A stretch of 64,000 bases of DNA, taken from positions 37,076 to 101,075 of the forward strand of contig JAKSZP010017407.1 in NCBI GenBank assembly GCA_022478985.1, in the 5' to 3' direction. Source of the stretch: Massospora cicadina (lineage: Eukaryota; Entomophthoromycota; Entomophthoromycetes; Entomophthorales; Entomophthoraceae). Below the pieces are notes generated by a model. It saw nothing but the letters and a program-made list of their open reading frames with translations, searched no databases and was not told where the DNA came from. A program made the translations under genes and the position numbers. Shown here in pieces: positions 1 through 64,000 of this stretch (position 1 is the first letter of the stretch; the number at the start of each line of letters is the position of its first letter).

Positions 1-959
1 GAAATTATCAGCAAAGACTGTAAAGTAATTCATAAAGAGAAAGGAGAAAATGGTTAGTAGCTAGAATAGCTGCTAGGCCTAACCTCTCAGTCACACTATA
101 AATTCCTTCTTATTTTGACAGGGGCTTAATATCATAAGAAACTTGTGTTCAACTTGTTGAGCATCATGCTGGTCCAAATATACTCCAATTGACACATTAA
201 TAGCATCTGTGAATAAAAATGCTTATCAAATTATAAGTGTCCTTGAATGGTGAGGTTGATTACTGTTTTCTTTAGGGTTAAAAAGATTGTTGGCTCTCTA
301 TAACTCATTGGAGAGGCAAATTTTATGTAACAAATACACGAGAGGTTCAGAAATTTCAGCAAAATGTGACAAATTGTCAGTAAAATGTCAATATTCCTAG
401 AAATACCTGTATAACATGTAAGCTCTTTAGAGGGGTCATCTTTTTGATGGCAAGTGCTTTACTATAAGGAGTTGAATTATGTTTTGCATAACATGATAAC
501 CTAGAAGCTCTAACCTTTTCTGGAGAAAATAGAACTTAGAAAGGGAGAAACCCAAGAGAGACCTTTATAAGAAAAGACGGCTAGCATTTTCTGTAAATGG
601 TCAAAATGAGCATTGAAGGTCTGAAAGAGAACAATGTATTATCTATTAGAAAAAACAAGGTATCTTCAGATAATCCAGAATGCCATCCATGGCTTTCTGA
701 AAGGTGTCTGGGAAATTACAATAAGCTTGTCATGCAAGTGAGTACTTTTAACTCTATATGACTATAGAAGCACCTTTTTATTGATCCTCTGTACGAAGTA
801 GTATCTGCTAATAATCACTAACAAAATCCAAAGCAGAGAATTATTTAATGCCATCCAGTAGCCTGAGTGAATCATCCATGCAAGGAAGAAGGTAGATGTT
901 CCCCTTAGTTAATAGTTTCAGTCTGTGATAATACATGATTATCCAATGACCCCATCCTT

Positions 960-1014
960 ATTTTTAGTACTAGTGTGGCCCAACCTAAAATTGGGGGACA
1001 TCCACGCATCAACC
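960..1014 (-). mobile_element. Micro-retroposon insertion 1 (~55 bp)
   Basis: On the minus strand this reads as the 3' tip of the retroposon D family: a CCCCC run, then AGGTTGGG, then CTAGTACTAAAAA. It is flanked by a 10-bp direct repeat, CCCCATCCTT, at 950-959 and 1015-1024. The repeat is the expected target-site duplication of target-primed retroposition. Only the last ~50 bases of the parent were copied. Confidence 0.7.
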
Positions 1015-2655
1015 CCCCATCCTTTTTTTTGGAAAGTCATAAAGTGATGCCCACGTACTCTGGGATTGCCTACTAAAACAATTTTAAGTAATTGTTTGAG
1101 CTCAAGGTCACTTGAGCCTCTTTTATCTTAATTATCTATAGGTTAGGTGCATAGAGGATCAGCATCCACAGTGTTCACATAACAAAACATTATTCATTTT
1201 TTAAAGTCATAGATAACAGCAGAGAATATATTGGCATACTATGTTAGTAGTTTCTTAACTTCAACATGCTGAAAAGAAGTCAAGTCTTCTCTTATATTAT
1301 GCTCAACAATTAAATTGGTAGGAGTATATTTCTAACCAAAATCCCTTAGAGTACCAAATTATTTTACACCGACCAAAGTGGGAACAGGTACAAAGTGAAC
1401 AAATTGCCATTGGGTTTTGCAACTAATGACTCAACTTTTGAGCACTATGTTTAGCAATATAGAAAAAGTAATAGTATACTCAGTGTCTATTATTATGGGA
1501 AAACCAGTACCTCCTTGAGTGTGGATTATCTAATTCCTTAATATAAAAGTGTGACCATCTAGTATGAAGATTGTATCTGGTTATTTAAGATCTTAGGAAT
1601 GAGGAAGATATTAAGCTTCCTAGGAGAAAAAAAAGGCATTCCATCTTGATGATCTATTGTAGAAAAAGGCAATCTAGTACTTGGTCCTAGAACTTGATAC
1701 TCAAACTGATATTTATTTTGGTCATCCTCAAGTAAGCATAAATCATTACAACTTCTTCTCCCCAGACACAAGAATTTGGAACACTATGGGCAGTCTTTAT
1801 CCTAATAAAGTGATAGAATTTTCCGAGATATTAATAGCTTCTGAATGCTATTCTAGAAATGAGTTCCAAAATAAAACATAGCTTTTGTAGTTAAGCACTA
1901 CAGCAGGGGCAGTAGAGGTAACTTGACAAAACAAATGGGCAAAGATGGATATGTCTAAAGAATTTAGTGAAATAGGGTCATGCGGTACCATATTCAGCTA
2001 CATGAGGTAAGTTATAAGCATTCTTGCACTGATTCATGTCTTTTGTGAAGATAACATTAGTAAGAGACTTAGTATCCTTTATTATAAGAACTTGTAACTT
2101 TTATAGCTTCACTTCAACAGAACTAAATATACTTTGAGATTGTGATTTAAAGTCATAAAAGAGGGTCTCATATGAGTGGAACTAAAAGTAAATTTGAAAA
2201 AGGGTAGTTAACACCCTAATATTTATTATGTTCAGTGAACTTGGTGTCATCATTAGTTTTTTGTACTATAATAGGGAAGGCTTGACTTATAAAAACTGTA
2301 ATAAGAGATTTTTACTTTTTGAGGTTTTTTGGCAGCTGAACATTAAAAAGACCCTTCCTTTATGTTTGCTGCACTTTTTCCACCTCATCTGCTATTCTCT
2401 TAAGGCAAAATTCAGCTAGATGAGATTGCCATTCAAATTAGGTACAGCATATATGATTATTAATTTCATCTTCCTTTTTGGCTGAAAAGGCATGTAAACA
2501 AGGTTCAAAGAAGAGGAGGAAATAGTGCAGTATTTTTTAACAGTTTAGAGGGGATATAAATTAGCGTTTTTCTTATGGTTAGTATATTGGTAAAACCTCC
2601 TTTAACCCTTTCATTTTCAACTGCAGCTCTGGTATAGAAAATAAGGCTGAAAGTA

Positions 2656-2670
2656 CCATCTAGTACTAAA
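2656..2670 (+). mobile_element. Micro-retroposon insertion 2 (~15 bp)
   Basis: The insert is CCATCTAGTACTAAA, identical to the 3' tip of the family. It is flanked by the perfect 18-bp direct repeat AAAATAAGGCTGAAAGTA at 2638-2655 and 2671-2688. The A-run makes the right edge ambiguous by a few bases. This is the shortest copy in the window. Confidence 0.8.
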
Positions 2671-3599
2671 AAAATAAGGCTGAAAGTATGGCAGTGATAG
2701 CATCCTTAAGCATGAAATCATTAAAAGAAGCTAACATTAGTGCCTCATAAAAAATGATTTGTAAATTCAATGGATACTTTTCTTTTTTAATCTGAATTGC
2801 TAATAGTTTTTGATTCTAAATAGACATACTTTGATTACTTACTATTTTGACAAGCCACTTACAATCGAAACCAAAATGTGCAGAATTTCATATGAGAAAC
2901 TATCATTACCTGAGATACTTACTAAGACAGTTGAAGCGATAATTCACTTTTTGCCTATCTGTGGCCTCTTCCATAGAGTCAAAGTTGATTATATGAGGGA
3001 ACCTTTTATTTTAACTCCAAGCATGATCTTTTACCTTGAAAGAAGGTTTGAAATTAATATTAGGAACAATGGGTGATAAGACATTGACTCTTTGGTTTAG
3101 CCACATTAGAATCGGCAAATCCTGATAAATGGTATCCAGGGATCTGTCTCAAACAATCTGAGCACGCAGCTGCTTTATCATTATGAAAATTTTTTATTAT
3201 ATAATACCATATTATCCAAGGCTTTTTTAACTATATGTTTTTTAAGGATTATAATTCAGTTTGAGGCTCATTTAACTCATTTTTTAATGATCATTAATCA
3301 ATCTCCAGGTTTTCAAAGTTATTTTTCAAAGAAGTAAATAATCTATCAATCTATAAAAATGAACATTGGTAAAAGGTAAACGCTTTAGAATTTCAAGCTC
3401 TCAAGCCACAATATTTACAGTTACATCATGGCCAAGAGGAGTTCCATTAGTGTCAACTCCACTACCCTGAGCTATTGCTTTGAGTTACAATTTCTAATTG
3501 GTCTGTATTATAAAAATGTGACATGAGATTTAAATTGATATTTATTTACACCCTGAAATAAAGGTATATGTGGTTCAGGTGGATCAGGTGGTAAATGCA

Positions 3600-3740
3600 A
3601 ATAAGTTGATACTATAGTTCCTTGGGGCCCAGATGGTCCCATTTTCCCAGGTAAACTATGAATTCCCTTATATCCAGGGGCACAGATAAACCAGTAAACC
3701 ATGTTTCTAGATAGACTTGATGGCCCAGGTGTCCCAAATG
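3600..3740 (-). pseudogene. Collagen-like (Gly-X-Y) coding remnant
   Basis: One minus-strand frame reads GYK GIH SLP GKM GPS GPQ GTI: glycine every third residue in six of seven triplets, with Pro at Y or X positions. GTPGPS lies further upstream, and a Pro-rich PPDPPEP stretch follows. The frame is short and has no start codon of its own, so it is either an exon or the relic of a collagen-like segment. LTR element 3 has a comparable segment in Gag, which makes a retroelement origin possible. Collagen-like triplets can also arise by chance from CCT/GGA-rich DNA, so confidence is moderate. Confidence 0.4.
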
Positions 3741-3987
3741 GGTAAGGTGTTGAGTGAACATGCGAGAAAAGTTGCTAAGATAAAGCACATTTGATATCAA
3801 GTTGTGATACCAGTTGATTAAAGTATATCAATAAAAAATAATATATTTGCCACATTATACATAGAATACTGTAAACTAAAATTTGGTTTCAGCCACAATT
3901 TCATCAAGGAGAGAGTTTATCTGGCCATTAAAAAAAGCAGATATCACATAATCTAGCTGAGCCACTTGTTTGAGAATCTTATATACT

Positions 3988-4033
3988 TTTTTAGCACTAG
4001 GTGGTCCCAACCTAAAGGGGGATACACCAAAAT
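3988..4033 (-). mobile_element. Micro-retroposon insertion 3 (~46 bp)
   Basis: On the minus strand it ends AGGTTGGGACCACCTAGTGC followed by five A, preceded by a TATCCCCC stretch as in retroposon D. The flanks are a 13-bp repeat with one mismatch: AATCTTATATACT at 3975-3987 and AATATTATATACT at 4034-4046. Confidence 0.72.
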
Positions 4034-4267
4034 AATATTATATACTAGTCTGATGTTATCTAGTAAAACATTCATATTTTTGCGTACATATTAAATAAAG
4101 AAGAGACATAATTCTAACACATCTGTGTGATGAGTTAGTAAAAGGTTAAATGACAAAGCATCTCTTGGTTATATAGTCCTGAGATTTCTAGTAAATTAAT
4201 AAATAGAGATAGAAAAAATGACTGGTTATTAACATGTTTCAACACCTACTTCAAAAAGAGGATAATC

Positions 4268-4660
4268 TTAAATAAAGGTATAATCTATTATGAAGGATGT
4301 AAAAGCTGAACCTTGAGTTCTTCTGGATTGGTCATTTAGATAGAATATACCATCAAGTAAACGCCTGGTGTTAGTAGTACTATCGCCAACTCCAATTTGA
4401 TAGTATGTGGTGTTGACAGCAAATATTGAAAAGTTGCTTGATTTATGAAGTTTAAATGGATTATTATACTTGCCATAATCATGACTTAGGTATTGGCAAT
4501 CCATTAAGTTACATTTGTCCCAAGTATAGGACTGTCTTCACCATTAAGAGTTTTCATTGTAAAGTTTATGTTCCTACAAACAACTTGAGAGCACCTGGCA
4601 GGAAGCACCAAATCGTTGGGCGCCTAGGTTGAGCCTTAAAAATAGATAGAGCTTTTAAAG
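4268..4660 (-). pseudogene. Unassigned minus-strand reading frame
   Basis: A 78-codon open stretch (4504-4268) reads like a secreted or extracellular segment, with NFS and NTT glycosylation-type sequons and the phrase TYYQIGVGDSTTNTRR. In another frame just upstream (about 4640-4510) there is a Cys-containing stretch with two more N-X-T/S sequons (NFT, NVT), ending ILGTNVT. One frameshift would join the two. I do not recognise a family. No homology to the retroelement proteins of this window is visible, and splice signals are not convincing. Confidence 0.25.
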
Positions 4661-5479
4661 TTATTCATTAAGGATAAATCTAGTATTTATAAAAAACCTA
4701 TTCTTGGGTGACAGGTTGGTACTTGACTTTTAATTTGGTAAAAGTTATCCCATAAAGACTAAAGTAGCAACAGCTGATATTTGAAGGCAAAAAGACAAAC
4801 GTTAATTAGCTTTAAGTTAAAGTTAAAGATTGGCAGCGTTTTTTCTTAGTTGATACTGGGAATTGACTGATCTAGGATTTATAGGTTTGAGCCTTAGAGA
4901 AGTAGCTTCAAGACTGCAAAGCAGTATTAAAAGCTCACCTGTGCCCTGATTAGATAGTTAAGTCTTTATTTAACTTCCAACAGTCGATTTCATTTATCTA
5001 TAATTATAATTGAGACTTTGATTCTCAATACCTATGGAATGTGGGTTGAGTCAAGTGTGCCATGAATACCAATACCTCAAGCAAGCTAATTTAATTTTTT
5101 GCACATAAACAGAAATTAAATCCCAAATTCTTATCTATATCAAGTCTTATATACCCCATGATCTTAGGGATGACTAGTGGTATAAAAAGTCAGAAAATAT
5201 AAACAGCAAGATATGCCGACATTTACCTCAGATGTTTTTTGGTGAGATCCTTTAGTTACCACTTTATATCAAGGGATTCAATGGTGGAAACGGAAGAGTA
5301 CTATTCTACTGACTTCATATCTGCGTTACAATCTGTCTTGAGCCTTTGAGCCATAAGAGAAGTCTATGGTGAAAATCTGGAGACACTTGTCTACCAAATA
5401 CTCATAAGTTTGGATTGATTTCATTTTAAATGGTTGGTCTATAAATCAAATTGCCCATTGTACAATACATGCCACAGAG

Positions 5480-6316
5480 GATCAAAATTTAAAGGCTTGT
5501 ATTGATAATATGAAGGCTAAGGGTAGTAGGTAAAATTTCTCCAATCTGGTCCTTATGGTGTTTGCAGAGAATTATGATGTTACCTTGCAGCTGTGCATAG
5601 ACTATTGACACCTCAATAATGTCACTTTCACTATCACATACATACTTCCTTTGGAGGTTGGCATCAAATAAATGATCTCCAATTCCAAAGTGTTTTGGAA
5701 ATCTAATTAGTGAACGCCTACCAGAAAGTGCATGTGGTTAAAGGACAGGAATGTCTGAATAAAATTTATACTTAGCATGGTATTTATCTCTATAAAGTAA
5801 TGCCTTAGGACTGAAGTGTACCTTAACGCACCTTCCAGGCCTAATTTTTCATTCACTCAGGAATCTCAAGTTCACATCATGATAATATATGTTGTTAGAT
5901 TTTAATTTAACCCCAATTGAAGACAAAATGATATGGACTGGAGGCAGTGGTTGGTATGATTAAAATCTGATCTTTAAAAACCACTTAAATTCGAGTTCTA
6001 CAAGGGCCTTGTGCAATTCCTTAGAAAAATTGGTAAAAAATAAACATGCCATCTCCCCTTACAAACTTGTAGCCATCATATCTTGGCCCTCTCGAACAAT
6101 AAAAACCAACTTCACATAATCTCATATTGGTAACATTAAAATAGTTCTTACTGAAAATCTCCAGATTAGCTTTTCCTCTAATCACTAAATGAAAAAATAA
6201 ATAAAAAACTGCATAATCAAATGTCAACAAGCCTTTATTGCAATCAAGAAGATTTTCACAATTTTTAATGTCCTGAGCCATGCTGACAAAGATGAAAGCC
6301 TATATTATTGTGTGTG
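5480..6316 (+). pseudogene. pol: Chromovirus-like reverse transcriptase relic, left half
   Basis: Plus-strand relic of a Ty3/gypsy pol in several frames. In order: a finger segment (ATEDQNLKACIDNMKA, 5480-5530), CIDY and LNNVTFT (near 5600), a palm block with NAYQKVHVVKGQE (5710-5750) followed by YKVMP, the thumb with KFEFYKGLVQFL (near 5990), and CQQAFIAIKKIFT then VLSHADKDES (6230-6300), which leads into RNase H. These match the RT order of chromodomain Ty3/gypsy elements. The relic stops at the target site of LTR element 1 and resumes at 16044. It has many stops and frameshifts and is non-functional. Confidence 0.8.
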
Positions 6317-6321
6317 AAACC

Positions 6322-7445
6322 TGTTGAGTTTTTAGCTGATGGTGCAAGCTAAATTGATCTAACAAGGAATTGAGGATATATATACACTTTTCTAATAAAA
6401 CTCTTACTTGTAATTGGGAAGTAGCATCCCTGATAATCCTTAATAATAGCCAAATAACTCCGGTATGCTCACAGTTCTTAGGTCTACTGGCAACAACAAA
6501 TATGAGACCTTCTGTCTACATCAAAAATAGGAGATTATTCCTTTGTAATTGTGACTAATTCTCTGACAGGTACGACTGAGTTCTTCTATTTGGAAAGTAT
6601 ATATACACACAATTATCTAATAAAGATGTATAGGCAGCAGATAATAATAACAGATGGACGACAGATGGACAACAATATTTAATAAAGATAAAAATGATGT
6701 TCTCAAATGATGATTTCATTAATAAGACATTTTACAATATTATATACCTCTCAGGCATCTCCTGGCCAAACTCATCTATTAGATGAGTTCATTCATAATA
6801 TGCCAATCCTCTGATGGTCATGGTAATAATCATTAAATATCATCAAGTCAATTTAGCATATGAATTGACTAAAAATAACAATCATTTTTAGCCCAATTAT
6901 TGGCAATTTTAATCCCATTTTGGGTCAATTTTGTTTGTGAAACTCAACACCAAAATCTTCCCAATTAAAGCTACATTCATAAATTGATGAATAACAATAA
7001 ATGGCGATAAAAAGATATTTGACTAATAAACATGAAGCACCCCTAATCAGGACGTTAGCAGGCTTTTATAGCACTAAGTATGCTCATAATTGGAACGTCT
7101 ATATTCAAATGCTTAATAAATTGATTTCATTGATCAAACACAAAATTCCGCCTCAGTGCATTAGTATTAGTGCACTAATTTAGGAGGTAAATTTGGTTAA
7201 TGCCATGAGACTATTTTTCACCCAAGTAGCCTATTAATCAGGCATAATAATATTATATCATAGCTATTATTAGCTACAATAATAAGGACGATTTAAATAC
7301 AATTGAGGCGGTTTGAGATGAATCTGACTATGCAGATTATGCAGATAAGTCAGTAAAGATCAAGGGATTCATCAATGAGAGTAATCTATCAGCATTGATA
7401 GCTTTCTCAAAGGGTTAATTTTGAGTCAACCATCAAAATCCAACA
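6322..7445 (-). repeat. 3' LTR of element 1
   Basis: It matches 14911-16038 over its whole length, with most differences in the outer 300 bases and a nearly identical remainder (including the same 60-codon open frame at 7001 and 15593). It starts TGTTGAG and ends CCAACA on the plus strand. The purine-rich tract expected just upstream of a 3' LTR is present at its inner edge. Confidence 0.92.
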
Positions 7446-7458
7446 TTTCCCCCCATTT
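7446..7458 (-). promoter_or_regulatory. Polypurine tract of element 1
   Basis: On the minus strand AAATGGGGGGAAA directly abuts the TGTTGG start of the 3' LTR. That is the expected position and composition of the plus-strand DNA primer of an LTR retrotransposon. It also fixes the element's orientation as minus. Confidence 0.8.
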
Positions 7459-7497
7459 GGCTGAAAATTAAACCTGAGCTTCCTATTTTTTCCTCCA

Positions 7498-8624
7498 ATG
7501 TCTGTAAACAGTACCTCTTCCACATATCATAATTTTGTTGCTGCCCTTGATTCCAAACAACCCCATCAGTTTAACTAATTGGTCAGGACTATGCATATGC
7601 ATACGTTCCTAGGCTCCCTCCAGGAATCAGAATTGGGCCATCATATTCCTGTGCCAACTTTTAATGACGTCTACTCAGCCCAAAACCATTGTTGAGGAGG
7701 AGGTTATTTCAGACATTGAATTTACTTAAGGATTCATGGGATACAAAATTTGGTCACGCTCTTTAAAAATCTTTCAGTGGACACGTTTGGCTGCATTTTC
7801 AATTTTAAAGATACAAAATTTTTGCTACAGTCTCTTTATCAGGATGGGGACCTTCTGGCAAAGTTTATCTTCGCCCTTAATCATTTCCAAATGTCTCAGG
7901 CCTACTCTGCAGCACAGGGCTCATCAAATTTTCTGCATCAAGGTCGACTTTTTGACCAAACAAGGGTTGAATAATTGTGCTTCTTAACACCATTCATCTT
8001 ATTATGGCTTAAGAGATAACCATGAGGCCTCAAGGTTTTGTTCAAGTTGACACCTTCATAGATAAGGTTATTAGTTCCAGGTCTGCAACACTTGGGAGTA
8101 GACCTGATTATGCTATATCCTTGGGACTAAATACCCATGATGTTCAGGATGTTTGTTTCCATTCAGCCATTAGGGAGGCCTTTGAGGCTTTGCACCAGGA
8201 TAACGCAGATGACTATCTTCTGAGGATGGTCTTACTCGGCCATCTTATGCGAATTTCCATTATCAGATGCCTTCAGGCCGGTTAGTGCATGTATCCCTTC
8301 ATTGAATGGTGGAGAGCCCAAGTCTATCAGGTATGACTAATGACCCTGGATATATATCAGTACAAGACTGATTTCTTGGTTGTCTGTCTTCTCCTGGGCG
8401 TTTGTTTTCCTCCCAATTGCGGGCTTGATTGGATCATATATAATGGTTTTGTGCCCCCCTAGAAATTGTTTGCTGAGGATCAGCTACAACCAGTACATAG
8501 TGCATCTGGCTCTATGCCACTATGGCCATTTTTTTGTCACTCAGAAACTAGATTGGGCCAAATTGGTGCACGCATAGAAAGAATATGGTTTCAAGTCACC
8601 TCCTCCCTTAAAGCTGAGGAATAA
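7498..8624 (+). pseudogene. Antisense reading frame of element 1 (aORF1)
   Basis: A plus-strand frame opposite to gag-pol, about 375 codons, starting at the ATG at 7498 (52 bases inside the LTR edge) and ending at TAA 8622-8624. The first 159 codons stay in one frame with a few stops, and the second half is in another frame starting near 8022. The N terminus is MSVNSTSSTYHNF. The central block is DGDLLAKFIFALNHF (residue ~116), with ADDYLLRMVLLGHLMRI near residue 237. Element 2 has a matching antisense frame with DGDLL at residue ~123. No known domain is recognised. Antisense genes near the 3' LTR are known elsewhere (HBZ of HTLV-1, and antisense ORFs in some plant Tat-lineage elements); relation to those is not claimed. 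Confidence 0.65.
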
Positions 8625-8788
8625 AAACTCCTATAAAATTTTCAAACTTCTTATAATATATATTATCATAAAAATATTTTTAGTATACTTAATTATCATA
8701 CTTATTCTTCTTTATATCTTTTTCTGTATATACTTTTATTATCATTTTTCCCATTCTTTTTTCTTCTCTTTTTATTAGTTTTTATTAT
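8625..8788. other. AT-rich gap between convergent frames in element 1
   Basis: About 160 bases of T-rich and A-rich sequence separate the end of the antisense frame (plus) from the end of pol (minus, stop near 8789). The composition and position suit a shared transcript-end region for two convergent genes. No coding signal seen. Confidence 0.4.
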
Positions 8789-11700
8789 TTATTTTTTTAC
8801 TATAAGGTCCTTTTTCCTTTCTTGATTGGCCAAATTTCTATACTTTCTTAGGAACTTATCATGGACTTGATTATAGATATGCCTTGAATTTTTCTCCTTA
8901 ATAGTGTAGGTGAAGTTTGACGTTTTCTCAATTACATCAAATGGGCTTACCCAAAAGCGATTTAACTTGTGAGTACAGCACAAACTATGGGTTTTACAAA
9001 ATAATACCTCATTACATGCAGAGAATTTAGGAAGAACATACAAATTTTTTGATCCTTTTCATGTCAGGCCTTAGAAAGTTCAAAGTTATTTATCAAAATC
9101 AGGGCTTGCAGCTTAATTAAGGTTTTTTAAGTTGCTTGACATACTTAGAATAGATCAATTTTTGGGGTTCTTGTAGCAAAGAATACAACAACGGCGGTAA
9201 GGCTGGGTGTTTCCCATATAGAAGTTGGAAAGGAGACATCTTTGTGGACAAATGGTAAGAGATGTAGGAAAAAATGGCCAAACTGAGGAATGTACTTCAT
9301 TCAGAGGGCTTCTGAGAAGTTAGCTTCCTTAGGATATTAACAAGTATTCTATTAAATAATCTTACTGCACCATTTGTTTTTGGGTGGTATGGAGTTTCCA
9401 GAACACCACGCAATCCCATTAACTCTTTGAGCTTCTGGAGAAATACTGTGGTGAAATTTTTGCCATTATCCATTAACATGAATTGAGGACATCCGTGACA
9501 ATGAATAACTTGCTCCAGATGAATTTAGCAGTCGTTGAGGCTATTAAGCCCCAAGTAGCCCTGGCTTTGGCCACTAAGTCAAGTGATCAATTGCCACAAT
9601 AAGGTATTTGGCTTTCACATTGCTAATTGGGAGGAGTCTGACCACATGTATGGATATAGTGTGCTAAGCGAATTTGGGCCAAACAAGCTGGTATGAAGTA
9701 GCTTTTTGGAAGGTTTTCCCCCTTGTCACTATTAATAACAACTCAAGGTTTCATGGATGTTAATATGCATCAATTCTCAACAATAACTTTGCTTGAGTTG
9801 CTCCTTTGTTTTCTTGAAGCCTCTGTGACCAGTGGCCTTATGAGCAAATAAATTAAATCTGGTCAGGCTTAGGGAAGGGGAAATATATATTTTTTCCCAT
9901 CAATCAACTTGAATAGGACTCCTTTTTCAGTGTAGTTGTCCTTTCTTAATTTAGAGAATGTTCTGCACTGATTTGGGCTCATCTTCAAAAGATCAACATA
10001 CCACTTTCTGGAATAAGGAATCTGTAGGCTTATAGAGATTTGCTATGATGGTCAGATGAGACAAGCAATCAGCATTATGAGGCTTACACCAGCCTAATGC
10101 TTGATAGTATAATCATAAGCCTGCAGCTTAAGTGCCTGCGAGCCAAACGTCCTTCTGGCTCCTACAAGTTATTAAGACAGCTTAGATGCGTGATCAGTAA
10201 CCACGGTAAAATGCGGTTAATGAAGATATACTTAGAACTGTTTATAGGAAAAATAATTGCTAAACGTTCCATTTCTGTTACAGCATAATTTCTCTCATGA
10301 AATAGGGACTAACTAGCATAGGCTACTGGGTGCTTTTCACCATCTTCTCCAACTTGGGACAGAACAGCTCCAACTGTCATTAATTATGCATCAATATGGA
10401 CAATAAACCCTCAGTCAAAACCAGGATATCAAATTACTGGTGCAACTAGTAGGGATAAACAAAACCAGTCAAATGCCTTTTGGCAGGCCGAATTCTACTC
10501 AAAAGGACCCTATCCTTAAGTATATAAAACAAGAATTTCCAATTTGAGCAAAGTTGGCAATAAATTGGCAATAGTACCCAATCACACCCAAAATATACTT
10601 AGTTGTCCCGCTTGGATTTAGCCTCTTCATCTTAGATATTGCTTCCAATTCAGCCAGTTGGGACTAAAGACCTTCCTTATCAATTACAAATCCAAGATAT
10701 TCTAGTTGTCCTTAAAGAATTGATACTTTTGGGGCTTGATCTTCAAGTTTGAAGCCGCTAACCTCTTAAAGACCTCTTACAGATGTTTCAAATGTTCATC
10801 AAAGGTGTGACTGAAAATGTTGATATTGTCTGGGTATACTAGTACACATGAAAATTTGATATCGTCCAGTATGTTGTCCATCACTTTCTGGAAGGTTGCT
10901 GGACTGTTACAGAGTTCTTGGGGCGTCCTCATCAGTTGAAATAACTCCTCCTGGGTAATAATAGCGCTCTTTCTCGCTCAGCTTTGGTAATATCAATCTG
11001 CCAATACCCACTTATTAAATTCATTGCTGAGAAGAACTTGGCACCCCCAAGCCTATCTAGGGCATCATCCGTACATGGAAGAGGATAGGAGTCCTTTTTT
11101 GTAATGTTGTTGAGCTTCTGGTAGTCAATATCAACGCTGTTGCTCCCATCTTTCTTTTTTACAATCAGAATTGGGGCAGCCCATGGACTCTTGGATAGTC
11201 TAAGCATACCACATTAAAGAAGTTCCTTAATCTCTTTTGATAAAACCTCCTCAGCAGTTTTTGAATATCTAATCAGCCTTAATTGGATAGGTAAATGATC
11301 CCCAGATATCTATCATATGATTTACTATTCTTGCGCATCCCAAGTCAAAGTCGTCCTTGGAAAATATTTCACGGTATTTCTCAAATAATGCTTGGACTCA
11401 GTCCTTCTCCTGTTCATTTAGTTCCCCTAAACAGCCATAGGTATGACATTATGAACATAATGGAAATCATCAGGAAGTCCTAGCTCATCTAGGGTCCCAA
11501 ACTTCTGAAATGATTCAATCTCCGTTATAGGAATTAAATGTATATATGCTACCACCTGGTGCCTTTTGATAAAAATGAGCCGATTCTGCATGTTTGTGCA
11601 GATTATAATGATTTCATGATGCCCAGAAATAATTATCCCAAGTGTTAAGCTATGTTAGAATTGAGTTTGGGACCAAGGTTGATAAACTTTGCCATAGAAT

Positions 11701-12300
11701 CCTTCTAGGATTTGAACTGTTAGCCAAGTTGGGACTTCAGCCTGCATTCCAGAGTCCAGTGTTATTTCCTTTTTACTCAAAGGGGTATGCCCTTAGACTC
11801 ATGGATTTGCGTTGGTAGGGGCTTGACAAAGCTATAATTTAGAGTAATTGAAGGGGATTATTTCGTTATGATAGGCCAAATTAATAAACTCATTAGGCTT
11901 TTTCAGTCCCAATTTCGCGTTTTTTGTATAGTAAATTGGGATGGTTTGGTTCATGATGGTTAAGGTGTCATCCTTATGACTAGTAACCACTCCATTTTAT
12001 CTCATAAATTTGGTACCAATAAGGACCTCATAGTTCTGATTAAGCAGAACTATATCCAGAGTAGATACTACTATAGATCCAAACCTTATAGGTAAGGCAC
12101 TATATGCCCCAAGTGCTCTGGTGGTATGTGTTCCCGCAGTGCCATATTATTGATCGTGGACAACATCTAGAACTATTCCCACCTCTTTACCAACTTAGTG
12201 CTGATGATATTTAAAGGAGTGCCACTGTCAATAATGGCCCAAACACAGACCTTATTAACAGTAATATCGGCATAAGTACACTCAGAGTATGGTTTGGAAG
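8789..12300 (-). pseudogene. pol: Element 1 pol (protease, RT, RNase H, integrase), broken
   Basis: The protease shows an intact IIDSGTPLNIIS motif (catalytic D codon at 12229-12227). RT has SPWAAPILIVKKKDG and FSAMNLISGYWQI (11180-11000), where the usual D of MDL is N. The catalytic YLDD site reads YPDN (near 10840), so this RT is dead. RNase H follows with VGAVLSQVGEDGEKHPVAYA (10380-10300). Integrase has HKATGHRGFKKTKEQLKQSY (zinc-binding, near 9830), MDNGKNFTTVF (near 9480) and YHPKTNGAV (9390), where the expected catalytic E is replaced. The C-terminal module is VSPFDVIEKTSNFTYTI and NQVHDKFLRKY, ending near 8789. Many frameshifts. Confidence 0.85.
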
Positions 12301-12639
12301 TGTTTATTAGGTTATTAGATTCAGAGTTGCCAAACTAAAAGTTTGATTTGAGGCAAGATCAGATTTTAGGAAGTTTTCCGCCAGAGTCTGCATGGGGATT
12401 GCGGCCTGTACTTCCTTTAAAGAGGGCATAAGATGGGAGCAAGTAATATGGGGATCAAGGCCATGGTACAAAATCGCTTCACTTATGGTTTAGCCACCTC
12501 TATTTGGGCTTCTTCTGAAGCTTCTCTTGGCTTTAGTACTTTCCAGGATCTGGTTGTGACCATATGTACATCATAGGCCATAGTATAATGCAAAGATCTT
12601 TGGCAATTGAGTCTAATACAAATAGTGTTTCAGGATCAA

Positions 12640-14700
12640 GAGGAATGTTATACTATGTAAGGTGGAAGTAGAGCATTCCGCCTCTACTCTACCTGTCCTT
12701 TTCCCAATTCTGTGTTCTTTCCAACTTTAAAAGCCACATTAACTCAAAGTTTTGCGTCCATTCAGGTATAACAATTATTGGAAAAGTGACTCTTTGCCAA
12801 AACGATGGCAAGTGATAACGTTGGGCTTAAAATGTTCATATTTCTGGTCCTTAGCGTTCCCATTTTTCTCCTGATCGTGACTTGTACTATTATTTTCTGT
12901 AAAGGATAAACCCACTGTTGGTTGTTTGCTAATTTGGCGCATCAAAACTTCTTGAACAGCGGCGTAAGTAGTCCACAAGTCTGTTTGTTTCCATATTGCT
13001 ATTAAAGGCAGGAATCATGAATCATTCCAAATCATAATAGAGCTTCACGGTGTGTTCCATAGCAATTTTTTCATAGAATTTGGTCATAATATCTGATCTG
13101 GGGAGCACTTGGGCTTCATGGTAAAAACGGTCAGCATATTCCTTAATGGACTCATTGAGTATCAACTCAACATTCAAAAGCTCTGTCTTTTGGGTTAAAA
13201 GCTTTTTGGGCAATCAAAATCCTCAATGAAGCCTTTTTGGCCTCATCATAAGGCTAAACTTCCCCTAAATAGGGCGTTACAAGGTCTACGCTGTACAAAT
13301 CCAAACGATTGATGAGAGCTGCTGCATTTGCATAATCAGACGCTCCTCTCATGGCCTTCTTGAAAAGCTTTAAGAAGGATTAAATATTGACTTCTTTATT
13401 AAATCCTAGAAAATTCAGCGGTTTAAAATCATCTCTGCCTGAGTCCCTAACAGGAGAGGCAGTTTCTCTTCTCAATTTTGACCAACTAAGGGAGCCTTCA
13501 GGCAAAATAGGATGTTTTGAGTGAATCATATTGGGCATAGAGGTCAGTACTCATGAAATAGTTTGTGCATTTGACATGTCTGTTCCATAGACTTCATCCA
13601 CTTGTGATAATCTTCAGAATTGCTCAATTCTGTTTTCTGAAATTGGGACTGATGCGGCTTCTGAAGTACAACTTTGCATGCTTTTGGGGCCGCATCTTCA
13701 TCCTTCCCTCCACCAAGGTTGGTCGCACACTTGCAAATATTAATCTTAAGAGTCTCCATCTCTTTATTAACTTGAGCCAGATTTGCTTCAGACAATTCCT
13801 GTTGGGACAAAAGTGCCTCCATTTCTTCCAACATTCACTTCATTCTGGTATTAGTGAGCAATAGTCAGATCTCCATATTATTTTTCTCATTAAATAAGAT
13901 TGTATTTGAAGTACAAAGTTCAGAAATAGTTGACCATATGATAACTAACTCGGCCTTAATGTCTGAATTGTCTAGTTGGTATACTGGAACAGGGGGTAAC
14001 TGGGCTAAAGCCTTAATATCCCTTTGAGTAGCAGCAAATTTGGCATAGATGTAGTCTTCCAATCTGACATATCTTTATTCTAACTCCTGGAGGTTTTTCA
14101 TGAATCATGGCTCTGCTGTAGGAGATTCTCTGTACTGGATGCTAAGTAATGGTACTGTGTTTCAAGTCTGAAGCTTTGGTTGGTGATATTCCGCTTCCAC
14201 TGACCCAAGAATTCAGAATTGATTAGCACTTCTGTTGCTATTATCGGGACGCCTTCATTAATCTGAGCTAACAACTTTACAATCCAACCATGGGCCCCTG
14301 TTGCAGCTCCAGTGTTTAAAAGAATTGGTTTGCGCACTTCTGAAAGGCATAATCCAGATTCTCTCTAAAAAGCAAGATCAGGACAGCTGTTCCTCATCTT
14401 AGTCACGGTTAACGTGGAAAAATCAAGATTTTGACGTGCAAAATGTAATTATGCATGTTTGGTAGCTAGCTGCGCAAAGCTGACAAAATATTCATTTGTG
14501 ATGGCCTGATTTTCTGTAGTCTTTGGCCCAAAGCAGCCATTGTTGCTTCTCTATACTTTTGATAAATCTCATTCTTCAGGGCTTGGTCCTTCATATAGTA
14601 AAACAGACCAAAGCTTAGGTCAATTGCTGAAGACCCAACCTGGAAACCTTGAAACAAGGTTTCCAATATTTACTTAATATTGGACAAGGTAAACTCAGCT
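12640..14700 (-). pseudogene. gag: Element 1 gag, broken
   Basis: Reading right to left: an N-terminal part (14666-14466), a central part predicted to be coiled coil (13834-13700, with LLSQQELSEANLAQVNKEME), then a capsid-like block with NVELILNESIKEYADRFYH (13150-13090) typical of retrotransposon Gag. A degenerate zinc knuckle near 12800 reads CHRFGKESLF, where the second Cys and the His are replaced. Disrupted by several stops and frameshifts. Equivalent order is seen in element 2. Confidence 0.75.
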
Positions 14701-14898
14701 TGAATAGATGGTAATGTTGGACCTGTTCCAGTCAATATTAAATCTAGTGATTAATTGTTCTTATCCTCATTGTTGATACAACTTGATGTAAAATGTTCAA
14801 TAAAGTGAACAACACGTGTTTCCATATCATTATTCATGTACTTTTGGCAAATTCTGAAAGCAGATCATCCATTTCATATCAGGTAGTTTGTATTTTGA

Positions 14899-14908
14899 GT
14901 GAGCAGCA
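14899..14908 (-). promoter_or_regulatory. Candidate primer-binding site of element 1
   Basis: Two bases inside the 5' LTR the minus strand reads TGCTGCTCA. This differs by one base from TGGTGCTCA in element 3 and resembles TGGCGCTCATGG in element 2, which also sits two bases from its LTR. It is probably a decayed tRNA-primer site (TGG to TGC). Confidence 0.45.
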
Positions 14909-14910
14909 AA

Positions 14911-16038
14911 TGTTAAGTTTTTTTGTCTGATGGTACAAGTTAAATTGACTTAAAAAGGGAATTGATGATATATATTCACTTTTTCTAATAAAACTCTTAC
15001 TTGTAATTGGGAAGTAGCATCCCTGATAATCCTTGATAATAGCCAAATAACTCCGGTATGCTCATAGTTCTTAGGTCTACTGGCAACAACATTTATGAGA
15101 CCTTCTGTCTTCATAAAAACAGGAAATTATTCCTTTGTAATTGTGACTAATTCTCTGGAAGGTATGACTGAGCTCTTCTATTTGGGAAGTATATATACAC
15201 ACAATTATCTAATAAAGATGTATAGGCAGCAGATAAGAATAACAGATGGACGACAGATGGACAACAATATTTAATAAAGATAAAAATGATGTTCTCAAAT
15301 GATGATATCATTAATAAGACATTTTACAATATTATATACCTCTCAGGCATCTCCTGGCCAAACTCATCTATTAGATGAGTTCATTCATAATATGCCAATC
15401 CTCTGATGGTCATGGTAATAATCATTAAATATCATCAAGTCAATTTAGCATATGAATTGACTAAAAATAACAATCATTTTTAGCCCAATTATTGGCAATT
15501 TTAATCCCATTTTGGGTCAATTTTGTTTGTGAAACTCAACACCAAAATCTTCCCAATTAAAGCTACATTCATAAATTGATGAATAACAATAAATGGCGAT
15601 AAAAAGATATTTGACTAATAAACATGAAGCACCCCTAATCAGGACGTTAGCAGGCTTTTATAGCACTAAGTATGCCCATAATTGGAACGTCTATATTCAA
15701 ATGCTTAATAAATTGATTTCATTGATCAAACACAAAATTCCGCCTCAGTGCATTAGTATTAGTGCATTAATTTAGGAGGTGCAATTTGGTTAATGTAATG
15801 AGACTATTTTTCACCCAAGTAGCCTATTAATCAGGCATAATAATATTATATCATAGCTATTATTAGCTACAATAATAAGGACGATTTAAATACAATTGAG
15901 GCGGTTTGAGATGAATCTGACTATGCAGATTATGCAGATAAGTCAGGAAAGATCAAGGGATTCATCAATGAGAGTAATCTATCAGCATTGATAGCTTTCT
16001 CAAAGGGTTATTTTTGAGTCAACTATAAAAATCTAACA
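14911..16038 (-). repeat. 5' LTR of element 1
   Basis: Direct repeat of 6322-7445. It starts TGTTAAG and ends TCTAACA on the plus strand. For the minus-oriented element this is the promoter-bearing 5' copy. An ATATATACACAC-type stretch and AATAAA signals are present, but no promoter can be assigned with certainty. Confidence 0.92.
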
Positions 16039-16043
16039 ACACC

Positions 16044-17850
16044 TAAAGCATGGCAGTGGGAGGCATTTTATTTCAGTAGAATGATTCTTAGGAGCAACCA
16101 GTTGCCTACTTTGATCATAAGTTCATATTGATGGAAAACTTGTGGGCCATATATTAATAAGGAGCTTGTGCAGTCTTGTGGTCTCTTATTCACTTGTGCT
16201 AAATAATGAAAGGAGTGAAGCACACTATTAACACGTGGAATGATCTCAAATTCTTTACCTGTTTACAGAAACTTTAAAAGCTGGTTCATCAGCAGATAGG
16301 AACAGGCTACAACTTTATTAGTTTTGATTTTAATTATGAGTTTATTTGTTAGTACATAGATTTTAATGGCGTTTTTAAAATCTTCTTATGAGACCTGAAC
16401 CAACTAAATTCTAGAAATGGTAGCAGTGATTCCAAATGAATTTTTTTTAAAACATCTGTTCCCTTCAGTCACCGTTGTAGTCCCCACTTCATCCAGCACC
16501 ACCATGATTGCTTTCAATAAACTTAAACTATCTAACACTCCTGTGGTATATCTTAGCATACCTGAGCAACTTATCTTTTGGTGTTTCACCAAACGTTTCT
16601 AAAGTTTAAGGCTACTTCTTGAGTGGCTCTATTCACTAAAGCCTCAGACCTAAAAAGCAAACTTTTTTTTAGCTAAAACAAAGTCATGTAAAGCGCTTAT
16701 AAAATGGTAATAAAAAGAAGAGGGTAATTTTTTTATGAGCATGCCTAAATTCCATTCATTTTACACGCTTTTGTCATGAAGGAACATAATGATCCCTCAG
16801 CCATCGGCCACAAAGGCGTAAAAACTGTAACAACTTTATTAGAATGGGCCTATTCGTGGATGGGTTACACCATTGACGTCTAGAATGGATAAGATGTTGA
16901 TTAACTTGTAGAAACAAACAAATAGGACCAAACATTTTGCAATGGCTTCATCAACCTCTGAAACAAGCAGAGGATCTTTTGAAATTTACTTCTAATGGAC
17001 CTTACTTTTGCCTCTCAATGCCAAAAGGGATTGATGCCGTCATGGTAGATGTTGACCAACTTAAAATTTAACATTTTTATCCCCTGTTTGACAAGTATTT
17101 TAGTTAAAAATATGAATCATCTGTTTGTTGAGTTTTCCCTTTTTGAGTTCATTGTACCTCAGTTGGTGGTCAGTGACAGAGGGCCCAAATCACATCTTAA
17201 AATTTAAAAGATAATTTAAATCCTATAAACTAGACCCTGTAGGTCATTGGCGTGCCAGTCACAAGCTGATTACCAAACTCAAATGATAAACCAATTGCAT
17301 GAACAGTATCTTTAATGCTATGTTACGTCAATGAAAATTAATTGGTCTTTTGATATCCATTGACCTAATGTTTACAATAATTAAATGCACTCATCCTTGG
17401 GCGTGTCCCCTATATTCGAAAATCTGGGGTATATCCTGCCTTCAATATTGGACCTGGGACACAAGGGGACATTACAGTGGTAAAGTAATTCGCCATGAAT
17501 ATCTGCAAGGTCCATTAAAATCTCCAGAAAACCTCAAAAAATTGACAAATGATGACAATAGGTTACTAACTAAAGAAAGCCAAGCGGCTCTTATCTGTTA
17601 GGTGGGTGACTTGATTAAAAGACGTTATATCTACACTATGGAATCTCTGTCACAAACTAACCTGCAAAGAAATGGGGCCTTTTCTCATCTAAGAAGATTT
17701 TAAACAATTGATCCTTCCACCTCTAACTGCCCCCATTTTAAAGGATTTATAAAAGTTATTACAATTCCTTTATCTCCGTTTTATAAAGTATTAAACTAAC
17801 AGAGGTAAACCAATATTGGAGAGGGTGCCCCTGAGTTTTATGCTATTTTT
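16044..17850 (+). pseudogene. pol: Chromovirus-like RNase H and integrase relic, right half
   Basis: Continuation of the relic ending at 6316. RNase H begins with MAVGGILFQ (near 16051), then PVAYFDHKF and KGVKHTINTWNDLKFFT (near 16210). The integrase zinc-binding region shows IGHKGVKTVTTLLEW (near 16810). The core has the block around IFIPCL and ends PQLVVSDRGPKSH (near 17165), the SDRGP signature of chromoviral integrases. Later come SLGVSPIF (near 17400), VGDLIKRRYIYT (17602) and a GPF-like module. Multiple stops and frameshifts are present. Together with the left half this dates the relic as older than element 1. Confidence 0.8.
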
Positions 17851-20037
17851 TTGAGCTTGTAACGAGTCAAACGAGGCCTTCAATGATTGGTGTCCTGTAA
17901 GGGATACCAAGTTTATGAGAACAGCAGGATCAAGCTAAGGATTATATAGTTATTGCAAACAGATCATGCAATTTCATAAAAAGAAATCCAAAGCTCCTTC
18001 ATTGCTCCCACCCAGACGCCTATCATTGAAGCAATTAAACTCCAGTCATGCATAAGAATTATACCTTGGTAATGGCCCTAAAGGAGAATTAGATTCTGTC
18101 CTCCAAGTAAAGAATAATATAATGCTCTGGTAATGGCTATCAAACTTGAATGAGATGTTTTTTTACAATGAGAGCTCTTACCTACGGGCATTTCCATTAG
18201 CAAAAGCTGAGTACCTGAGTCAACCCTTAATGAGCAATGGATGGCTGACTTACCCCATCTAAATCCCAATAACTTTCAAATGATGATTAGATTTAAATCC
18301 ACTACTTAACAAATCTCAAATCATGTACAAAACTAAGAAAACGTTCACTGAAAAAACTTTGTAAAGGTAATTAATAAGTAATATTCCTCTTGTGAAAGAC
18401 GAGACCAACTAGGGTCCTTGACGCCACTACAAAAATCCACATCCAAGGCATCCTTGGATCAAAGCTTTTTAAAAAATGAAAAAATTGTATTAAGCTGCAA
18501 AAACATATATGCAAGTTTAAATCGAGTCCATGAGCTTTGAGAATGTTGAGACAAAATCTAACATTTATATCACCTAAATAAAACCACAGGAATAACGCTA
18601 GTCCACTTATGTTCTTAAATCTTGCAAACCCAATCTTTCAAATCTCAAGTAAAAAACATCAGCCTGCTAATGGTTAGATAATGAAATTATTTTGCATTTT
18701 TCCTATAGAAATTTACCCCAAATTACTAAACGTTATATATATAAATAAGCCATCTCCTACAATACTTTAAACAAGGACTATGGAGGGGCCTCAAACGGTA
18801 TTTTAAGTTGTAGTGGTGACAGTAGCCAAAAAGTTGTCTGTGCAGGCTGCTAAGAAGTTTGGCCTACTGAGGGAACAGAAAATCTATCAACTACACCAAA
18901 TATTGCAATACTAACAACCATCCTTACCCACTAAAACTCACTCACATATCACTATTAGCTTGGCGGCTCATTATTTGTGGTTACTGCCATGGATGCTGCA
19001 ATACCCTTCATTAATCCAATTTTTTTCTTGTAACATTTTTTTGATAATGGTCGACCATATTAAAGATATAAGTCTTTTTTATAGCTACTACTTTTTAAGT
19101 TAAATTTAGTAGCATATCATTTAGTATTACATCATGCTTTATATGTTAAGAATTCTAATCATTAATAAGATTTTTGATTTTAAAACATGATGAACCTAAA
19201 TTATCTTATGGGTTGTTTGCAAAAAGAGTTTTTAAATGGGTAAACTTTGAAGTCTAGTTTATGTAGTGTCAATATAAGGTTTACTATTACATAGAGAAAA
19301 TTAGTAATTTTATATGTTTATATAAAAAATCAATAATGATCAGTAAGGTACTAAAGGAAAACTTTTTAATTAATTATTATATTTTTACTTTTTTATATTT
19401 AGGGGTTATACTAAATAAAATTTGCAGATTTATATTTATATGACTTCTATTAGCTTAAAGAAAGTTATTTTATATAAAACTATACTGATTAAAAAGCTTT
19501 GGTTCATATAGCAATATGATAGTAATTAGTATAAAAGGTTATACAAGTTATGATTTTATTATCTTTAATTATGATAACAAAGATAGTAATTAAGCTAAAA
19601 AGCTAAATTGATCCAAAAATTTTAGTTATCTTCTTTTAGCTTTAATATACAAATGTAAGTTTAGTACCTATGTCCATTAGGTATATGTTCTATATATGTT
19701 GGTACACTTGTGCCTTTTAATGTGACGATGATCCACTTATAAATAATTTGAGCGCTATCTAATACTTATGATAGGATTATAGTATAAGATTGACTAAATC
19801 ACATTAATTTTATATATATAAAATAAGATGGATAAAGTATCTTACTATAACAATAAACAACTATATACTGATGAATCTCAATATTACTTAGTCAAATTTA
19901 TTCTCTAATTATAACTATATAATTAATTTATTGTATCTTAAGCATCATTTCTTCATTCGATTAATTCATAAATTACTGCGTAATGTAATCCAAAATATTG
20001 CTGATTTCATATACCAGAGTTATCAAAATCTTGTTTT
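17851..20037. other. AT-rich, gene-free stretch
   Basis: No coding frame with recognisable content. From about 19000 the sequence becomes very AT-rich with short ORFs only. Nothing in it can be assigned. Confidence 0.5.
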
Positions 20038-20042
20038 ATAGT

Positions 20043-20560
20043 TGTAACTATTAGAGATAATTGTTACATTTTTTCTTAGGCTCAGATTTTTTGAACCGCA
20101 AGTTAAATTGTTTAAAGATTTTCATGTGTTTGGTGTGGTTTGGGCGCTGGGCTGTGCCTCACCAGAGCCATTCTGTAGGATCATACAAGCATAATTAATG
20201 TTCAGGTAAAGCCCTTAAAGGGCAACCATAAAAGGTCACGCCTGCTGATTCTGAAGCTCATTTCAGAATTTTCTCCCCTGAGTTGCTACCCTGCGGAGCA
20301 ATGTCAGATCCACTCCTCAAACAACTCTGTTCAGCGGTCCTTTTATGAGAATAAAATAAAGTCTGTGTTTGGGGTTGCTATATCGCTTATTTGTTCATCC
20401 TTTTGGTTCCTTTTTTAGGGAGCTTTGCATAGTTGGGTCATTCCAACTATTATTCAATTTTGCAGCCAACGTCAAGTCAGCATAAATTGGCATTGTCAGT
20501 GCACCAATTATATTTGCTTTTATGGCAGTCAGAAACTGAAAAAATATTTGACTGTTAATA
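20043..20560 (+). repeat. Left LTR of the mini element
   Basis: Starts TGTAACTATTAG. Aligns along its length with 21138-21662, including blocks such as GATCCACTCCTCA and GTTTGGGGTTG. The last bases have decayed from TTACA. Confidence 0.8.
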
Positions 20561-20581
20561 AATCTGAAGTAAATGTGCTCA

Positions 20582-20749
20582 ATGCCATTGATCCCCAGTT
20601 TGACTGACCTCAGTAGTCACCTAGGCCAGTTTTCAAGTAACCAGCACTTGTGGGAGCTGGTGACTGATGGCAACCATGGACCTGAGGTGATTGTCAGCTG
20701 GAAATCCTGGTTAGTGCCTCCCACTCACCAGGGATTTGGTTGGCACTGA
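20582..20749 (+). CDS. Small open frame inside the mini element (55 codons)
   Basis: ATG at 20582 to TGA at 20747-20749. The predicted peptide contains LWELVTDGNHGPEVIVSWKS. The same frame continues beyond the stop for several dozen codons. No family recognised. It may be the residue of a gag start or chance; no other gene fits in the interior. Confidence 0.25.
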   Translation: MPLIPSLTDLSSHLGQFSSNQHLWELVTDGNHGPEVIVSWKSWLVPPTHQGFGWH

Positions 20750-21125
20750 GGGGCCTGCCCTAACAGGGCTCCATCATCAACAGAAAGTGCACCTTGAAAG
20801 GGGACAGCTGTTAAGCTGCGCTGGACTGTGTGTCCCTCTCAAGCTTTGGTTGGAGAAAATGCCTTACTGGTTGAAATGTGAAGACTGTCACTAACAGAAG
20901 CGTATGAGGGGAACACACCACAGGCAAGTACTGGGCTTGCTTTCTTGTCCAGGTGGGCTGATTCTAACAGCCCATTCCTGACTCGCCTTTGACATTTGTA
21001 CCTCACCTGCGGGTCCCAGAATTTATTCAGGCGAATTTTTCCTGGGGCTTGAGGAAACACGTCTCAGGAAGCCCTTGCAGTGGTGGACTCCCACTTTGAA
21101 GCACCCTCTTCTGGGGGCCCTTCTC

Positions 21126-21137
21126 TAGCGGGGGCAA
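21126..21137 (+). promoter_or_regulatory. Polypurine-like tract of the mini element
   Basis: AGCGGGGGCAA lies immediately before the TGTAATG start of the right LTR. The position fits a polypurine tract, although it contains two C. Confidence 0.5.
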
Positions 21138-21662
21138 TGTAATGATTGGATTTGTTTGAATATTGCATTTCAATTCATGTCTATATTTTTTGAACCCTGA
21201 ATCAAATCAGTAAAAAGATTTTTGTGTGTTTTGTATAGTTTGAGCACTTGGCTGTGTCTCACCTAAGCCATTATGTTGGCTCATATGAGAGTATTTAATG
21301 GTTTGGGTGAGGCCCTCATAAAGAACAACCATTAAAGATTACACCCACAGATTCTTTAGCTCACTTCAGAGTCTTCCCACCTGAGTTCCCTCCCTAAGGA
21401 GCAATACCAGATCCACTCCTCAGACAACTCTGTTTGGAGGTCCTTTTCATTATAAAATAAAATAAAGGTTGTGTTTGGGGTTGATACCTCACTTACCTGT
21501 TTATCTTTTCAGTTCCATTTTAAAGGAGTTACGCGTAGTTGGGTCAGACCAACTACTTACAATTTTGCAGCCAAGTTGAGTTGGCATACATTGGCATTTT
21601 CAGTGTGTCAATAATATTTCTTTTTATGGTGCTGTAAACTGGCATATTTATAGACTGTTACA
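21138..21662 (+). repeat. Right LTR of the mini element
   Basis: Starts TGTAATGATTGG and ends GACTGTTACA, immediately followed by the ATAGT target duplication. Confidence 0.82.
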
Positions 21663-22050
21663 ATAGTCTAACTTAGTTGATACCAACAAATTTTTAATTT
21701 AGCAAATATGTCACATTCTTTTAAATAAATCTAAGATTTTTCAGGTAGTGATTGCATCTTTTTCTATAATATACTATAATAGTACTAAGTTAAATCTATA
21801 TCTATAGTTGTTAAGTGAGTATAGTTAGGGATGCTGGATGTTCTAAAGAGAAGCTATAAGAGAGCAATAATTAAATGAGCATGTAATACAAGAACAAAAG
21901 GGTTATATATAAACTTGATTATAAAAATAGAATAGGTATGATCTAAGTGAGAAAATGCAAGCTTTTTTTCTGCTTGATTTCACTTTTGGTCACTTTTACA
22001 AATAAGTTTAATTTTACCACCTCCATCTGTCCACTTCCATTTTCCTGCTG

Positions 22051-23100
22051 ATGTCCTCAGATCTGCCACCTGCTACTCCAGTGTGGGGCAGCAGTGCTCC
22101 ACCGCTTAGCGGTTTACACCCTTTGGGAAAACGTGTTTGCACAGGTTAAACAGCCCACCAACCTCTACCAGCTGTTTTGTCCCCCCACGGGACTTATCAC
22201 TCCACCTTGCATGCATCCACCCTTCTCATTCCCATCATCTCGCCCTCCCTAGTTCCACAATCCAATTTTACTACATGTTGACTACAGGTGTTTATTCTCA
22301 TAGGCCAACAATGCAAAATTTGAACTTGCCATCACTGCATTTGCACTGGATAGCTTTTACTAATTTCTTCCCGTTTAAGGGTTATTTTGACATTGGCTTC
22401 CAGACAGAGGAAAATGCTGCAGCAGCGGCTTTAACTCCCATTATTTATAAAAATACTCCCATCCCTACTACCCATACTCGCCTCCCTTCAGACATCACAC
22501 AGGTGGTGTCCTATGCAACCCTCCCTTCCCACCTCTCACCCCAAGGTATTATATGATCAATTTGTGCGGAACTTCTGGCTTATGGGACTCAGCCCAATTT
22601 TGTATTCACTGCTCCCTCTGGTGCACAGCATATTGCTGCACCTTGCGCCACTGCCATCATACTCCCACACCACTCTGCCATAGCCCAACAAATCCCCCCA
22701 TGCATGTATTGCAGCAGCGCCTGAGCACTTTTTTGTGCTCACATGGATAATGTTTGACAGATTTGTACCCTCTTTTTTGGGTTTGACCATTTCCAAAAAA
22801 TCATGCCCCTAAGCCACTTCCTATGAGTGGTTCCTGAGCCCTATTCAGCGGATAGCAAATGAGGCATTTTGTGGCCCCCTCCCACTCACATTCTCATTTG
22901 ATGGGGTAGAGTGGGAAATTGGACCCTACCAAATCAAACACCCACATTAAACCACACAATCTCACCCATGCCAATCAGAGTCAGGCATGGACCACCATTT
23001 GCACCCAAGCAGCCCAATAAACTACTTTCACCCAAATCTGCCTCCACTATTCTTTTGAACCAAAATACATGGGACCCATTGGAAGACGTTTAAAAACAGT
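22051..23100 (+). pseudogene. LINE C ORF1, 5' part
   Basis: Starts at ATG 22051 (MSSDLPPATPVWG) and is broken by several stops and frameshifts. The open 139-codon stretch ending at 22556 contains FKGYFDIGFQTEENAAAA, which matches the GWVDVGFMSMEEVAEAANYI block of LINE B ORF1. A following frame has YEWFLSPIQRIANEAF and FSFDGVEWEIGPY. The block is characteristic of the RRM-like or gag-like ORF1 of CCHC LINEs. No CCHC knuckle was found in the remaining sequence. Confidence 0.65.
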
Positions 23101-23277
23101 TAAAGTTATCATGGATTTTGGATCAGGTGAACCTCTTAACAAATTCAATTATGGTTGATATTAATTTACAATTCTGATTTTATAAAAACCCTATCCCCAA
23201 ATGATTCACTCTTAAACCAAATTTCATACCCTACTATAATGACCACCAGCTCGCCTTAGCAGCGTTGGCCTCACCAC

Positions 23278-24163
23278 TGTTGAGTAGTTGACTGGACCTA
23301 ATCATCAGTTATTCGATGAGGACATAATAATGTTAACATGCTTAATTTATTATGGATCATATCAAGGATATCAGTGATTATGGATCAGAAATATCTAACG
23401 TTTATGCAAAGCTTGGGATCCGTGGCCTAGTGATTCCACTTAATAATATTTGACTATGATGACATGGGCCCAGAAGCTTTGTTGTTTAATCTGGATTCAA
23501 TAGTAATAGTTGGATAGATGACTCAGACATGAGGCTTTGTTAATGTATGTCAAAATTAGTTTTTAATGTCAATTAAGTTTTTGATCGAATTATTTAATAA
23601 TTAGCGGTATGATTTGCCTTGGCATGTGCTGCTGATTGCTTGAGAAGAGCATCAGATCAGCTATTTGCAGATGCGTCAGAAACGCTGTCTTGTGAATATT
23701 TATGAATTTGACACTGACCATTGGGCTATGAGAGATGCCCTGAGTCAAAAGAAATGTAGACCCTTAAATGAACTTATTATATGACTTTTAACCAAGTGCA
23801 TTGAAAATGAGGCGTCATGGGTAAGATGTGGTAAACATTGAGCCCTATAAATTATCTTCAATTTGATACTAATAAATTACAATCAAATATTACCACAATT
23901 TCATAGTTTAATCTATAAGCTTTTGTGTATTTAATACTTTACATTGTTTTAAGTCAAGAATTTACTTGGGATCAGAATGATCAGGGCAGCGTGCCATTGT
24001 CCAAGTAACAACAGAATAATATGGCTTCAAGTGTTATTATCAAGGAGTTATATCTTAACTATTGTCACCATTTGGTTTATTGTTGCCAAACAATAGACAC
24101 TCAAAATCCACCATACCGCAGAAGAAGAACCAGCCATCCAAAGTAGGCCATTAAAATTCAACA
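23278..24163 (+). repeat. 5' LTR of element 2
   Basis: Starts TGTTGAGTAG, ends AATTCAACA. Direct copy at 32273-33152 with visible divergence, clearly more than between the LTRs of element 1. Confidence 0.9.
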
Positions 24164-24165
24164 TG

Positions 24166-24183
24166 TGGCGCTCATGGCTGGGA
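24166..24183 (+). promoter_or_regulatory. Primer-binding site of element 2
   Basis: TGGCGCTCATGGCTGGGA begins two bases after the 5' LTR. It starts with the TGG that pairs with a tRNA CCA end and resembles the candidate sites of elements 1 and 3. The likely gag start codon (ATG at 24174) lies inside it, so there is almost no leader. Confidence 0.65.
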
Positions 24184-26280
24184 ACGCAGAGGGTGACCGC
24201 ACTGGGCAGGGGAGCAATCCCAATCAATTATTCAGAACCATTACTAGGCCCAATAGGAATACTGATGTAAATGTGTCCCAGATTAATTGCAATGATGTAC
24301 CTATTTTTACCTACCTCAATGAACCCATTTCACCTGAAGAGCTGGAATTTCTCGAACATCAGTTGTTATGAGGGTATCAAATGGGACAAGGGCCTGTGAA
24401 CAATAGTAGAAATCCTTTTTGTCACCAACAACAGAAAGATTTGTTGTAGATGAGATATCTAGATCATCATCAACTGAGTGTAGCTCAAATCCAAAACAAT
24501 TTAATTTGGATAGATAATATCGCCCAATACTTAATTGAATTTGTACATCTCACCTTCGGATATTCAGATGAAAATTTCCCACCATCACGCAGCCATTAAC
24601 AATTTGGTAAACTTCATATGCAACTCCAGCCAGGCGGGCCAAACCTTGAATGAGCAATTAGAAGAAAACTTTGCTGAGGTCCATTCTAGTTTGGAGGCGA
24701 ATTATATTCTAGCCACTTGGGCTAATGGCCAGGTAGCAGAATTAGCACAAGAGCTAAATGTCAGATTGCATCCCATATTTAGAAATTTCTTAGAGGAGAG
24801 GTGTTATAAAATTTTGAGTTAGCAATATCACTCAGACTTTCATTAATGCTTCAGAGTTCATAAGGCTTAATCATTAAGCCCAAGAGGCGCAATTAAACCA
24901 TAACAATGAATTTCATGATCAGTATCAATGACTGAGCACCAAAATTTTGCAGATGAAGGATGATTACGCCAAGAAAATCAACTACTGGCGAATACAATAT
25001 GAAGGCCAACGGGCGAAGATTGAGAAAATTCAAGACTCTATTGATCATTTTAATTGACAGATAAATAATCTTAATAAGGATGTTACCGCTATTAATGAGT
25101 CAAACAATATTCTTCATGGAGAAGTAAAACAGTGCAAGAAGGCGATTAAGGAAAAGGACCAAGTTATTTCCACCTTGCAACTACAAACTACTAGCTTGAA
25201 TGAGGAAACTGCGAAATCAAAGTTAAAAAAATTAAATCGTGTCAATTGGGAAAATGAAATTAATGATCAAATCTGAGCTTTAGATGATGGGCGTTGCCAG
25301 TGTGCCACAAACCATTCGACTAAAAATCTTTCAAATATTATGAGGATGAAGCTTCAGATTTAGCTACTGATACAGAAACTGGGCCACATCAATAAATGCC
25401 TAGCAATATGGTTGCTTTTGCCAACCTCAACACTTCAACCCATGGTGCAGTGCCTCAGCGCCCTAGTACGCCTGGCTCAAGCCAACAAAGAAGTAATTGT
25501 GATAGCCATGGATGGGAAAGCAATAATTATAAACCAGCAAACCTGCCTGTTTCTTAAATGAATGGAAGTAAAACCACATTCATTAAACGTTTTGAAATGG
25601 CCATGTATGGGGCCAGTGACCATAACAAAGAGGCCACTATGATTAACTTCTTGGATGAGTGTAGCATTGAGTTGATTATGCCTCAAATTGATGAAAACTC
25701 AACCTACGCTGAAGTCAAAGAGGCTGTGCTTCATAATTTTGAGGTCCAGAAAAAAATGTTAACTAGAAAATCTACGTTTATGAACACTTGCTTTAAGAAA
25801 GATGAATCAATTGATGAATTTGTGGATTAATTCTATCATAAAGATCAAGTTCTCCTAAGAGAAAAGGCTATGGACAAGTTTGACGCTAGATTGCACTAAA
25901 ACATGCAGTACAACCTTACCAAAATTTGTCAAACACTTTATTGCCTGCTTTTGTGCAAAAAACTTGCAGCATCTGAATTAACTGATTATTTGTGCAGATG
26001 TTCACAAAATTACGGCCCTCCTAATACTGGGTACAGATCAGGCCCTGCTGCCTCTGCTGGAAAACCCTTTAAAACCAATAAGAAGATTGACAGTAATCCG
26101 CCTGTGAAATCTGATCAAAGATTAAATACAAGGGCCCCACGCCCAATGAATTAGATTACTTGCTATAATTGCAATCATGAAGGACACTTTGCTTCTCAAT
26201 GCCAACAGTGCAATGTCAATGTAGTCCTTCCTGATAACGCACAGGAGGAGGAAAAAGAACAAGCACTTTAGATGCGGGAT
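24174..26280 (+). pseudogene. gag: Element 2 gag, broken
   Basis: Start MAGNAEGDRTG at 24174, overlapping the primer site. Follows a long predicted coiled coil in several frames (24640-25270), e.g. EEKDQ-like heptads with GEVKQCKKAIKEKDQVIST near 25120. The capsid-like block (25558-25900) has ATMINFLDECSIELIMPQ and KDESIDEFVD. A CCHC knuckle is intact: CYNCNHEGHFASQC (near 26160; C-X2-C-X4-H-X4-C). It matches element 1 Gag in order and shows several in-frame stops (e.g. after DEFVD and before ITCYNC). Confidence 0.8.
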
Positions 26281-26639
26281 GCTCTATTGTGCTGGAAGCA
26301 CCAGTACCACCTGATCAACAAGAATACATGGCTACAGGGCCCCGTTTAACAATGAAACAAATTCTATTTTACTATCAAATGAAGATTCTATTAGTATAAA
26401 TGCGGTAACTCGCTTTCAGAGTAAAGTTGTCATACCTGAAGCCTATGAAGTAGTCACTAAACTGTATGTGCAACAAATACTTGAGAATATGCCAGCCAAA
26501 GGGCAGAGCAATGCAGCAGATACCCCAAGCTTGAAAGGGGTGAATATAGCTATGCCAATCGACACATTCTTTAATGAATGTCCCAGTATAGGAAATACTC
26601 TGAAGTACACTCTTAACTCTTTAAATTTCTTGCCATCTT

Positions 26640-29600
26640 CACTTAGTAAACTCTATTGATTCTTACTACTCTAAGTGCACTTAAGTGGACATTCTGGTCA
26701 ACAAGATCAAAGTTGTAGCTATTACTAATAGCGGAGCACCTGTAAAAGTTGGTTCCACAAAGTTGGTAAAGAAATTGAAAATTGCTCTGGACATTGACCA
26801 CAATTGGGAATATGGGACCATGGGCCTCAACAGCACTAAGAGTGAAAGAGCTTACAGCGCCTTGCCACTGCACTCTGGAGCTTTGATTGTAGCTGCACTC
26901 ACAATAGTGCTTCCAAACGCCAATTATGACATATCAATTGGAACTAGTTATTTAAGGACTTATGGGATCTCATGCATTATAAAAGAACATCTTAATGATA
27001 TTGGGTCAATTACTTCCGATTTATTACTTTTGTGACAATACAAAGCCCACGAGCCATCACAGAAACTTTATCAATATATCTTATGCTGATGAATCAATAC
27101 CAGTAGGATATACTCAGCAGGGAAATAAAAACCGCCCCATGCCAACTGCCATAAAATGAAATTTGAAAATACCATTATGTGTGAATAAGTATGTGACAAA
27201 GCTACAGGCCATCAACTGGTTATTAGGACTGGGACAACGCTAGATATTCCAGAAGGACTATACATGGAGGTTGTATCCCCATTTAATCATTATCAAATGA
27301 AACCTAGTGTGGCGCCTGGAATACTTATACCAGGGTACAGGGAAATTGTTGTCCTATTAGAAAATTGATCATCTGAAGTATTAAGGTCAATAAATATCAA
27401 GTAGTCACATTCTTACATCTGTTTCCAAGGGACAAGTTAAAATCATCTGTCAAATTTGGTGACTTATCTGAGTTAAATTGAATGACCAAAAACCTTGGAG
27501 AACATACTGTAATTCCTCGAGAATCATCTACCAGATTATCAGAGCAACAGAAGTATGAAGAACTAGAGTTGTTAGAATGATAATTCGAAATTTTCGCCAA
27601 AGATGACCAAGATTTCGTTGTTAAAAAGGAGTACAGCATTTTTTTGACACCGGGGACCTTGTACCTATTAGAATGAGGCCAATCTGGTGCCCCAGGGCTA
27701 GCGACGAAATTAGTCAGAGATGAGCTAGACAAATTGCTTATAAGTAGACTGATTGTCCCTCCAAAAGCCTGCAGTCCAGCCCAATTTTAATTGTAAAGAA
27801 AAAGATGGCAGCAATCAAGTTGTGATTGATTATTGATGCCTCAATGCCATTACATAAAAAGATTCATATCCATTTCTCATAATTGCTGATGCTCTGGACC
27901 ATCTGGGAGGGGCAAAGTATTTTACCGCAATGGACCTTATCTCAGGATATTGGCAAATTGAACTGCCTCAAGAGGAGCAGAAAAGTGTGTGATAATTGCT
28001 TTTCAAGGGTTGTTCCAACTGATGATCATGCTACAGGGGCTGTGCAATGCTCCAGCAACCTTTCAGCGTGCAATGGACACAATTTTAGGGGCCTTAAATT
28101 ATCATGCATACTGGTGTACCTGGATGATATTAATTTCTTTTTGAAAGCATTTTACAAACACATGGAGCACATTGACCAAGTGTTCAAATGGCTGTTATAG
28201 GCCAATCTGAAGATAAAACCTAGAAAATGTCAATTCATCAAAGAAAAATTGGAATACCCTGGGTTCATCATTGTTTTCAAGGACTTTCAGCCTCAACCTC
28301 AAAAGGTAGAGCGATTAAAAAAATGCAACCTCTGACAAATATGAGGGATGTTCAAGTATTCTTAGGGTTGGTAGGATTCTATCAAAGGTTCGTAGAAAGG
28401 TTTGTGAGGATTGCCGAGCCCCTATACAATTTACTACAAAAAGGAGTTCGTTGCTTCTGGGCAGATGAGTGCCAACAAGCATTTGAGGCTTTGAAAACCA
28501 AAATGAGCATGGCACCTGTCCTCTGATATCCAGATTTCAGCAGGCCTTTTATCATACAAACTGACGCCTCATTGACTGCAATTGGTGGTGTGCTATCTCA
28601 GATGGGGATGATGGCGAGGAGAATCCAGTCACTTATTGCAGCAGAATGTTAAATAAGCATGAGCGTAATTATACAGTGACCTAGCAAGAATGTTTGGCTG
28701 TAATCTATATTTGTAAACAATTTTAGGCTTACACTCATGGCACCAAGTTTCAAGTAGTGACGTATCACAGCTTATTACAATGGCCCCACAATCTCAAAGA
28801 GCCTGAGGGAAAATGAGCATGCTGGGATATGGAATTACAAGTGTATGATTATGAAATTATTCATAGAGTTGGAGTGGCCCATCAAAATGCAGAAAGACTA
28901 TTGCAACTTCCTATTATAGCTGTCCTGAGAAGTTTGGCCGATGAGCTTTATAAAAATGATTAATTAAAATTATAGAGATGAGCCACCTGAAGTACAAAAG
29001 GTAATTAAAAAAGCAATCAATGACATTGAATATTGAAATTAAGTTTTATACAAGCTCAAGCCTGAGGGGAAGTGTAGAGTTTTCCCAAAACCTTCCGACT
29101 GAATGGAGATTATTACACAAGCACACAAGGCTGTTGAGCATTGAGGATTAACCATGACGCTAGAATTAATTGGATAAGTTAGTATTGGGTTTCACATGAT
29201 TTGATATTTAAAATGTGCTCAATAAATGTCATTCATGTCATATTGCAAAGCCTATGAAGTCAGATGTGAAATATCATTTGATCAAACCATATGGGCCTGG
29301 CATAATGTGTTGATTGATGTAGTTGGCCCTTTGCCTGTGAGTAGCCTAGGCAACAAATACATAATTGTTGCTATCAGATATCTGGCAAAATGGGTGGAAG
29401 TGAAAGCAATTTGAGACGTCAGGGCTCTAACTAGTGCCAAGTTCATTATGGATAATATCTATGAGAATGGCTGCCCACAAAAAAAATCTTGACGGATAAA
29501 GGCATGAATTTTACTGCCCAGATGGTATAACGGTTAAATGAGTTGATGTCTATAAAAGGAGTGTTGTCAACTCCATACAATCCTGATACTAATGGTATGG

Positions 29601-30137
29601 TAGAACGAGTGAATGGCACTCTAGTTGGCATACTATGAAAAAATGCAGCCTCAGCGCTTTCACAATGGGCTACTTCCATTAGTGCTACAATGTTTACATA
29701 TAATATCAGCACCATAGCAGCACAGGTAACTCTCCGTTAAACTTCTGTGTGGTAGACAGACCGCTATGCCTCCATTATTATATTCAGTACTCAGTTCAAC
29801 TAAAGCAATTAACCCAAATAATTATGTTGAGCAACTAGCGAAGACCCTAATCAAGTTGCAATCTGAAACCTATCAAAACGTGATTAGTCAAAAAACTAGT
29901 CAGAAGAGCTATAATGGTTGTAAATGAGCTGCGGTGACTAATAGTAAGGAAGGAGACTTAGTAGTATATTGTGACACTCATAGCGCAGGCCATGCGCACA
30001 AGATGGCCTTGCTTTGGAAAGGTCTGTTTATTATATTGGAGAAATCATCCAAAGATGTATATACTATTAAGGATCAAGGCAGCTGGATTGTGAATCAAGT
30101 ACACGCTAAGTTCCTTCATCCATATCATAAAGAATAA
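26640..30137 (+). pseudogene. pol: Element 2 pol (protease, RT, RNase H, integrase), broken
   Basis: The protease (26685-27035) reads AITNSGAPVKVGSTKLV: the catalytic Asp of DSG has become Asn. RT has YFTAMDLISGYWQIELPQ (27910-27970), LQGLCNAPATFQRAMD (28030-28080) and an intact ILVYLDDIN (near 28110). The thumb is QVFLGLVGFYQRFVERF (28350). RNase H includes IIQTDASLTAIGGVLSQ and VTYHSLLQW. Integrase retains LIDVVGPLP (29310), LTDKGMNFTAQMV (29490) and [11 protein letters not shown] (29590), and ends with a GPF-like module IVNQVHAKFLHPY and stop at 30137. Numerous frameshifts and stops make it inactive. Confidence 0.85.
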
Positions 30138-30145
30138 AAATATTT

Positions 30146-30430
30146 TATCTAACTGAGGCAAGCCAACCAGGGGACGTGCATTACCAAAAGAAAGAAAGAA
30201 ACAACATAAAACCTGAGCAGGGTCAACTCCACCAAAGAAAGTTTTTACACCTCCATATCAGGACTCTTTTTCTAGTTACGTTATGGGTAAGGTTTTTATG
30301 TTATTAGACCTACTAACCGCCAATAGCTTCCTTTGGCTGGCACCCCAATCGATGTTCAAAGAGCGGGAATCAAAACTGAAACCTTCAGGTTGGTAGCCAT
30401 ATGCCCTACCAACTTACCTTCCACCCCCGA
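30146..30430 (-). mobile_element. tRNA-headed SINE with LINE-like 3' tail
   Basis: On the minus strand the 5' part resembles a tRNA gene: an A-box-like TTGGTAGGGCATATGG and a B-box-like GTTTTGATTCCC spaced as in tRNA. The body carries ATTGGGGTGCCAGCCAAAGG, found again near 59755. The 3' tail GTCCCCTGGTTGGC then TAGATAAAAT is nearly the 3' end of LINE B (GTCCCCTGGTTGGCC). It lies just after the pol stop of element 2. No clean target duplication found. Confidence 0.6.
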
Positions 30431-30484
30431 ATAATAAGAATAATACAAAAGGAAAAATAAAAAAGAAAATAAAGTAAATATCTA

Positions 30485-30945
30485 TATATATAATAAATAT
30501 AAAAGGGTGGTTAGCCTAGAAGATAAAACTGCTTACACCCTAGTGCAGGTTTTGAGTTCAAAATCTGTACTGGCTAGAAAAATTTTAAGTGTGGTATATT
30601 TGTCCTAAGGTCAACCCCACCTCAAATATTTTATATATAATAAATATAGAAGGGTGGTTAGCCTAGAAGATAAAACTGCTTACACCCTAGTGCAGGTTTT
30701 GAGTTCAAAATCTGTACTGGCTAGAAAAATTTTAAGTGTGGTATATTTGTCCTAAGGTCAACCCCACCTCAAATATTTTATATATAATAAATATAGAAGG
30801 GTGGTTAGCCTAGAAGATAAAACTGCTTACACCCTAGTGCAGGTTTTGAGTTCAAAATCTGTACTGGCTAGAAAAATTTTAAGTGTGGTATATTTGTCCT
30901 AAGGTCAACCCCACCTCAAATATTTTATATATAATCAATATATTA
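30485..30945 (+). repeat. Three tandem 147-bp tRNA-like (SINE-like) units
   Basis: Unit starts GGGTGGTTAGCC at 30505, 30652 and 30799, an exact 147-bp period with almost no differences between copies. Each unit holds a good RNA polymerase III A box (TAGCCTAGAAG) and a weaker B-box-like GAGTTCAAAATC at tRNA-like spacing. It ends GTCCTAAGGTCAACCCCACC then AT-rich linker, similar to the LINE/SINE 3' tails of this window. Near identity implies recent amplification. Confidence 0.75.
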
Positions 30946-31007
30946 ATAAAAATAAATAAGTAAAAGAAAAAGAAAACATAATAATTAAGAAAACATAAAG
31001 ATTCAAT

Positions 31008-32218
31008 TCAGAAATTTGATGACTCATCATCACTGGAACTAGGTAACCCTTCTTTGGGAGGGGGAGGAGAGTTTGATCATACTGGGGAAGCCTATCGCTG
31101 AATCAGAGAATTGCAAATCTCATACAGGTCTTGACTCTCCAGACCCTGTCATAGATGCGCTAAACCCAAAGAGGCTCAGCACCAGGCATGCTGGCCTTGT
31201 TGGCTTAGAAAAGGCCATCAAACTTAAGGGAAAGACCATTGGAAAGGACTTTGGAACAGGAGAGAAAGGTTCAACTCAGGAGTAAATGCTGCATAAAGGA
31301 AGATATAGTTGGCAAGAAGGCTTTCAAGGCAGGGTAAACTGGGGGAGGAACACTTTTATGCACAACATCTACAAACGGGCCTCATCTAAAACCCTGTGCA
31401 TGTCAGGCATGGTTTCAGTGGGGAGTGAGGAAGGAGGGAAGCAAATGCATGCATCCAGAAGAGCCATATGTGGGACATGCTTCTTGGGAAGTTCTTTTTC
31501 CAGAATTTTGCAAAGGGCTAAGTATAACACCAGGAGGATGCGCCAATCTTTTAAATCCAAGTCTAGAGGCCCAACAGGACGTGATAATTGGTATGTACTG
31601 AAGCAGGTTCACACCAAAGCCTAGAAACTGAGTTAGAAAAAATAAGGGCCTGATTGGCCTCAAAAATATTATATGCGGTAACCTCAGGCCCATTAGCAAG
31701 TACAGATGACAAAAAGCATTAATAATCTCAAACATTAAATTGAGCTCAAAGCCCAACAATGCCGCACTGCCTGTGCATAAGGAGGAAGCAAGATTGTTGG
31801 AAGAGAAGATGTGAAAGAGGGAAAACAAGAAGTCAGGAAGGAGATCCCCATCTGAAGTGAATTGGTGCCAATATGGATTTCTTGGGGCTGACCAGATTCA
31901 GAAGCCTGAAGAGTTAAAGAGAGAGTCAAAGGAAAATCTCACTCAATCCATTGGGATGTTTGTAGGACAGTACTCGAAGCCAAGTAGTCTGTTTAGATTC
32001 ATCAATAATTGGTGAAGTCGCAGCAGGATGCAAGATGAACTTTCAGGCACCATGGAAGTGTAGCTGGTCAAACCAGCTTGAGAAATTGTGGGCAACATGC
32101 CCAAGTTGACCATAGCGCGTTGCATGGACCTGCTCAGTCTTAAGAAGACTCATTTGTCTGATGCAGAAAGGATATTGATATATTGTTAATATTTTGAAGA
32201 TTATGAGAAGTTAGACAT
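31008..32218 (-). pseudogene. Antisense reading frame of element 2 (aORF2)
   Basis: Opposite to gag-pol, about 403 codons, ATG at 32218 (54 bases inside the 3' LTR edge) to TGA at 31010-31008. It begins MSNFS and has SDGDLLPDFLFSLFHIFSS at residue ~123, matching the DGDLLAKFIFALNHF block of aORF1 at residue ~116. LKDWRILLVLYLALCKI near residue 223 parallels aORF1 residue ~237. The C-terminal part is Pro/Ser-rich and ends PSSSDDESSNF. Several stops and at least three frameshifts. No known domain recognised; conservation between two elements argues for a former gene. Confidence 0.65.
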
Positions 32219-32256
32219 TGTGACCCAGAAAGAAGAGTACCCGCCACTTTTATCCA

Positions 32257-32272
32257 GTCAAGGTGAGGGAAG
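32257..32272 (+). promoter_or_regulatory. Polypurine tract of element 2
   Basis: AAGGTGAGGGAAG lies directly before the TGTTGAG start of the 3' LTR: purine-rich with a single T. It sets the plus orientation. Confidence 0.7.
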
Positions 32273-33152
32273 TGTTGAGTAGTTGACTGGACCTAATCAT
32301 TAGTTATTTGATGGGGACATAATAATGTTAACATGCTTAATTTAGTATGGATCATATCAAGGATATCAGTGATTATGGATCAGGAATATCCGACGCTTAT
32401 GCAAAGCTTGGGATCCATGTCCTAGTGATTCCACTTAATAATATTTAACTATGATGACATGGACAGAAACTTTGTTGGTTAAGTTGGACTTAATAGTAAT
32501 AGTAATTTGATAACTCAAACATGTGGGCTTTGTTAATCTATGTCAAGGTTAGTTTATAATGTCAATAAAGTTTTTGATCGAATTATTTAATAATTAGCGG
32601 TATGATTTGCCTTGACATGTGCTGCTGATTGCTTGAGAAGAGCATCATATCAGCTATTTGAAGATGCGTCAGAAACGCTGTCTTGTGAATACTTATGAAT
32701 TTGACACTGACCATTGGGCTATGAGAGATGCCCTGAGTCAAAAGGTTGTAGACCCTCAAACGAACTTATAAATGTTCCTCTTGCCAAGTGCATTGAAAAT
32801 GAGGCGTCATGGTTAAAATGTGGTAAACATTGAACTCTATAAATTATCTTTAAGTTGATACTAATAAAGTACAATCAACTATTACATTGTTCACAGTTTA
32901 AACTATAAGATTTCCTGTAACTAATAATTTACATTGTATTAAGTTAAGAATTTACTTGGGATCAGAATGATCAGGGCTGCGGCCATTGTCCAAGTAACAA
33001 CAGAAGAATATGGCTTCAAGTGTTATTATCAAGGAGTTATATCTTAAATATTGTCAACATCTGGTCTATTGTCACCATTTAATAGACGTTTGAAACTCCA
33101 CCATGACGCAGAAGAAGAACCAGCCACCCAAAGTAGGACAAAAAATTCAACA
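32273..33152 (+). repeat. 3' LTR of element 2
   Basis: Direct repeat of 23278-24163, TGTTGAG to TTCAACA. Confidence 0.9.
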
Positions 33153-33157
33153 ACCCC

Positions 33158-33600
33158 ATTGCCCAAACCTCTGTAAAGCAATGGCCCATTCAGTTTTCAA
33201 TATCACTAAGGGCTGACCACACTCAACTTCCCCCTGATTTCCCCAAAGCAGCACAAGGCGAAATCACCAGTTTTGTTCAAAGATGATGAAGCTACCGTCA
33301 TACATGTGGCAAGACTAACATATTTTGACCCATCTGCTAATATCACCTGCCAAAGTATAACCAATTTTGCCCAACTCCCTGATGCTCACATTCTAGCTGA
33401 ACATCACCCAGCGGAACTTTCTGAAGCTGTCTTTCAAGATAATCTCAAAAAAGAACCTCATTTTACACCTACATCCACCCAACCATGCTGATGCCCAATG
33501 ACCTAGCTCTCCACTTTTGTTTGTAACTATAACGCTAATGATTCTGTCATAAGGCAAAATGCCTGTAGAAGAGCCGCTTGACCCCCTCGCCCTCTGCCAT
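33158..33600 (+). pseudogene. LINE C ORF1, 3' part and 3' region
   Basis: Resumes after the 3' LTR of element 2. The open frame to 33491 contains FKDDEATVIHVARLTYFDP and AELSEAVFQDNLKKEP. No match to a named domain is seen. A T-rich 3' untranslated stretch follows and the LINE ends at 33743. Confidence 0.5.
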
Positions 33601-33757
33601 GGTGGGTTAGCAGTATACCGCTCCCCGCCTGGTTGGAGGTTTTGTGATGGTTTTATTGTTCCATTTATTTTTTTGTTTGGTCCTTTTTCTCAGTGAGTAT
33701 AAGTAATGTCCATCCCCTGGTCAACGTACCTTAGATAAATTCATAAGTGAGAAAATG

Positions 33758-35351
33758 AAAAAACAAAGACCAAAAGTTTATTTTTACTATATGAAAGAGA
33801 TAAGATAAGTATTAATATGTATCCCTCTTATTTACAACTTCTCTATAATAAATAATCTCTAATATTTCATCTAAGATAGTGATGCTATAGTTTAGAATTT
33901 ACCTTCTACTTCTATTGTATCATAATAATCATCTTCAGTTTATGGTGCTATTAATTATTAGAACTGTCATTTCTGTTTTTAAATAGTTCTTAAAAGATTA
34001 ATAAATTTATATTAATACTCTAAACTTAGTTTTTATTTTAGAACCATAGTAAAAAATTAGCAATCTCAATGTTATAATTAAATATAAAAGTTCTTTATTT
34101 TGCTAGAAAAGCTAGTTAAGATTATGTTGTGAGCTTTTAGGTATTTATTTTTACAATATTGCTATATTAAAGGCAGTCTATTGACTCCTGACCTATCAGA
34201 GTACAGTGCATAGAACATTAATAAAATTTATTCTCTTTTATCATTATTTCAATTTACCATATTACCCATTAAGTTAATGAAGTATCATCTTCATGTCTGC
34301 TCACATCAACGATAGAATAAATTTTATTATTTTATTTTTTATATATAATTACTAACTACTGAATGATTTATATCTTAATGCTATTATTTTACTATCTTTG
34401 AAGTCTAAATGTAGATTTTTAGTGGATGATTTTAAAAGATCATTGTAAAATTCCTGTACTACAATCAAATAAAAATACTACTATAAAGCTAACATTTTAT
34501 TTGATACTTGTACAGATAGTAAAGCACATCACTTTTATAATACTTGGAAATTAATTTAGCTCTATTATTACTAATAAATACTTTTATCTAGCCTAACTTA
34601 TACTATATTAATTTTAGTATTATCTATATAAGGGATTATATAGGATAGTAGGCTTTGATGTACCTTTACACTTAGTAAAAGTTAAACATCATAATACTTA
34701 TCATCAAGCCTAGTCTATATAGTAAATTCAATTATATGAGACTATAATTGTTCAAAATTATAAAACAAACAGGAAATCTCCTTCTAGTAGAATAGGCAAA
34801 CTATGAGATATAATTATAGATAAAAAATAATTCAATATTTGGCAATGAGAAAGGATAATCTATGTTTAGAGAATAGCATAAAGACACAATGAGATTATCC
34901 TTTAATTTAGTGTGTCATACCTATATTTTGTTTATCACATCTGCTAAAAAGTTGATGCTGAACCCAGCTAGATATTTTTTTCATGTAATTTTACTTCTGT
35001 TTTCTAATAAAAAACAAAACTACTATATATAACAAATAACAAATGAATTTAGTACAAAATTCAGCTTATTAGTTTCATTTTATACTAATTGACTTAATGT
35101 GCCACCTCAAATCTAAAAGTAAACATTGAAATTAAGTTATAAACTTAGCTATATGCTTAATATTATAATTCAGACAAATTGATTATAATTGATGTCATTT
35201 TGCCTCATTCACAAAAAAACAGATAATTCACACACTTGTTTATCAGTTTAATATCTATAAATTGGCGCATCAGTTGAATTATTAAGGCAATATATACTTT
35301 ATTATTAAGTTAAAGAATTGGCAGTTTTAAATAATTCCAAAATTGACCCAA
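33758..35351. other. AT-rich, gene-free stretch
   Basis: Very AT-rich sequence between LINE C and LINE A. No coding frame of note and no repeat recognised. Confidence 0.5.
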
Positions 35352-35586
35352 GTTAATTGGTTTTATATTAAGTTTTATTTGGGAAAGACTGACTTGGGAA
35401 TGGACACTTCCAATAAGATACTAAAAATTAAAACTTCAGCGAGAGGAGGGCACCCCAGAGAAGCAACAGCTATCTCCTTTGCTAGTGGGAACGCCAAGAG
35501 AAGGAGGGGGTCACGTGTGCAGGGGCTTGCGCCTCTATTGAGCACTTATGTAGGAAGGGGTCTGAAGCTATGAACCAAACTTGGAA

Positions 35587-38500
35587 TCAGAATGAGACCA
35601 ACTGGCAGCAATGGGGTGGGAGGTACCCAAACATCCACGCTTGAAAGTGGTTCACTAAGTGCGACTGGAACTGGCGTACAGCTTCTTGGAGGGTGGGTGT
35701 GGAGCCTGAGATGGCATCCAAGACAATCGTGTGGATAGTGCACATAGTGATTGCGACTACCAAGGTACAGAGGGAGGATGGAAGAGGGGAAGCCATGGAT
35801 AAAGCAAACATGTCCTTAGACAGGCTGAAGGGCTGTGCCTGATCCTGGTGAAGCAGACGTTGCACCTCACACCATGTTGCTTTATATGGGGGGCACTTTT
35901 CCAGGCGGTGAACCAGCGTTCCATACTGGCCACACACGACACAGGATGAGTGCAAAGTGTTAGAGCGTTCAGCAGTACAGTATACCCATCTTAAGCAGCA
36001 CCACACATGGAAACAAATATGCGGCTGCAGAAGAGGGTGGTGGGCATACTTCCAAATGGCTTTCTGGGTATCAAGGGGTAAGGGGATGTCCATCATGTCC
36101 AGGTAGCCCACTCTGGCCATGTTAGGGGATCACATGGGTATCACTATGTTCAGAATAGGAAGTCCTTGTACTTTATGGGTGAACTGAGGAGAGGGACGCC
36201 CCCTCTGGGCGGTGTGCCCACAGATGCAAATTCTCCACTCAGCGCACCGCATGGAGAGGAGGATCCTTTTGAAGTGGGGCGGCGTCCCATTTGGGCCCGC
36301 TGCAGAAGGATGTGAGGAAAGGTCTTCAACAGAGAGTGGGGGTGGGAAGGATTGGTGAGGCCCAGGGCGTGGGAGAAGTTGGAGCGGGCTGTGTGGGACC
36401 AGTGCTGGGCTGAGATTGTAGGGTTAGTAACAGCCGTGATCCAGATGCCAAGGATTTTGGCAGCATGGGTCTCAAAGTTGAGCAGACCAATACCACCACA
36501 ATGGCAAGGGCCAAACATGACATACAGGCGCACTAGCAGTGGGCGGCACAACTAATGCCACCCTTACAGAAGGGCATATATTGACTTGAAGAAACACAGG
36601 GAGAAAGAAATGGCGTGGGCCCAAACCAAACTTTAGAGAGGAGCATAGAGTTGGATAGCACAACCCTGCCTTTAAGGGGGGTCTGACGGGCTCTGAGGGA
36701 ATCTATAGATTTGTAACGTTGTCTAGGATATGGTTTTCCATCACCAATGAGACGTACCCTCCTGCCTCCAGCCACACCCCCAAATGGCGGACAGGGCAAA
36801 CGGTGGGTCTTGGCACAAAGGGGAGCACAAGCGGGGCAGTGTGGGGTGGGCAGGGTAAGCTAATTCGTGCGCTAGCTGATGAGGCGGGTAAGAAATGGGA
36901 TGCTGGGGCCCAGCAGGCTTGATACCGACCAAGGAGAATAATTTTGGTTTTGAAGGCGTTGAGTGCAGCATTACTTATCCTGAAGTAAACCTGGATAGTA
37001 TCTTAAAGCGCGCGTGCATCATGATTGTTAGCACCCCAACCACACAATCATCAGCAAATGCCAACATCTTGACAGGGGCTTGGCCTTACACGTGGACCCC
37101 AGTAAGGCGGGCATTTACATTTTGAGGAAGTGGGTCGAGGATGAAGTTATACAAGAAAGGGCTAAGAGGGTCCCCTTGGCGCAGTCCCCTTTGAGGTCGG
37201 ACTACATCCGTGAGGAAGCCAGGACCATGCACAGCCATTGTGGCGGATTCCATTAGCAACATCACCCAATTGATGAAGCAAGGGTGGAGGCGGAATTTGC
37301 AAAGGCAGGCTCTTAGGTATTCCCAGTTTACTCTATCATAGGCCTTCTGCTGGTCTAAAAATACAAGTGCTCTAGAAGCTGTGGATTGACAGACGTTGGC
37401 TACAGTGTGTATATTGTCCCAAAACGACCTTTTGGGTATGAAACCAAATTGTTCAGGGGAAATTAGGGAAGAGGCAGCAACCCCCTAGACGGTTAGCCAT
37501 GATTTTAGTAAATTTTTTTGTGTCTGTGTTAGTGAGAGAAATGGGGCACCAGTTGGGGCACCAGTTGGAATGCCTCGTGCCTTACAGGCAGGAGGCGCGT
37601 TTCCAGAAGGCATTGGTTAAGGGAGGCAAGCAGCAAGGAGGATAAATCTTTGAAATACTTCTTATAGAACTCATAAGGGATGCTGTATGGACCTGGGCAT
37701 TTCCTATACAGTGCACCACGAATTTTGGACCAGAGTTCATCCTGAGTAATAAAATTTATCAACTATAGGAATCAGGAAATGGTGTGGATGTGTGCACTTT
37801 TGAGAAAAGTTGCCATTTTGGCCGGCTGAATTGGTTTGTATTAGTACAGTTTGGAGTAATAGTTTTATATTTTGATCACCACTTTAGCCGGTGTATCTGC
37901 GATGGAGTGGTCTGGCCTTTGCACCTGTGTGCAGACCAAACTCTGGAACGGTGCAAAGAATTTTATAAAAAAGTAAGTGGAGCACATGTCGCCCGCTGTA
38001 ATATGTTTAGCTTTAAACTGAACACAAACCTGATGCTTGTGTTGTCTCACCCAGTGTGCTGAGGCAGGCGGCCACTTCCGCCCACTTGCAACCCCAAGCT
38101 AGGCTGTATCACGCAGCGGGGACGTTGGACTCAGGTGGTCCAACTCTGCCAGTGTGTGAAAAATGATCTCTGAGGTGGCATGTGAGCGGCGGGAGGAGAG
38201 GTGGTGAGCCTGGCGTATTGTGCTCACCTTGAAGGTTGACCAGGTGAAAATTGGATCTGCACATAATGGTGCAACAAACTCCAGAGCCGAGGTCACAGAT
38301 TCTACCCATGAGGAAAATCTTGGTGACACATTTTGGCAGGGCAATTTTGCACCATTTTGGTACCTGGGCTGCTGGGTGTGGATAAATGGAAGGAAATTAA
38401 TATCATCCTGTGGTCAGAGAAATTGATTTTTGTCATGGTGAAGTGGGAAATTTGGGTATGAGATTTAAGCAGCGTGAGGATAAGGTTGATGCAGGTCATG

Positions 38501-39065
38501 GACCTTAACTTGCCGTTGTGTACATGGAGCATGACATATTAGTGAGTAGCGAAGCATGGCGCGGCAAGGTATTGAACAACCCTAGGGTGGCTTTGAGAAT
38601 GCCAAGTTCAACGTGCCCCAGTGGGGGTGTAGTCAATAAGGGCCAGCAGTCTGTGTATGGGTTCATCCAGCAGTTCATGTCTCCAACAATGAGTGGGTCA
38701 GGGGTAGCAGAAGGGAATTGACTGTCAAGAAAAATTCCTGACATTCTCGCACAAAGGTTGGGACATAAACGTTAAAAACTGTGGGCACTTCGTTGTCCCA
38801 TAAAAAGGTGACAACAAGGATGTGGCCATTTTGGTATGAATCTGATGAAATAAATTTAAAAAATACTGTTCTTTTGAACTAGCACCCCACAGTGCTCAGA
38901 CCAAAAGGAGAGGGAAGGGAGGAGCATGGTTTTCCATGATTCCTCAGAACTGCGCAGACAGTGGGTTTCCTGAATTGCCAGGATGTCCACGGGTAAATTA
39001 TTTTGTAAAAAACCCAGTTTTCTAGCCTGGGACGGCGAGGCCTTTAGTCCAGCGATGTTCAACAT
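35587..39065 (-). pseudogene. LINE A ORF2 (endonuclease and reverse transcriptase), broken
   Basis: The N-terminal APE endonuclease shows LNIAGLKAS, DILAIQETH (39060-38960), IVGDMNCW (38680) and FSDHRM (38420), the E, GDxN and SDH signatures. The RT has AFLDQQKAYDRVNWEYL (37370-37320), LRQGDPLSPFLYNF (37180-37140) and an intact AFADDCVVGV (near 37050). The C-terminal zinc motif is CVVCGQYGTLVHRLEKC (near 35930). Final residues NHFQAWMFG match LINE B. Many frameshifts, so inactive. Confidence 0.85.
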
Positions 39066-39389
39066 CCCTAAAGTTTAGGCTCCCCCCATCACACCTTAGG
39101 TGTGAGGGGAAGGGCCCTAAGCCCCTCAGCTTTCTTTTTTTCATCATGGCGCTGCTTGGCACTGCGGGTATTTGATGATACAGATTATATGCTGGAATGG
39201 TTAGCTTTAGCAGTGGGGTTCACGTTGGCTTTTGCCTTCACTTTTTCCCCGCTATTGAATGAGTTTTTTGTGGTGCGTGCATTTGCAGTGCACCATCGCT
39301 TGGAGGTGGAATTTTGGTAGGATTTCTGGTGAGCAACTCAGTCTCAATTGATGCTTAGGTGCATTGGTCGAGTGAAACTGATTTGCCCA

Positions 39390-40359
39390 TCAGGTGTTCA
39401 GCTTGGGTGGCCCAATCAGCTTGGGCATCCCAATCTGATTGGTTGAAAAATTGCGAGCTGCTTCCACCACAATAGTCTCAACATCCTCCTGGAGTTGGGC
39501 TGGCAGGATGGCGGACGCAGTCTTGGCTGCCTCCTTGGCTGCCACCTTGCGGGTCTGTTTGCCAACTTCCGCTCTTGTGGGGACACTGGTTTTACTAGAA
39601 TGTAACAGCCTTGCGCTCCCCACAGGAAGGCTTCACTGGTGTCTAAAGCCAGTTCATAATGGGCTTCTGCACCACCCATTGCATCAGAGAGAATTTCTTG
39701 ATGAGTAATGCCCTCCTTGACAGAACAGGTGTGGTCCTTGTGGCCAAAAGCATGACATAACGTGCAGATGGGAGGCACGCTATCCACAGTGACCCAAAAA
39801 ATGGATGGGTGTTCTGCCCATTGATTTTGACAAAAGTGGTGTGTGGGATTTGGGTTAAATCCTCCACTATTCCTGCAGACGGGGTGAGAACATCAATCAC
39901 TTTACCTTTGCACAGGTTTGGCATTAGCGTAAAGTGCTGAATTTTAAAGGATTGTATTTTTCCATGTATGGTGAGACCAGTCTTCAGGTGGTGCTTGAGC
40001 ATGGTGCACTTGACCATTGTGGGTTTGTTGTCAAAAGTCACAAAAATTTGGTTCAATTTAGTCCATTGGTGCGCTTTGTTTTGACTACCCATTGACCGTC
40101 CAGGAGGTCTACTACTATTCACACCTTTGCAGCTTTGTCTGCCTCTTCTTTTGTTTTGAGGCCAAGATCCAGCCAACTGCATGGCATGTAGTGGGGTGCG
40201 ATGTACACCGCGTTTGGGAAATGTGTGTGTACATAACCACAAAAAATCTCCCAAAGCACCGTTTGCTGAATATCCAAGGAAACATGCACCCCATGTTCTA
40301 CTGACAATTTTGGTTGGGAGTGCGGCATATTGATGAACTGGTTGCAGCATGCTTGCCAA
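39390..40359 (-). pseudogene. LINE A ORF1 (Gag-like, CCHC)
   Basis: The open frame from 40359 runs 238 codons and includes LMPNLCKGKVIDVLTPSAG, homologous to LINE B ORF1 (LPHLCTGKAIAIIETNQD). A frameshift near 39780 leads to PPICTLCHAFGHKDHTCSV, an intact C-X2-C-X4-H-X4-C knuckle. The C-terminal part (39623-39390) is Ala/Lys-rich. ORF1 proteins of such LINEs bind their RNA. Whether the ATG at 40359 is the true start is unclear; coding-like sequence may extend upstream. Confidence 0.7.
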
Positions 40360-40618
40360 GCTAAAATTTCCAGTGAAATGATAATCGCCAGTTTTTTATT
40401 ACTAATTTTATCTATACCACTGGATTCTCCGGGGCCTTTATGAAATTTGGTTGATGTGGGGCCAAAACCTGGGCCCTTAACTTTACTTACCCCAACTTAC
40501 TCTGACATTGGGCGCCAACTAATCTCCTTGATAAGATTATCAAAATTTACCTAGACTTGATTTGAATTTGTTGCAAAAGTGTTTGCAACAAGAGAGAAAA
40601 GTGTTAATTGGGTTTATA

Positions 40619-42023
40619 GAAATGTTCAAAATGGATCTTCCCTAGATATTTTAAACAAAGTCATTTTGCCAGTATAATCTAATAAAATACGATATAGTTT
40701 GTTTTGCTACTAGTTTATTATATTCCCATATCATACCAGCACTTTAATGTCATATTTAACTTAAAATTTTGCAGTTCTTCATTTCATGACTTGGTATGTT
40801 GCAATCAGTGTTAAAAATAGACCATCAATTAGTGGAAAAAAGTCTTTCTGGCTATCAAAATATCAATGACTATATATGAAAAACAGAGGATATATATGTA
40901 TATATTTTTAGTACTAGATGGTCCCCAGAGGATATATTTTTAAATAATAAAAATTGTGTTGTAGAAATATCATATACCTTAATTTTTGTAATATATAATA
41001 CAGATAGATGTATAATTTAATCTGTATAGTATTATGAATTATTTTGTGATATGAAAGTGAACCTTATAATCAAATGAAGTATCAGTATCATGTAGCCTTG
41101 ATTTATAGATAGTATCTAAGATATCTGGGTTCTATCTTAATCATAAAAAGATATTTTAAAAGCTTAATAAATACTATAGTAAATATGAATTCATATTATA
41201 GTTGACTTGGGATCAAAATTATATTATAGATTAGATAATAATACTTTTATTTTAATCATTTGTATACTGAAATTAATTTTACTATCATATTAATTAAGAT
41301 AAGACTGAATTAAGATAGTACTCAAAGATATCTTAAAACAAACAAAAAGAGTGACTAGATATCATCAATAATGCAAGTAAAAAATAAAGCATATAATAAA
41401 CCTAATTTTATATAAAAGTAGATTATATTTAGTCAAGGACATCTTGTTTTATTTAGATAAGTTATCTTTAGTAATGTTTCTTGTGCAGATTAGAAACTAT
41501 GTTTTTATTGAACAGATTGGTTAATTTTTCAAATAGACATGTTAAATAAAATAAGTAGCTATATCGATTATTAAGCAAAATATAATTATACTATTTCAGC
41601 TAAAATATTAGATAAATAAATACGCTAACTAGGCTTTTACTTTTTGATCTAATAGTACATGAGTATAATTTCTTATACTTAACATGTGACCCTATCTACA
41701 TACTAAAATATAACTAGGGTCAAAATTAAACATATATCTAGACATTCTAAAATAGTATATAACATATACATAAACTTATAAAAGTAGTATTTATGGTTAT
41801 AAGAGTCATAGACATACTTTTATATATATAGTAGTTGAGTAAAACTGCCATTTAATTGGTATCACACTATATTTGTAATCTCAACCTATAAAAAATTTAA
41901 TCTGCTAATTTATTAATTTGAAAATTAGATAAAGTATCAATTTTTAAGATTTAGAAGATTTATGTTATTTATTACTAAAATCCCAAACTAAACTATTTTT
42001 AAATGTAGTCACAATAAAGAACT
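40619..42023. other. AT-rich, gene-free stretch
   Basis: AT-rich spacer between LINEs A and B. It holds only the micro-retroposon at 40896-40925. Confidence 0.5.
40896..40925 (-). mobile_element. Micro-retroposon insertion 4 (~30 bp)
   Basis: Minus strand reads GGGACCATCTAGTACTAAAAA then an AT tail. Flanked by the perfect 12-bp repeat CAGAGGATATAT (40884-40895 and 40926-40937). Confidence 0.75.
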
Positions 42024-42230
42024 AATTTTTTGATATACTTTTTATTAATATGAGGATGGCCAACCAGGGGACAGACACATCCAATATGGAGGGAAGAGAA
42101 AAAGGAAGACAGAAAAAAGGAATAGAGGCAAAACAAAGGAATTTAAAAGATATGACTTGGCACACTTGGGTGTGGCTAGGAGCCACGGGTGGTGGATGGC
42201 TAGACCTTAAGTAGCATAGCAGCTCAGGGG

Positions 42231-45200
42231 CTAGTAGGGTGTACCTCCTATGGAGACTGTGAGGTTTTCAATGTTATAACGAAGGAACCAGATTGGAATC
42301 CAGTTGCCCATCCGTTTCTTCCATTTGTGTTGGAGTGAACCAAACAGCCAGGCTTGGAAGTGGTCAGCCAAATGGCTGTGGAACCTGACGATGACTTGGT
42401 TTAAGTTGTGGAGGATCCCGTTGAAAGCGTCAAGGGTAATTTTGTGTATGTGCCATATTGCAATACTCACAATTAGAGCCTTAGCGTCTGGGGGATGGGC
42501 GAGGTCATATTGAGTGCCATGATATCATGGGATAGTCAGAATTTAGCTGTTGGTGATTGTTGTAACAAGTGCATCACGTTGGCCCAGATATGCGTGGATG
42601 GCGAGCATTCTTCCAGGTGGTGTGCTAGTGTGTTGGGTCCACCGCAGATGGCGCATGTCTTGAACGTTGAGAAAGTATGGTCAGCTGTTCTAAACGTATG
42701 GCGCATGTATCGCCACACTGTGGAGCACACTTGTGGGGATAAGAGGGGGCAGGTGATGAGGTCCCACACCTGCTTTTGGGTGCACAAGTCATATGGGACA
42801 TCTTGGTAATCTAGGTAGTCAATCTAGGAGAGAGGAAAGGGTGGTAGTGGGGCAGGCGCGTTAGACACCGTTTTCCCCTGTGGAGTTGCATGTAACTAGT
42901 TTGAGGGTGAGTGTCTTCAGATTGCTGTGCATAGGAGAAGCTCCAACCCCCTTGTCTTAGGTTGTACAGGATGCATTTGAAATACTGATTGGTGTTGTGT
43001 GGTCCAGTGGCGGTTGGATGTGTTGCCAGGTACTTCATAAGAGTTGCAGGGTTGGAGGGGGACCTCAGATGTAGTGCCCTTGCGAAATTGGTTTGGGTTG
43101 CCTTAGCCCAGTGGGGGAATGGCGGGTTGGGTGACGTTGTGAGAGCTACCCATGAGCCTAGGATTTGCGTTGCTCTTTCTGTGAAGTTGAGCAACCCCAT
43201 CCCGCCTTTCTTCCATGGGCCATACATGGTCTCCAGCCTGACAGGTGCGCGGTATCCAGACCATAGCCAGTTCTGCAGGAGCTTGTAGACTGCGTTGGTA
43301 AAGTTGGCAGAAAAGGGAATTGTGTGGGCAGCAAACCATAACTTTGACAAGATAAGGGAGTTGGCTAACACAACTCTTCCGGTTAAACTAGCTTTACTCC
43401 TCTGCATACATGTCATCCTTTTTGTGATGTTGTCCAAAATGTTGGTTTCAATGGTGTCAAGTGCATATCCACCGGATTTGAGACATATTCCCAGATGACG
43501 GACTGAGTTGGTGGCGGGGTGGTGTGCAAAGGGTAAACACAGTGATTTTACTGGCTTGGATCGTTGTTGTGTGTTTGGTTGGTTTGTGTGGTGGTGGGAG
43601 GGTGGAGCCCAGTTTGAACTGAATTTGCCCATTACAATTACCTCTGTTTTCTGTTTGTTCAGCATGGCGTTACTTACTGACTCATACTGGTGAATAATGC
43701 GCTCAATCGCCCTGGCATCCCTATTGCTTGAGACTCCAACAACGCAGTCGTCAGCAAAGGCTAGCATTTTGGTTGGTAGTTGTCCCTCCTCCCTGATTCC
43801 AGTGAGCTTTGAGTTTGTAATGCGGAGGAGGGGGTCAAGGGTAAATTGTATAGTAGGGGGCTAAGCGGGTCACCTTGTTTAAGGCCCCTTTGGGGGTGAT
43901 GGTGTCGGTTAGGAAGCCTGGGCCTCTGATTGCAAACCTGGCTGAGCGCGTTAGGAGGAGCGCCCAGTTTATAAAGCGGGGTGGTAGTTTGAAGGAATTT
44001 AGACACTGTTCTAGGTAACCCCAGTGCACTCAGTTGTATGCTTTCTTTTGGTCCAGGAAGGCAAGGGCGCCTCTGGGGTTATCTTGGCAGATGTTGGCAA
44101 TTGTGTGGATGTTATCCCAAATTGAGCGATTTGGGATGAAGCCAAACTGAGGGGGAGAGGGCTGTCTGAGCAATGCAACCCAGACGTTTGGCTAGAATTT
44201 TAGTTAGTATTTTGGTGTCAGTATTGGTGAGAGCGATTGGATGCCAGTTGTTTAGATCTGCCTGGTCTCCTATTTTGAGGAGTGTGACCACATATGCGTC
44301 TTGGCCGCCAGGTAGTAGGGATGTGTCTTCCAGGCACTTATTCATAGTTGTCGGTAGTATTGGTGCAATATATTCAAAATGTTTTTTAAAATTCATATGG
44401 TAGGCCATCAGGCCCAGGGCATTTGTTGCGCGGGGTTGATCTTATCACCTCCCATAGTTCATCTTTAGTGATGGGTGCTACAAGGTCTGTTTGACCAGCT
44501 ATAGTGTCAATATTAGCGGATGATAAAAGTTTTTCAATTTCTCTAGGTGGTGAAAAATCCGCCGTGTATAGGTCAGTGTAAATCGGTATATTTCAGCTGA
44601 TATTTCTGATGGTGTGGATGCCAGTGTTTCATCTGCTTGGCGAACCTGTGTGCAAGTCGCCGAATTTGAAATTAGTTTAAAACGGCAGTAAATTTGGGCT
44701 GTGTGATTTTCTCCAGATAAAATATATTTTGATTTGTAGCATACTTCGGTGTAATGCTGGTGTTTTCTAAAAAGGGAGTTTACCTGTGTGGATAGACAGA
44801 ACCACAGGCGGCCCCATTGGGGGGTGTATCCCTCATGAGGTGTGTTGTTTTCTAAGTGTTGAAGCTGTCTGATAGCCTTGTTGATTGTCGCGGACATCTA
44901 GCTGTTTTTCTGGAGTTCAGGTGGCAGGCTTTCTTGGTTGCGTGAGCCTTGAATATTTCCCACTCGGCAATAGGGTCCTCATTGGGTGTTTATCTTTCTT
45001 GCTGTGTTGTTAGCACTGTCTCAATCCAAAATTTAAGCTCCAGAAGATGAATAGTGCTCAGGTGAACTCTGTGCCAGGTTGGTGGCTTATTGTATTTTTC
45101 CAAGGATGACAACACTATTGAGACCATCCAGTTTTCGGAGAAAGGGATAATTGTTGTTGTAAAGTCTGATACTCGGTGCCAGAAGTCTATAGGGGCTAGC

Positions 45201-45862
45201 ATCAGGTCAATTCAGGTCATTGAGACCAGCTGGTTATTGTTGTGGTGGGGCCTCATCATGTTGGCCAGGGTGGGGGATTGTTTGGGAATGGTGTCACATA
45301 GGCCCAGCGTTGCCTTTGATATGCATAGTTCTGTGTAGCCGCGGGGTATAGCCTTAGATTTGGGCCAGCGGTCAGTATTGGTGTTGAGCCAGCAGTTGAA
45401 ATCTCCCGCAAAAAACGTTGCCTCGGGGAATTGGATTGAGAGGATATTGGAGAAAATTTTTGGCAGTCATTAAGATCATTTGGGGCATACACACACGCCA
45501 CAGCAAAATTTTCTCCATTCCACTTGAGGTCCACTAAGAGCAGCCATCCCTCCAGGTGGGAGGATGTGCTTTGGATATTTACTGGAGGGTCACGATTTGT
45601 TTGAATTACCACCCCACAGTGGTATGTCCAAAAGGATTTGGCCAGAAGGAGCATGTTGACCATGACTCCTCCTCCCCCGGTGGACAGTGGGGTTCTTGGA
45701 TGGCCAAGATGTCCATGGGGATATTGCGCAGGAAAGCCATTTTTTGGCCTGGGACATGAGGGCCTTGGCTCCCACGATGTTGAGCATCCCTATGTTGATT
45801 GCGATAGTCTGCACATTAGGAATGCTGGGGCGACCCACTGAGGTCACCCAGTTCCTTATCAC
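42231..45862 (-). pseudogene. LINE B ORF2 (endonuclease and reverse transcriptase), broken
   Basis: The endonuclease begins LNIVGAKALMSQAKK (45790) with DILAIQEPH in a shifted frame, YHCGVVIQTN (45620) and FAVACVYAPND. RT (44410 to 42811) has DLNNWHPIALTNTDTKIL, AFLDQKKAYN and MLAFADDCVVGVSSN (43767; FADD intact), then an open 318-codon stretch through the thumb (SLTGRVVLANSLILSKLWF). The C-terminal zinc motif is CAICGGPNTLAHHLEEC (near 42650). Stop codons and frameshifts between segments. Confidence 0.87.
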
Positions 45863-45973
45863 GGGTCATACTGCAAGTATGGGGCTGATTATCCAGATTG
45901 GTTCCAGTGTGTTAGTCGGCAGTCTTAGTACTGGATTTGTTCGGTTTCTTCTGGCTCAGATTACTCCATGGAG

Positions 45974-47060
45974 TTAGGGTTTGGTGTGGGTTGGCTTTTG
46001 CCCCATCAGCGAAAAAATTTTGCCATTTGCCTGTGGGTTTGATGGGCAGAAACTAGGAGTTGGGGTGGTTGGGTTTTGTGCATAAGTGTTGTCACATTTT
46101 GATTGGCTGAAATGGTCTTCTGTATCATCACTTATCACACGTGATTGGTTGTGAGGATCCACAGTGGTGCAAGGTGAATCTACTCCCGCTTGGTTGGAGG
46201 TGTTTGATTGGTTGTGTCCAAAAAATTCATCATTTTGGTTGTGTTGGGTTATATGTGGGGGATCTGATTGGTTATTCCGCTGTGCTGCCATGGCATCTGC
46301 CTGAATCTGTTCTGGGAAATTTGTGGTATGGGTTTGGGTCTTAGCAGAACTCGCAGCCTACTTGCAGGCAGTCTGTGCGCGACAGCAGTCCCTGTGCAAA
46401 ATGGGCTTGACCAAAGCGACATCAGCTCTTTCACCCCAATAGAAGGCGAAAGTGGAGTCCTTAATTTTGCCAAAAGTTGGGCTTGTTTCATCCATATTGT
46501 CCTCACAAAATTCTGGTGCTTCAATCCCACACTTGAAGGGGCACGCATGGTCTTTGTGGCTTATAGCTGAGCAGAATTTGCAGATAGATGGGGTGTGTTC
46601 TGGTGTGATATGGAAGGGGCGAGATACACTGCCATTGGGGAGGTTGATGGTCACTGTTCAGGGGATGAAAGTGATATCCTCTACCATATCCTGATTGGTT
46701 TCAATAATGGCTATTGCCTTCCCTGTGCACAGATGGGGCAGGAGGGGGAATTTCTCATGTTCAAACTGTTTGATTACGCTGTAACCTTTGAGGCCCCCGC
46801 GGAGCTCATCTGTAAGGATATCATGGTGCATGGTGCTTGGGAGTCAGTCAAATATGATGAATAGGTCATTTGCCTCATTCCATCATGTGTGCACCATGCA
46901 GATGGTGCGGTCTTCATTGTAAAATTTATGGAGAATATAATTTGCTGCTTCCGCCACTTCTTCCATAGACATGAACCCAACGTCCACCCATCCTCTATCT
47001 AAATTTTTATAATTTACCAAGATGGTGTTTGGGAAAGTTGCAGAGAAGGCCTCCCCCATC
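45974..47060 (-). pseudogene. LINE B ORF1 (Gag-like, CCHC)
   Basis: In broken frames: GWVDVGFMSMEEVAEAANYI (near 46970), similar to LINE C ORF1; LPHLCTGKAIAIIE; then ICKFCSAISHKDHACPF (46590-46540), an intact C-X2-C-X4-H-X4-C knuckle as in LINE A. The C-terminal frame (46291-45974) is Asn/Gln/Ser-rich. RNA-binding ORF1 of an APE-type LINE. Confidence 0.75.
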
Positions 47061-47422
47061 TTTTCTCAAGATTCAAGGGAAGTATCGCTGCCTTGATTCT
47101 AAGGCTGTGCTCGAGGGAGGATAGGGGTTAGGAGTGTTCTATTTTGATGTATGCACCCATTTTTGCAGAAATTGCAAAACTCCGGGTGCGGCGCTGTACT
47201 CACCCTTTTTGGTGGAAGGGTGTGTCAACATTCTGCTGGGGCATTTTTCCCTGGCAGGTTGGGGTGGCTTTGGGCCTTTCGTGCTGGCCACTTTTGCTCA
47301 AATGTATTGTTGCAGACAAATTTGCTCATATTCCTGGTTGATTGTCAATCTCAGAGAAATTGCATAGAATCATGTTACTAAAAAGTAATTGTAACGGTAA
47401 AGAAAAGCAATTTTTTGATATA

Positions 47423-47732
47423 TAATTAAGCAAATAGTTTAGATCCAAGACTTTAAATCAGTTTGTAGAAAAGATTGTGACAAAGATTTTAACAATTTTT
47501 AAAATTCTAACATTTTAAATACAAATTGTTCTTACTAAACTAACCAAAAATCTTTGGCTTATTAAGTGATGTTTAGTGGATGGATATTTTAAAAATATAG
47601 GAATGAGACAAGAAAATTTTTTAGTGTTAACAAATTGCATATATATAAAAATTTAGTTTATAAATTTTTTGCAATTTAATAAATGCTGATTTTTTTCCTT
47701 GGCAAGGAAGTAGTTGTTGAGGCCATAAAGTT
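47423..47732. other. Short AT-rich spacer
   Basis: Between LINE B and LTR element 3. Nothing recognised. Confidence 0.5.
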
Positions 47733-48195
47733 TGCATAACAGTTCTCATGACTGTCATTAAAGTCCAAAAATGGGCTCAAAGTTGAAATTTAAGGGAGAG
47801 GTTAAAAAAGATTAAGCAGTTATAGACTACTTTTTTGAGTTAGAAAACATCAATATATTAGAGCGTGTGGGACATGGTGCCTCAGGGACCTTTGTGGCCC
47901 ATATGATCAGGATCTTTTAATTCCTTCCATATTGACTGTCTGGTTGGCGCCCTCATTGTAATGCGTCGTCCTCATGACTGTAGCGGTGAGGGCGGCACCT
48001 CTTATGATCAGGAAGTGGGGATGGGATTCCTGAAGGTGTTTGCATTGATTCTTGTACATGTGATGCTTCTTGATTAAATCTAATTTCAGAGCCTTCAAGG
48101 TAAGTTTCCATTCATACTGGTTTGAGAGTCCATTGTTGAGGCTCAATTTAGGATCAGGGGTAATGGGCTGTGCATCATCTAAAATCTCAATAACG
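47733..48195 (-). repeat. 3' LTR of element 3
   Basis: Matches 54588-55056, for instance GTGGGACATGGTGCCTCAGG and TTGGCGCCCTCATTGTA. Edges uncertain by up to ~20 bases. Confidence 0.8.
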
Positions 48196-48199
48196 CTCC

Positions 48200-51100
48200 A
48201 TCAAGATCATGTTGGAGGGGAGTATAGGACTTGAGGAACCAGACATGCACTAAATTCACCACTGTCCCCTGATTGACATAAGCAATGGAGTATTTAGAGT
48301 TCACCCTATAATTGACCTCATAAGGTCCAGACCAAAGAACTTCAAGCTTATTATGCAACCTTTAGGTCGATGAGGATAAAAGAGAATGAGGCCACCTAAT
48401 TGTAATTTGGTAAGGAGGGTCAGCTGACGTTAAAATGGGATGTCTCTCTTCCTGTGGTGGTGATGATGCCTTGCATGGCTAGGGCTTGCAGCTGGACAAA
48501 TTCATCAACTAAGGCCCTCATGGTTAGATCAGAGTTCTCAGAAAAGGAGGTCTTGAGCAAAGACTAAACTCTACTTGGGAGTCAAGGAACAAGTCCATAT
48601 AAAGCCTCAAAGGGGGACATCTTAATGACTCAATGGTAGCATATTCTATAGGTAAGAAAGGCGCTGGGTAAATAATGATTACAGAAACCAGGGTCAGAGG
48701 CGGCCATCTTCCATAAAATAAAGACAAGGGTTTGTTAGCGCATTTCACCACACCATTGGTGGATGGGTTGTATGGGGTGGCGAAACTCTGGTTAGTGCCA
48801 AAAAGCAATGTAAGTTCTTGGATTACCTGTGAGGTGAACTTTAACCCATTGTTTGAAAGTAAAGTTTGTGAGCATCCATGCTGGGTGTAAATGGATCAAT
48901 TAAGAAAGAGAGACATGGCTTTAGTATTGGCTGTGTGGACCAAAATTGCTTCGACCCAATTAGTTAGATGGTTCACAGCTAGGAGCATATATTTATGGCC
49001 TTGAAACCCAGTGGAGAGAGGGCATATTACATTAATGTTAATGACATTGAAGTCTCCCATTGGGGCAATGCCTGAATGTTGATATTGAGGACTGGCTCAG
49101 TCTTGGGGTTACCAAGTCATACAGGCCTCCAGGATCTTTTGGATGGTTTCCAGCATTTGGTTTCAGTAGCATCTTGTCTTCAACCATTCGTGAGTCTTCT
49201 TAACTGCCTCATGTCTGACTGTAGTTTGACTCTCTAGGATAACGTCAGTTTAGGAAGAAGGGCGGACATAAGGGAACCATTTATTTTGACCTATTATATA
49301 GTAGCCAGTCCTTGATATGAGTATCTCAGGTCATATTTTGGAGCTCAGCGTGATCTCAGGAGTTTCCAACTCCCAGCGTTCAGATTGGCCAATCAGATTT
49401 TACAGTTGATCTTCCTTGGGGTCAATGCAGCCGGCACCAACATCCTAGAGAGGCCATAGGCATTCTGGTGAATTGTGACTGCATAGTGGACATTAGTGAA
49501 ATCATAGCTCTGTAGCCTTGAGGCCCATCTGACCAAAAGGCCATCCAGGTCCCTTATCTGCTAGAACCACTGAAGCGAGGAATTATCAGTGATAATAGTA
49601 AAGTGGGTGCCATAGAGATAGACTGAAAGTGTTTGATTTCTGGCAAGTCAGACATGCATTCCCATTCAGTAAGGCTATAGTTTTTTTGGCCTTATTCAGA
49701 GGCTTGCTAAAATAAACCACTGAATAATCACCTGATCTTCGTCATGCTGGGCTGGGATGGCCCTGACGACAACATTGCTCATATTGATGAACAACAAGAA
49801 AGGTTGATTAAATCGCAGATGGACTAAAATTGGGGTTTAGTACGTCAAGCGGTCCTCAACGTATTGAAAGCCTGTTCTTATTACAGCTGCCATTTAAAAG
49901 AAACGTTCTTTTGCAGGAGGTAAAGTAGAGACTTGGCTAGGTCGACAAGTTGAGGGATAAACTGATGATATTAACCCAACATGTTAAGGAATACATGAAT
50001 ATCCCTCAGACTCAGGAGGCGCGACATCTTTTTTATGGTGTTGACCTTGTCTGAAATGGGCTGAATGCCATTTTTGAGACCTAATATCCAAGAAACTCCA
50101 TTTATGATTGGAAAGAGGAGCATTTTAAAGGTTTAAGCAGTATTCAAGCATTCTCCAGCCAATTGAAAATTTCTGAAGATGCTTCACATGTACATTAAAA
50201 GTGTGTGAGAAGACAGTGAAGTTATCAAGGTAGATGAGGTCACATGATAACTTCAAATCCCTGAGGATCCCATCCATAGCGCGTTGATAAGTGGCTGGCA
50301 CGTTAAAGATGCCCTGGGACATACTTGTGGGTCTAATTAGCCCTTCATAGGCTATGAGCGCGTACTTGGCTTGATCTTCAGGGGTAAGTTCCACTTGCTA
50401 ATATCTACTTGCATGGTCCACTGTAAAAGTACCACTATCCAGCAAGCAGTCAGAGAGAGTCTTCAATTAAGGCAAAGTATAACTGTAAATATTGGTGATG
50501 GAGTTGAGCCGTCAATAGTTCATCACCGCCAAATGGCTTTCATCTTTCTACCAAACCAGCAGGAGAAGAGAGGCCCAAGGGCTGCGCAAAGGCACCGAGA
50601 GTCCAGCTTCAATTAGTTGTTTAAGCTCCACCGCTATCTGGGCTTCTTTAAACTTACTTTTTTGGTTAAGTCGGGATCAAAAGGGGGAGCGTCCCCCAGT
50701 TTTTACATGGTGTAGAACTCCATTCATTTTCCCAAAATGTAGGTTGAGGCCAAAAATAGATCTGAATACTCCTCCAATAATTCTTGAAATATGCGATGTT
50801 ATTCTTCAGTTAGATCGTTTCCAATGCTGGTGTTGACTAAGGCCACTGATGGAGGCGTCTACAAGCCAAAGTCCCTTTGGCCAAAAAAATGAGGACGTCT
50901 TGACAGCTTCTACTGGTAAAATGTGGAAATATGCGGCGGGACTGTTAGGGCCAACTACCCTGGGTCTGTCAATAAGGTTAGCCAACAAAACGGATATAGA
51001 TCAATTATAAGCTGGGTCTAGAATTACTAAGCAGGTTAATACCTCCTTGGCGGATGGGTTATCTAGGCCTTGAATTTTCAGCAGATATCAGGAGGGGATG

Positions 51101-51640
51101 TTAACATGGACCTGGGTATCAGCAATAATTTTGGGACTTTGGAGGTATAATAGTTGCCCTAGGTAAGTAGATTGGCATGACTTCTTGTTCATCAACAGCA
51201 GGAGAATACAACTAGACCCAAGATCCTCTTAGATAATAATCAGGTCAGTCAGTTTAGCTCTTACTCTATAGTAGGAAAGCTCAGACTTTAACTTCATTTT
51301 GGAGTTGCGATAAGTTTTAAATATTAGGAAAACTCAATGTCCCAGTAGAGATAAAAATCCGTCACCATAATGTACAACCGCAGAGCAGTCTCAGAGAAAT
51401 TGAGTTCCAAGAAGAAGGGCATAGCTAAGTTCATCCAGTGCGATGGCGGGGGTATTTACAAAGAGATTCCAAAATAAGATAGGTAGAGAAGAAAAGCCTC
51501 TATAGATTGGGTACATTGCAATCCAGAAGTGCCATACTTCATATAATATGGCAATTCTAGGGCAATATTGATACGCTTCATCAACTTGGACGATATAACA
51601 TTTATGGGGAACCACTTTCAACTATGGCAATAACTTGGAT
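48200..51640 (-). pseudogene. pol: Element 3 pol, broken
   Basis: Protease end with ALLLGTQFL (near 51400). RT has VELKQLIEAGLSVPLRSPWA (50640), VELTPEDQAKYALIAYEG (50395), NVPATYQRAMDGIL and LIYLDNFTVFSHTF (50220), where YLDD reads YLDN. RNase H: THFTIITDNSSLQWF (49600) and VTIHQNAYGLSR. Integrase: YNPSTNGVVKCAN (48780; expected catalytic E is K) and a GPF-like end with LWSGPYEVNYRVN and LVHVWFLKSY (48340-48230), which reaches the LTR. Many disruptions. Confidence 0.82.
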
Positions 51641-52599
51641 CTTATGAACTTAAATTGAAATGCGAGTAACCAGATTTCCAAGTTGCGGAGGTAGCATGAG
51701 AAACGTGGGAGAGTCATTGGAAGAATTATTAACAGTATCAATTTTCTTACTAATGGGCATCAAAACTTCTCAGGCGCAGTAGCTCCATGTTCGTTCAAGG
51801 TCATGGATGATTCTTGAGGCGTGATAGGGATGTCAGCATGGTGCGCCTCATACTTCATACTGATGGCCCTTTTACCGCCTCTGTTGGATTTTAGGTGGGG
51901 AAGATGCTCGGTGGTGCCTTGATTACCTTATTTCCAAAATTTAATTTAGTGGAGTTCTGCACCACTTATAATAAAAAGAAAATAATAATAAAAATTAAAG
52001 GGTTGGCTACTTATAAGTTTTGTTAGAAGCTGCGATAGGGTGAAAAAATAGAGTCCTGTTACAATCTACTGCTTAGCATTTAAATTAACTCAGGCTCAGA
52101 CTGAGGTAGTCATAATTTAATATTAACTTTGAGTCTATTTAGGAAATATGGGTTGCTGACCTAACAGAGCTTTCAAACTCACCTTGTTTCACTGAACTGG
52201 CGAATGGAGCGTCAATCTTAGGCAAGGCAAACCTGCGGGGTATCAATTTGATATATTTCAACCAATCGCCATGAGAGAAAATGGCTGCACAGTGGGAAAT
52301 CTTCCAAGCCTTTAAAAGGAGTAAGTCCCCGCTTATGTGCTTAAACTAAACTAGAAGTGGGCTGGGGAGGAACTTTCTTAGACTCCCTGATTTTGCCACA
52401 TAGTCGATGAAATCTGTCTACCCAAACTCGTGCTATTTGGCTAAGTTGCATTAGTAAATGTAATTCCCCAATTCAAAGGGTTCCACCAAGAATTGGCCAG
52501 GGTCTTTTGGCTAATTTCTCCCTTAATTTTTATCCTAAATTTTAACTGGAACACTCTCTTTAAATAATTGAGTTGTAATTGTCCAATAGCCTCCTCAGC

Positions 52600-54300
52600 A
52601 AGTCATTTACAGCATGTTTAGCACTATGCCAGAAGCTATTGTAGTAGTTGCATTGGGGTCAAGGATAATTATGGTTTTTAATAATATGGACTTGAGGACA
52701 GTTGAAAGAATCTGGAGAGATAGCTTTGGGATCCAGGGTCATTGCAGGGATCTCATAAATTTCTTCCTTGATTTCTCAAATGCAAGCGAAAATATTTTTG
52801 TCCAATAATATGCATTTGAACCTCATGGTAAGATCCTAATGCAAAGATGATAGCGGTGATAGCATCATCCAAGGGAATATGATTGGTGGTAACCAAGGGT
52901 TGCACTTGGGCGTAGAAAGGAATGGTGAACTACATGGGGGCTTTCCCCTTTATTCAGGCGAGTACTCATGAATGCTTGTTTTTGGTTAGCCAGGGTTTGA
53001 TTGCTGCCAAAGTCTTGGATTAAAGCTGTATGGACCTGCTCCCAGGTGTTGCATTTCTTTCAGGTGGGGAGCCATAATGTCCTGAGAAGTGCTGTTAAGG
53101 CAGTAGTGGATATGCTTTACTTTCTGCCAGCCAGTGGCCTCTTCCATGAAACTTGCATAGGCATATAGAAAAGGGACACTGCTTTCCTAGCCAGGATTGA
53201 ACTTCTCCTTAAAATTAGGTTTAAATTTATGTTACAAGAGGAATGGAGAGGGTGTTATTGACAGGGATTGGTGCAGGCTCAGAGATCTTGGTCTCTACAT
53301 AGTTTCAGGGTGGCCTGCTGGTTCAACCAGTCATCTTAGGCCCTTGAGGTTCTCTTAGATATCGTCCCGGTTTCAGTTGAGGGAGGACATATAAGTCTTA
53401 TGAGAAACCTTTTACTTTAAGGCTTGAATATCCTCGCCCTGAAAAAAGAAGCTGACTCACAAGGGTGATTAATGGGTCTTGAACCCTTGACAAGTTTGTT
53501 CAAGCTGAGAAATGTGACTATCAGTAATCTTGGTAAAGGCACTAAATTATCCATTTTGTCTGACAATGGCTCAATGGATACCCAAGGGTCAAGGGGAAAT
53601 CCGTCTACTTAGAGTTTACATCCTTGGGATACATTCTGGATTTTATCACATAAGGAAGTAAGGTCTTCCAAAACTTCCTTTCACCAAAGGTCATCAGGGT
53701 CTCCAAGAGAAGGGCCATGGGGCCAGAGAGCCTCAAGGCCCATGGGGACCTTCAGGTACATTAGGTCCGTCACGTCCTTCAGAACCTTTAGGCCCCCTAG
53801 GCCCTTCAGGTCTTCACTCCTGGAGGTGTAGTTGTGAGAGGTCAGCTTCTGATAGTTTTGTTGTAGAGTCCATACCAAATCTTTAATCTGGTGGAGACAT
53901 TGATTCTAAGCAGCCTCAAGAAGCTGGATATTCTGACAAAGTTGGTCTTTATGATAGCCAGAAATCTTGCTATCCACTACAAAAATTTAACATTGGGCTT
54001 CATTAATTAATCTTTGGTTATCAATAATAAACTCTCACTTTTCAGGGCAAAGGAGGAGGCCATATTGTATAAATTGACAAAATGGTAGTGTAAAGTTTGG
54101 GCAAGCTCCAGAAGTAAGGTGACTTCATGATGGCGCAACCTGACTAACTGAGGAGGTGTCTAATAGCAAGAAGAACAAAATTCTGAAGGTAGCTCTCAGT
54201 TCACAAGCCCAGTTCCCCCGCTGGTAGCTGGGCTGAGTCATAAAAATCCCGCATGGTAGAGGGCACTGAAAATGCACAGGAGCAGCTGGAGTCGCACTCA
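52600..54300 (-). pseudogene. gag: Element 3 gag with collagen-like segment, broken
   Basis: The gag region by position, read in several frames. A Leu/Gln-rich helix-forming stretch (IKDLVWTLQQNYQKL near 53880) precedes, in another frame, a collagen-like run at 53815-53690: GPR GPK GSE GRD GPN VPE GPH GP, glycine every third residue with one lapse, then further GPHGPS after a frameshift. Collagen-like triplets are not a usual part of Ty3/gypsy Gag. The capsid-like block could not be placed with confidence. Confidence 0.6.
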
Positions 54301-54561
54301 CGGATTAATACCTTCTATTAACTGTTAAACAATGTCATTGAGATTCTAATACTGAAGTTGATACTTATTTCCGTCAACTGAAGATAGTAGAGCTAGAACA
54401 TGGCCCAACATTCTAAGCTTTCAGGCTGCGTGGACAGTACTTTATATCACGAGGTACCAATCCATCAAGCAACGCTTCACAACTGATCAGCAGATTAATT
54501 GTCGTGGCTGCAAGCTTTCTCCATTGTTTGTAATAGACGTTTTACATTGGACAGCTCAGAG

Positions 54562-54580
54562 CCCCTGTAATGAGCACCAT
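54562..54580 (-). promoter_or_regulatory. Candidate primer-binding site of element 3
   Basis: Minus strand TGGTGCTCATTACAGGGGC, 7 bases from the estimated 5' LTR edge. It begins with TGG and resembles the site of element 2 (TGGCGCTCATGG). Confidence 0.5.
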
Positions 54581-54587
54581 TTCTCTC

Positions 54588-55056
54588 AGCACAAAATTTC
54601 TCTTGACTTTCACCAAAATTTAAAAATTTGCTTGAAGCTGAAAATTAGCGAAGAGGTCAAAAACAAAAAGATGTAGCAAATATATACTACTGTATTGAGT
54701 TAGAAAGCGTTAATATTTATAGGGCGTGTGGGGACATGGTGCCTCAGGGACCTTCATGGCCCCATAGGATCAGGATCTTTTATTACATTCTGGATTGACT
54801 TCCTGATTGGCGCCCTCATTGTATTGCGTCCTTCTCATGATTGCAGCGGTGGGGGCGGCACCTCTCATGATTGGGAAGTGAGGATGGGATTTCTTAAGAT
54901 GTTTTCATTGATTCTTGTACACGTGATATTTCCTGATTAAATCTATCTTCAGCGCAACAAGGTAAGATTCCATTCATACTGGTTTGAGAGTCCATTGTTG
55001 AGGCTCAATTTAGGAGCAGGGATTTTGGGTTGCAAATCATCTCAAATCCTGAAACA
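54588..55056 (-). repeat. 5' LTR of element 3
   Basis: Direct repeat of 47733-48195. Ends GAAACA on the plus strand, i.e. the element begins TGTTTC. Confidence 0.8.
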
Positions 55057-56013
55057 TATGAATGGTATTTTTAAATAAATTTTAGAGTAAGCGTCCAGAG
55101 GATATGGAAATAGATTAAGCAGGGTGTTTAATTGAAAATTTTAAAATTAAACTTGTATCTAAATGAATAGGAGGGTTTATACCTACTTTTTGCACATATT
55201 TTACTGACTTATTTGTTATATATAAGTAAAAATTTAAAAACATCAAAAGAATTGTTTTTTTAGTACTAGATGGTCCCAACCCATCAAAAGAATTGTTTTC
55301 TTGACGCAATTGCTAAGACCACTGAGTCATATATCTCTTTATTAGTCCCCTAAGATTTGTATAAAAGGTTATATACTGTTTCTGATACTATTGATAGGAA
55401 TTGATAATGTACCTACACAGAAAGTTTCTATATCTTAGTTTCAAAAGGGTAAGGCCTAAATGAGCCAGAAGTGCCAGGAACTGGAACTTTCACTTGTCTC
55501 AGCCTCGGAAGGCAAGTCATGTTTTTGTTGTACCTAATAGGAAGGTCCCTTATAACAGGGGCATTACACACCAGATAGAGAATAGCAATTGGCCGGTCTA
55601 AAAGTAGCAAAGGAAGCATGCATAACCGAAACCCACACCTGTCAAATTCAAATACCAGCATTACTATGTCTTGACTGTTGGGTCTTTAACAAACTTAGGC
55701 TTTGTACAATATGTTTTAGAATTAATTAATGAATTATTCAGACAAGTAGCGCTAAATATTTTGTATATAGTTTTTATGACTTTATACTTCTAAGAGTATC
55801 AGATTTGATCCCCTATATCTTAAATAACCAAAACTGAAGTTGAATTCAGTGCAAACTTTTGGGATTGATTAAGAAGTTCTAACTTATCTAATATTTTCTA
55901 TTGATGAATCATGGCTATTTAAATGACTATAAGTAACTAAAGAACTTTCTGGAAATGGACGCTGATATTTTTTTTAAAGTTTTACTTTGTAGGGCTGTAC
56001 TTCCTTACAATAT
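55057..56013. other. Spacer with one micro-retroposon
   Basis: No recognised gene. A minus-strand open frame (55661-55428) has no family resemblance and is not called. The micro-retroposon at 55261-55283 is listed separately. Confidence 0.45.
55261..55283 (-). mobile_element. Micro-retroposon insertion 5 (23 bp)
   Basis: Minus strand GGTTGGGACCATCTAGTACT plus AAA. Flanked by the perfect 18-bp repeat CATCAAAAGAATTGTTTT (55243-55260 and 55284-55301). Confidence 0.82.
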
Positions 56014-56408
56014 CTTTTTGACCCCAATTATCCACAAACCTGCGAGTGCATCAAGTCTTTCACTTGTGTGCCAGCTCTCATTACTTTCGCAGATCAATCA
56101 CCTTGATCAATATGTTGAGGCAATGGACACCGCCAGCCTCATTAGAAAAAAAACCCCAATTAAGCCTCCTTATGCCACATGTCACTGATGCCCCACCCCT
56201 ATGCTGTCCACCATTTTACACAAGCTAAAGCGGGCGCTGGACAAAAGCTTCCCCAAAGAATCCTCACCTTCTGATATGGCTACTAAAATGATAACTTAGG
56301 GGCTATGTTAAGATTTTTTATTTACAATAATCCCTTTGCTTGGCTCATTTGCAAATAAAGATGCGTGGAAGTTTCCCCTTTTGGGTTGGGAACCATTAGT
56401 GCTAAAAA
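56014..56408 (+). mobile_element. Retroposon D (395 bp), parent type of the micro-insertions
   Basis: Starts CTTTTTGACC, like the 5' ends of LINEs A-C, and ends GGGTTGGGAACCATTAGTGC then AAAAA, the same 3' tip as the five micro-insertions. Flanked by TACTTCCTTACAATAT (55998-56013) and TACTTCCTATAATAT (56409-56423), an imperfect duplication. It has no reverse transcriptase; a short open frame ends KKTPIKPPYATCH at 56188. It could be a SINE or an internally deleted LINE keeping both ends. Confidence 0.7.
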
Positions 56409-56659
56409 TACTTCCTATAATATGGACTAGTAGATTTATAATCTACCTCTGAATTGAGGTTTAATTGATAAGTAATAACTTACTTTCTGGTGAAGAATTA
56501 TGATGTGAAAATATATATGGTCATCTAAGTGCCATTTATCACCTATAAAAATAAGACCTTTAGCTCTTAGTAAAATACCTTGGTTTTTAAAGTTTTATGA
56601 TTTTATATCTTTAGGGGTCATATCCTTTTATCTATTCAGATTGTGAGGCAAATTCACCA

Positions 56660-56900
56660 AAGCTATTTTAAACCTATAGTCACCATTATTTTTGAGCCAC
56701 CTTTTGGCTCAAATTTTCTTTCTGTCTCCATAAAAAGAACACTTATGAACAAATTTCTACATGACCTAGTGATATAAGCCACTTTTCCATAGTAATAGCA
56801 GTAATGTAGGGGAGAATAGAGTGGTAGTGTCTCTGCATTCATGACAAAAGGTATATCAGGATCACAACTATGAATGGCCACTTTAAGTGGGCCTCAGGAG
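56660..56900 (-). pseudogene. Zinc-knuckle-like coding remnant
   Basis: A 72-codon minus-strand open frame contains CYYYGKVAYITRSCR, which fits a CCHC knuckle (C-X2-C-X4-H-X4-C) with the second Cys and the His each changed to Tyr. This suggests a Gag remnant, but no flanking capsid sequence is visible. Confidence 0.35.
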
Positions 56901-57329
56901 GAATAAGTTGTGTTTTTAGCCTAAATGTTTACAATAATGGAAATCTACTGAAGTGTAATAGTATATAAAAAGGATTTTGTATCTTAATATAACTTTACTG
57001 AATGTAAACTTTTTTCTTAAAAATACTCTTCTGAGCTTTACTGCTCTCCAACAAAACAGTATAAATTATTTTGACTATTTCTGAGGAGGTGGCATCATTA
57101 TTTTCATAGAGGTTAGTTTTGATTACCTGTGCATAATTTAAAGCTTAGTGGGATATTAGTCGTCCCCTTGCATCTATTCTTTAGTATTAATTTGTCAATT
57201 TTACTAAAATCAGATATCCTTGAATTGACAGAATATATCAGAAATATGTAATTGTTTTCATACCTTTATCATCCCTAAAATAATTTATCATATCCATTGA
57301 GTCCTGCAAAAAATTCTTTTTTAATTCTA

Positions 57330-57425
57330 TAGAAACTTTCCCATGGTCTTCAGGTTCCTCCTGGGCTTCCAGGTGCTTTCTTCTGCGGGATGCCCTGCCT
57401 AAAAAATCAGGTATAGTAGTTATTC
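57330..57425 (-). pseudogene. Chromodomain remnant of a Ty3/gypsy element
   Basis: Minus-strand frame YLIF, stop, AGHPAEESTWKPRRNLK then TMGKFL, matching the second half of a retroelement chromodomain (YLVKWKGYPxEExTWEPxxNL). The stop falls on the conserved Trp (TGG to TAG). In a shifted frame it mimics collagen (GSPGG), which I reject. Confidence 0.6.
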
Positions 57426-58624
57426 ACATTGATATAAATTTTCAGTGATAGCTCTACCTCATTTTATGGGCATGTACTTTGTAATCAGAAGTGGGACGGC
57501 GCTTTAAATTTCTGATGGACATTTAACTTCCTTATTTCTTGTATATTAGTGCCAGTGGAAAAAATCAAGTTTTATATTAGGCAGTCCTACTAAGCAGTTG
57601 AATTTCCTTATACCCTTCTTCGCCCAAGGTCTGCATAAACGTTAATGAGCTAGTTTATGACATGGTACATCGTTTTAAAAATTTGAGAGCGCCTAGATAA
57701 ACCTCACTGTTAGGGATAAAGCTCAAAAGGGTAATTTGTCAGCCAATAGTATACTTGACATGGAACAATATCAGAGGCTAAAAACGGTATATAGAAGAGC
57801 TAAATACGATGATAATTTTTATAAAGGAAGCTTACCACTAGTAACATCCTACCATTGACCCTTAATGAGTTTCTTGTTATAAGCTAAAAATTTTGATAGT
57901 ATATCAGAATGATTATAACAGCTAGTTAAAATTTTAATGTAAAAATGAAGCACAAAATGATCCAGATGATGCTAGTTGATAAGATTTGACCAGGGCACTT
58001 GGCTGAGAAAACAGTATATAAACTAACCGTATTAATTTCAATCAATGACATATTTCCACACTATTGTGGTGTCTTGCCTTTCATTTTTTAATCCACTTGA
58101 TTACCCAATTATATTTCGTGATAAATAAAAGTTTGAAGCTGATACTACCAATCTCAAACTCAAGTAATACTTTAAGTTAGCCTCATAAGTACTATAATTT
58201 TCCCTGTCTTATAATAAGAGTAAGTTATACTCTACCTTTAATTTATAAGTAATATACTATCCTATCAGTTTTTTATTTATTAGCTCTTGTTATGGACAAT
58301 TCATATAAATGGTTACACAAGCGAAATAAAAAGACCTCAATTAGACTTTAGTTTGTCTAGTAAAAACTATAGAGAGAGATACATATATTTATAGCTATAA
58401 AGTATAAGTGTGCTTCCTCAGTTCCACACCTGTTATGCATGGTTTTCAACTAGTGTTAAATCTAATAGCCCATCTTACAATTTGCAAAATCTGGTTTCAT
58501 TACCACTTACATTACTCTAGCAACTAAATGGCAAATTTTTAATCTGGTGCAAAGATTATTTGATACCTTGATTGTCCTGAAATATCAATATTATTGGAAC
58601 ATGATGATGGGATTAGGGGAATCA

Positions 58625-58715
58625 TACCATACAATCTTCCAGGACGCGGTGGATTACCTCCCACTGTCCAATAAATAGTTCATGTCTTCCAAAGATCCAG
58701 GTGCAAGGATACTTA
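58625..58715 (-). pseudogene. N-terminal chromodomain-like remnant
   Basis: Minus-strand frame GRHELFIGQWEVIHRVLEDC resembles the start of a retroelement chromodomain (xWEVExILDxR). It lies 1.2 kb upstream of the C-terminal half at 57330-57425, on the same strand, so the domain may have been split by an insertion. Confidence 0.4.
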
Positions 58716-59699
58716 TAAATTTTAAATTTTAGATACAATACAAGGGAAAATCGCCTTAATTGGTGAATGACTTAGAATTGTGCTTTAAAAAAGAAACAAA
58801 CTTGGGTAAGAGAAAAAAACAGGCTATTTCATGGTAGCAATGTTTATAGAAGATTGTGTGATATTTTTTTAAAATTACCAAAAGCAACGAGCCAAGGTCT
58901 ATACCAATTTTCTCTTTTAGGTTACTGAGCATTGTGGTACTATTTCAAAATTTAGCTGTTGGGCTTCAGTTTTTATGATTTATGGTGCTATGCCCAAGAT
59001 GCTCAACAATCAATACTTGAGGATGTCTGAGATGCATGACAAGTATATTAATAAATTTTGATAGGCCAACTCACCGCTTATTTCCTGTCAACTAGAGTAT
59101 CTATCCTATAGTAAGTACAGCGAAATGGACTTATTATTTCGAGTACCAAGATGAGATATAAATTTAATGATGTCCCTTTATTATATTATAAGAGAAAAGG
59201 CTTTATGTATTGAATATAACAATAAAAAACCAATGTCAAAACGTCCAGGATCTTAAACACTTGATTGGTTCCAATTGATAAGTTCAGGATTTAATTCCAA
59301 GTTCTGAAAAACTCGCTTTGGCTCACCTTGTTCAACTTACACAAGTCTTATGTATGTGCATTGTTTGATTTAATATTGTGATATAATGGGCAATAGCAAA
59401 ATGGAGACTACTATCATAAATGAGCTTGTAGCCAGAATATTGTTTAAATTCAACGCCAACTGGGTGCCTGTCATAATATTGATTTCTTTAATGGTAGGGA
59501 CTTATTCCCTATTCCGTCTAGTAGAATTTAACCTAGGACAAGGTTCAGAGCTTCCACTTTCTTCACAACATTCTGATTCTGCAGAGATAGCATTAATTTA
59601 GAAAAAATCTTCTGGTCCTTCCATCTATAATCACAAGAGCAAACAATCTAACTATAGAAGTTGTTTAGTATTTGAGCATCTTTCTATATAATTACCTGC

Positions 59700-59835
59700 T
59701 TATATTAATGTCAAGGGGATCTTATAGGAAATTTGGTGCACAACTCTTTGGTTGGCACCCCAATTGGGAACAGCGGCCATTGCTGATGAATTAACCATCC
59801 AGGGCGCGCGAAATGATGATCTTTCTCATCAAATA
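59700..59835 (-). repeat. Possible second SINE copy
   Basis: Minus strand shares ATTGGGGTGCCAACCAAAG with the SINE at 30146-30430 (one mismatch in the block), with a weaker match upstream. Ends not determined. Confidence 0.3.
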
Positions 59836-60249
59836 TATTTAGGTTCTCTTGCCTCTTCAACTGCAACCTCTTCAGAGAAGAAATGAGAACGTATCCCAAT
59901 GTCTTCACTCAATTTTCATCAAATTTACCCTTATCTGGTAACAACCTGGCTAGGTAATGGGACTCTTCCCATAAATAGCAGATTGTGTTCAAGAAAGGTT
60001 AACTCAAAAGTTGCTCTATGTCTGGCGGAATTACTCACCAGAAACTTAAAATACCTTAGTCAATTAACAACTAAACCTTATTTACTCCTACAAGTCAATT
60101 AGGTTATCAATAATTAAATTGACCTCCTAATCGCTTGCTTATTTTCAGATATCATCCCCAATGTAACACTCCCCAATATGGCTGATTGTAATCCAGCATA
60201 CTGATAAGTATTCGCTGAAATATTAATTTAAACAATATTTAATATCTAA

Positions 60250-60350
60250 GTAATTGATAACTTCAACATTCACTAGCGGGATAGATCCCCTATTAGTTTA
60301 GAAGATTAATTTAATTGATAAGCTTGGAAATGATGGCAAAAATCTCAACA
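60250..60350 (-). repeat. 3' LTR of element 4, inner edge only
   Basis: The sequence ends AAAATCTCAACA at 60350, the same LTR ending as elements 1 and 2, directly followed by the complement of a polypurine tract. Left extent not determined; it may reach back to about 59.3 kb. Confidence 0.55.
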
Positions 60351-60360
60351 CTTCCCCTTT
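60351..60360 (-). promoter_or_regulatory. Polypurine tract of element 4
   Basis: Minus strand AAAGGGGAAG abuts the TGTTGAG LTR start, as in elements 1 and 2. Confidence 0.65.
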
Positions 60361-60403
60361 CTGTACAAACTACCCAGCAACTAAGATTTACTGGGGGAGA
60401 ACA

Positions 60404-60892
60404 ATGGATTCTGACTGAGTCCGCCATCATGGTTTGAATTGGGAGTACTCTTGATCCATCTTCATTCCTTGCTCAATGCATATTGGCTTAGTGCTTCTTC
60501 TTTGTGCATTTCCGTGTGTGTCCTCCTCTCTACTGCCTCCATAGATCGTGGTTCCCATGGCCACAAGCCATGCCAACCTACTAAGGGTGTTTCTGCCAAT
60601 GAAAAGGTTTAGAAAACCTGTTTTCCCTCAGGTGGGGTTATATGATACCTCATCGTTTAAAAATACTCTTGGGAGGCTTCTCCAATTCCCTATTCCTCGT
60701 ATTCCCCCAGACTAGGCTATATTTCTTAAGGGACTACTTCTGGAAAATTTAGTTTCAACCTGTCCTGATTCAACCAATGGGTGTTACTTCTTTCAGCATC
60801 TTGTGACTACTCGCGGCAGACACATTTTCAGCCTGAGTTGGTCCACTGATAACATAGGAAAATGTCACCAGATTCTTGATGATGATAAGTAA
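60404..60892 (+). pseudogene. Antisense reading frame of element 4 (aORF4)
   Basis: A single plus-strand frame of 163 codons with four internal stops and no frameshift, ATG at 60404 (53 bases inside the LTR edge) to TAA 60890-60892. It contains FKNTLGRLLQFPIP and FLKGLLLENLV at residues ~84 and ~106, where aORF1 has FKNLSVDTF (89) and FLLQSL (108). Ends DDDK. Similarity is weak and the frame is shorter than in elements 1 and 2, but position and orientation are identical. A Leu-rich HIGLVLLLCAFPCVSSS stretch could be a signal or membrane segment. Confidence 0.45.
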
Positions 60893-61230
60893 AAATCAAA
60901 TTTTAGTATTTATATATGCTTTTATATATTTTTATATGTTTTCTTTATGATTTTATCTTTTATTACTATTATTTGGTAATTTTTCCTTTATGTTATTTTT
61001 TTGCAATAGGACTCAACCTATTTTTAGGTTCAGAGGTCTATATTTTCATTACCCTACTCTAGTTCAGCAGTTTGTTTTTTTACTTAACCATATATCGTGG
61101 TTCAGAGGTCTATTTTTAAAACTTACTCACCTATTATGATTCAACGGCTCCCTGGGACTTGACCAACACTAGGACTTGGCCTATATTCTAGGTTCTTTGG
61201 TCCTTTAGGAATATTGCACTTATTCCTCCC
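60893..61230. other. AT-rich gap between convergent frames in element 4
   Basis: T-rich sequence between the antisense frame and the end of pol. Contains two copies of GGTTCAGAGGTCTAT (near 61028 and 61090), a small internal direct repeat. Confidence 0.4.
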
Positions 61231-64000
61231 CTAGATCCAATACTTATGATATTTAGTATGGACCCAGTTTACTACAAGACCATCCACAATGTTCTTAATC
61301 ATGAAGGCATCAGTTGTCACCTTGGCATACTTCAAATGGACCTGACCACAAAGCATCCATCTTGTTTCTCCATCCAAAACCATGGGTGTCACAATAGGCT
61401 ACCCTATCCCCCACATATTGCTCCTGTATAGCTTATCAGTTCTTGTTGTCCGTCAACTTTGCTTTAATTCTTTTCATTAAGGTCATATCAAGTGCTTACA
61501 ATTGCATTTATATCATGATATTGGCCCGTCAGTTCAGGTATTAGTTGGTACTCATCCTTGCTGATGGATAAACTTCAGAAAACAAATTGGTGGCAAAGCT
61601 GCCCTTAATCCATAAATAATTTGAATGGCGTTTTTCATGTCATTGTGTTATGACTTATAAGTAGGCTAGGTAACCAAACTTAGGTAAGTTCCTAAAGTGG
61701 AAGTTTTAAATGTGACCAATTTTCTCGGCATCACAGCTAACGTTCTGTTAACTCTTTACACCATTCCGTTTGCTTCTGGTCTGTATGGAACTAAGACTAC
61801 TTCTCTGATCCACAGCAATTCTTTGAGCCTTAGGATTACATAGGAGGTAAAGTTGGTTTCATTATTGATCAAGATCACTCGGGGCATCCATGACTGTAAA
61901 CCAATTGATTCAAATTGAACTCCGCCGTGCTCACAAAATCCACTTTACTTAAGGCTTTGGTTCAACCCATCTAGTTAGATGGTCTATAGACACTATGGTA
62001 TATTTCGCGCCTCCTGTACTGATACTCAGGGGTCCCATCACGTCTGTTAACACAGTATGCCATGAAAATCCCGGGTGAACTAGCCTGTATACTGTCACGT
62101 TCTTATGAGGCTTGTGGAGTTGGAATTTCATGCAACAGGCATGGTAGTTGAAGACAATATATTTAAATTGATTCCCAGTAACAATGACAAATATGGTTCA
62201 TGGTCTTTCTTTAGCTACCATGGCTGACAACTTCTTGTGTAGCTCATATATAACCACGCTTTCTGATGACTTTGAAAATAAAAATTGTTTTCTATCAATT
62301 GTCTTGAATAATTTTCCATTCCTTATCTCAGTTTTATTCATTGCTTTCTTGAGTGCACCATGATTTTCTTGGGGTTCATTCCCAGCATTGCCTTCATTCA
62401 ACTTTTGGAATATTTTTTCCTCTTTATGATAGAAAATATAGACTGCAGGCAACCTTGATAGTCTGTCAGCGTTTTGATGCACTGCTCCAGCCCGGTATAA
62501 TATCTCAAAATCATAGGCCTTTAATTTTAAAGCCCATCAGGCCAGTCGCGCCTCAGGTTCCTTTAGGTTATGGGGCCAGCACAAGGATGAGTGGTCTATC
62601 ACTAACCTGAAGTGTGTTCCATGGATGTAAAATTGGAATTGCTTGCACGCATAAATCACCATGGGGCGTTCATGCTAAATCATGGTATAATTCCTCTCCG
62701 CTGGCATAAGTGTTCAGCTCAGTATGCCACCAGATGTTTGTTCACGTCTTCATCCACTTGGCTCAAAATGGCTACAATCACCACCAATGATGCATCGTTT
62801 TAATGATTAATTCCCAGATTATATTTGGGTGCTTCAAGACAGGACTAATCATTAAATATCAGCGTAATTTGTTGAATGACTCTTGGGCTTCTTAGTTCAC
62901 ATGAATCCTTTTTTAGATCCATTAATAAGTGGAATAAAGGCTCCAAAATTTTTGTGTTATACTTTATAAATTGGTGATAGTAGGCGACCATCCCAAGAAA
63001 TACTAGGAAATCTTGAATGCATTTTTGATCAACATCCATTTGATTTCATAATATTCTTCTTCTAGGGTTGCAGCCCTCTGGGTTGATAACAATTTAGAAT
63101 CACTCAAGCTCATTATTGAAGTAATGGCATTTCTTCAGCTTGATCTTTAAGTTTGTGTTTCCAGGCGCTTGTTCTTTTCTTCTAAGTGCTCCAAATGGTC
63201 CGTGAAGGTCCTGCTGGGTACATTTATAACGTTCAAATATAAAAGGCAAAATATAACTTCAGATCACTAAGGATAGAGTCCATTGCTCATTAAAAGGTGG
63301 CTGGTGTGTTACACAATCTCTGGGGCATTCAAGTCGGCTGATGTTGTCCCTGTGCAGTAATGATTACACATCTTTCTTGGTTCTCTTTTAGCCAATTGAT
63401 TTGCCAATACCCCAAAATTAAGTCCATTAACAAAAAGTATTTGGCGTTCCCTATGCGACCATTTTTGTTATCAATCATTGGCAGTAAATACAAATCTTTC
63501 TTAGTGATTTTGTTTTAATCAGCAATAATTTATCACCACTCAATTAAACCCGTCCCTCTTTATTTCTATAAGGATTGGACTTTCCATGGACTCAACAATG
63601 AGATAAGGAGCCCATGCTTTTCAAGATCGCCGATTTTTTTTGCTGACTACAGCTTCAGCAGCTCTAGACCTTCAATATATCTCTTATGTATTAAAGAATA
63701 TTCCCCTATGTCAACTTTGTGGACAAATTCTTTGCACATCCCAGGTCATGGTCATCTTGGGAGAATATCTCCCAATACTTTCTCAAATAGTTGGAGTACT
63801 CCTTATTGTTGTTGTTCAGTCAATTCAGCCAGCTGCTCTCAATCTATTATGTTGACACTTTCAGCAATTTTTACCAAAAATCCCAGTTTGGTTAGCGTTC
63901 TAAAATTATAGAACATGCTAACCTGCCAGTGAGATTAAATGGAGAAATTTGACAGATTGAATTTCATGATATTCATCAGTTTCATTCCCAAAATTATAAA
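61231..64000 (-). pseudogene. pol: Element 4 pol (RT, RNase H, integrase), broken and cut by window end
   Basis: RT segments (63600-62850) include LMDLILGYWQI, LCNTPATF and a degraded active site YLNV in place of YLDD (near 63225), then DFLVFLGMVAYYHQFIKY. RNase H contains THFRLVIDHSSLCWPHNL and HQNADRLSRLPAV (62480). Integrase retains VLTDVMGPLS and IDHLTRWVEP (62060-61950); the second catalytic Asp appears as Asn (INNETNFTS) and the Glu codon as a stop. The C-terminal end is VVNWVHTKYHKYW with stop at 61233-61231. Confidence 0.8.

What the first reader, a model, noticed from the sequence alone, without database searches (positions are those of the whole stretch)
7498..8624. Conserved antisense gene next to the 3' LTR in several Ty3/gypsy elements
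Elements 1 and 2 each carry a ~375-403 codon frame on the strand opposite to gag-pol. Both start MS, both place a DGDLLxxFxFxLxH block at residue ~116/123, and both have a Leu-rich block at ~237/223. Elements 1 and 2 are otherwise well diverged, so the shared block suggests a real protein, not a chance frame. Antisense genes driven from the 3' LTR are known (HBZ in HTLV-1; antisense ORFs in plant Tat-lineage elements), but I recognise no known family here.
Basis: partly seen in the sequence, partly recalled or inferred. Interest (0 to 1): 0.9.

Follow-up and report, generated by a model that had tools for sequence, protein, structure and literature searches.

The report
Antisense gene in fungal retrotransposons
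Two distantly related families of jumping genes in a giant, probably fungal genome carry, on the strand opposite their usual genes, remnants of the same apparently undescribed gene, whose role is unknown.

Summary
Both antisense frames exist, start MS and share the DGDLL block, but each has 12 stops, and indels put parts of both (the 'Leu-rich blocks' too) outside the real frame. Genome copies show the real one. In 20 element 1 copies, chosen by DNA, one antisense frame has 109 stops in 6198 codons (other five 316-508) and no majority stop in 320 codons. In 9 element 2 family copies, chosen by integrase alone, it has 35 stops in 2947 codons, dN/dS 0.42, third-position excess (p 0.003) and ATG in 9 of 9. 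Uninterrupted pieces of the two families match as profiles (P 1.3e-7). This is a real antisense gene between pol and 3' LTR, probably older than the family split, with a TATA-like box before its ATG. The host is most likely a fungus. No known protein family matched. Antisense genes at this place are known from plant Retand/Grande elements and fungal Boty: known kind, apparently new protein family. Four of 14 integrase-selected copies share a deletion of the gene, so it seems dispensable in cis. No copy seen has it whole; transcription and function are inferred.

The parts
7498..8551 (+). Element 1 antisense gene (broken copy), ATG to the family stop at about codon 353; a second one at 8622-8624 is a stop in all 14 copies that cover it
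   Evidence: majority stops of the family frame at codon 353 (75% of 20) and 377 (14 of 14), with codon 283 at 50%
7843..7935 (+). DGDLL block of element 1, in the family frame
8013..8282 (+).
   Evidence: element 1 pieces match the element 2 family domain, P 1.3e-7
6322..7445 (-). 3' LTR of element 1
14911..16038 (-). 5' LTR of element 1
8840..13834 (-). gag-pol remnants of element 1 (25 stops in 998 codons of matched blocks)
31010..32218 (-). Element 2 antisense gene (broken copy), ATG at 32218; in 9 related copies the gene ends somewhere between codons 340 and 404
31415..31897 (-). 160-codon open stretch of element 2; holds the DGDLL block; its later part is outside the family frame
32248..32254 (-). 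TATA-like box 36 bases before the element 2 ATG, between gene and LTR
   Evidence: 27 of 32, 9 of 9 and 11 of 20 copies in three sets
32273..33152 (+). 3' LTR of element 2
23278..24163 (+). 5' LTR of element 2
25558..30125 (+). gag-pol remnants of element 2 (28 stops in 1026 codons of matched blocks)
31216..32165 (.). Counterpart of the stretch deleted in four related loci that lack the antisense gene
   Evidence: L072, L076, L077, L082; the edges in L076 differ by up to about 24 bases

Best explanation
An accessory gene of two related Ty3/gypsy families, transcribed opposite to gag-pol from a core promoter in the roughly 50-base spacer beside the 3' LTR and reading towards pol. It encodes a protein of about 340-400 residues with an N-terminal part, a DGDLL block and a roughly 100-residue, probably helical domain. 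Shown: the ancestral open antisense frame, its conserved start, codon-level constraint in the element 2 family, homology of the domain between the two families, and its loss by one shared deletion in four related loci. Inferred: transcription, translation, and action in trans as a regulator or helper of the element (for example tuning sense transcription, RNA export, or escape from host silencing), so that copies without it can use the product of others.
For: Stop depletion and no majority stop over 320 codons in one antisense frame of 20 DNA-selected element 1 copies, against five other frames and an LTR control. Block permutation in window-copy coordinates: majority-stop criterion 0 of 2000 for E1 and P 0.005 for E2; stricter 80% criterion 0.0085 and 0.0175; stop density 0.005 and 0.0215. 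Nine integrase-selected copies: ATG 9 of 9, dN/dS 0.417, diversity by codon position .087/.070/.111, p .0026 (.0006 without CpG). Twelve copies picked by the domain, most for long open frames: dN/dS 0.381.135/.0995/.191. Profile match of the domain between families P 1.3e-7, crossed comparisons 0.51 and 0.6. The domain frame matched at all 150 places scored in each of two genome searches with 8847 and 2770 first-look candidates. TATA-like box in three sets. Stop level close to that of gag-pol and integrase remnants.
Against: No RNA or protein data. No copy that I looked at has the whole gene open; the young integrase-selected lineage has stops at codons 23 and 233 in 8 of 9 copies each. In the element 1 family dN/dS is not distinctive (0.583 against 0.569-0.731 in the other frames). 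The complementary sense frame shares third positions and is only a little higher (0.458 against 0.417). N-terminal homology between families is weak (P 0.029). The structure model is poor (pLDDT 62, pTM 0.34). The TATA-like pattern was chosen after looking at element 2 copies, and by eye the window copy of element 1 lacks it. Four of 14 integrase-selected loci do without the gene. No homolog was found elsewhere, so conservation across species is untested.
Confidence: 0.6

Rival explanations
1. Chance frame: the sense strand here is purine-rich non-coding DNA, so its complement looks like an L/F/S-rich protein with few stops.
Against: The other two antisense frames have 316 and 397 stops against 109. 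Codon-position diversity in integrase-selected copies and homology of the domain between families are not expected from composition.
Confidence: 0.04
2. The region works as DNA or RNA (packaging, export or polypurine-linked signal, or a source of antisense RNA and small RNAs), and the coding frame is secondary or a relic.
For: In L009, L015, L019 and L020 the bins of 7322-8521 keep 68-83% identity while LTR and integrase bins are at most 66%. Antisense transcripts can regulate retroelements without coding (discussed in PMC7264820, passages seen).
Against: Variation depends on codon position, second positions slowest. Four related loci share a deletion of the stretch, so it seems not to be an essential cis signal.
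Confidence: 0.15
3. A captured host gene carried as a passenger.
For: Its orientation and separation from gag-pol fit a captured gene; such transductions are known (PMC7264820, passages).
Against: No homolog outside the elements was found (the first two used partly off-frame pieces, and the host genome was not searched apart from the elements). It is in two families whose reverse transcriptase blocks share about 45% identity, so it is old and kept.
Confidence: 0.1
4. An antisense membrane or envelope-like protein.
For: Element 1 copies have a hydrophobic stretch around codons 302-320 (mean Kyte-Doolittle 1.97), present in an uninterrupted in-frame piece of L011.
Against: Element 2 copies show no comparable stretch (maximum 1.19, counted in the frame of the window copy); env-like genes described in plants are sense (PMC7264820 passages).
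Confidence: 0.07

Closest known systems
[quoted passage not shown] TRP28 domain PF04195)
   Same: Same place and orientation; widespread in a lineage; [quoted passage not shown] Grande gene23 is reported to have its own promoter (reference title and passages).
   Different: Host here most likely a fungus; no PF04195 match in any piece scanned; reverse transcriptase not of Tat type by eye (recalled, not tested); the pol-3' LTR gap is about 1.4 kb in element 1 and 2.1 kb in element 2 against 2.9-6.6 kb in Retand.
brtn, the additional antisense gene of Boty-like Ty3/gypsy elements in Botrytis cinerea
   Same: Fungal Ty3/gypsy element with an extra antisense gene, listed with the pol-3' LTR antisense ORFs (PMC7264820 passages; reference title in PMC8365987 passages).
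   Different: No brtn sequence was at hand, so homology is untested; the host here is a 1.47-Gb genome of unproven identity.
HBZ of HTLV-1
   Same: Antisense gene at the 3' side of a retroelement (PMC11963269 and PMC7264820 passages).
   Different: No bZIP or other Pfam match here; promoter not shown to lie in the LTR.

Membership tests
Antisense accessory ORF between pol and 3' LTR (positional class) | Lies between pol and 3' LTR, antisense to gag-pol | tested here: met
   Window elements. In 34 element 2 family rows chosen by the antisense protein (two of them the same place), an LTR edge lies on the N-terminal side in 30 and an integrase match on the other strand in 28. In 14 integrase-selected loci the gene follows in 10, element 2 itself included.
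Antisense accessory ORF between pol and 3' LTR (positional class) | Coding constraint, present across families | tested here: met
   element 1 family alone inconclusive by dN/dS
Antisense accessory ORF between pol and 3' LTR (positional class) | Antisense transcript | not testable with these tools
   No RNA data held
Retand / TRP28 (PF04195) antisense proteins | TRP28 domain | tested here: not met
   No PF04195 among matches up to E 1 for the 12 pieces of A2, 13 of A3 and 8 element 1 pieces
Retand / TRP28 (PF04195) antisense proteins | Flowering-plant host | tested here: not met
   No Chloroa_b-bind match in the genome; Chitin_synth_1 at 2 places, 268 and 265 bits; that this family is typical of fungi is recalled
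Boty brtn | Sequence homology to brtn | not tested
   brtn sequence not available in the tools
HBZ-like | bZIP domain | tested here: not met
Ty3/gypsy LTR retrotransposon (host element) | LTR pair with TG...CA ends; gag, then protease, RT, RNase H, integrase in that order | tested here: met
   LTR pairs and ends; Pfam matches RVT_1 0.0019, RT_RNaseH_2 0.005, SH3_Tf2-1 0.0063, Peptidase_A2B 0.073, all below curated cut-offs, the pieces being broken; colinear homology of elements 1, 2 and 3

The most novel reading that the evidence does not exclude
A previously undescribed, helical protein family, encoded antisense from its own promoter in Ty3 elements of a giant-genome fungus, acts in trans as a shared helper; a deletion subfamily without the gene lives as a cheater on the product of its relatives.
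Probability: 0.3. Interest if true: 0.75.

Novelty: new member of a known kind. Interest (0 to 1): 0.55.

Why it matters
Antisense accessory genes beside the 3' LTR are described mainly from flowering plants and one fungal element, with unrelated proteins and no established role. A new family, old enough to be shared by two diverged element families and with a natural deletion subfamily as contrast, makes it possible to ask what such genes do: compare copies with and without the gene in one genome for age, spread and small-RNA load. It also shows that annotation from single broken copies can miss or misread such genes.

Tried and rejected
Reader-frame searches: Pfam with the element 1 frame (X at stops) and the element 2 160-residue stretch gave nothing; protein search of that stretch, 30 candidates, none E<=10; profile A1, 6547 candidates, none; structure of A1 pLDDT 43. 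These queries were partly outside the family frame, so one search repeated the search with in-frame uninterrupted pieces (744 candidates, none E<=10). That search sees only proteins of 0.55-1.75 times 139 residues, so full-length relatives could be missed.

dN/dS in the coordinates of the window copy was uninformative, and integrase in 9 of the same copies showed no constraint either. One search had all loci turned by one rule although some matches lie on the other strand; it is discarded. A 9-copy majority-stop map for element 1 lost the frame and shows eight majority stops inside the gene (codons 211-316); the 20-copy version is used. From the 34 element 2 rows two were dropped before alignment (one the same place as another, one truncated), leaving 32 including the window copy.

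A plant host (suggested by CAG-to-TAG decay) was rejected: CTG did not share the excess and no light-harvesting gene was found. Genome size, Ty3 and LINE load resemble Massospora cicadina (1.488 Gb, 19,694 contigs against 16,968 here; passages of PMC9584336 and PMC10515909), but the species is unproven.

Full report
What is in the window. Element 1 has LTRs 6322-7445 and 14911-16038 and gag-pol on the - strand; element 2 has LTRs 23278-24163 and 32273-33152 and gag-pol on the + strand. Their gag-pol blocks are colinear and homologous (one RT block 45% identical) but broken: 25 stops in 998 codons and 28 in 1026.

Finding the real frame. A DNA search of the 1.47-Gb source genome with the element 1 stretch scored 40 of 830 candidates (41 matches, 73-81% identity apart from itself), and 20 loci (L001-L020, the window copy included) were fetched. 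In columns occupied by most copies, one antisense frame stands out. Over 320 codons it has 109 stops in 6198 codons and no column with a majority stop, against 316-508 stops and 12-21 such columns in the five other frames. In the same alignment majority stops come only at codons 353 (75% of 20) and 377 (14 of 14); codons 283 and 148 are stops in 50% and 35%.

Controls. The integrase frame in 9 of those copies has 17 stops in 1063 codons; the six frames of the LTR have 149-223 in about 2072. So the antisense frame decays like a gene, not like non-coding DNA. Permuting alignment blocks 2000 times (window-copy coordinates) never gave a frame with so few majority stops for element 1, and gave one in 0.5% of trials for the protein-selected element 2 set; other criteria gave 0.5-2.2%. 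dN/dS is not distinctive in the element 1 copies (0.583 against 0.569-0.731), although third positions vary more (p 0.025; 0.008 without CpG). Integrase in 9 of the same copies shows no constraint either (0.745; 0.58-0.80), so this set mostly records decay.

Unbiased test in the element 2 family. Fourteen loci (L069-L082) were taken from the 40 scored of 2671 candidates by integrase DNA alone. In 10 (one is element 2 itself) the antisense gene follows on the other strand. In the 9 others the ATG is present in 9 of 9. Over codons 1-330 there are 35 stops in 2947 codons (other frames 103-192), dN/dS is 0.417 (other frames 0.458-0.796), and diversity by codon position is .087/.070/.111 (p 0.0026; 0.0006 without CpG). 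Integrase in the same copies gives dN/dS 0.222, third-position excess p 0.019 (0.39 without CpG). Results against: codons 23 and 233 are stops in 8 of 9 copies, and integrase has 4 majority-stop columns, so this young lineage (integrase 96.1% identical) is itself defective and was presumably mobilised in trans. The sense frame with 0.458 shares its third positions with the antisense frame, but has 11 majority-stop columns against 2.

Further sets. A protein search with the 160-residue stretch scored 150 of 2617 candidates. The 32 copies aligned from it give dN/dS 0.431 and .223/.182/.278, but were chosen by protein similarity. With an in-frame 139-residue domain piece (L035) 150 of 8847 candidates were scored, E<=5.5e-60, 71-85% identity apart from itself, 39 of 150 without stops. 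Twelve of these, eight of them fetched for long open frames, give dN/dS 0.381. The element 1 domain piece (L009) scored 150 of 2770 at 56-70% identity apart from itself. The start codon is ATG in 25 of 32 element 2 and 13 of 20 element 1 copies. A recurrent stop in element 2 copies sits at a codon whose main states are CGA, CAA and TGA (32-copy set: TGA 19, CAA 8, TAA 2, other 3; 12-copy set: CAA 6, TGA 3, CGA 3); CAA and TGA are the two CpG-decay products of CGA, and CpG sites decay fastest in the element 1 set (194 of 625).

Homology between families. Uninterrupted pieces only: element 1 domain (A4, 9 pieces) against element 2 domain (A2, 12 pieces) P 1.3e-7 over 97 columns; N-terminal parts P 0.029; crossed comparisons 0.51 and 0.6. 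The DGDLL block lies between them in both. One gene, inherited since before the two families split, is the simplest reading; exchange between families is not excluded.

Promoter and loss. A TATA-like box lies mostly 31-36 bases before the aligned ATG in 27 of 32, 9 of 9 and 11 of 20 copies (shuffled means 0.39, 0.035, 0.7), in the spacer between LTR and gene; the pattern was chosen after viewing element 2 copies. Four of the 14 integrase-selected loci (L072, L076, L077, L082) share one deletion, window equivalent about 31216-32165, that removes most of the gene and leaves integrase and LTR sequence in place. They are 86-92% alike in that region. Their sharing of one junction implies that elements without the gene were copied, so it seems not to be needed in cis.

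What it is. No Pfam match above cut-off, no solved structure for the domain by sequence, and no relative in the protein collection at E<=10 (limited to similar lengths and shared words). A structure model of the domain is all helical but poor (pLDDT 62, pTM 0.34). The genome has Chitin_synth_1 at two places and no light-harvesting match, hence most likely a fungus; which one is unproven. [quoted passage not shown] passages). In the searches for earlier reports I saw listings, and passages of a few papers; the only fungal case met there was Boty, and the Entomophthora genome paper's text holds no 'antisense'. Papers outside that library, and most listed papers, were not read.

Reading. Shown: a real, old antisense gene. 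Inferred: that it is transcribed from the spacer, makes a protein, and serves the element as an accessory factor in trans, as proposed for plant antisense ORFs. Its biochemical role is open.

Noticed in passing
L072, L076, L077, L082 (window equivalent about 31216-32165): Four element 2 relatives share one internal deletion removing the antisense gene; they are 86-92% alike over integrase end, junction and LTR.
   Followed up: partly
window 7322-8521 against L009, L012, L015, L019, L020: The antisense segment stays 68-84% identical in copies whose LTR and integrase bins are at most 66% alike, suggesting exchange of this module between element families or stronger constraint.
   Followed up: partly
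window 6322-16038 and L070-L081: Young-looking copies (element 1 LTRs 96.5% alike; integrase 96% alike among 9 of L070-L081) carry broken gag-pol or shared stops, as if defective lineages were mobilised in trans.
   Followed up: no
window 30476-30942: About three tandem copies of a 147-base unit between integrase and the antisense gene of element 2; no such array in the other 53 loci scanned (L001-L020, L022-L054), two of which have other short arrays.
   Followed up: partly
window 36000-46700 (-): LINE-like fragments: a reverse transcriptase match at 37086-37484 (RVT_1 8e-18) and a 349-codon open piece at 42811-43860, the latter not tested.
   Followed up: no
L068 880-2376 (+): A 498-codon open frame lies antisense to the chitin synthase gene, a reminder that long antisense frames alone prove nothing.
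   Followed up: no
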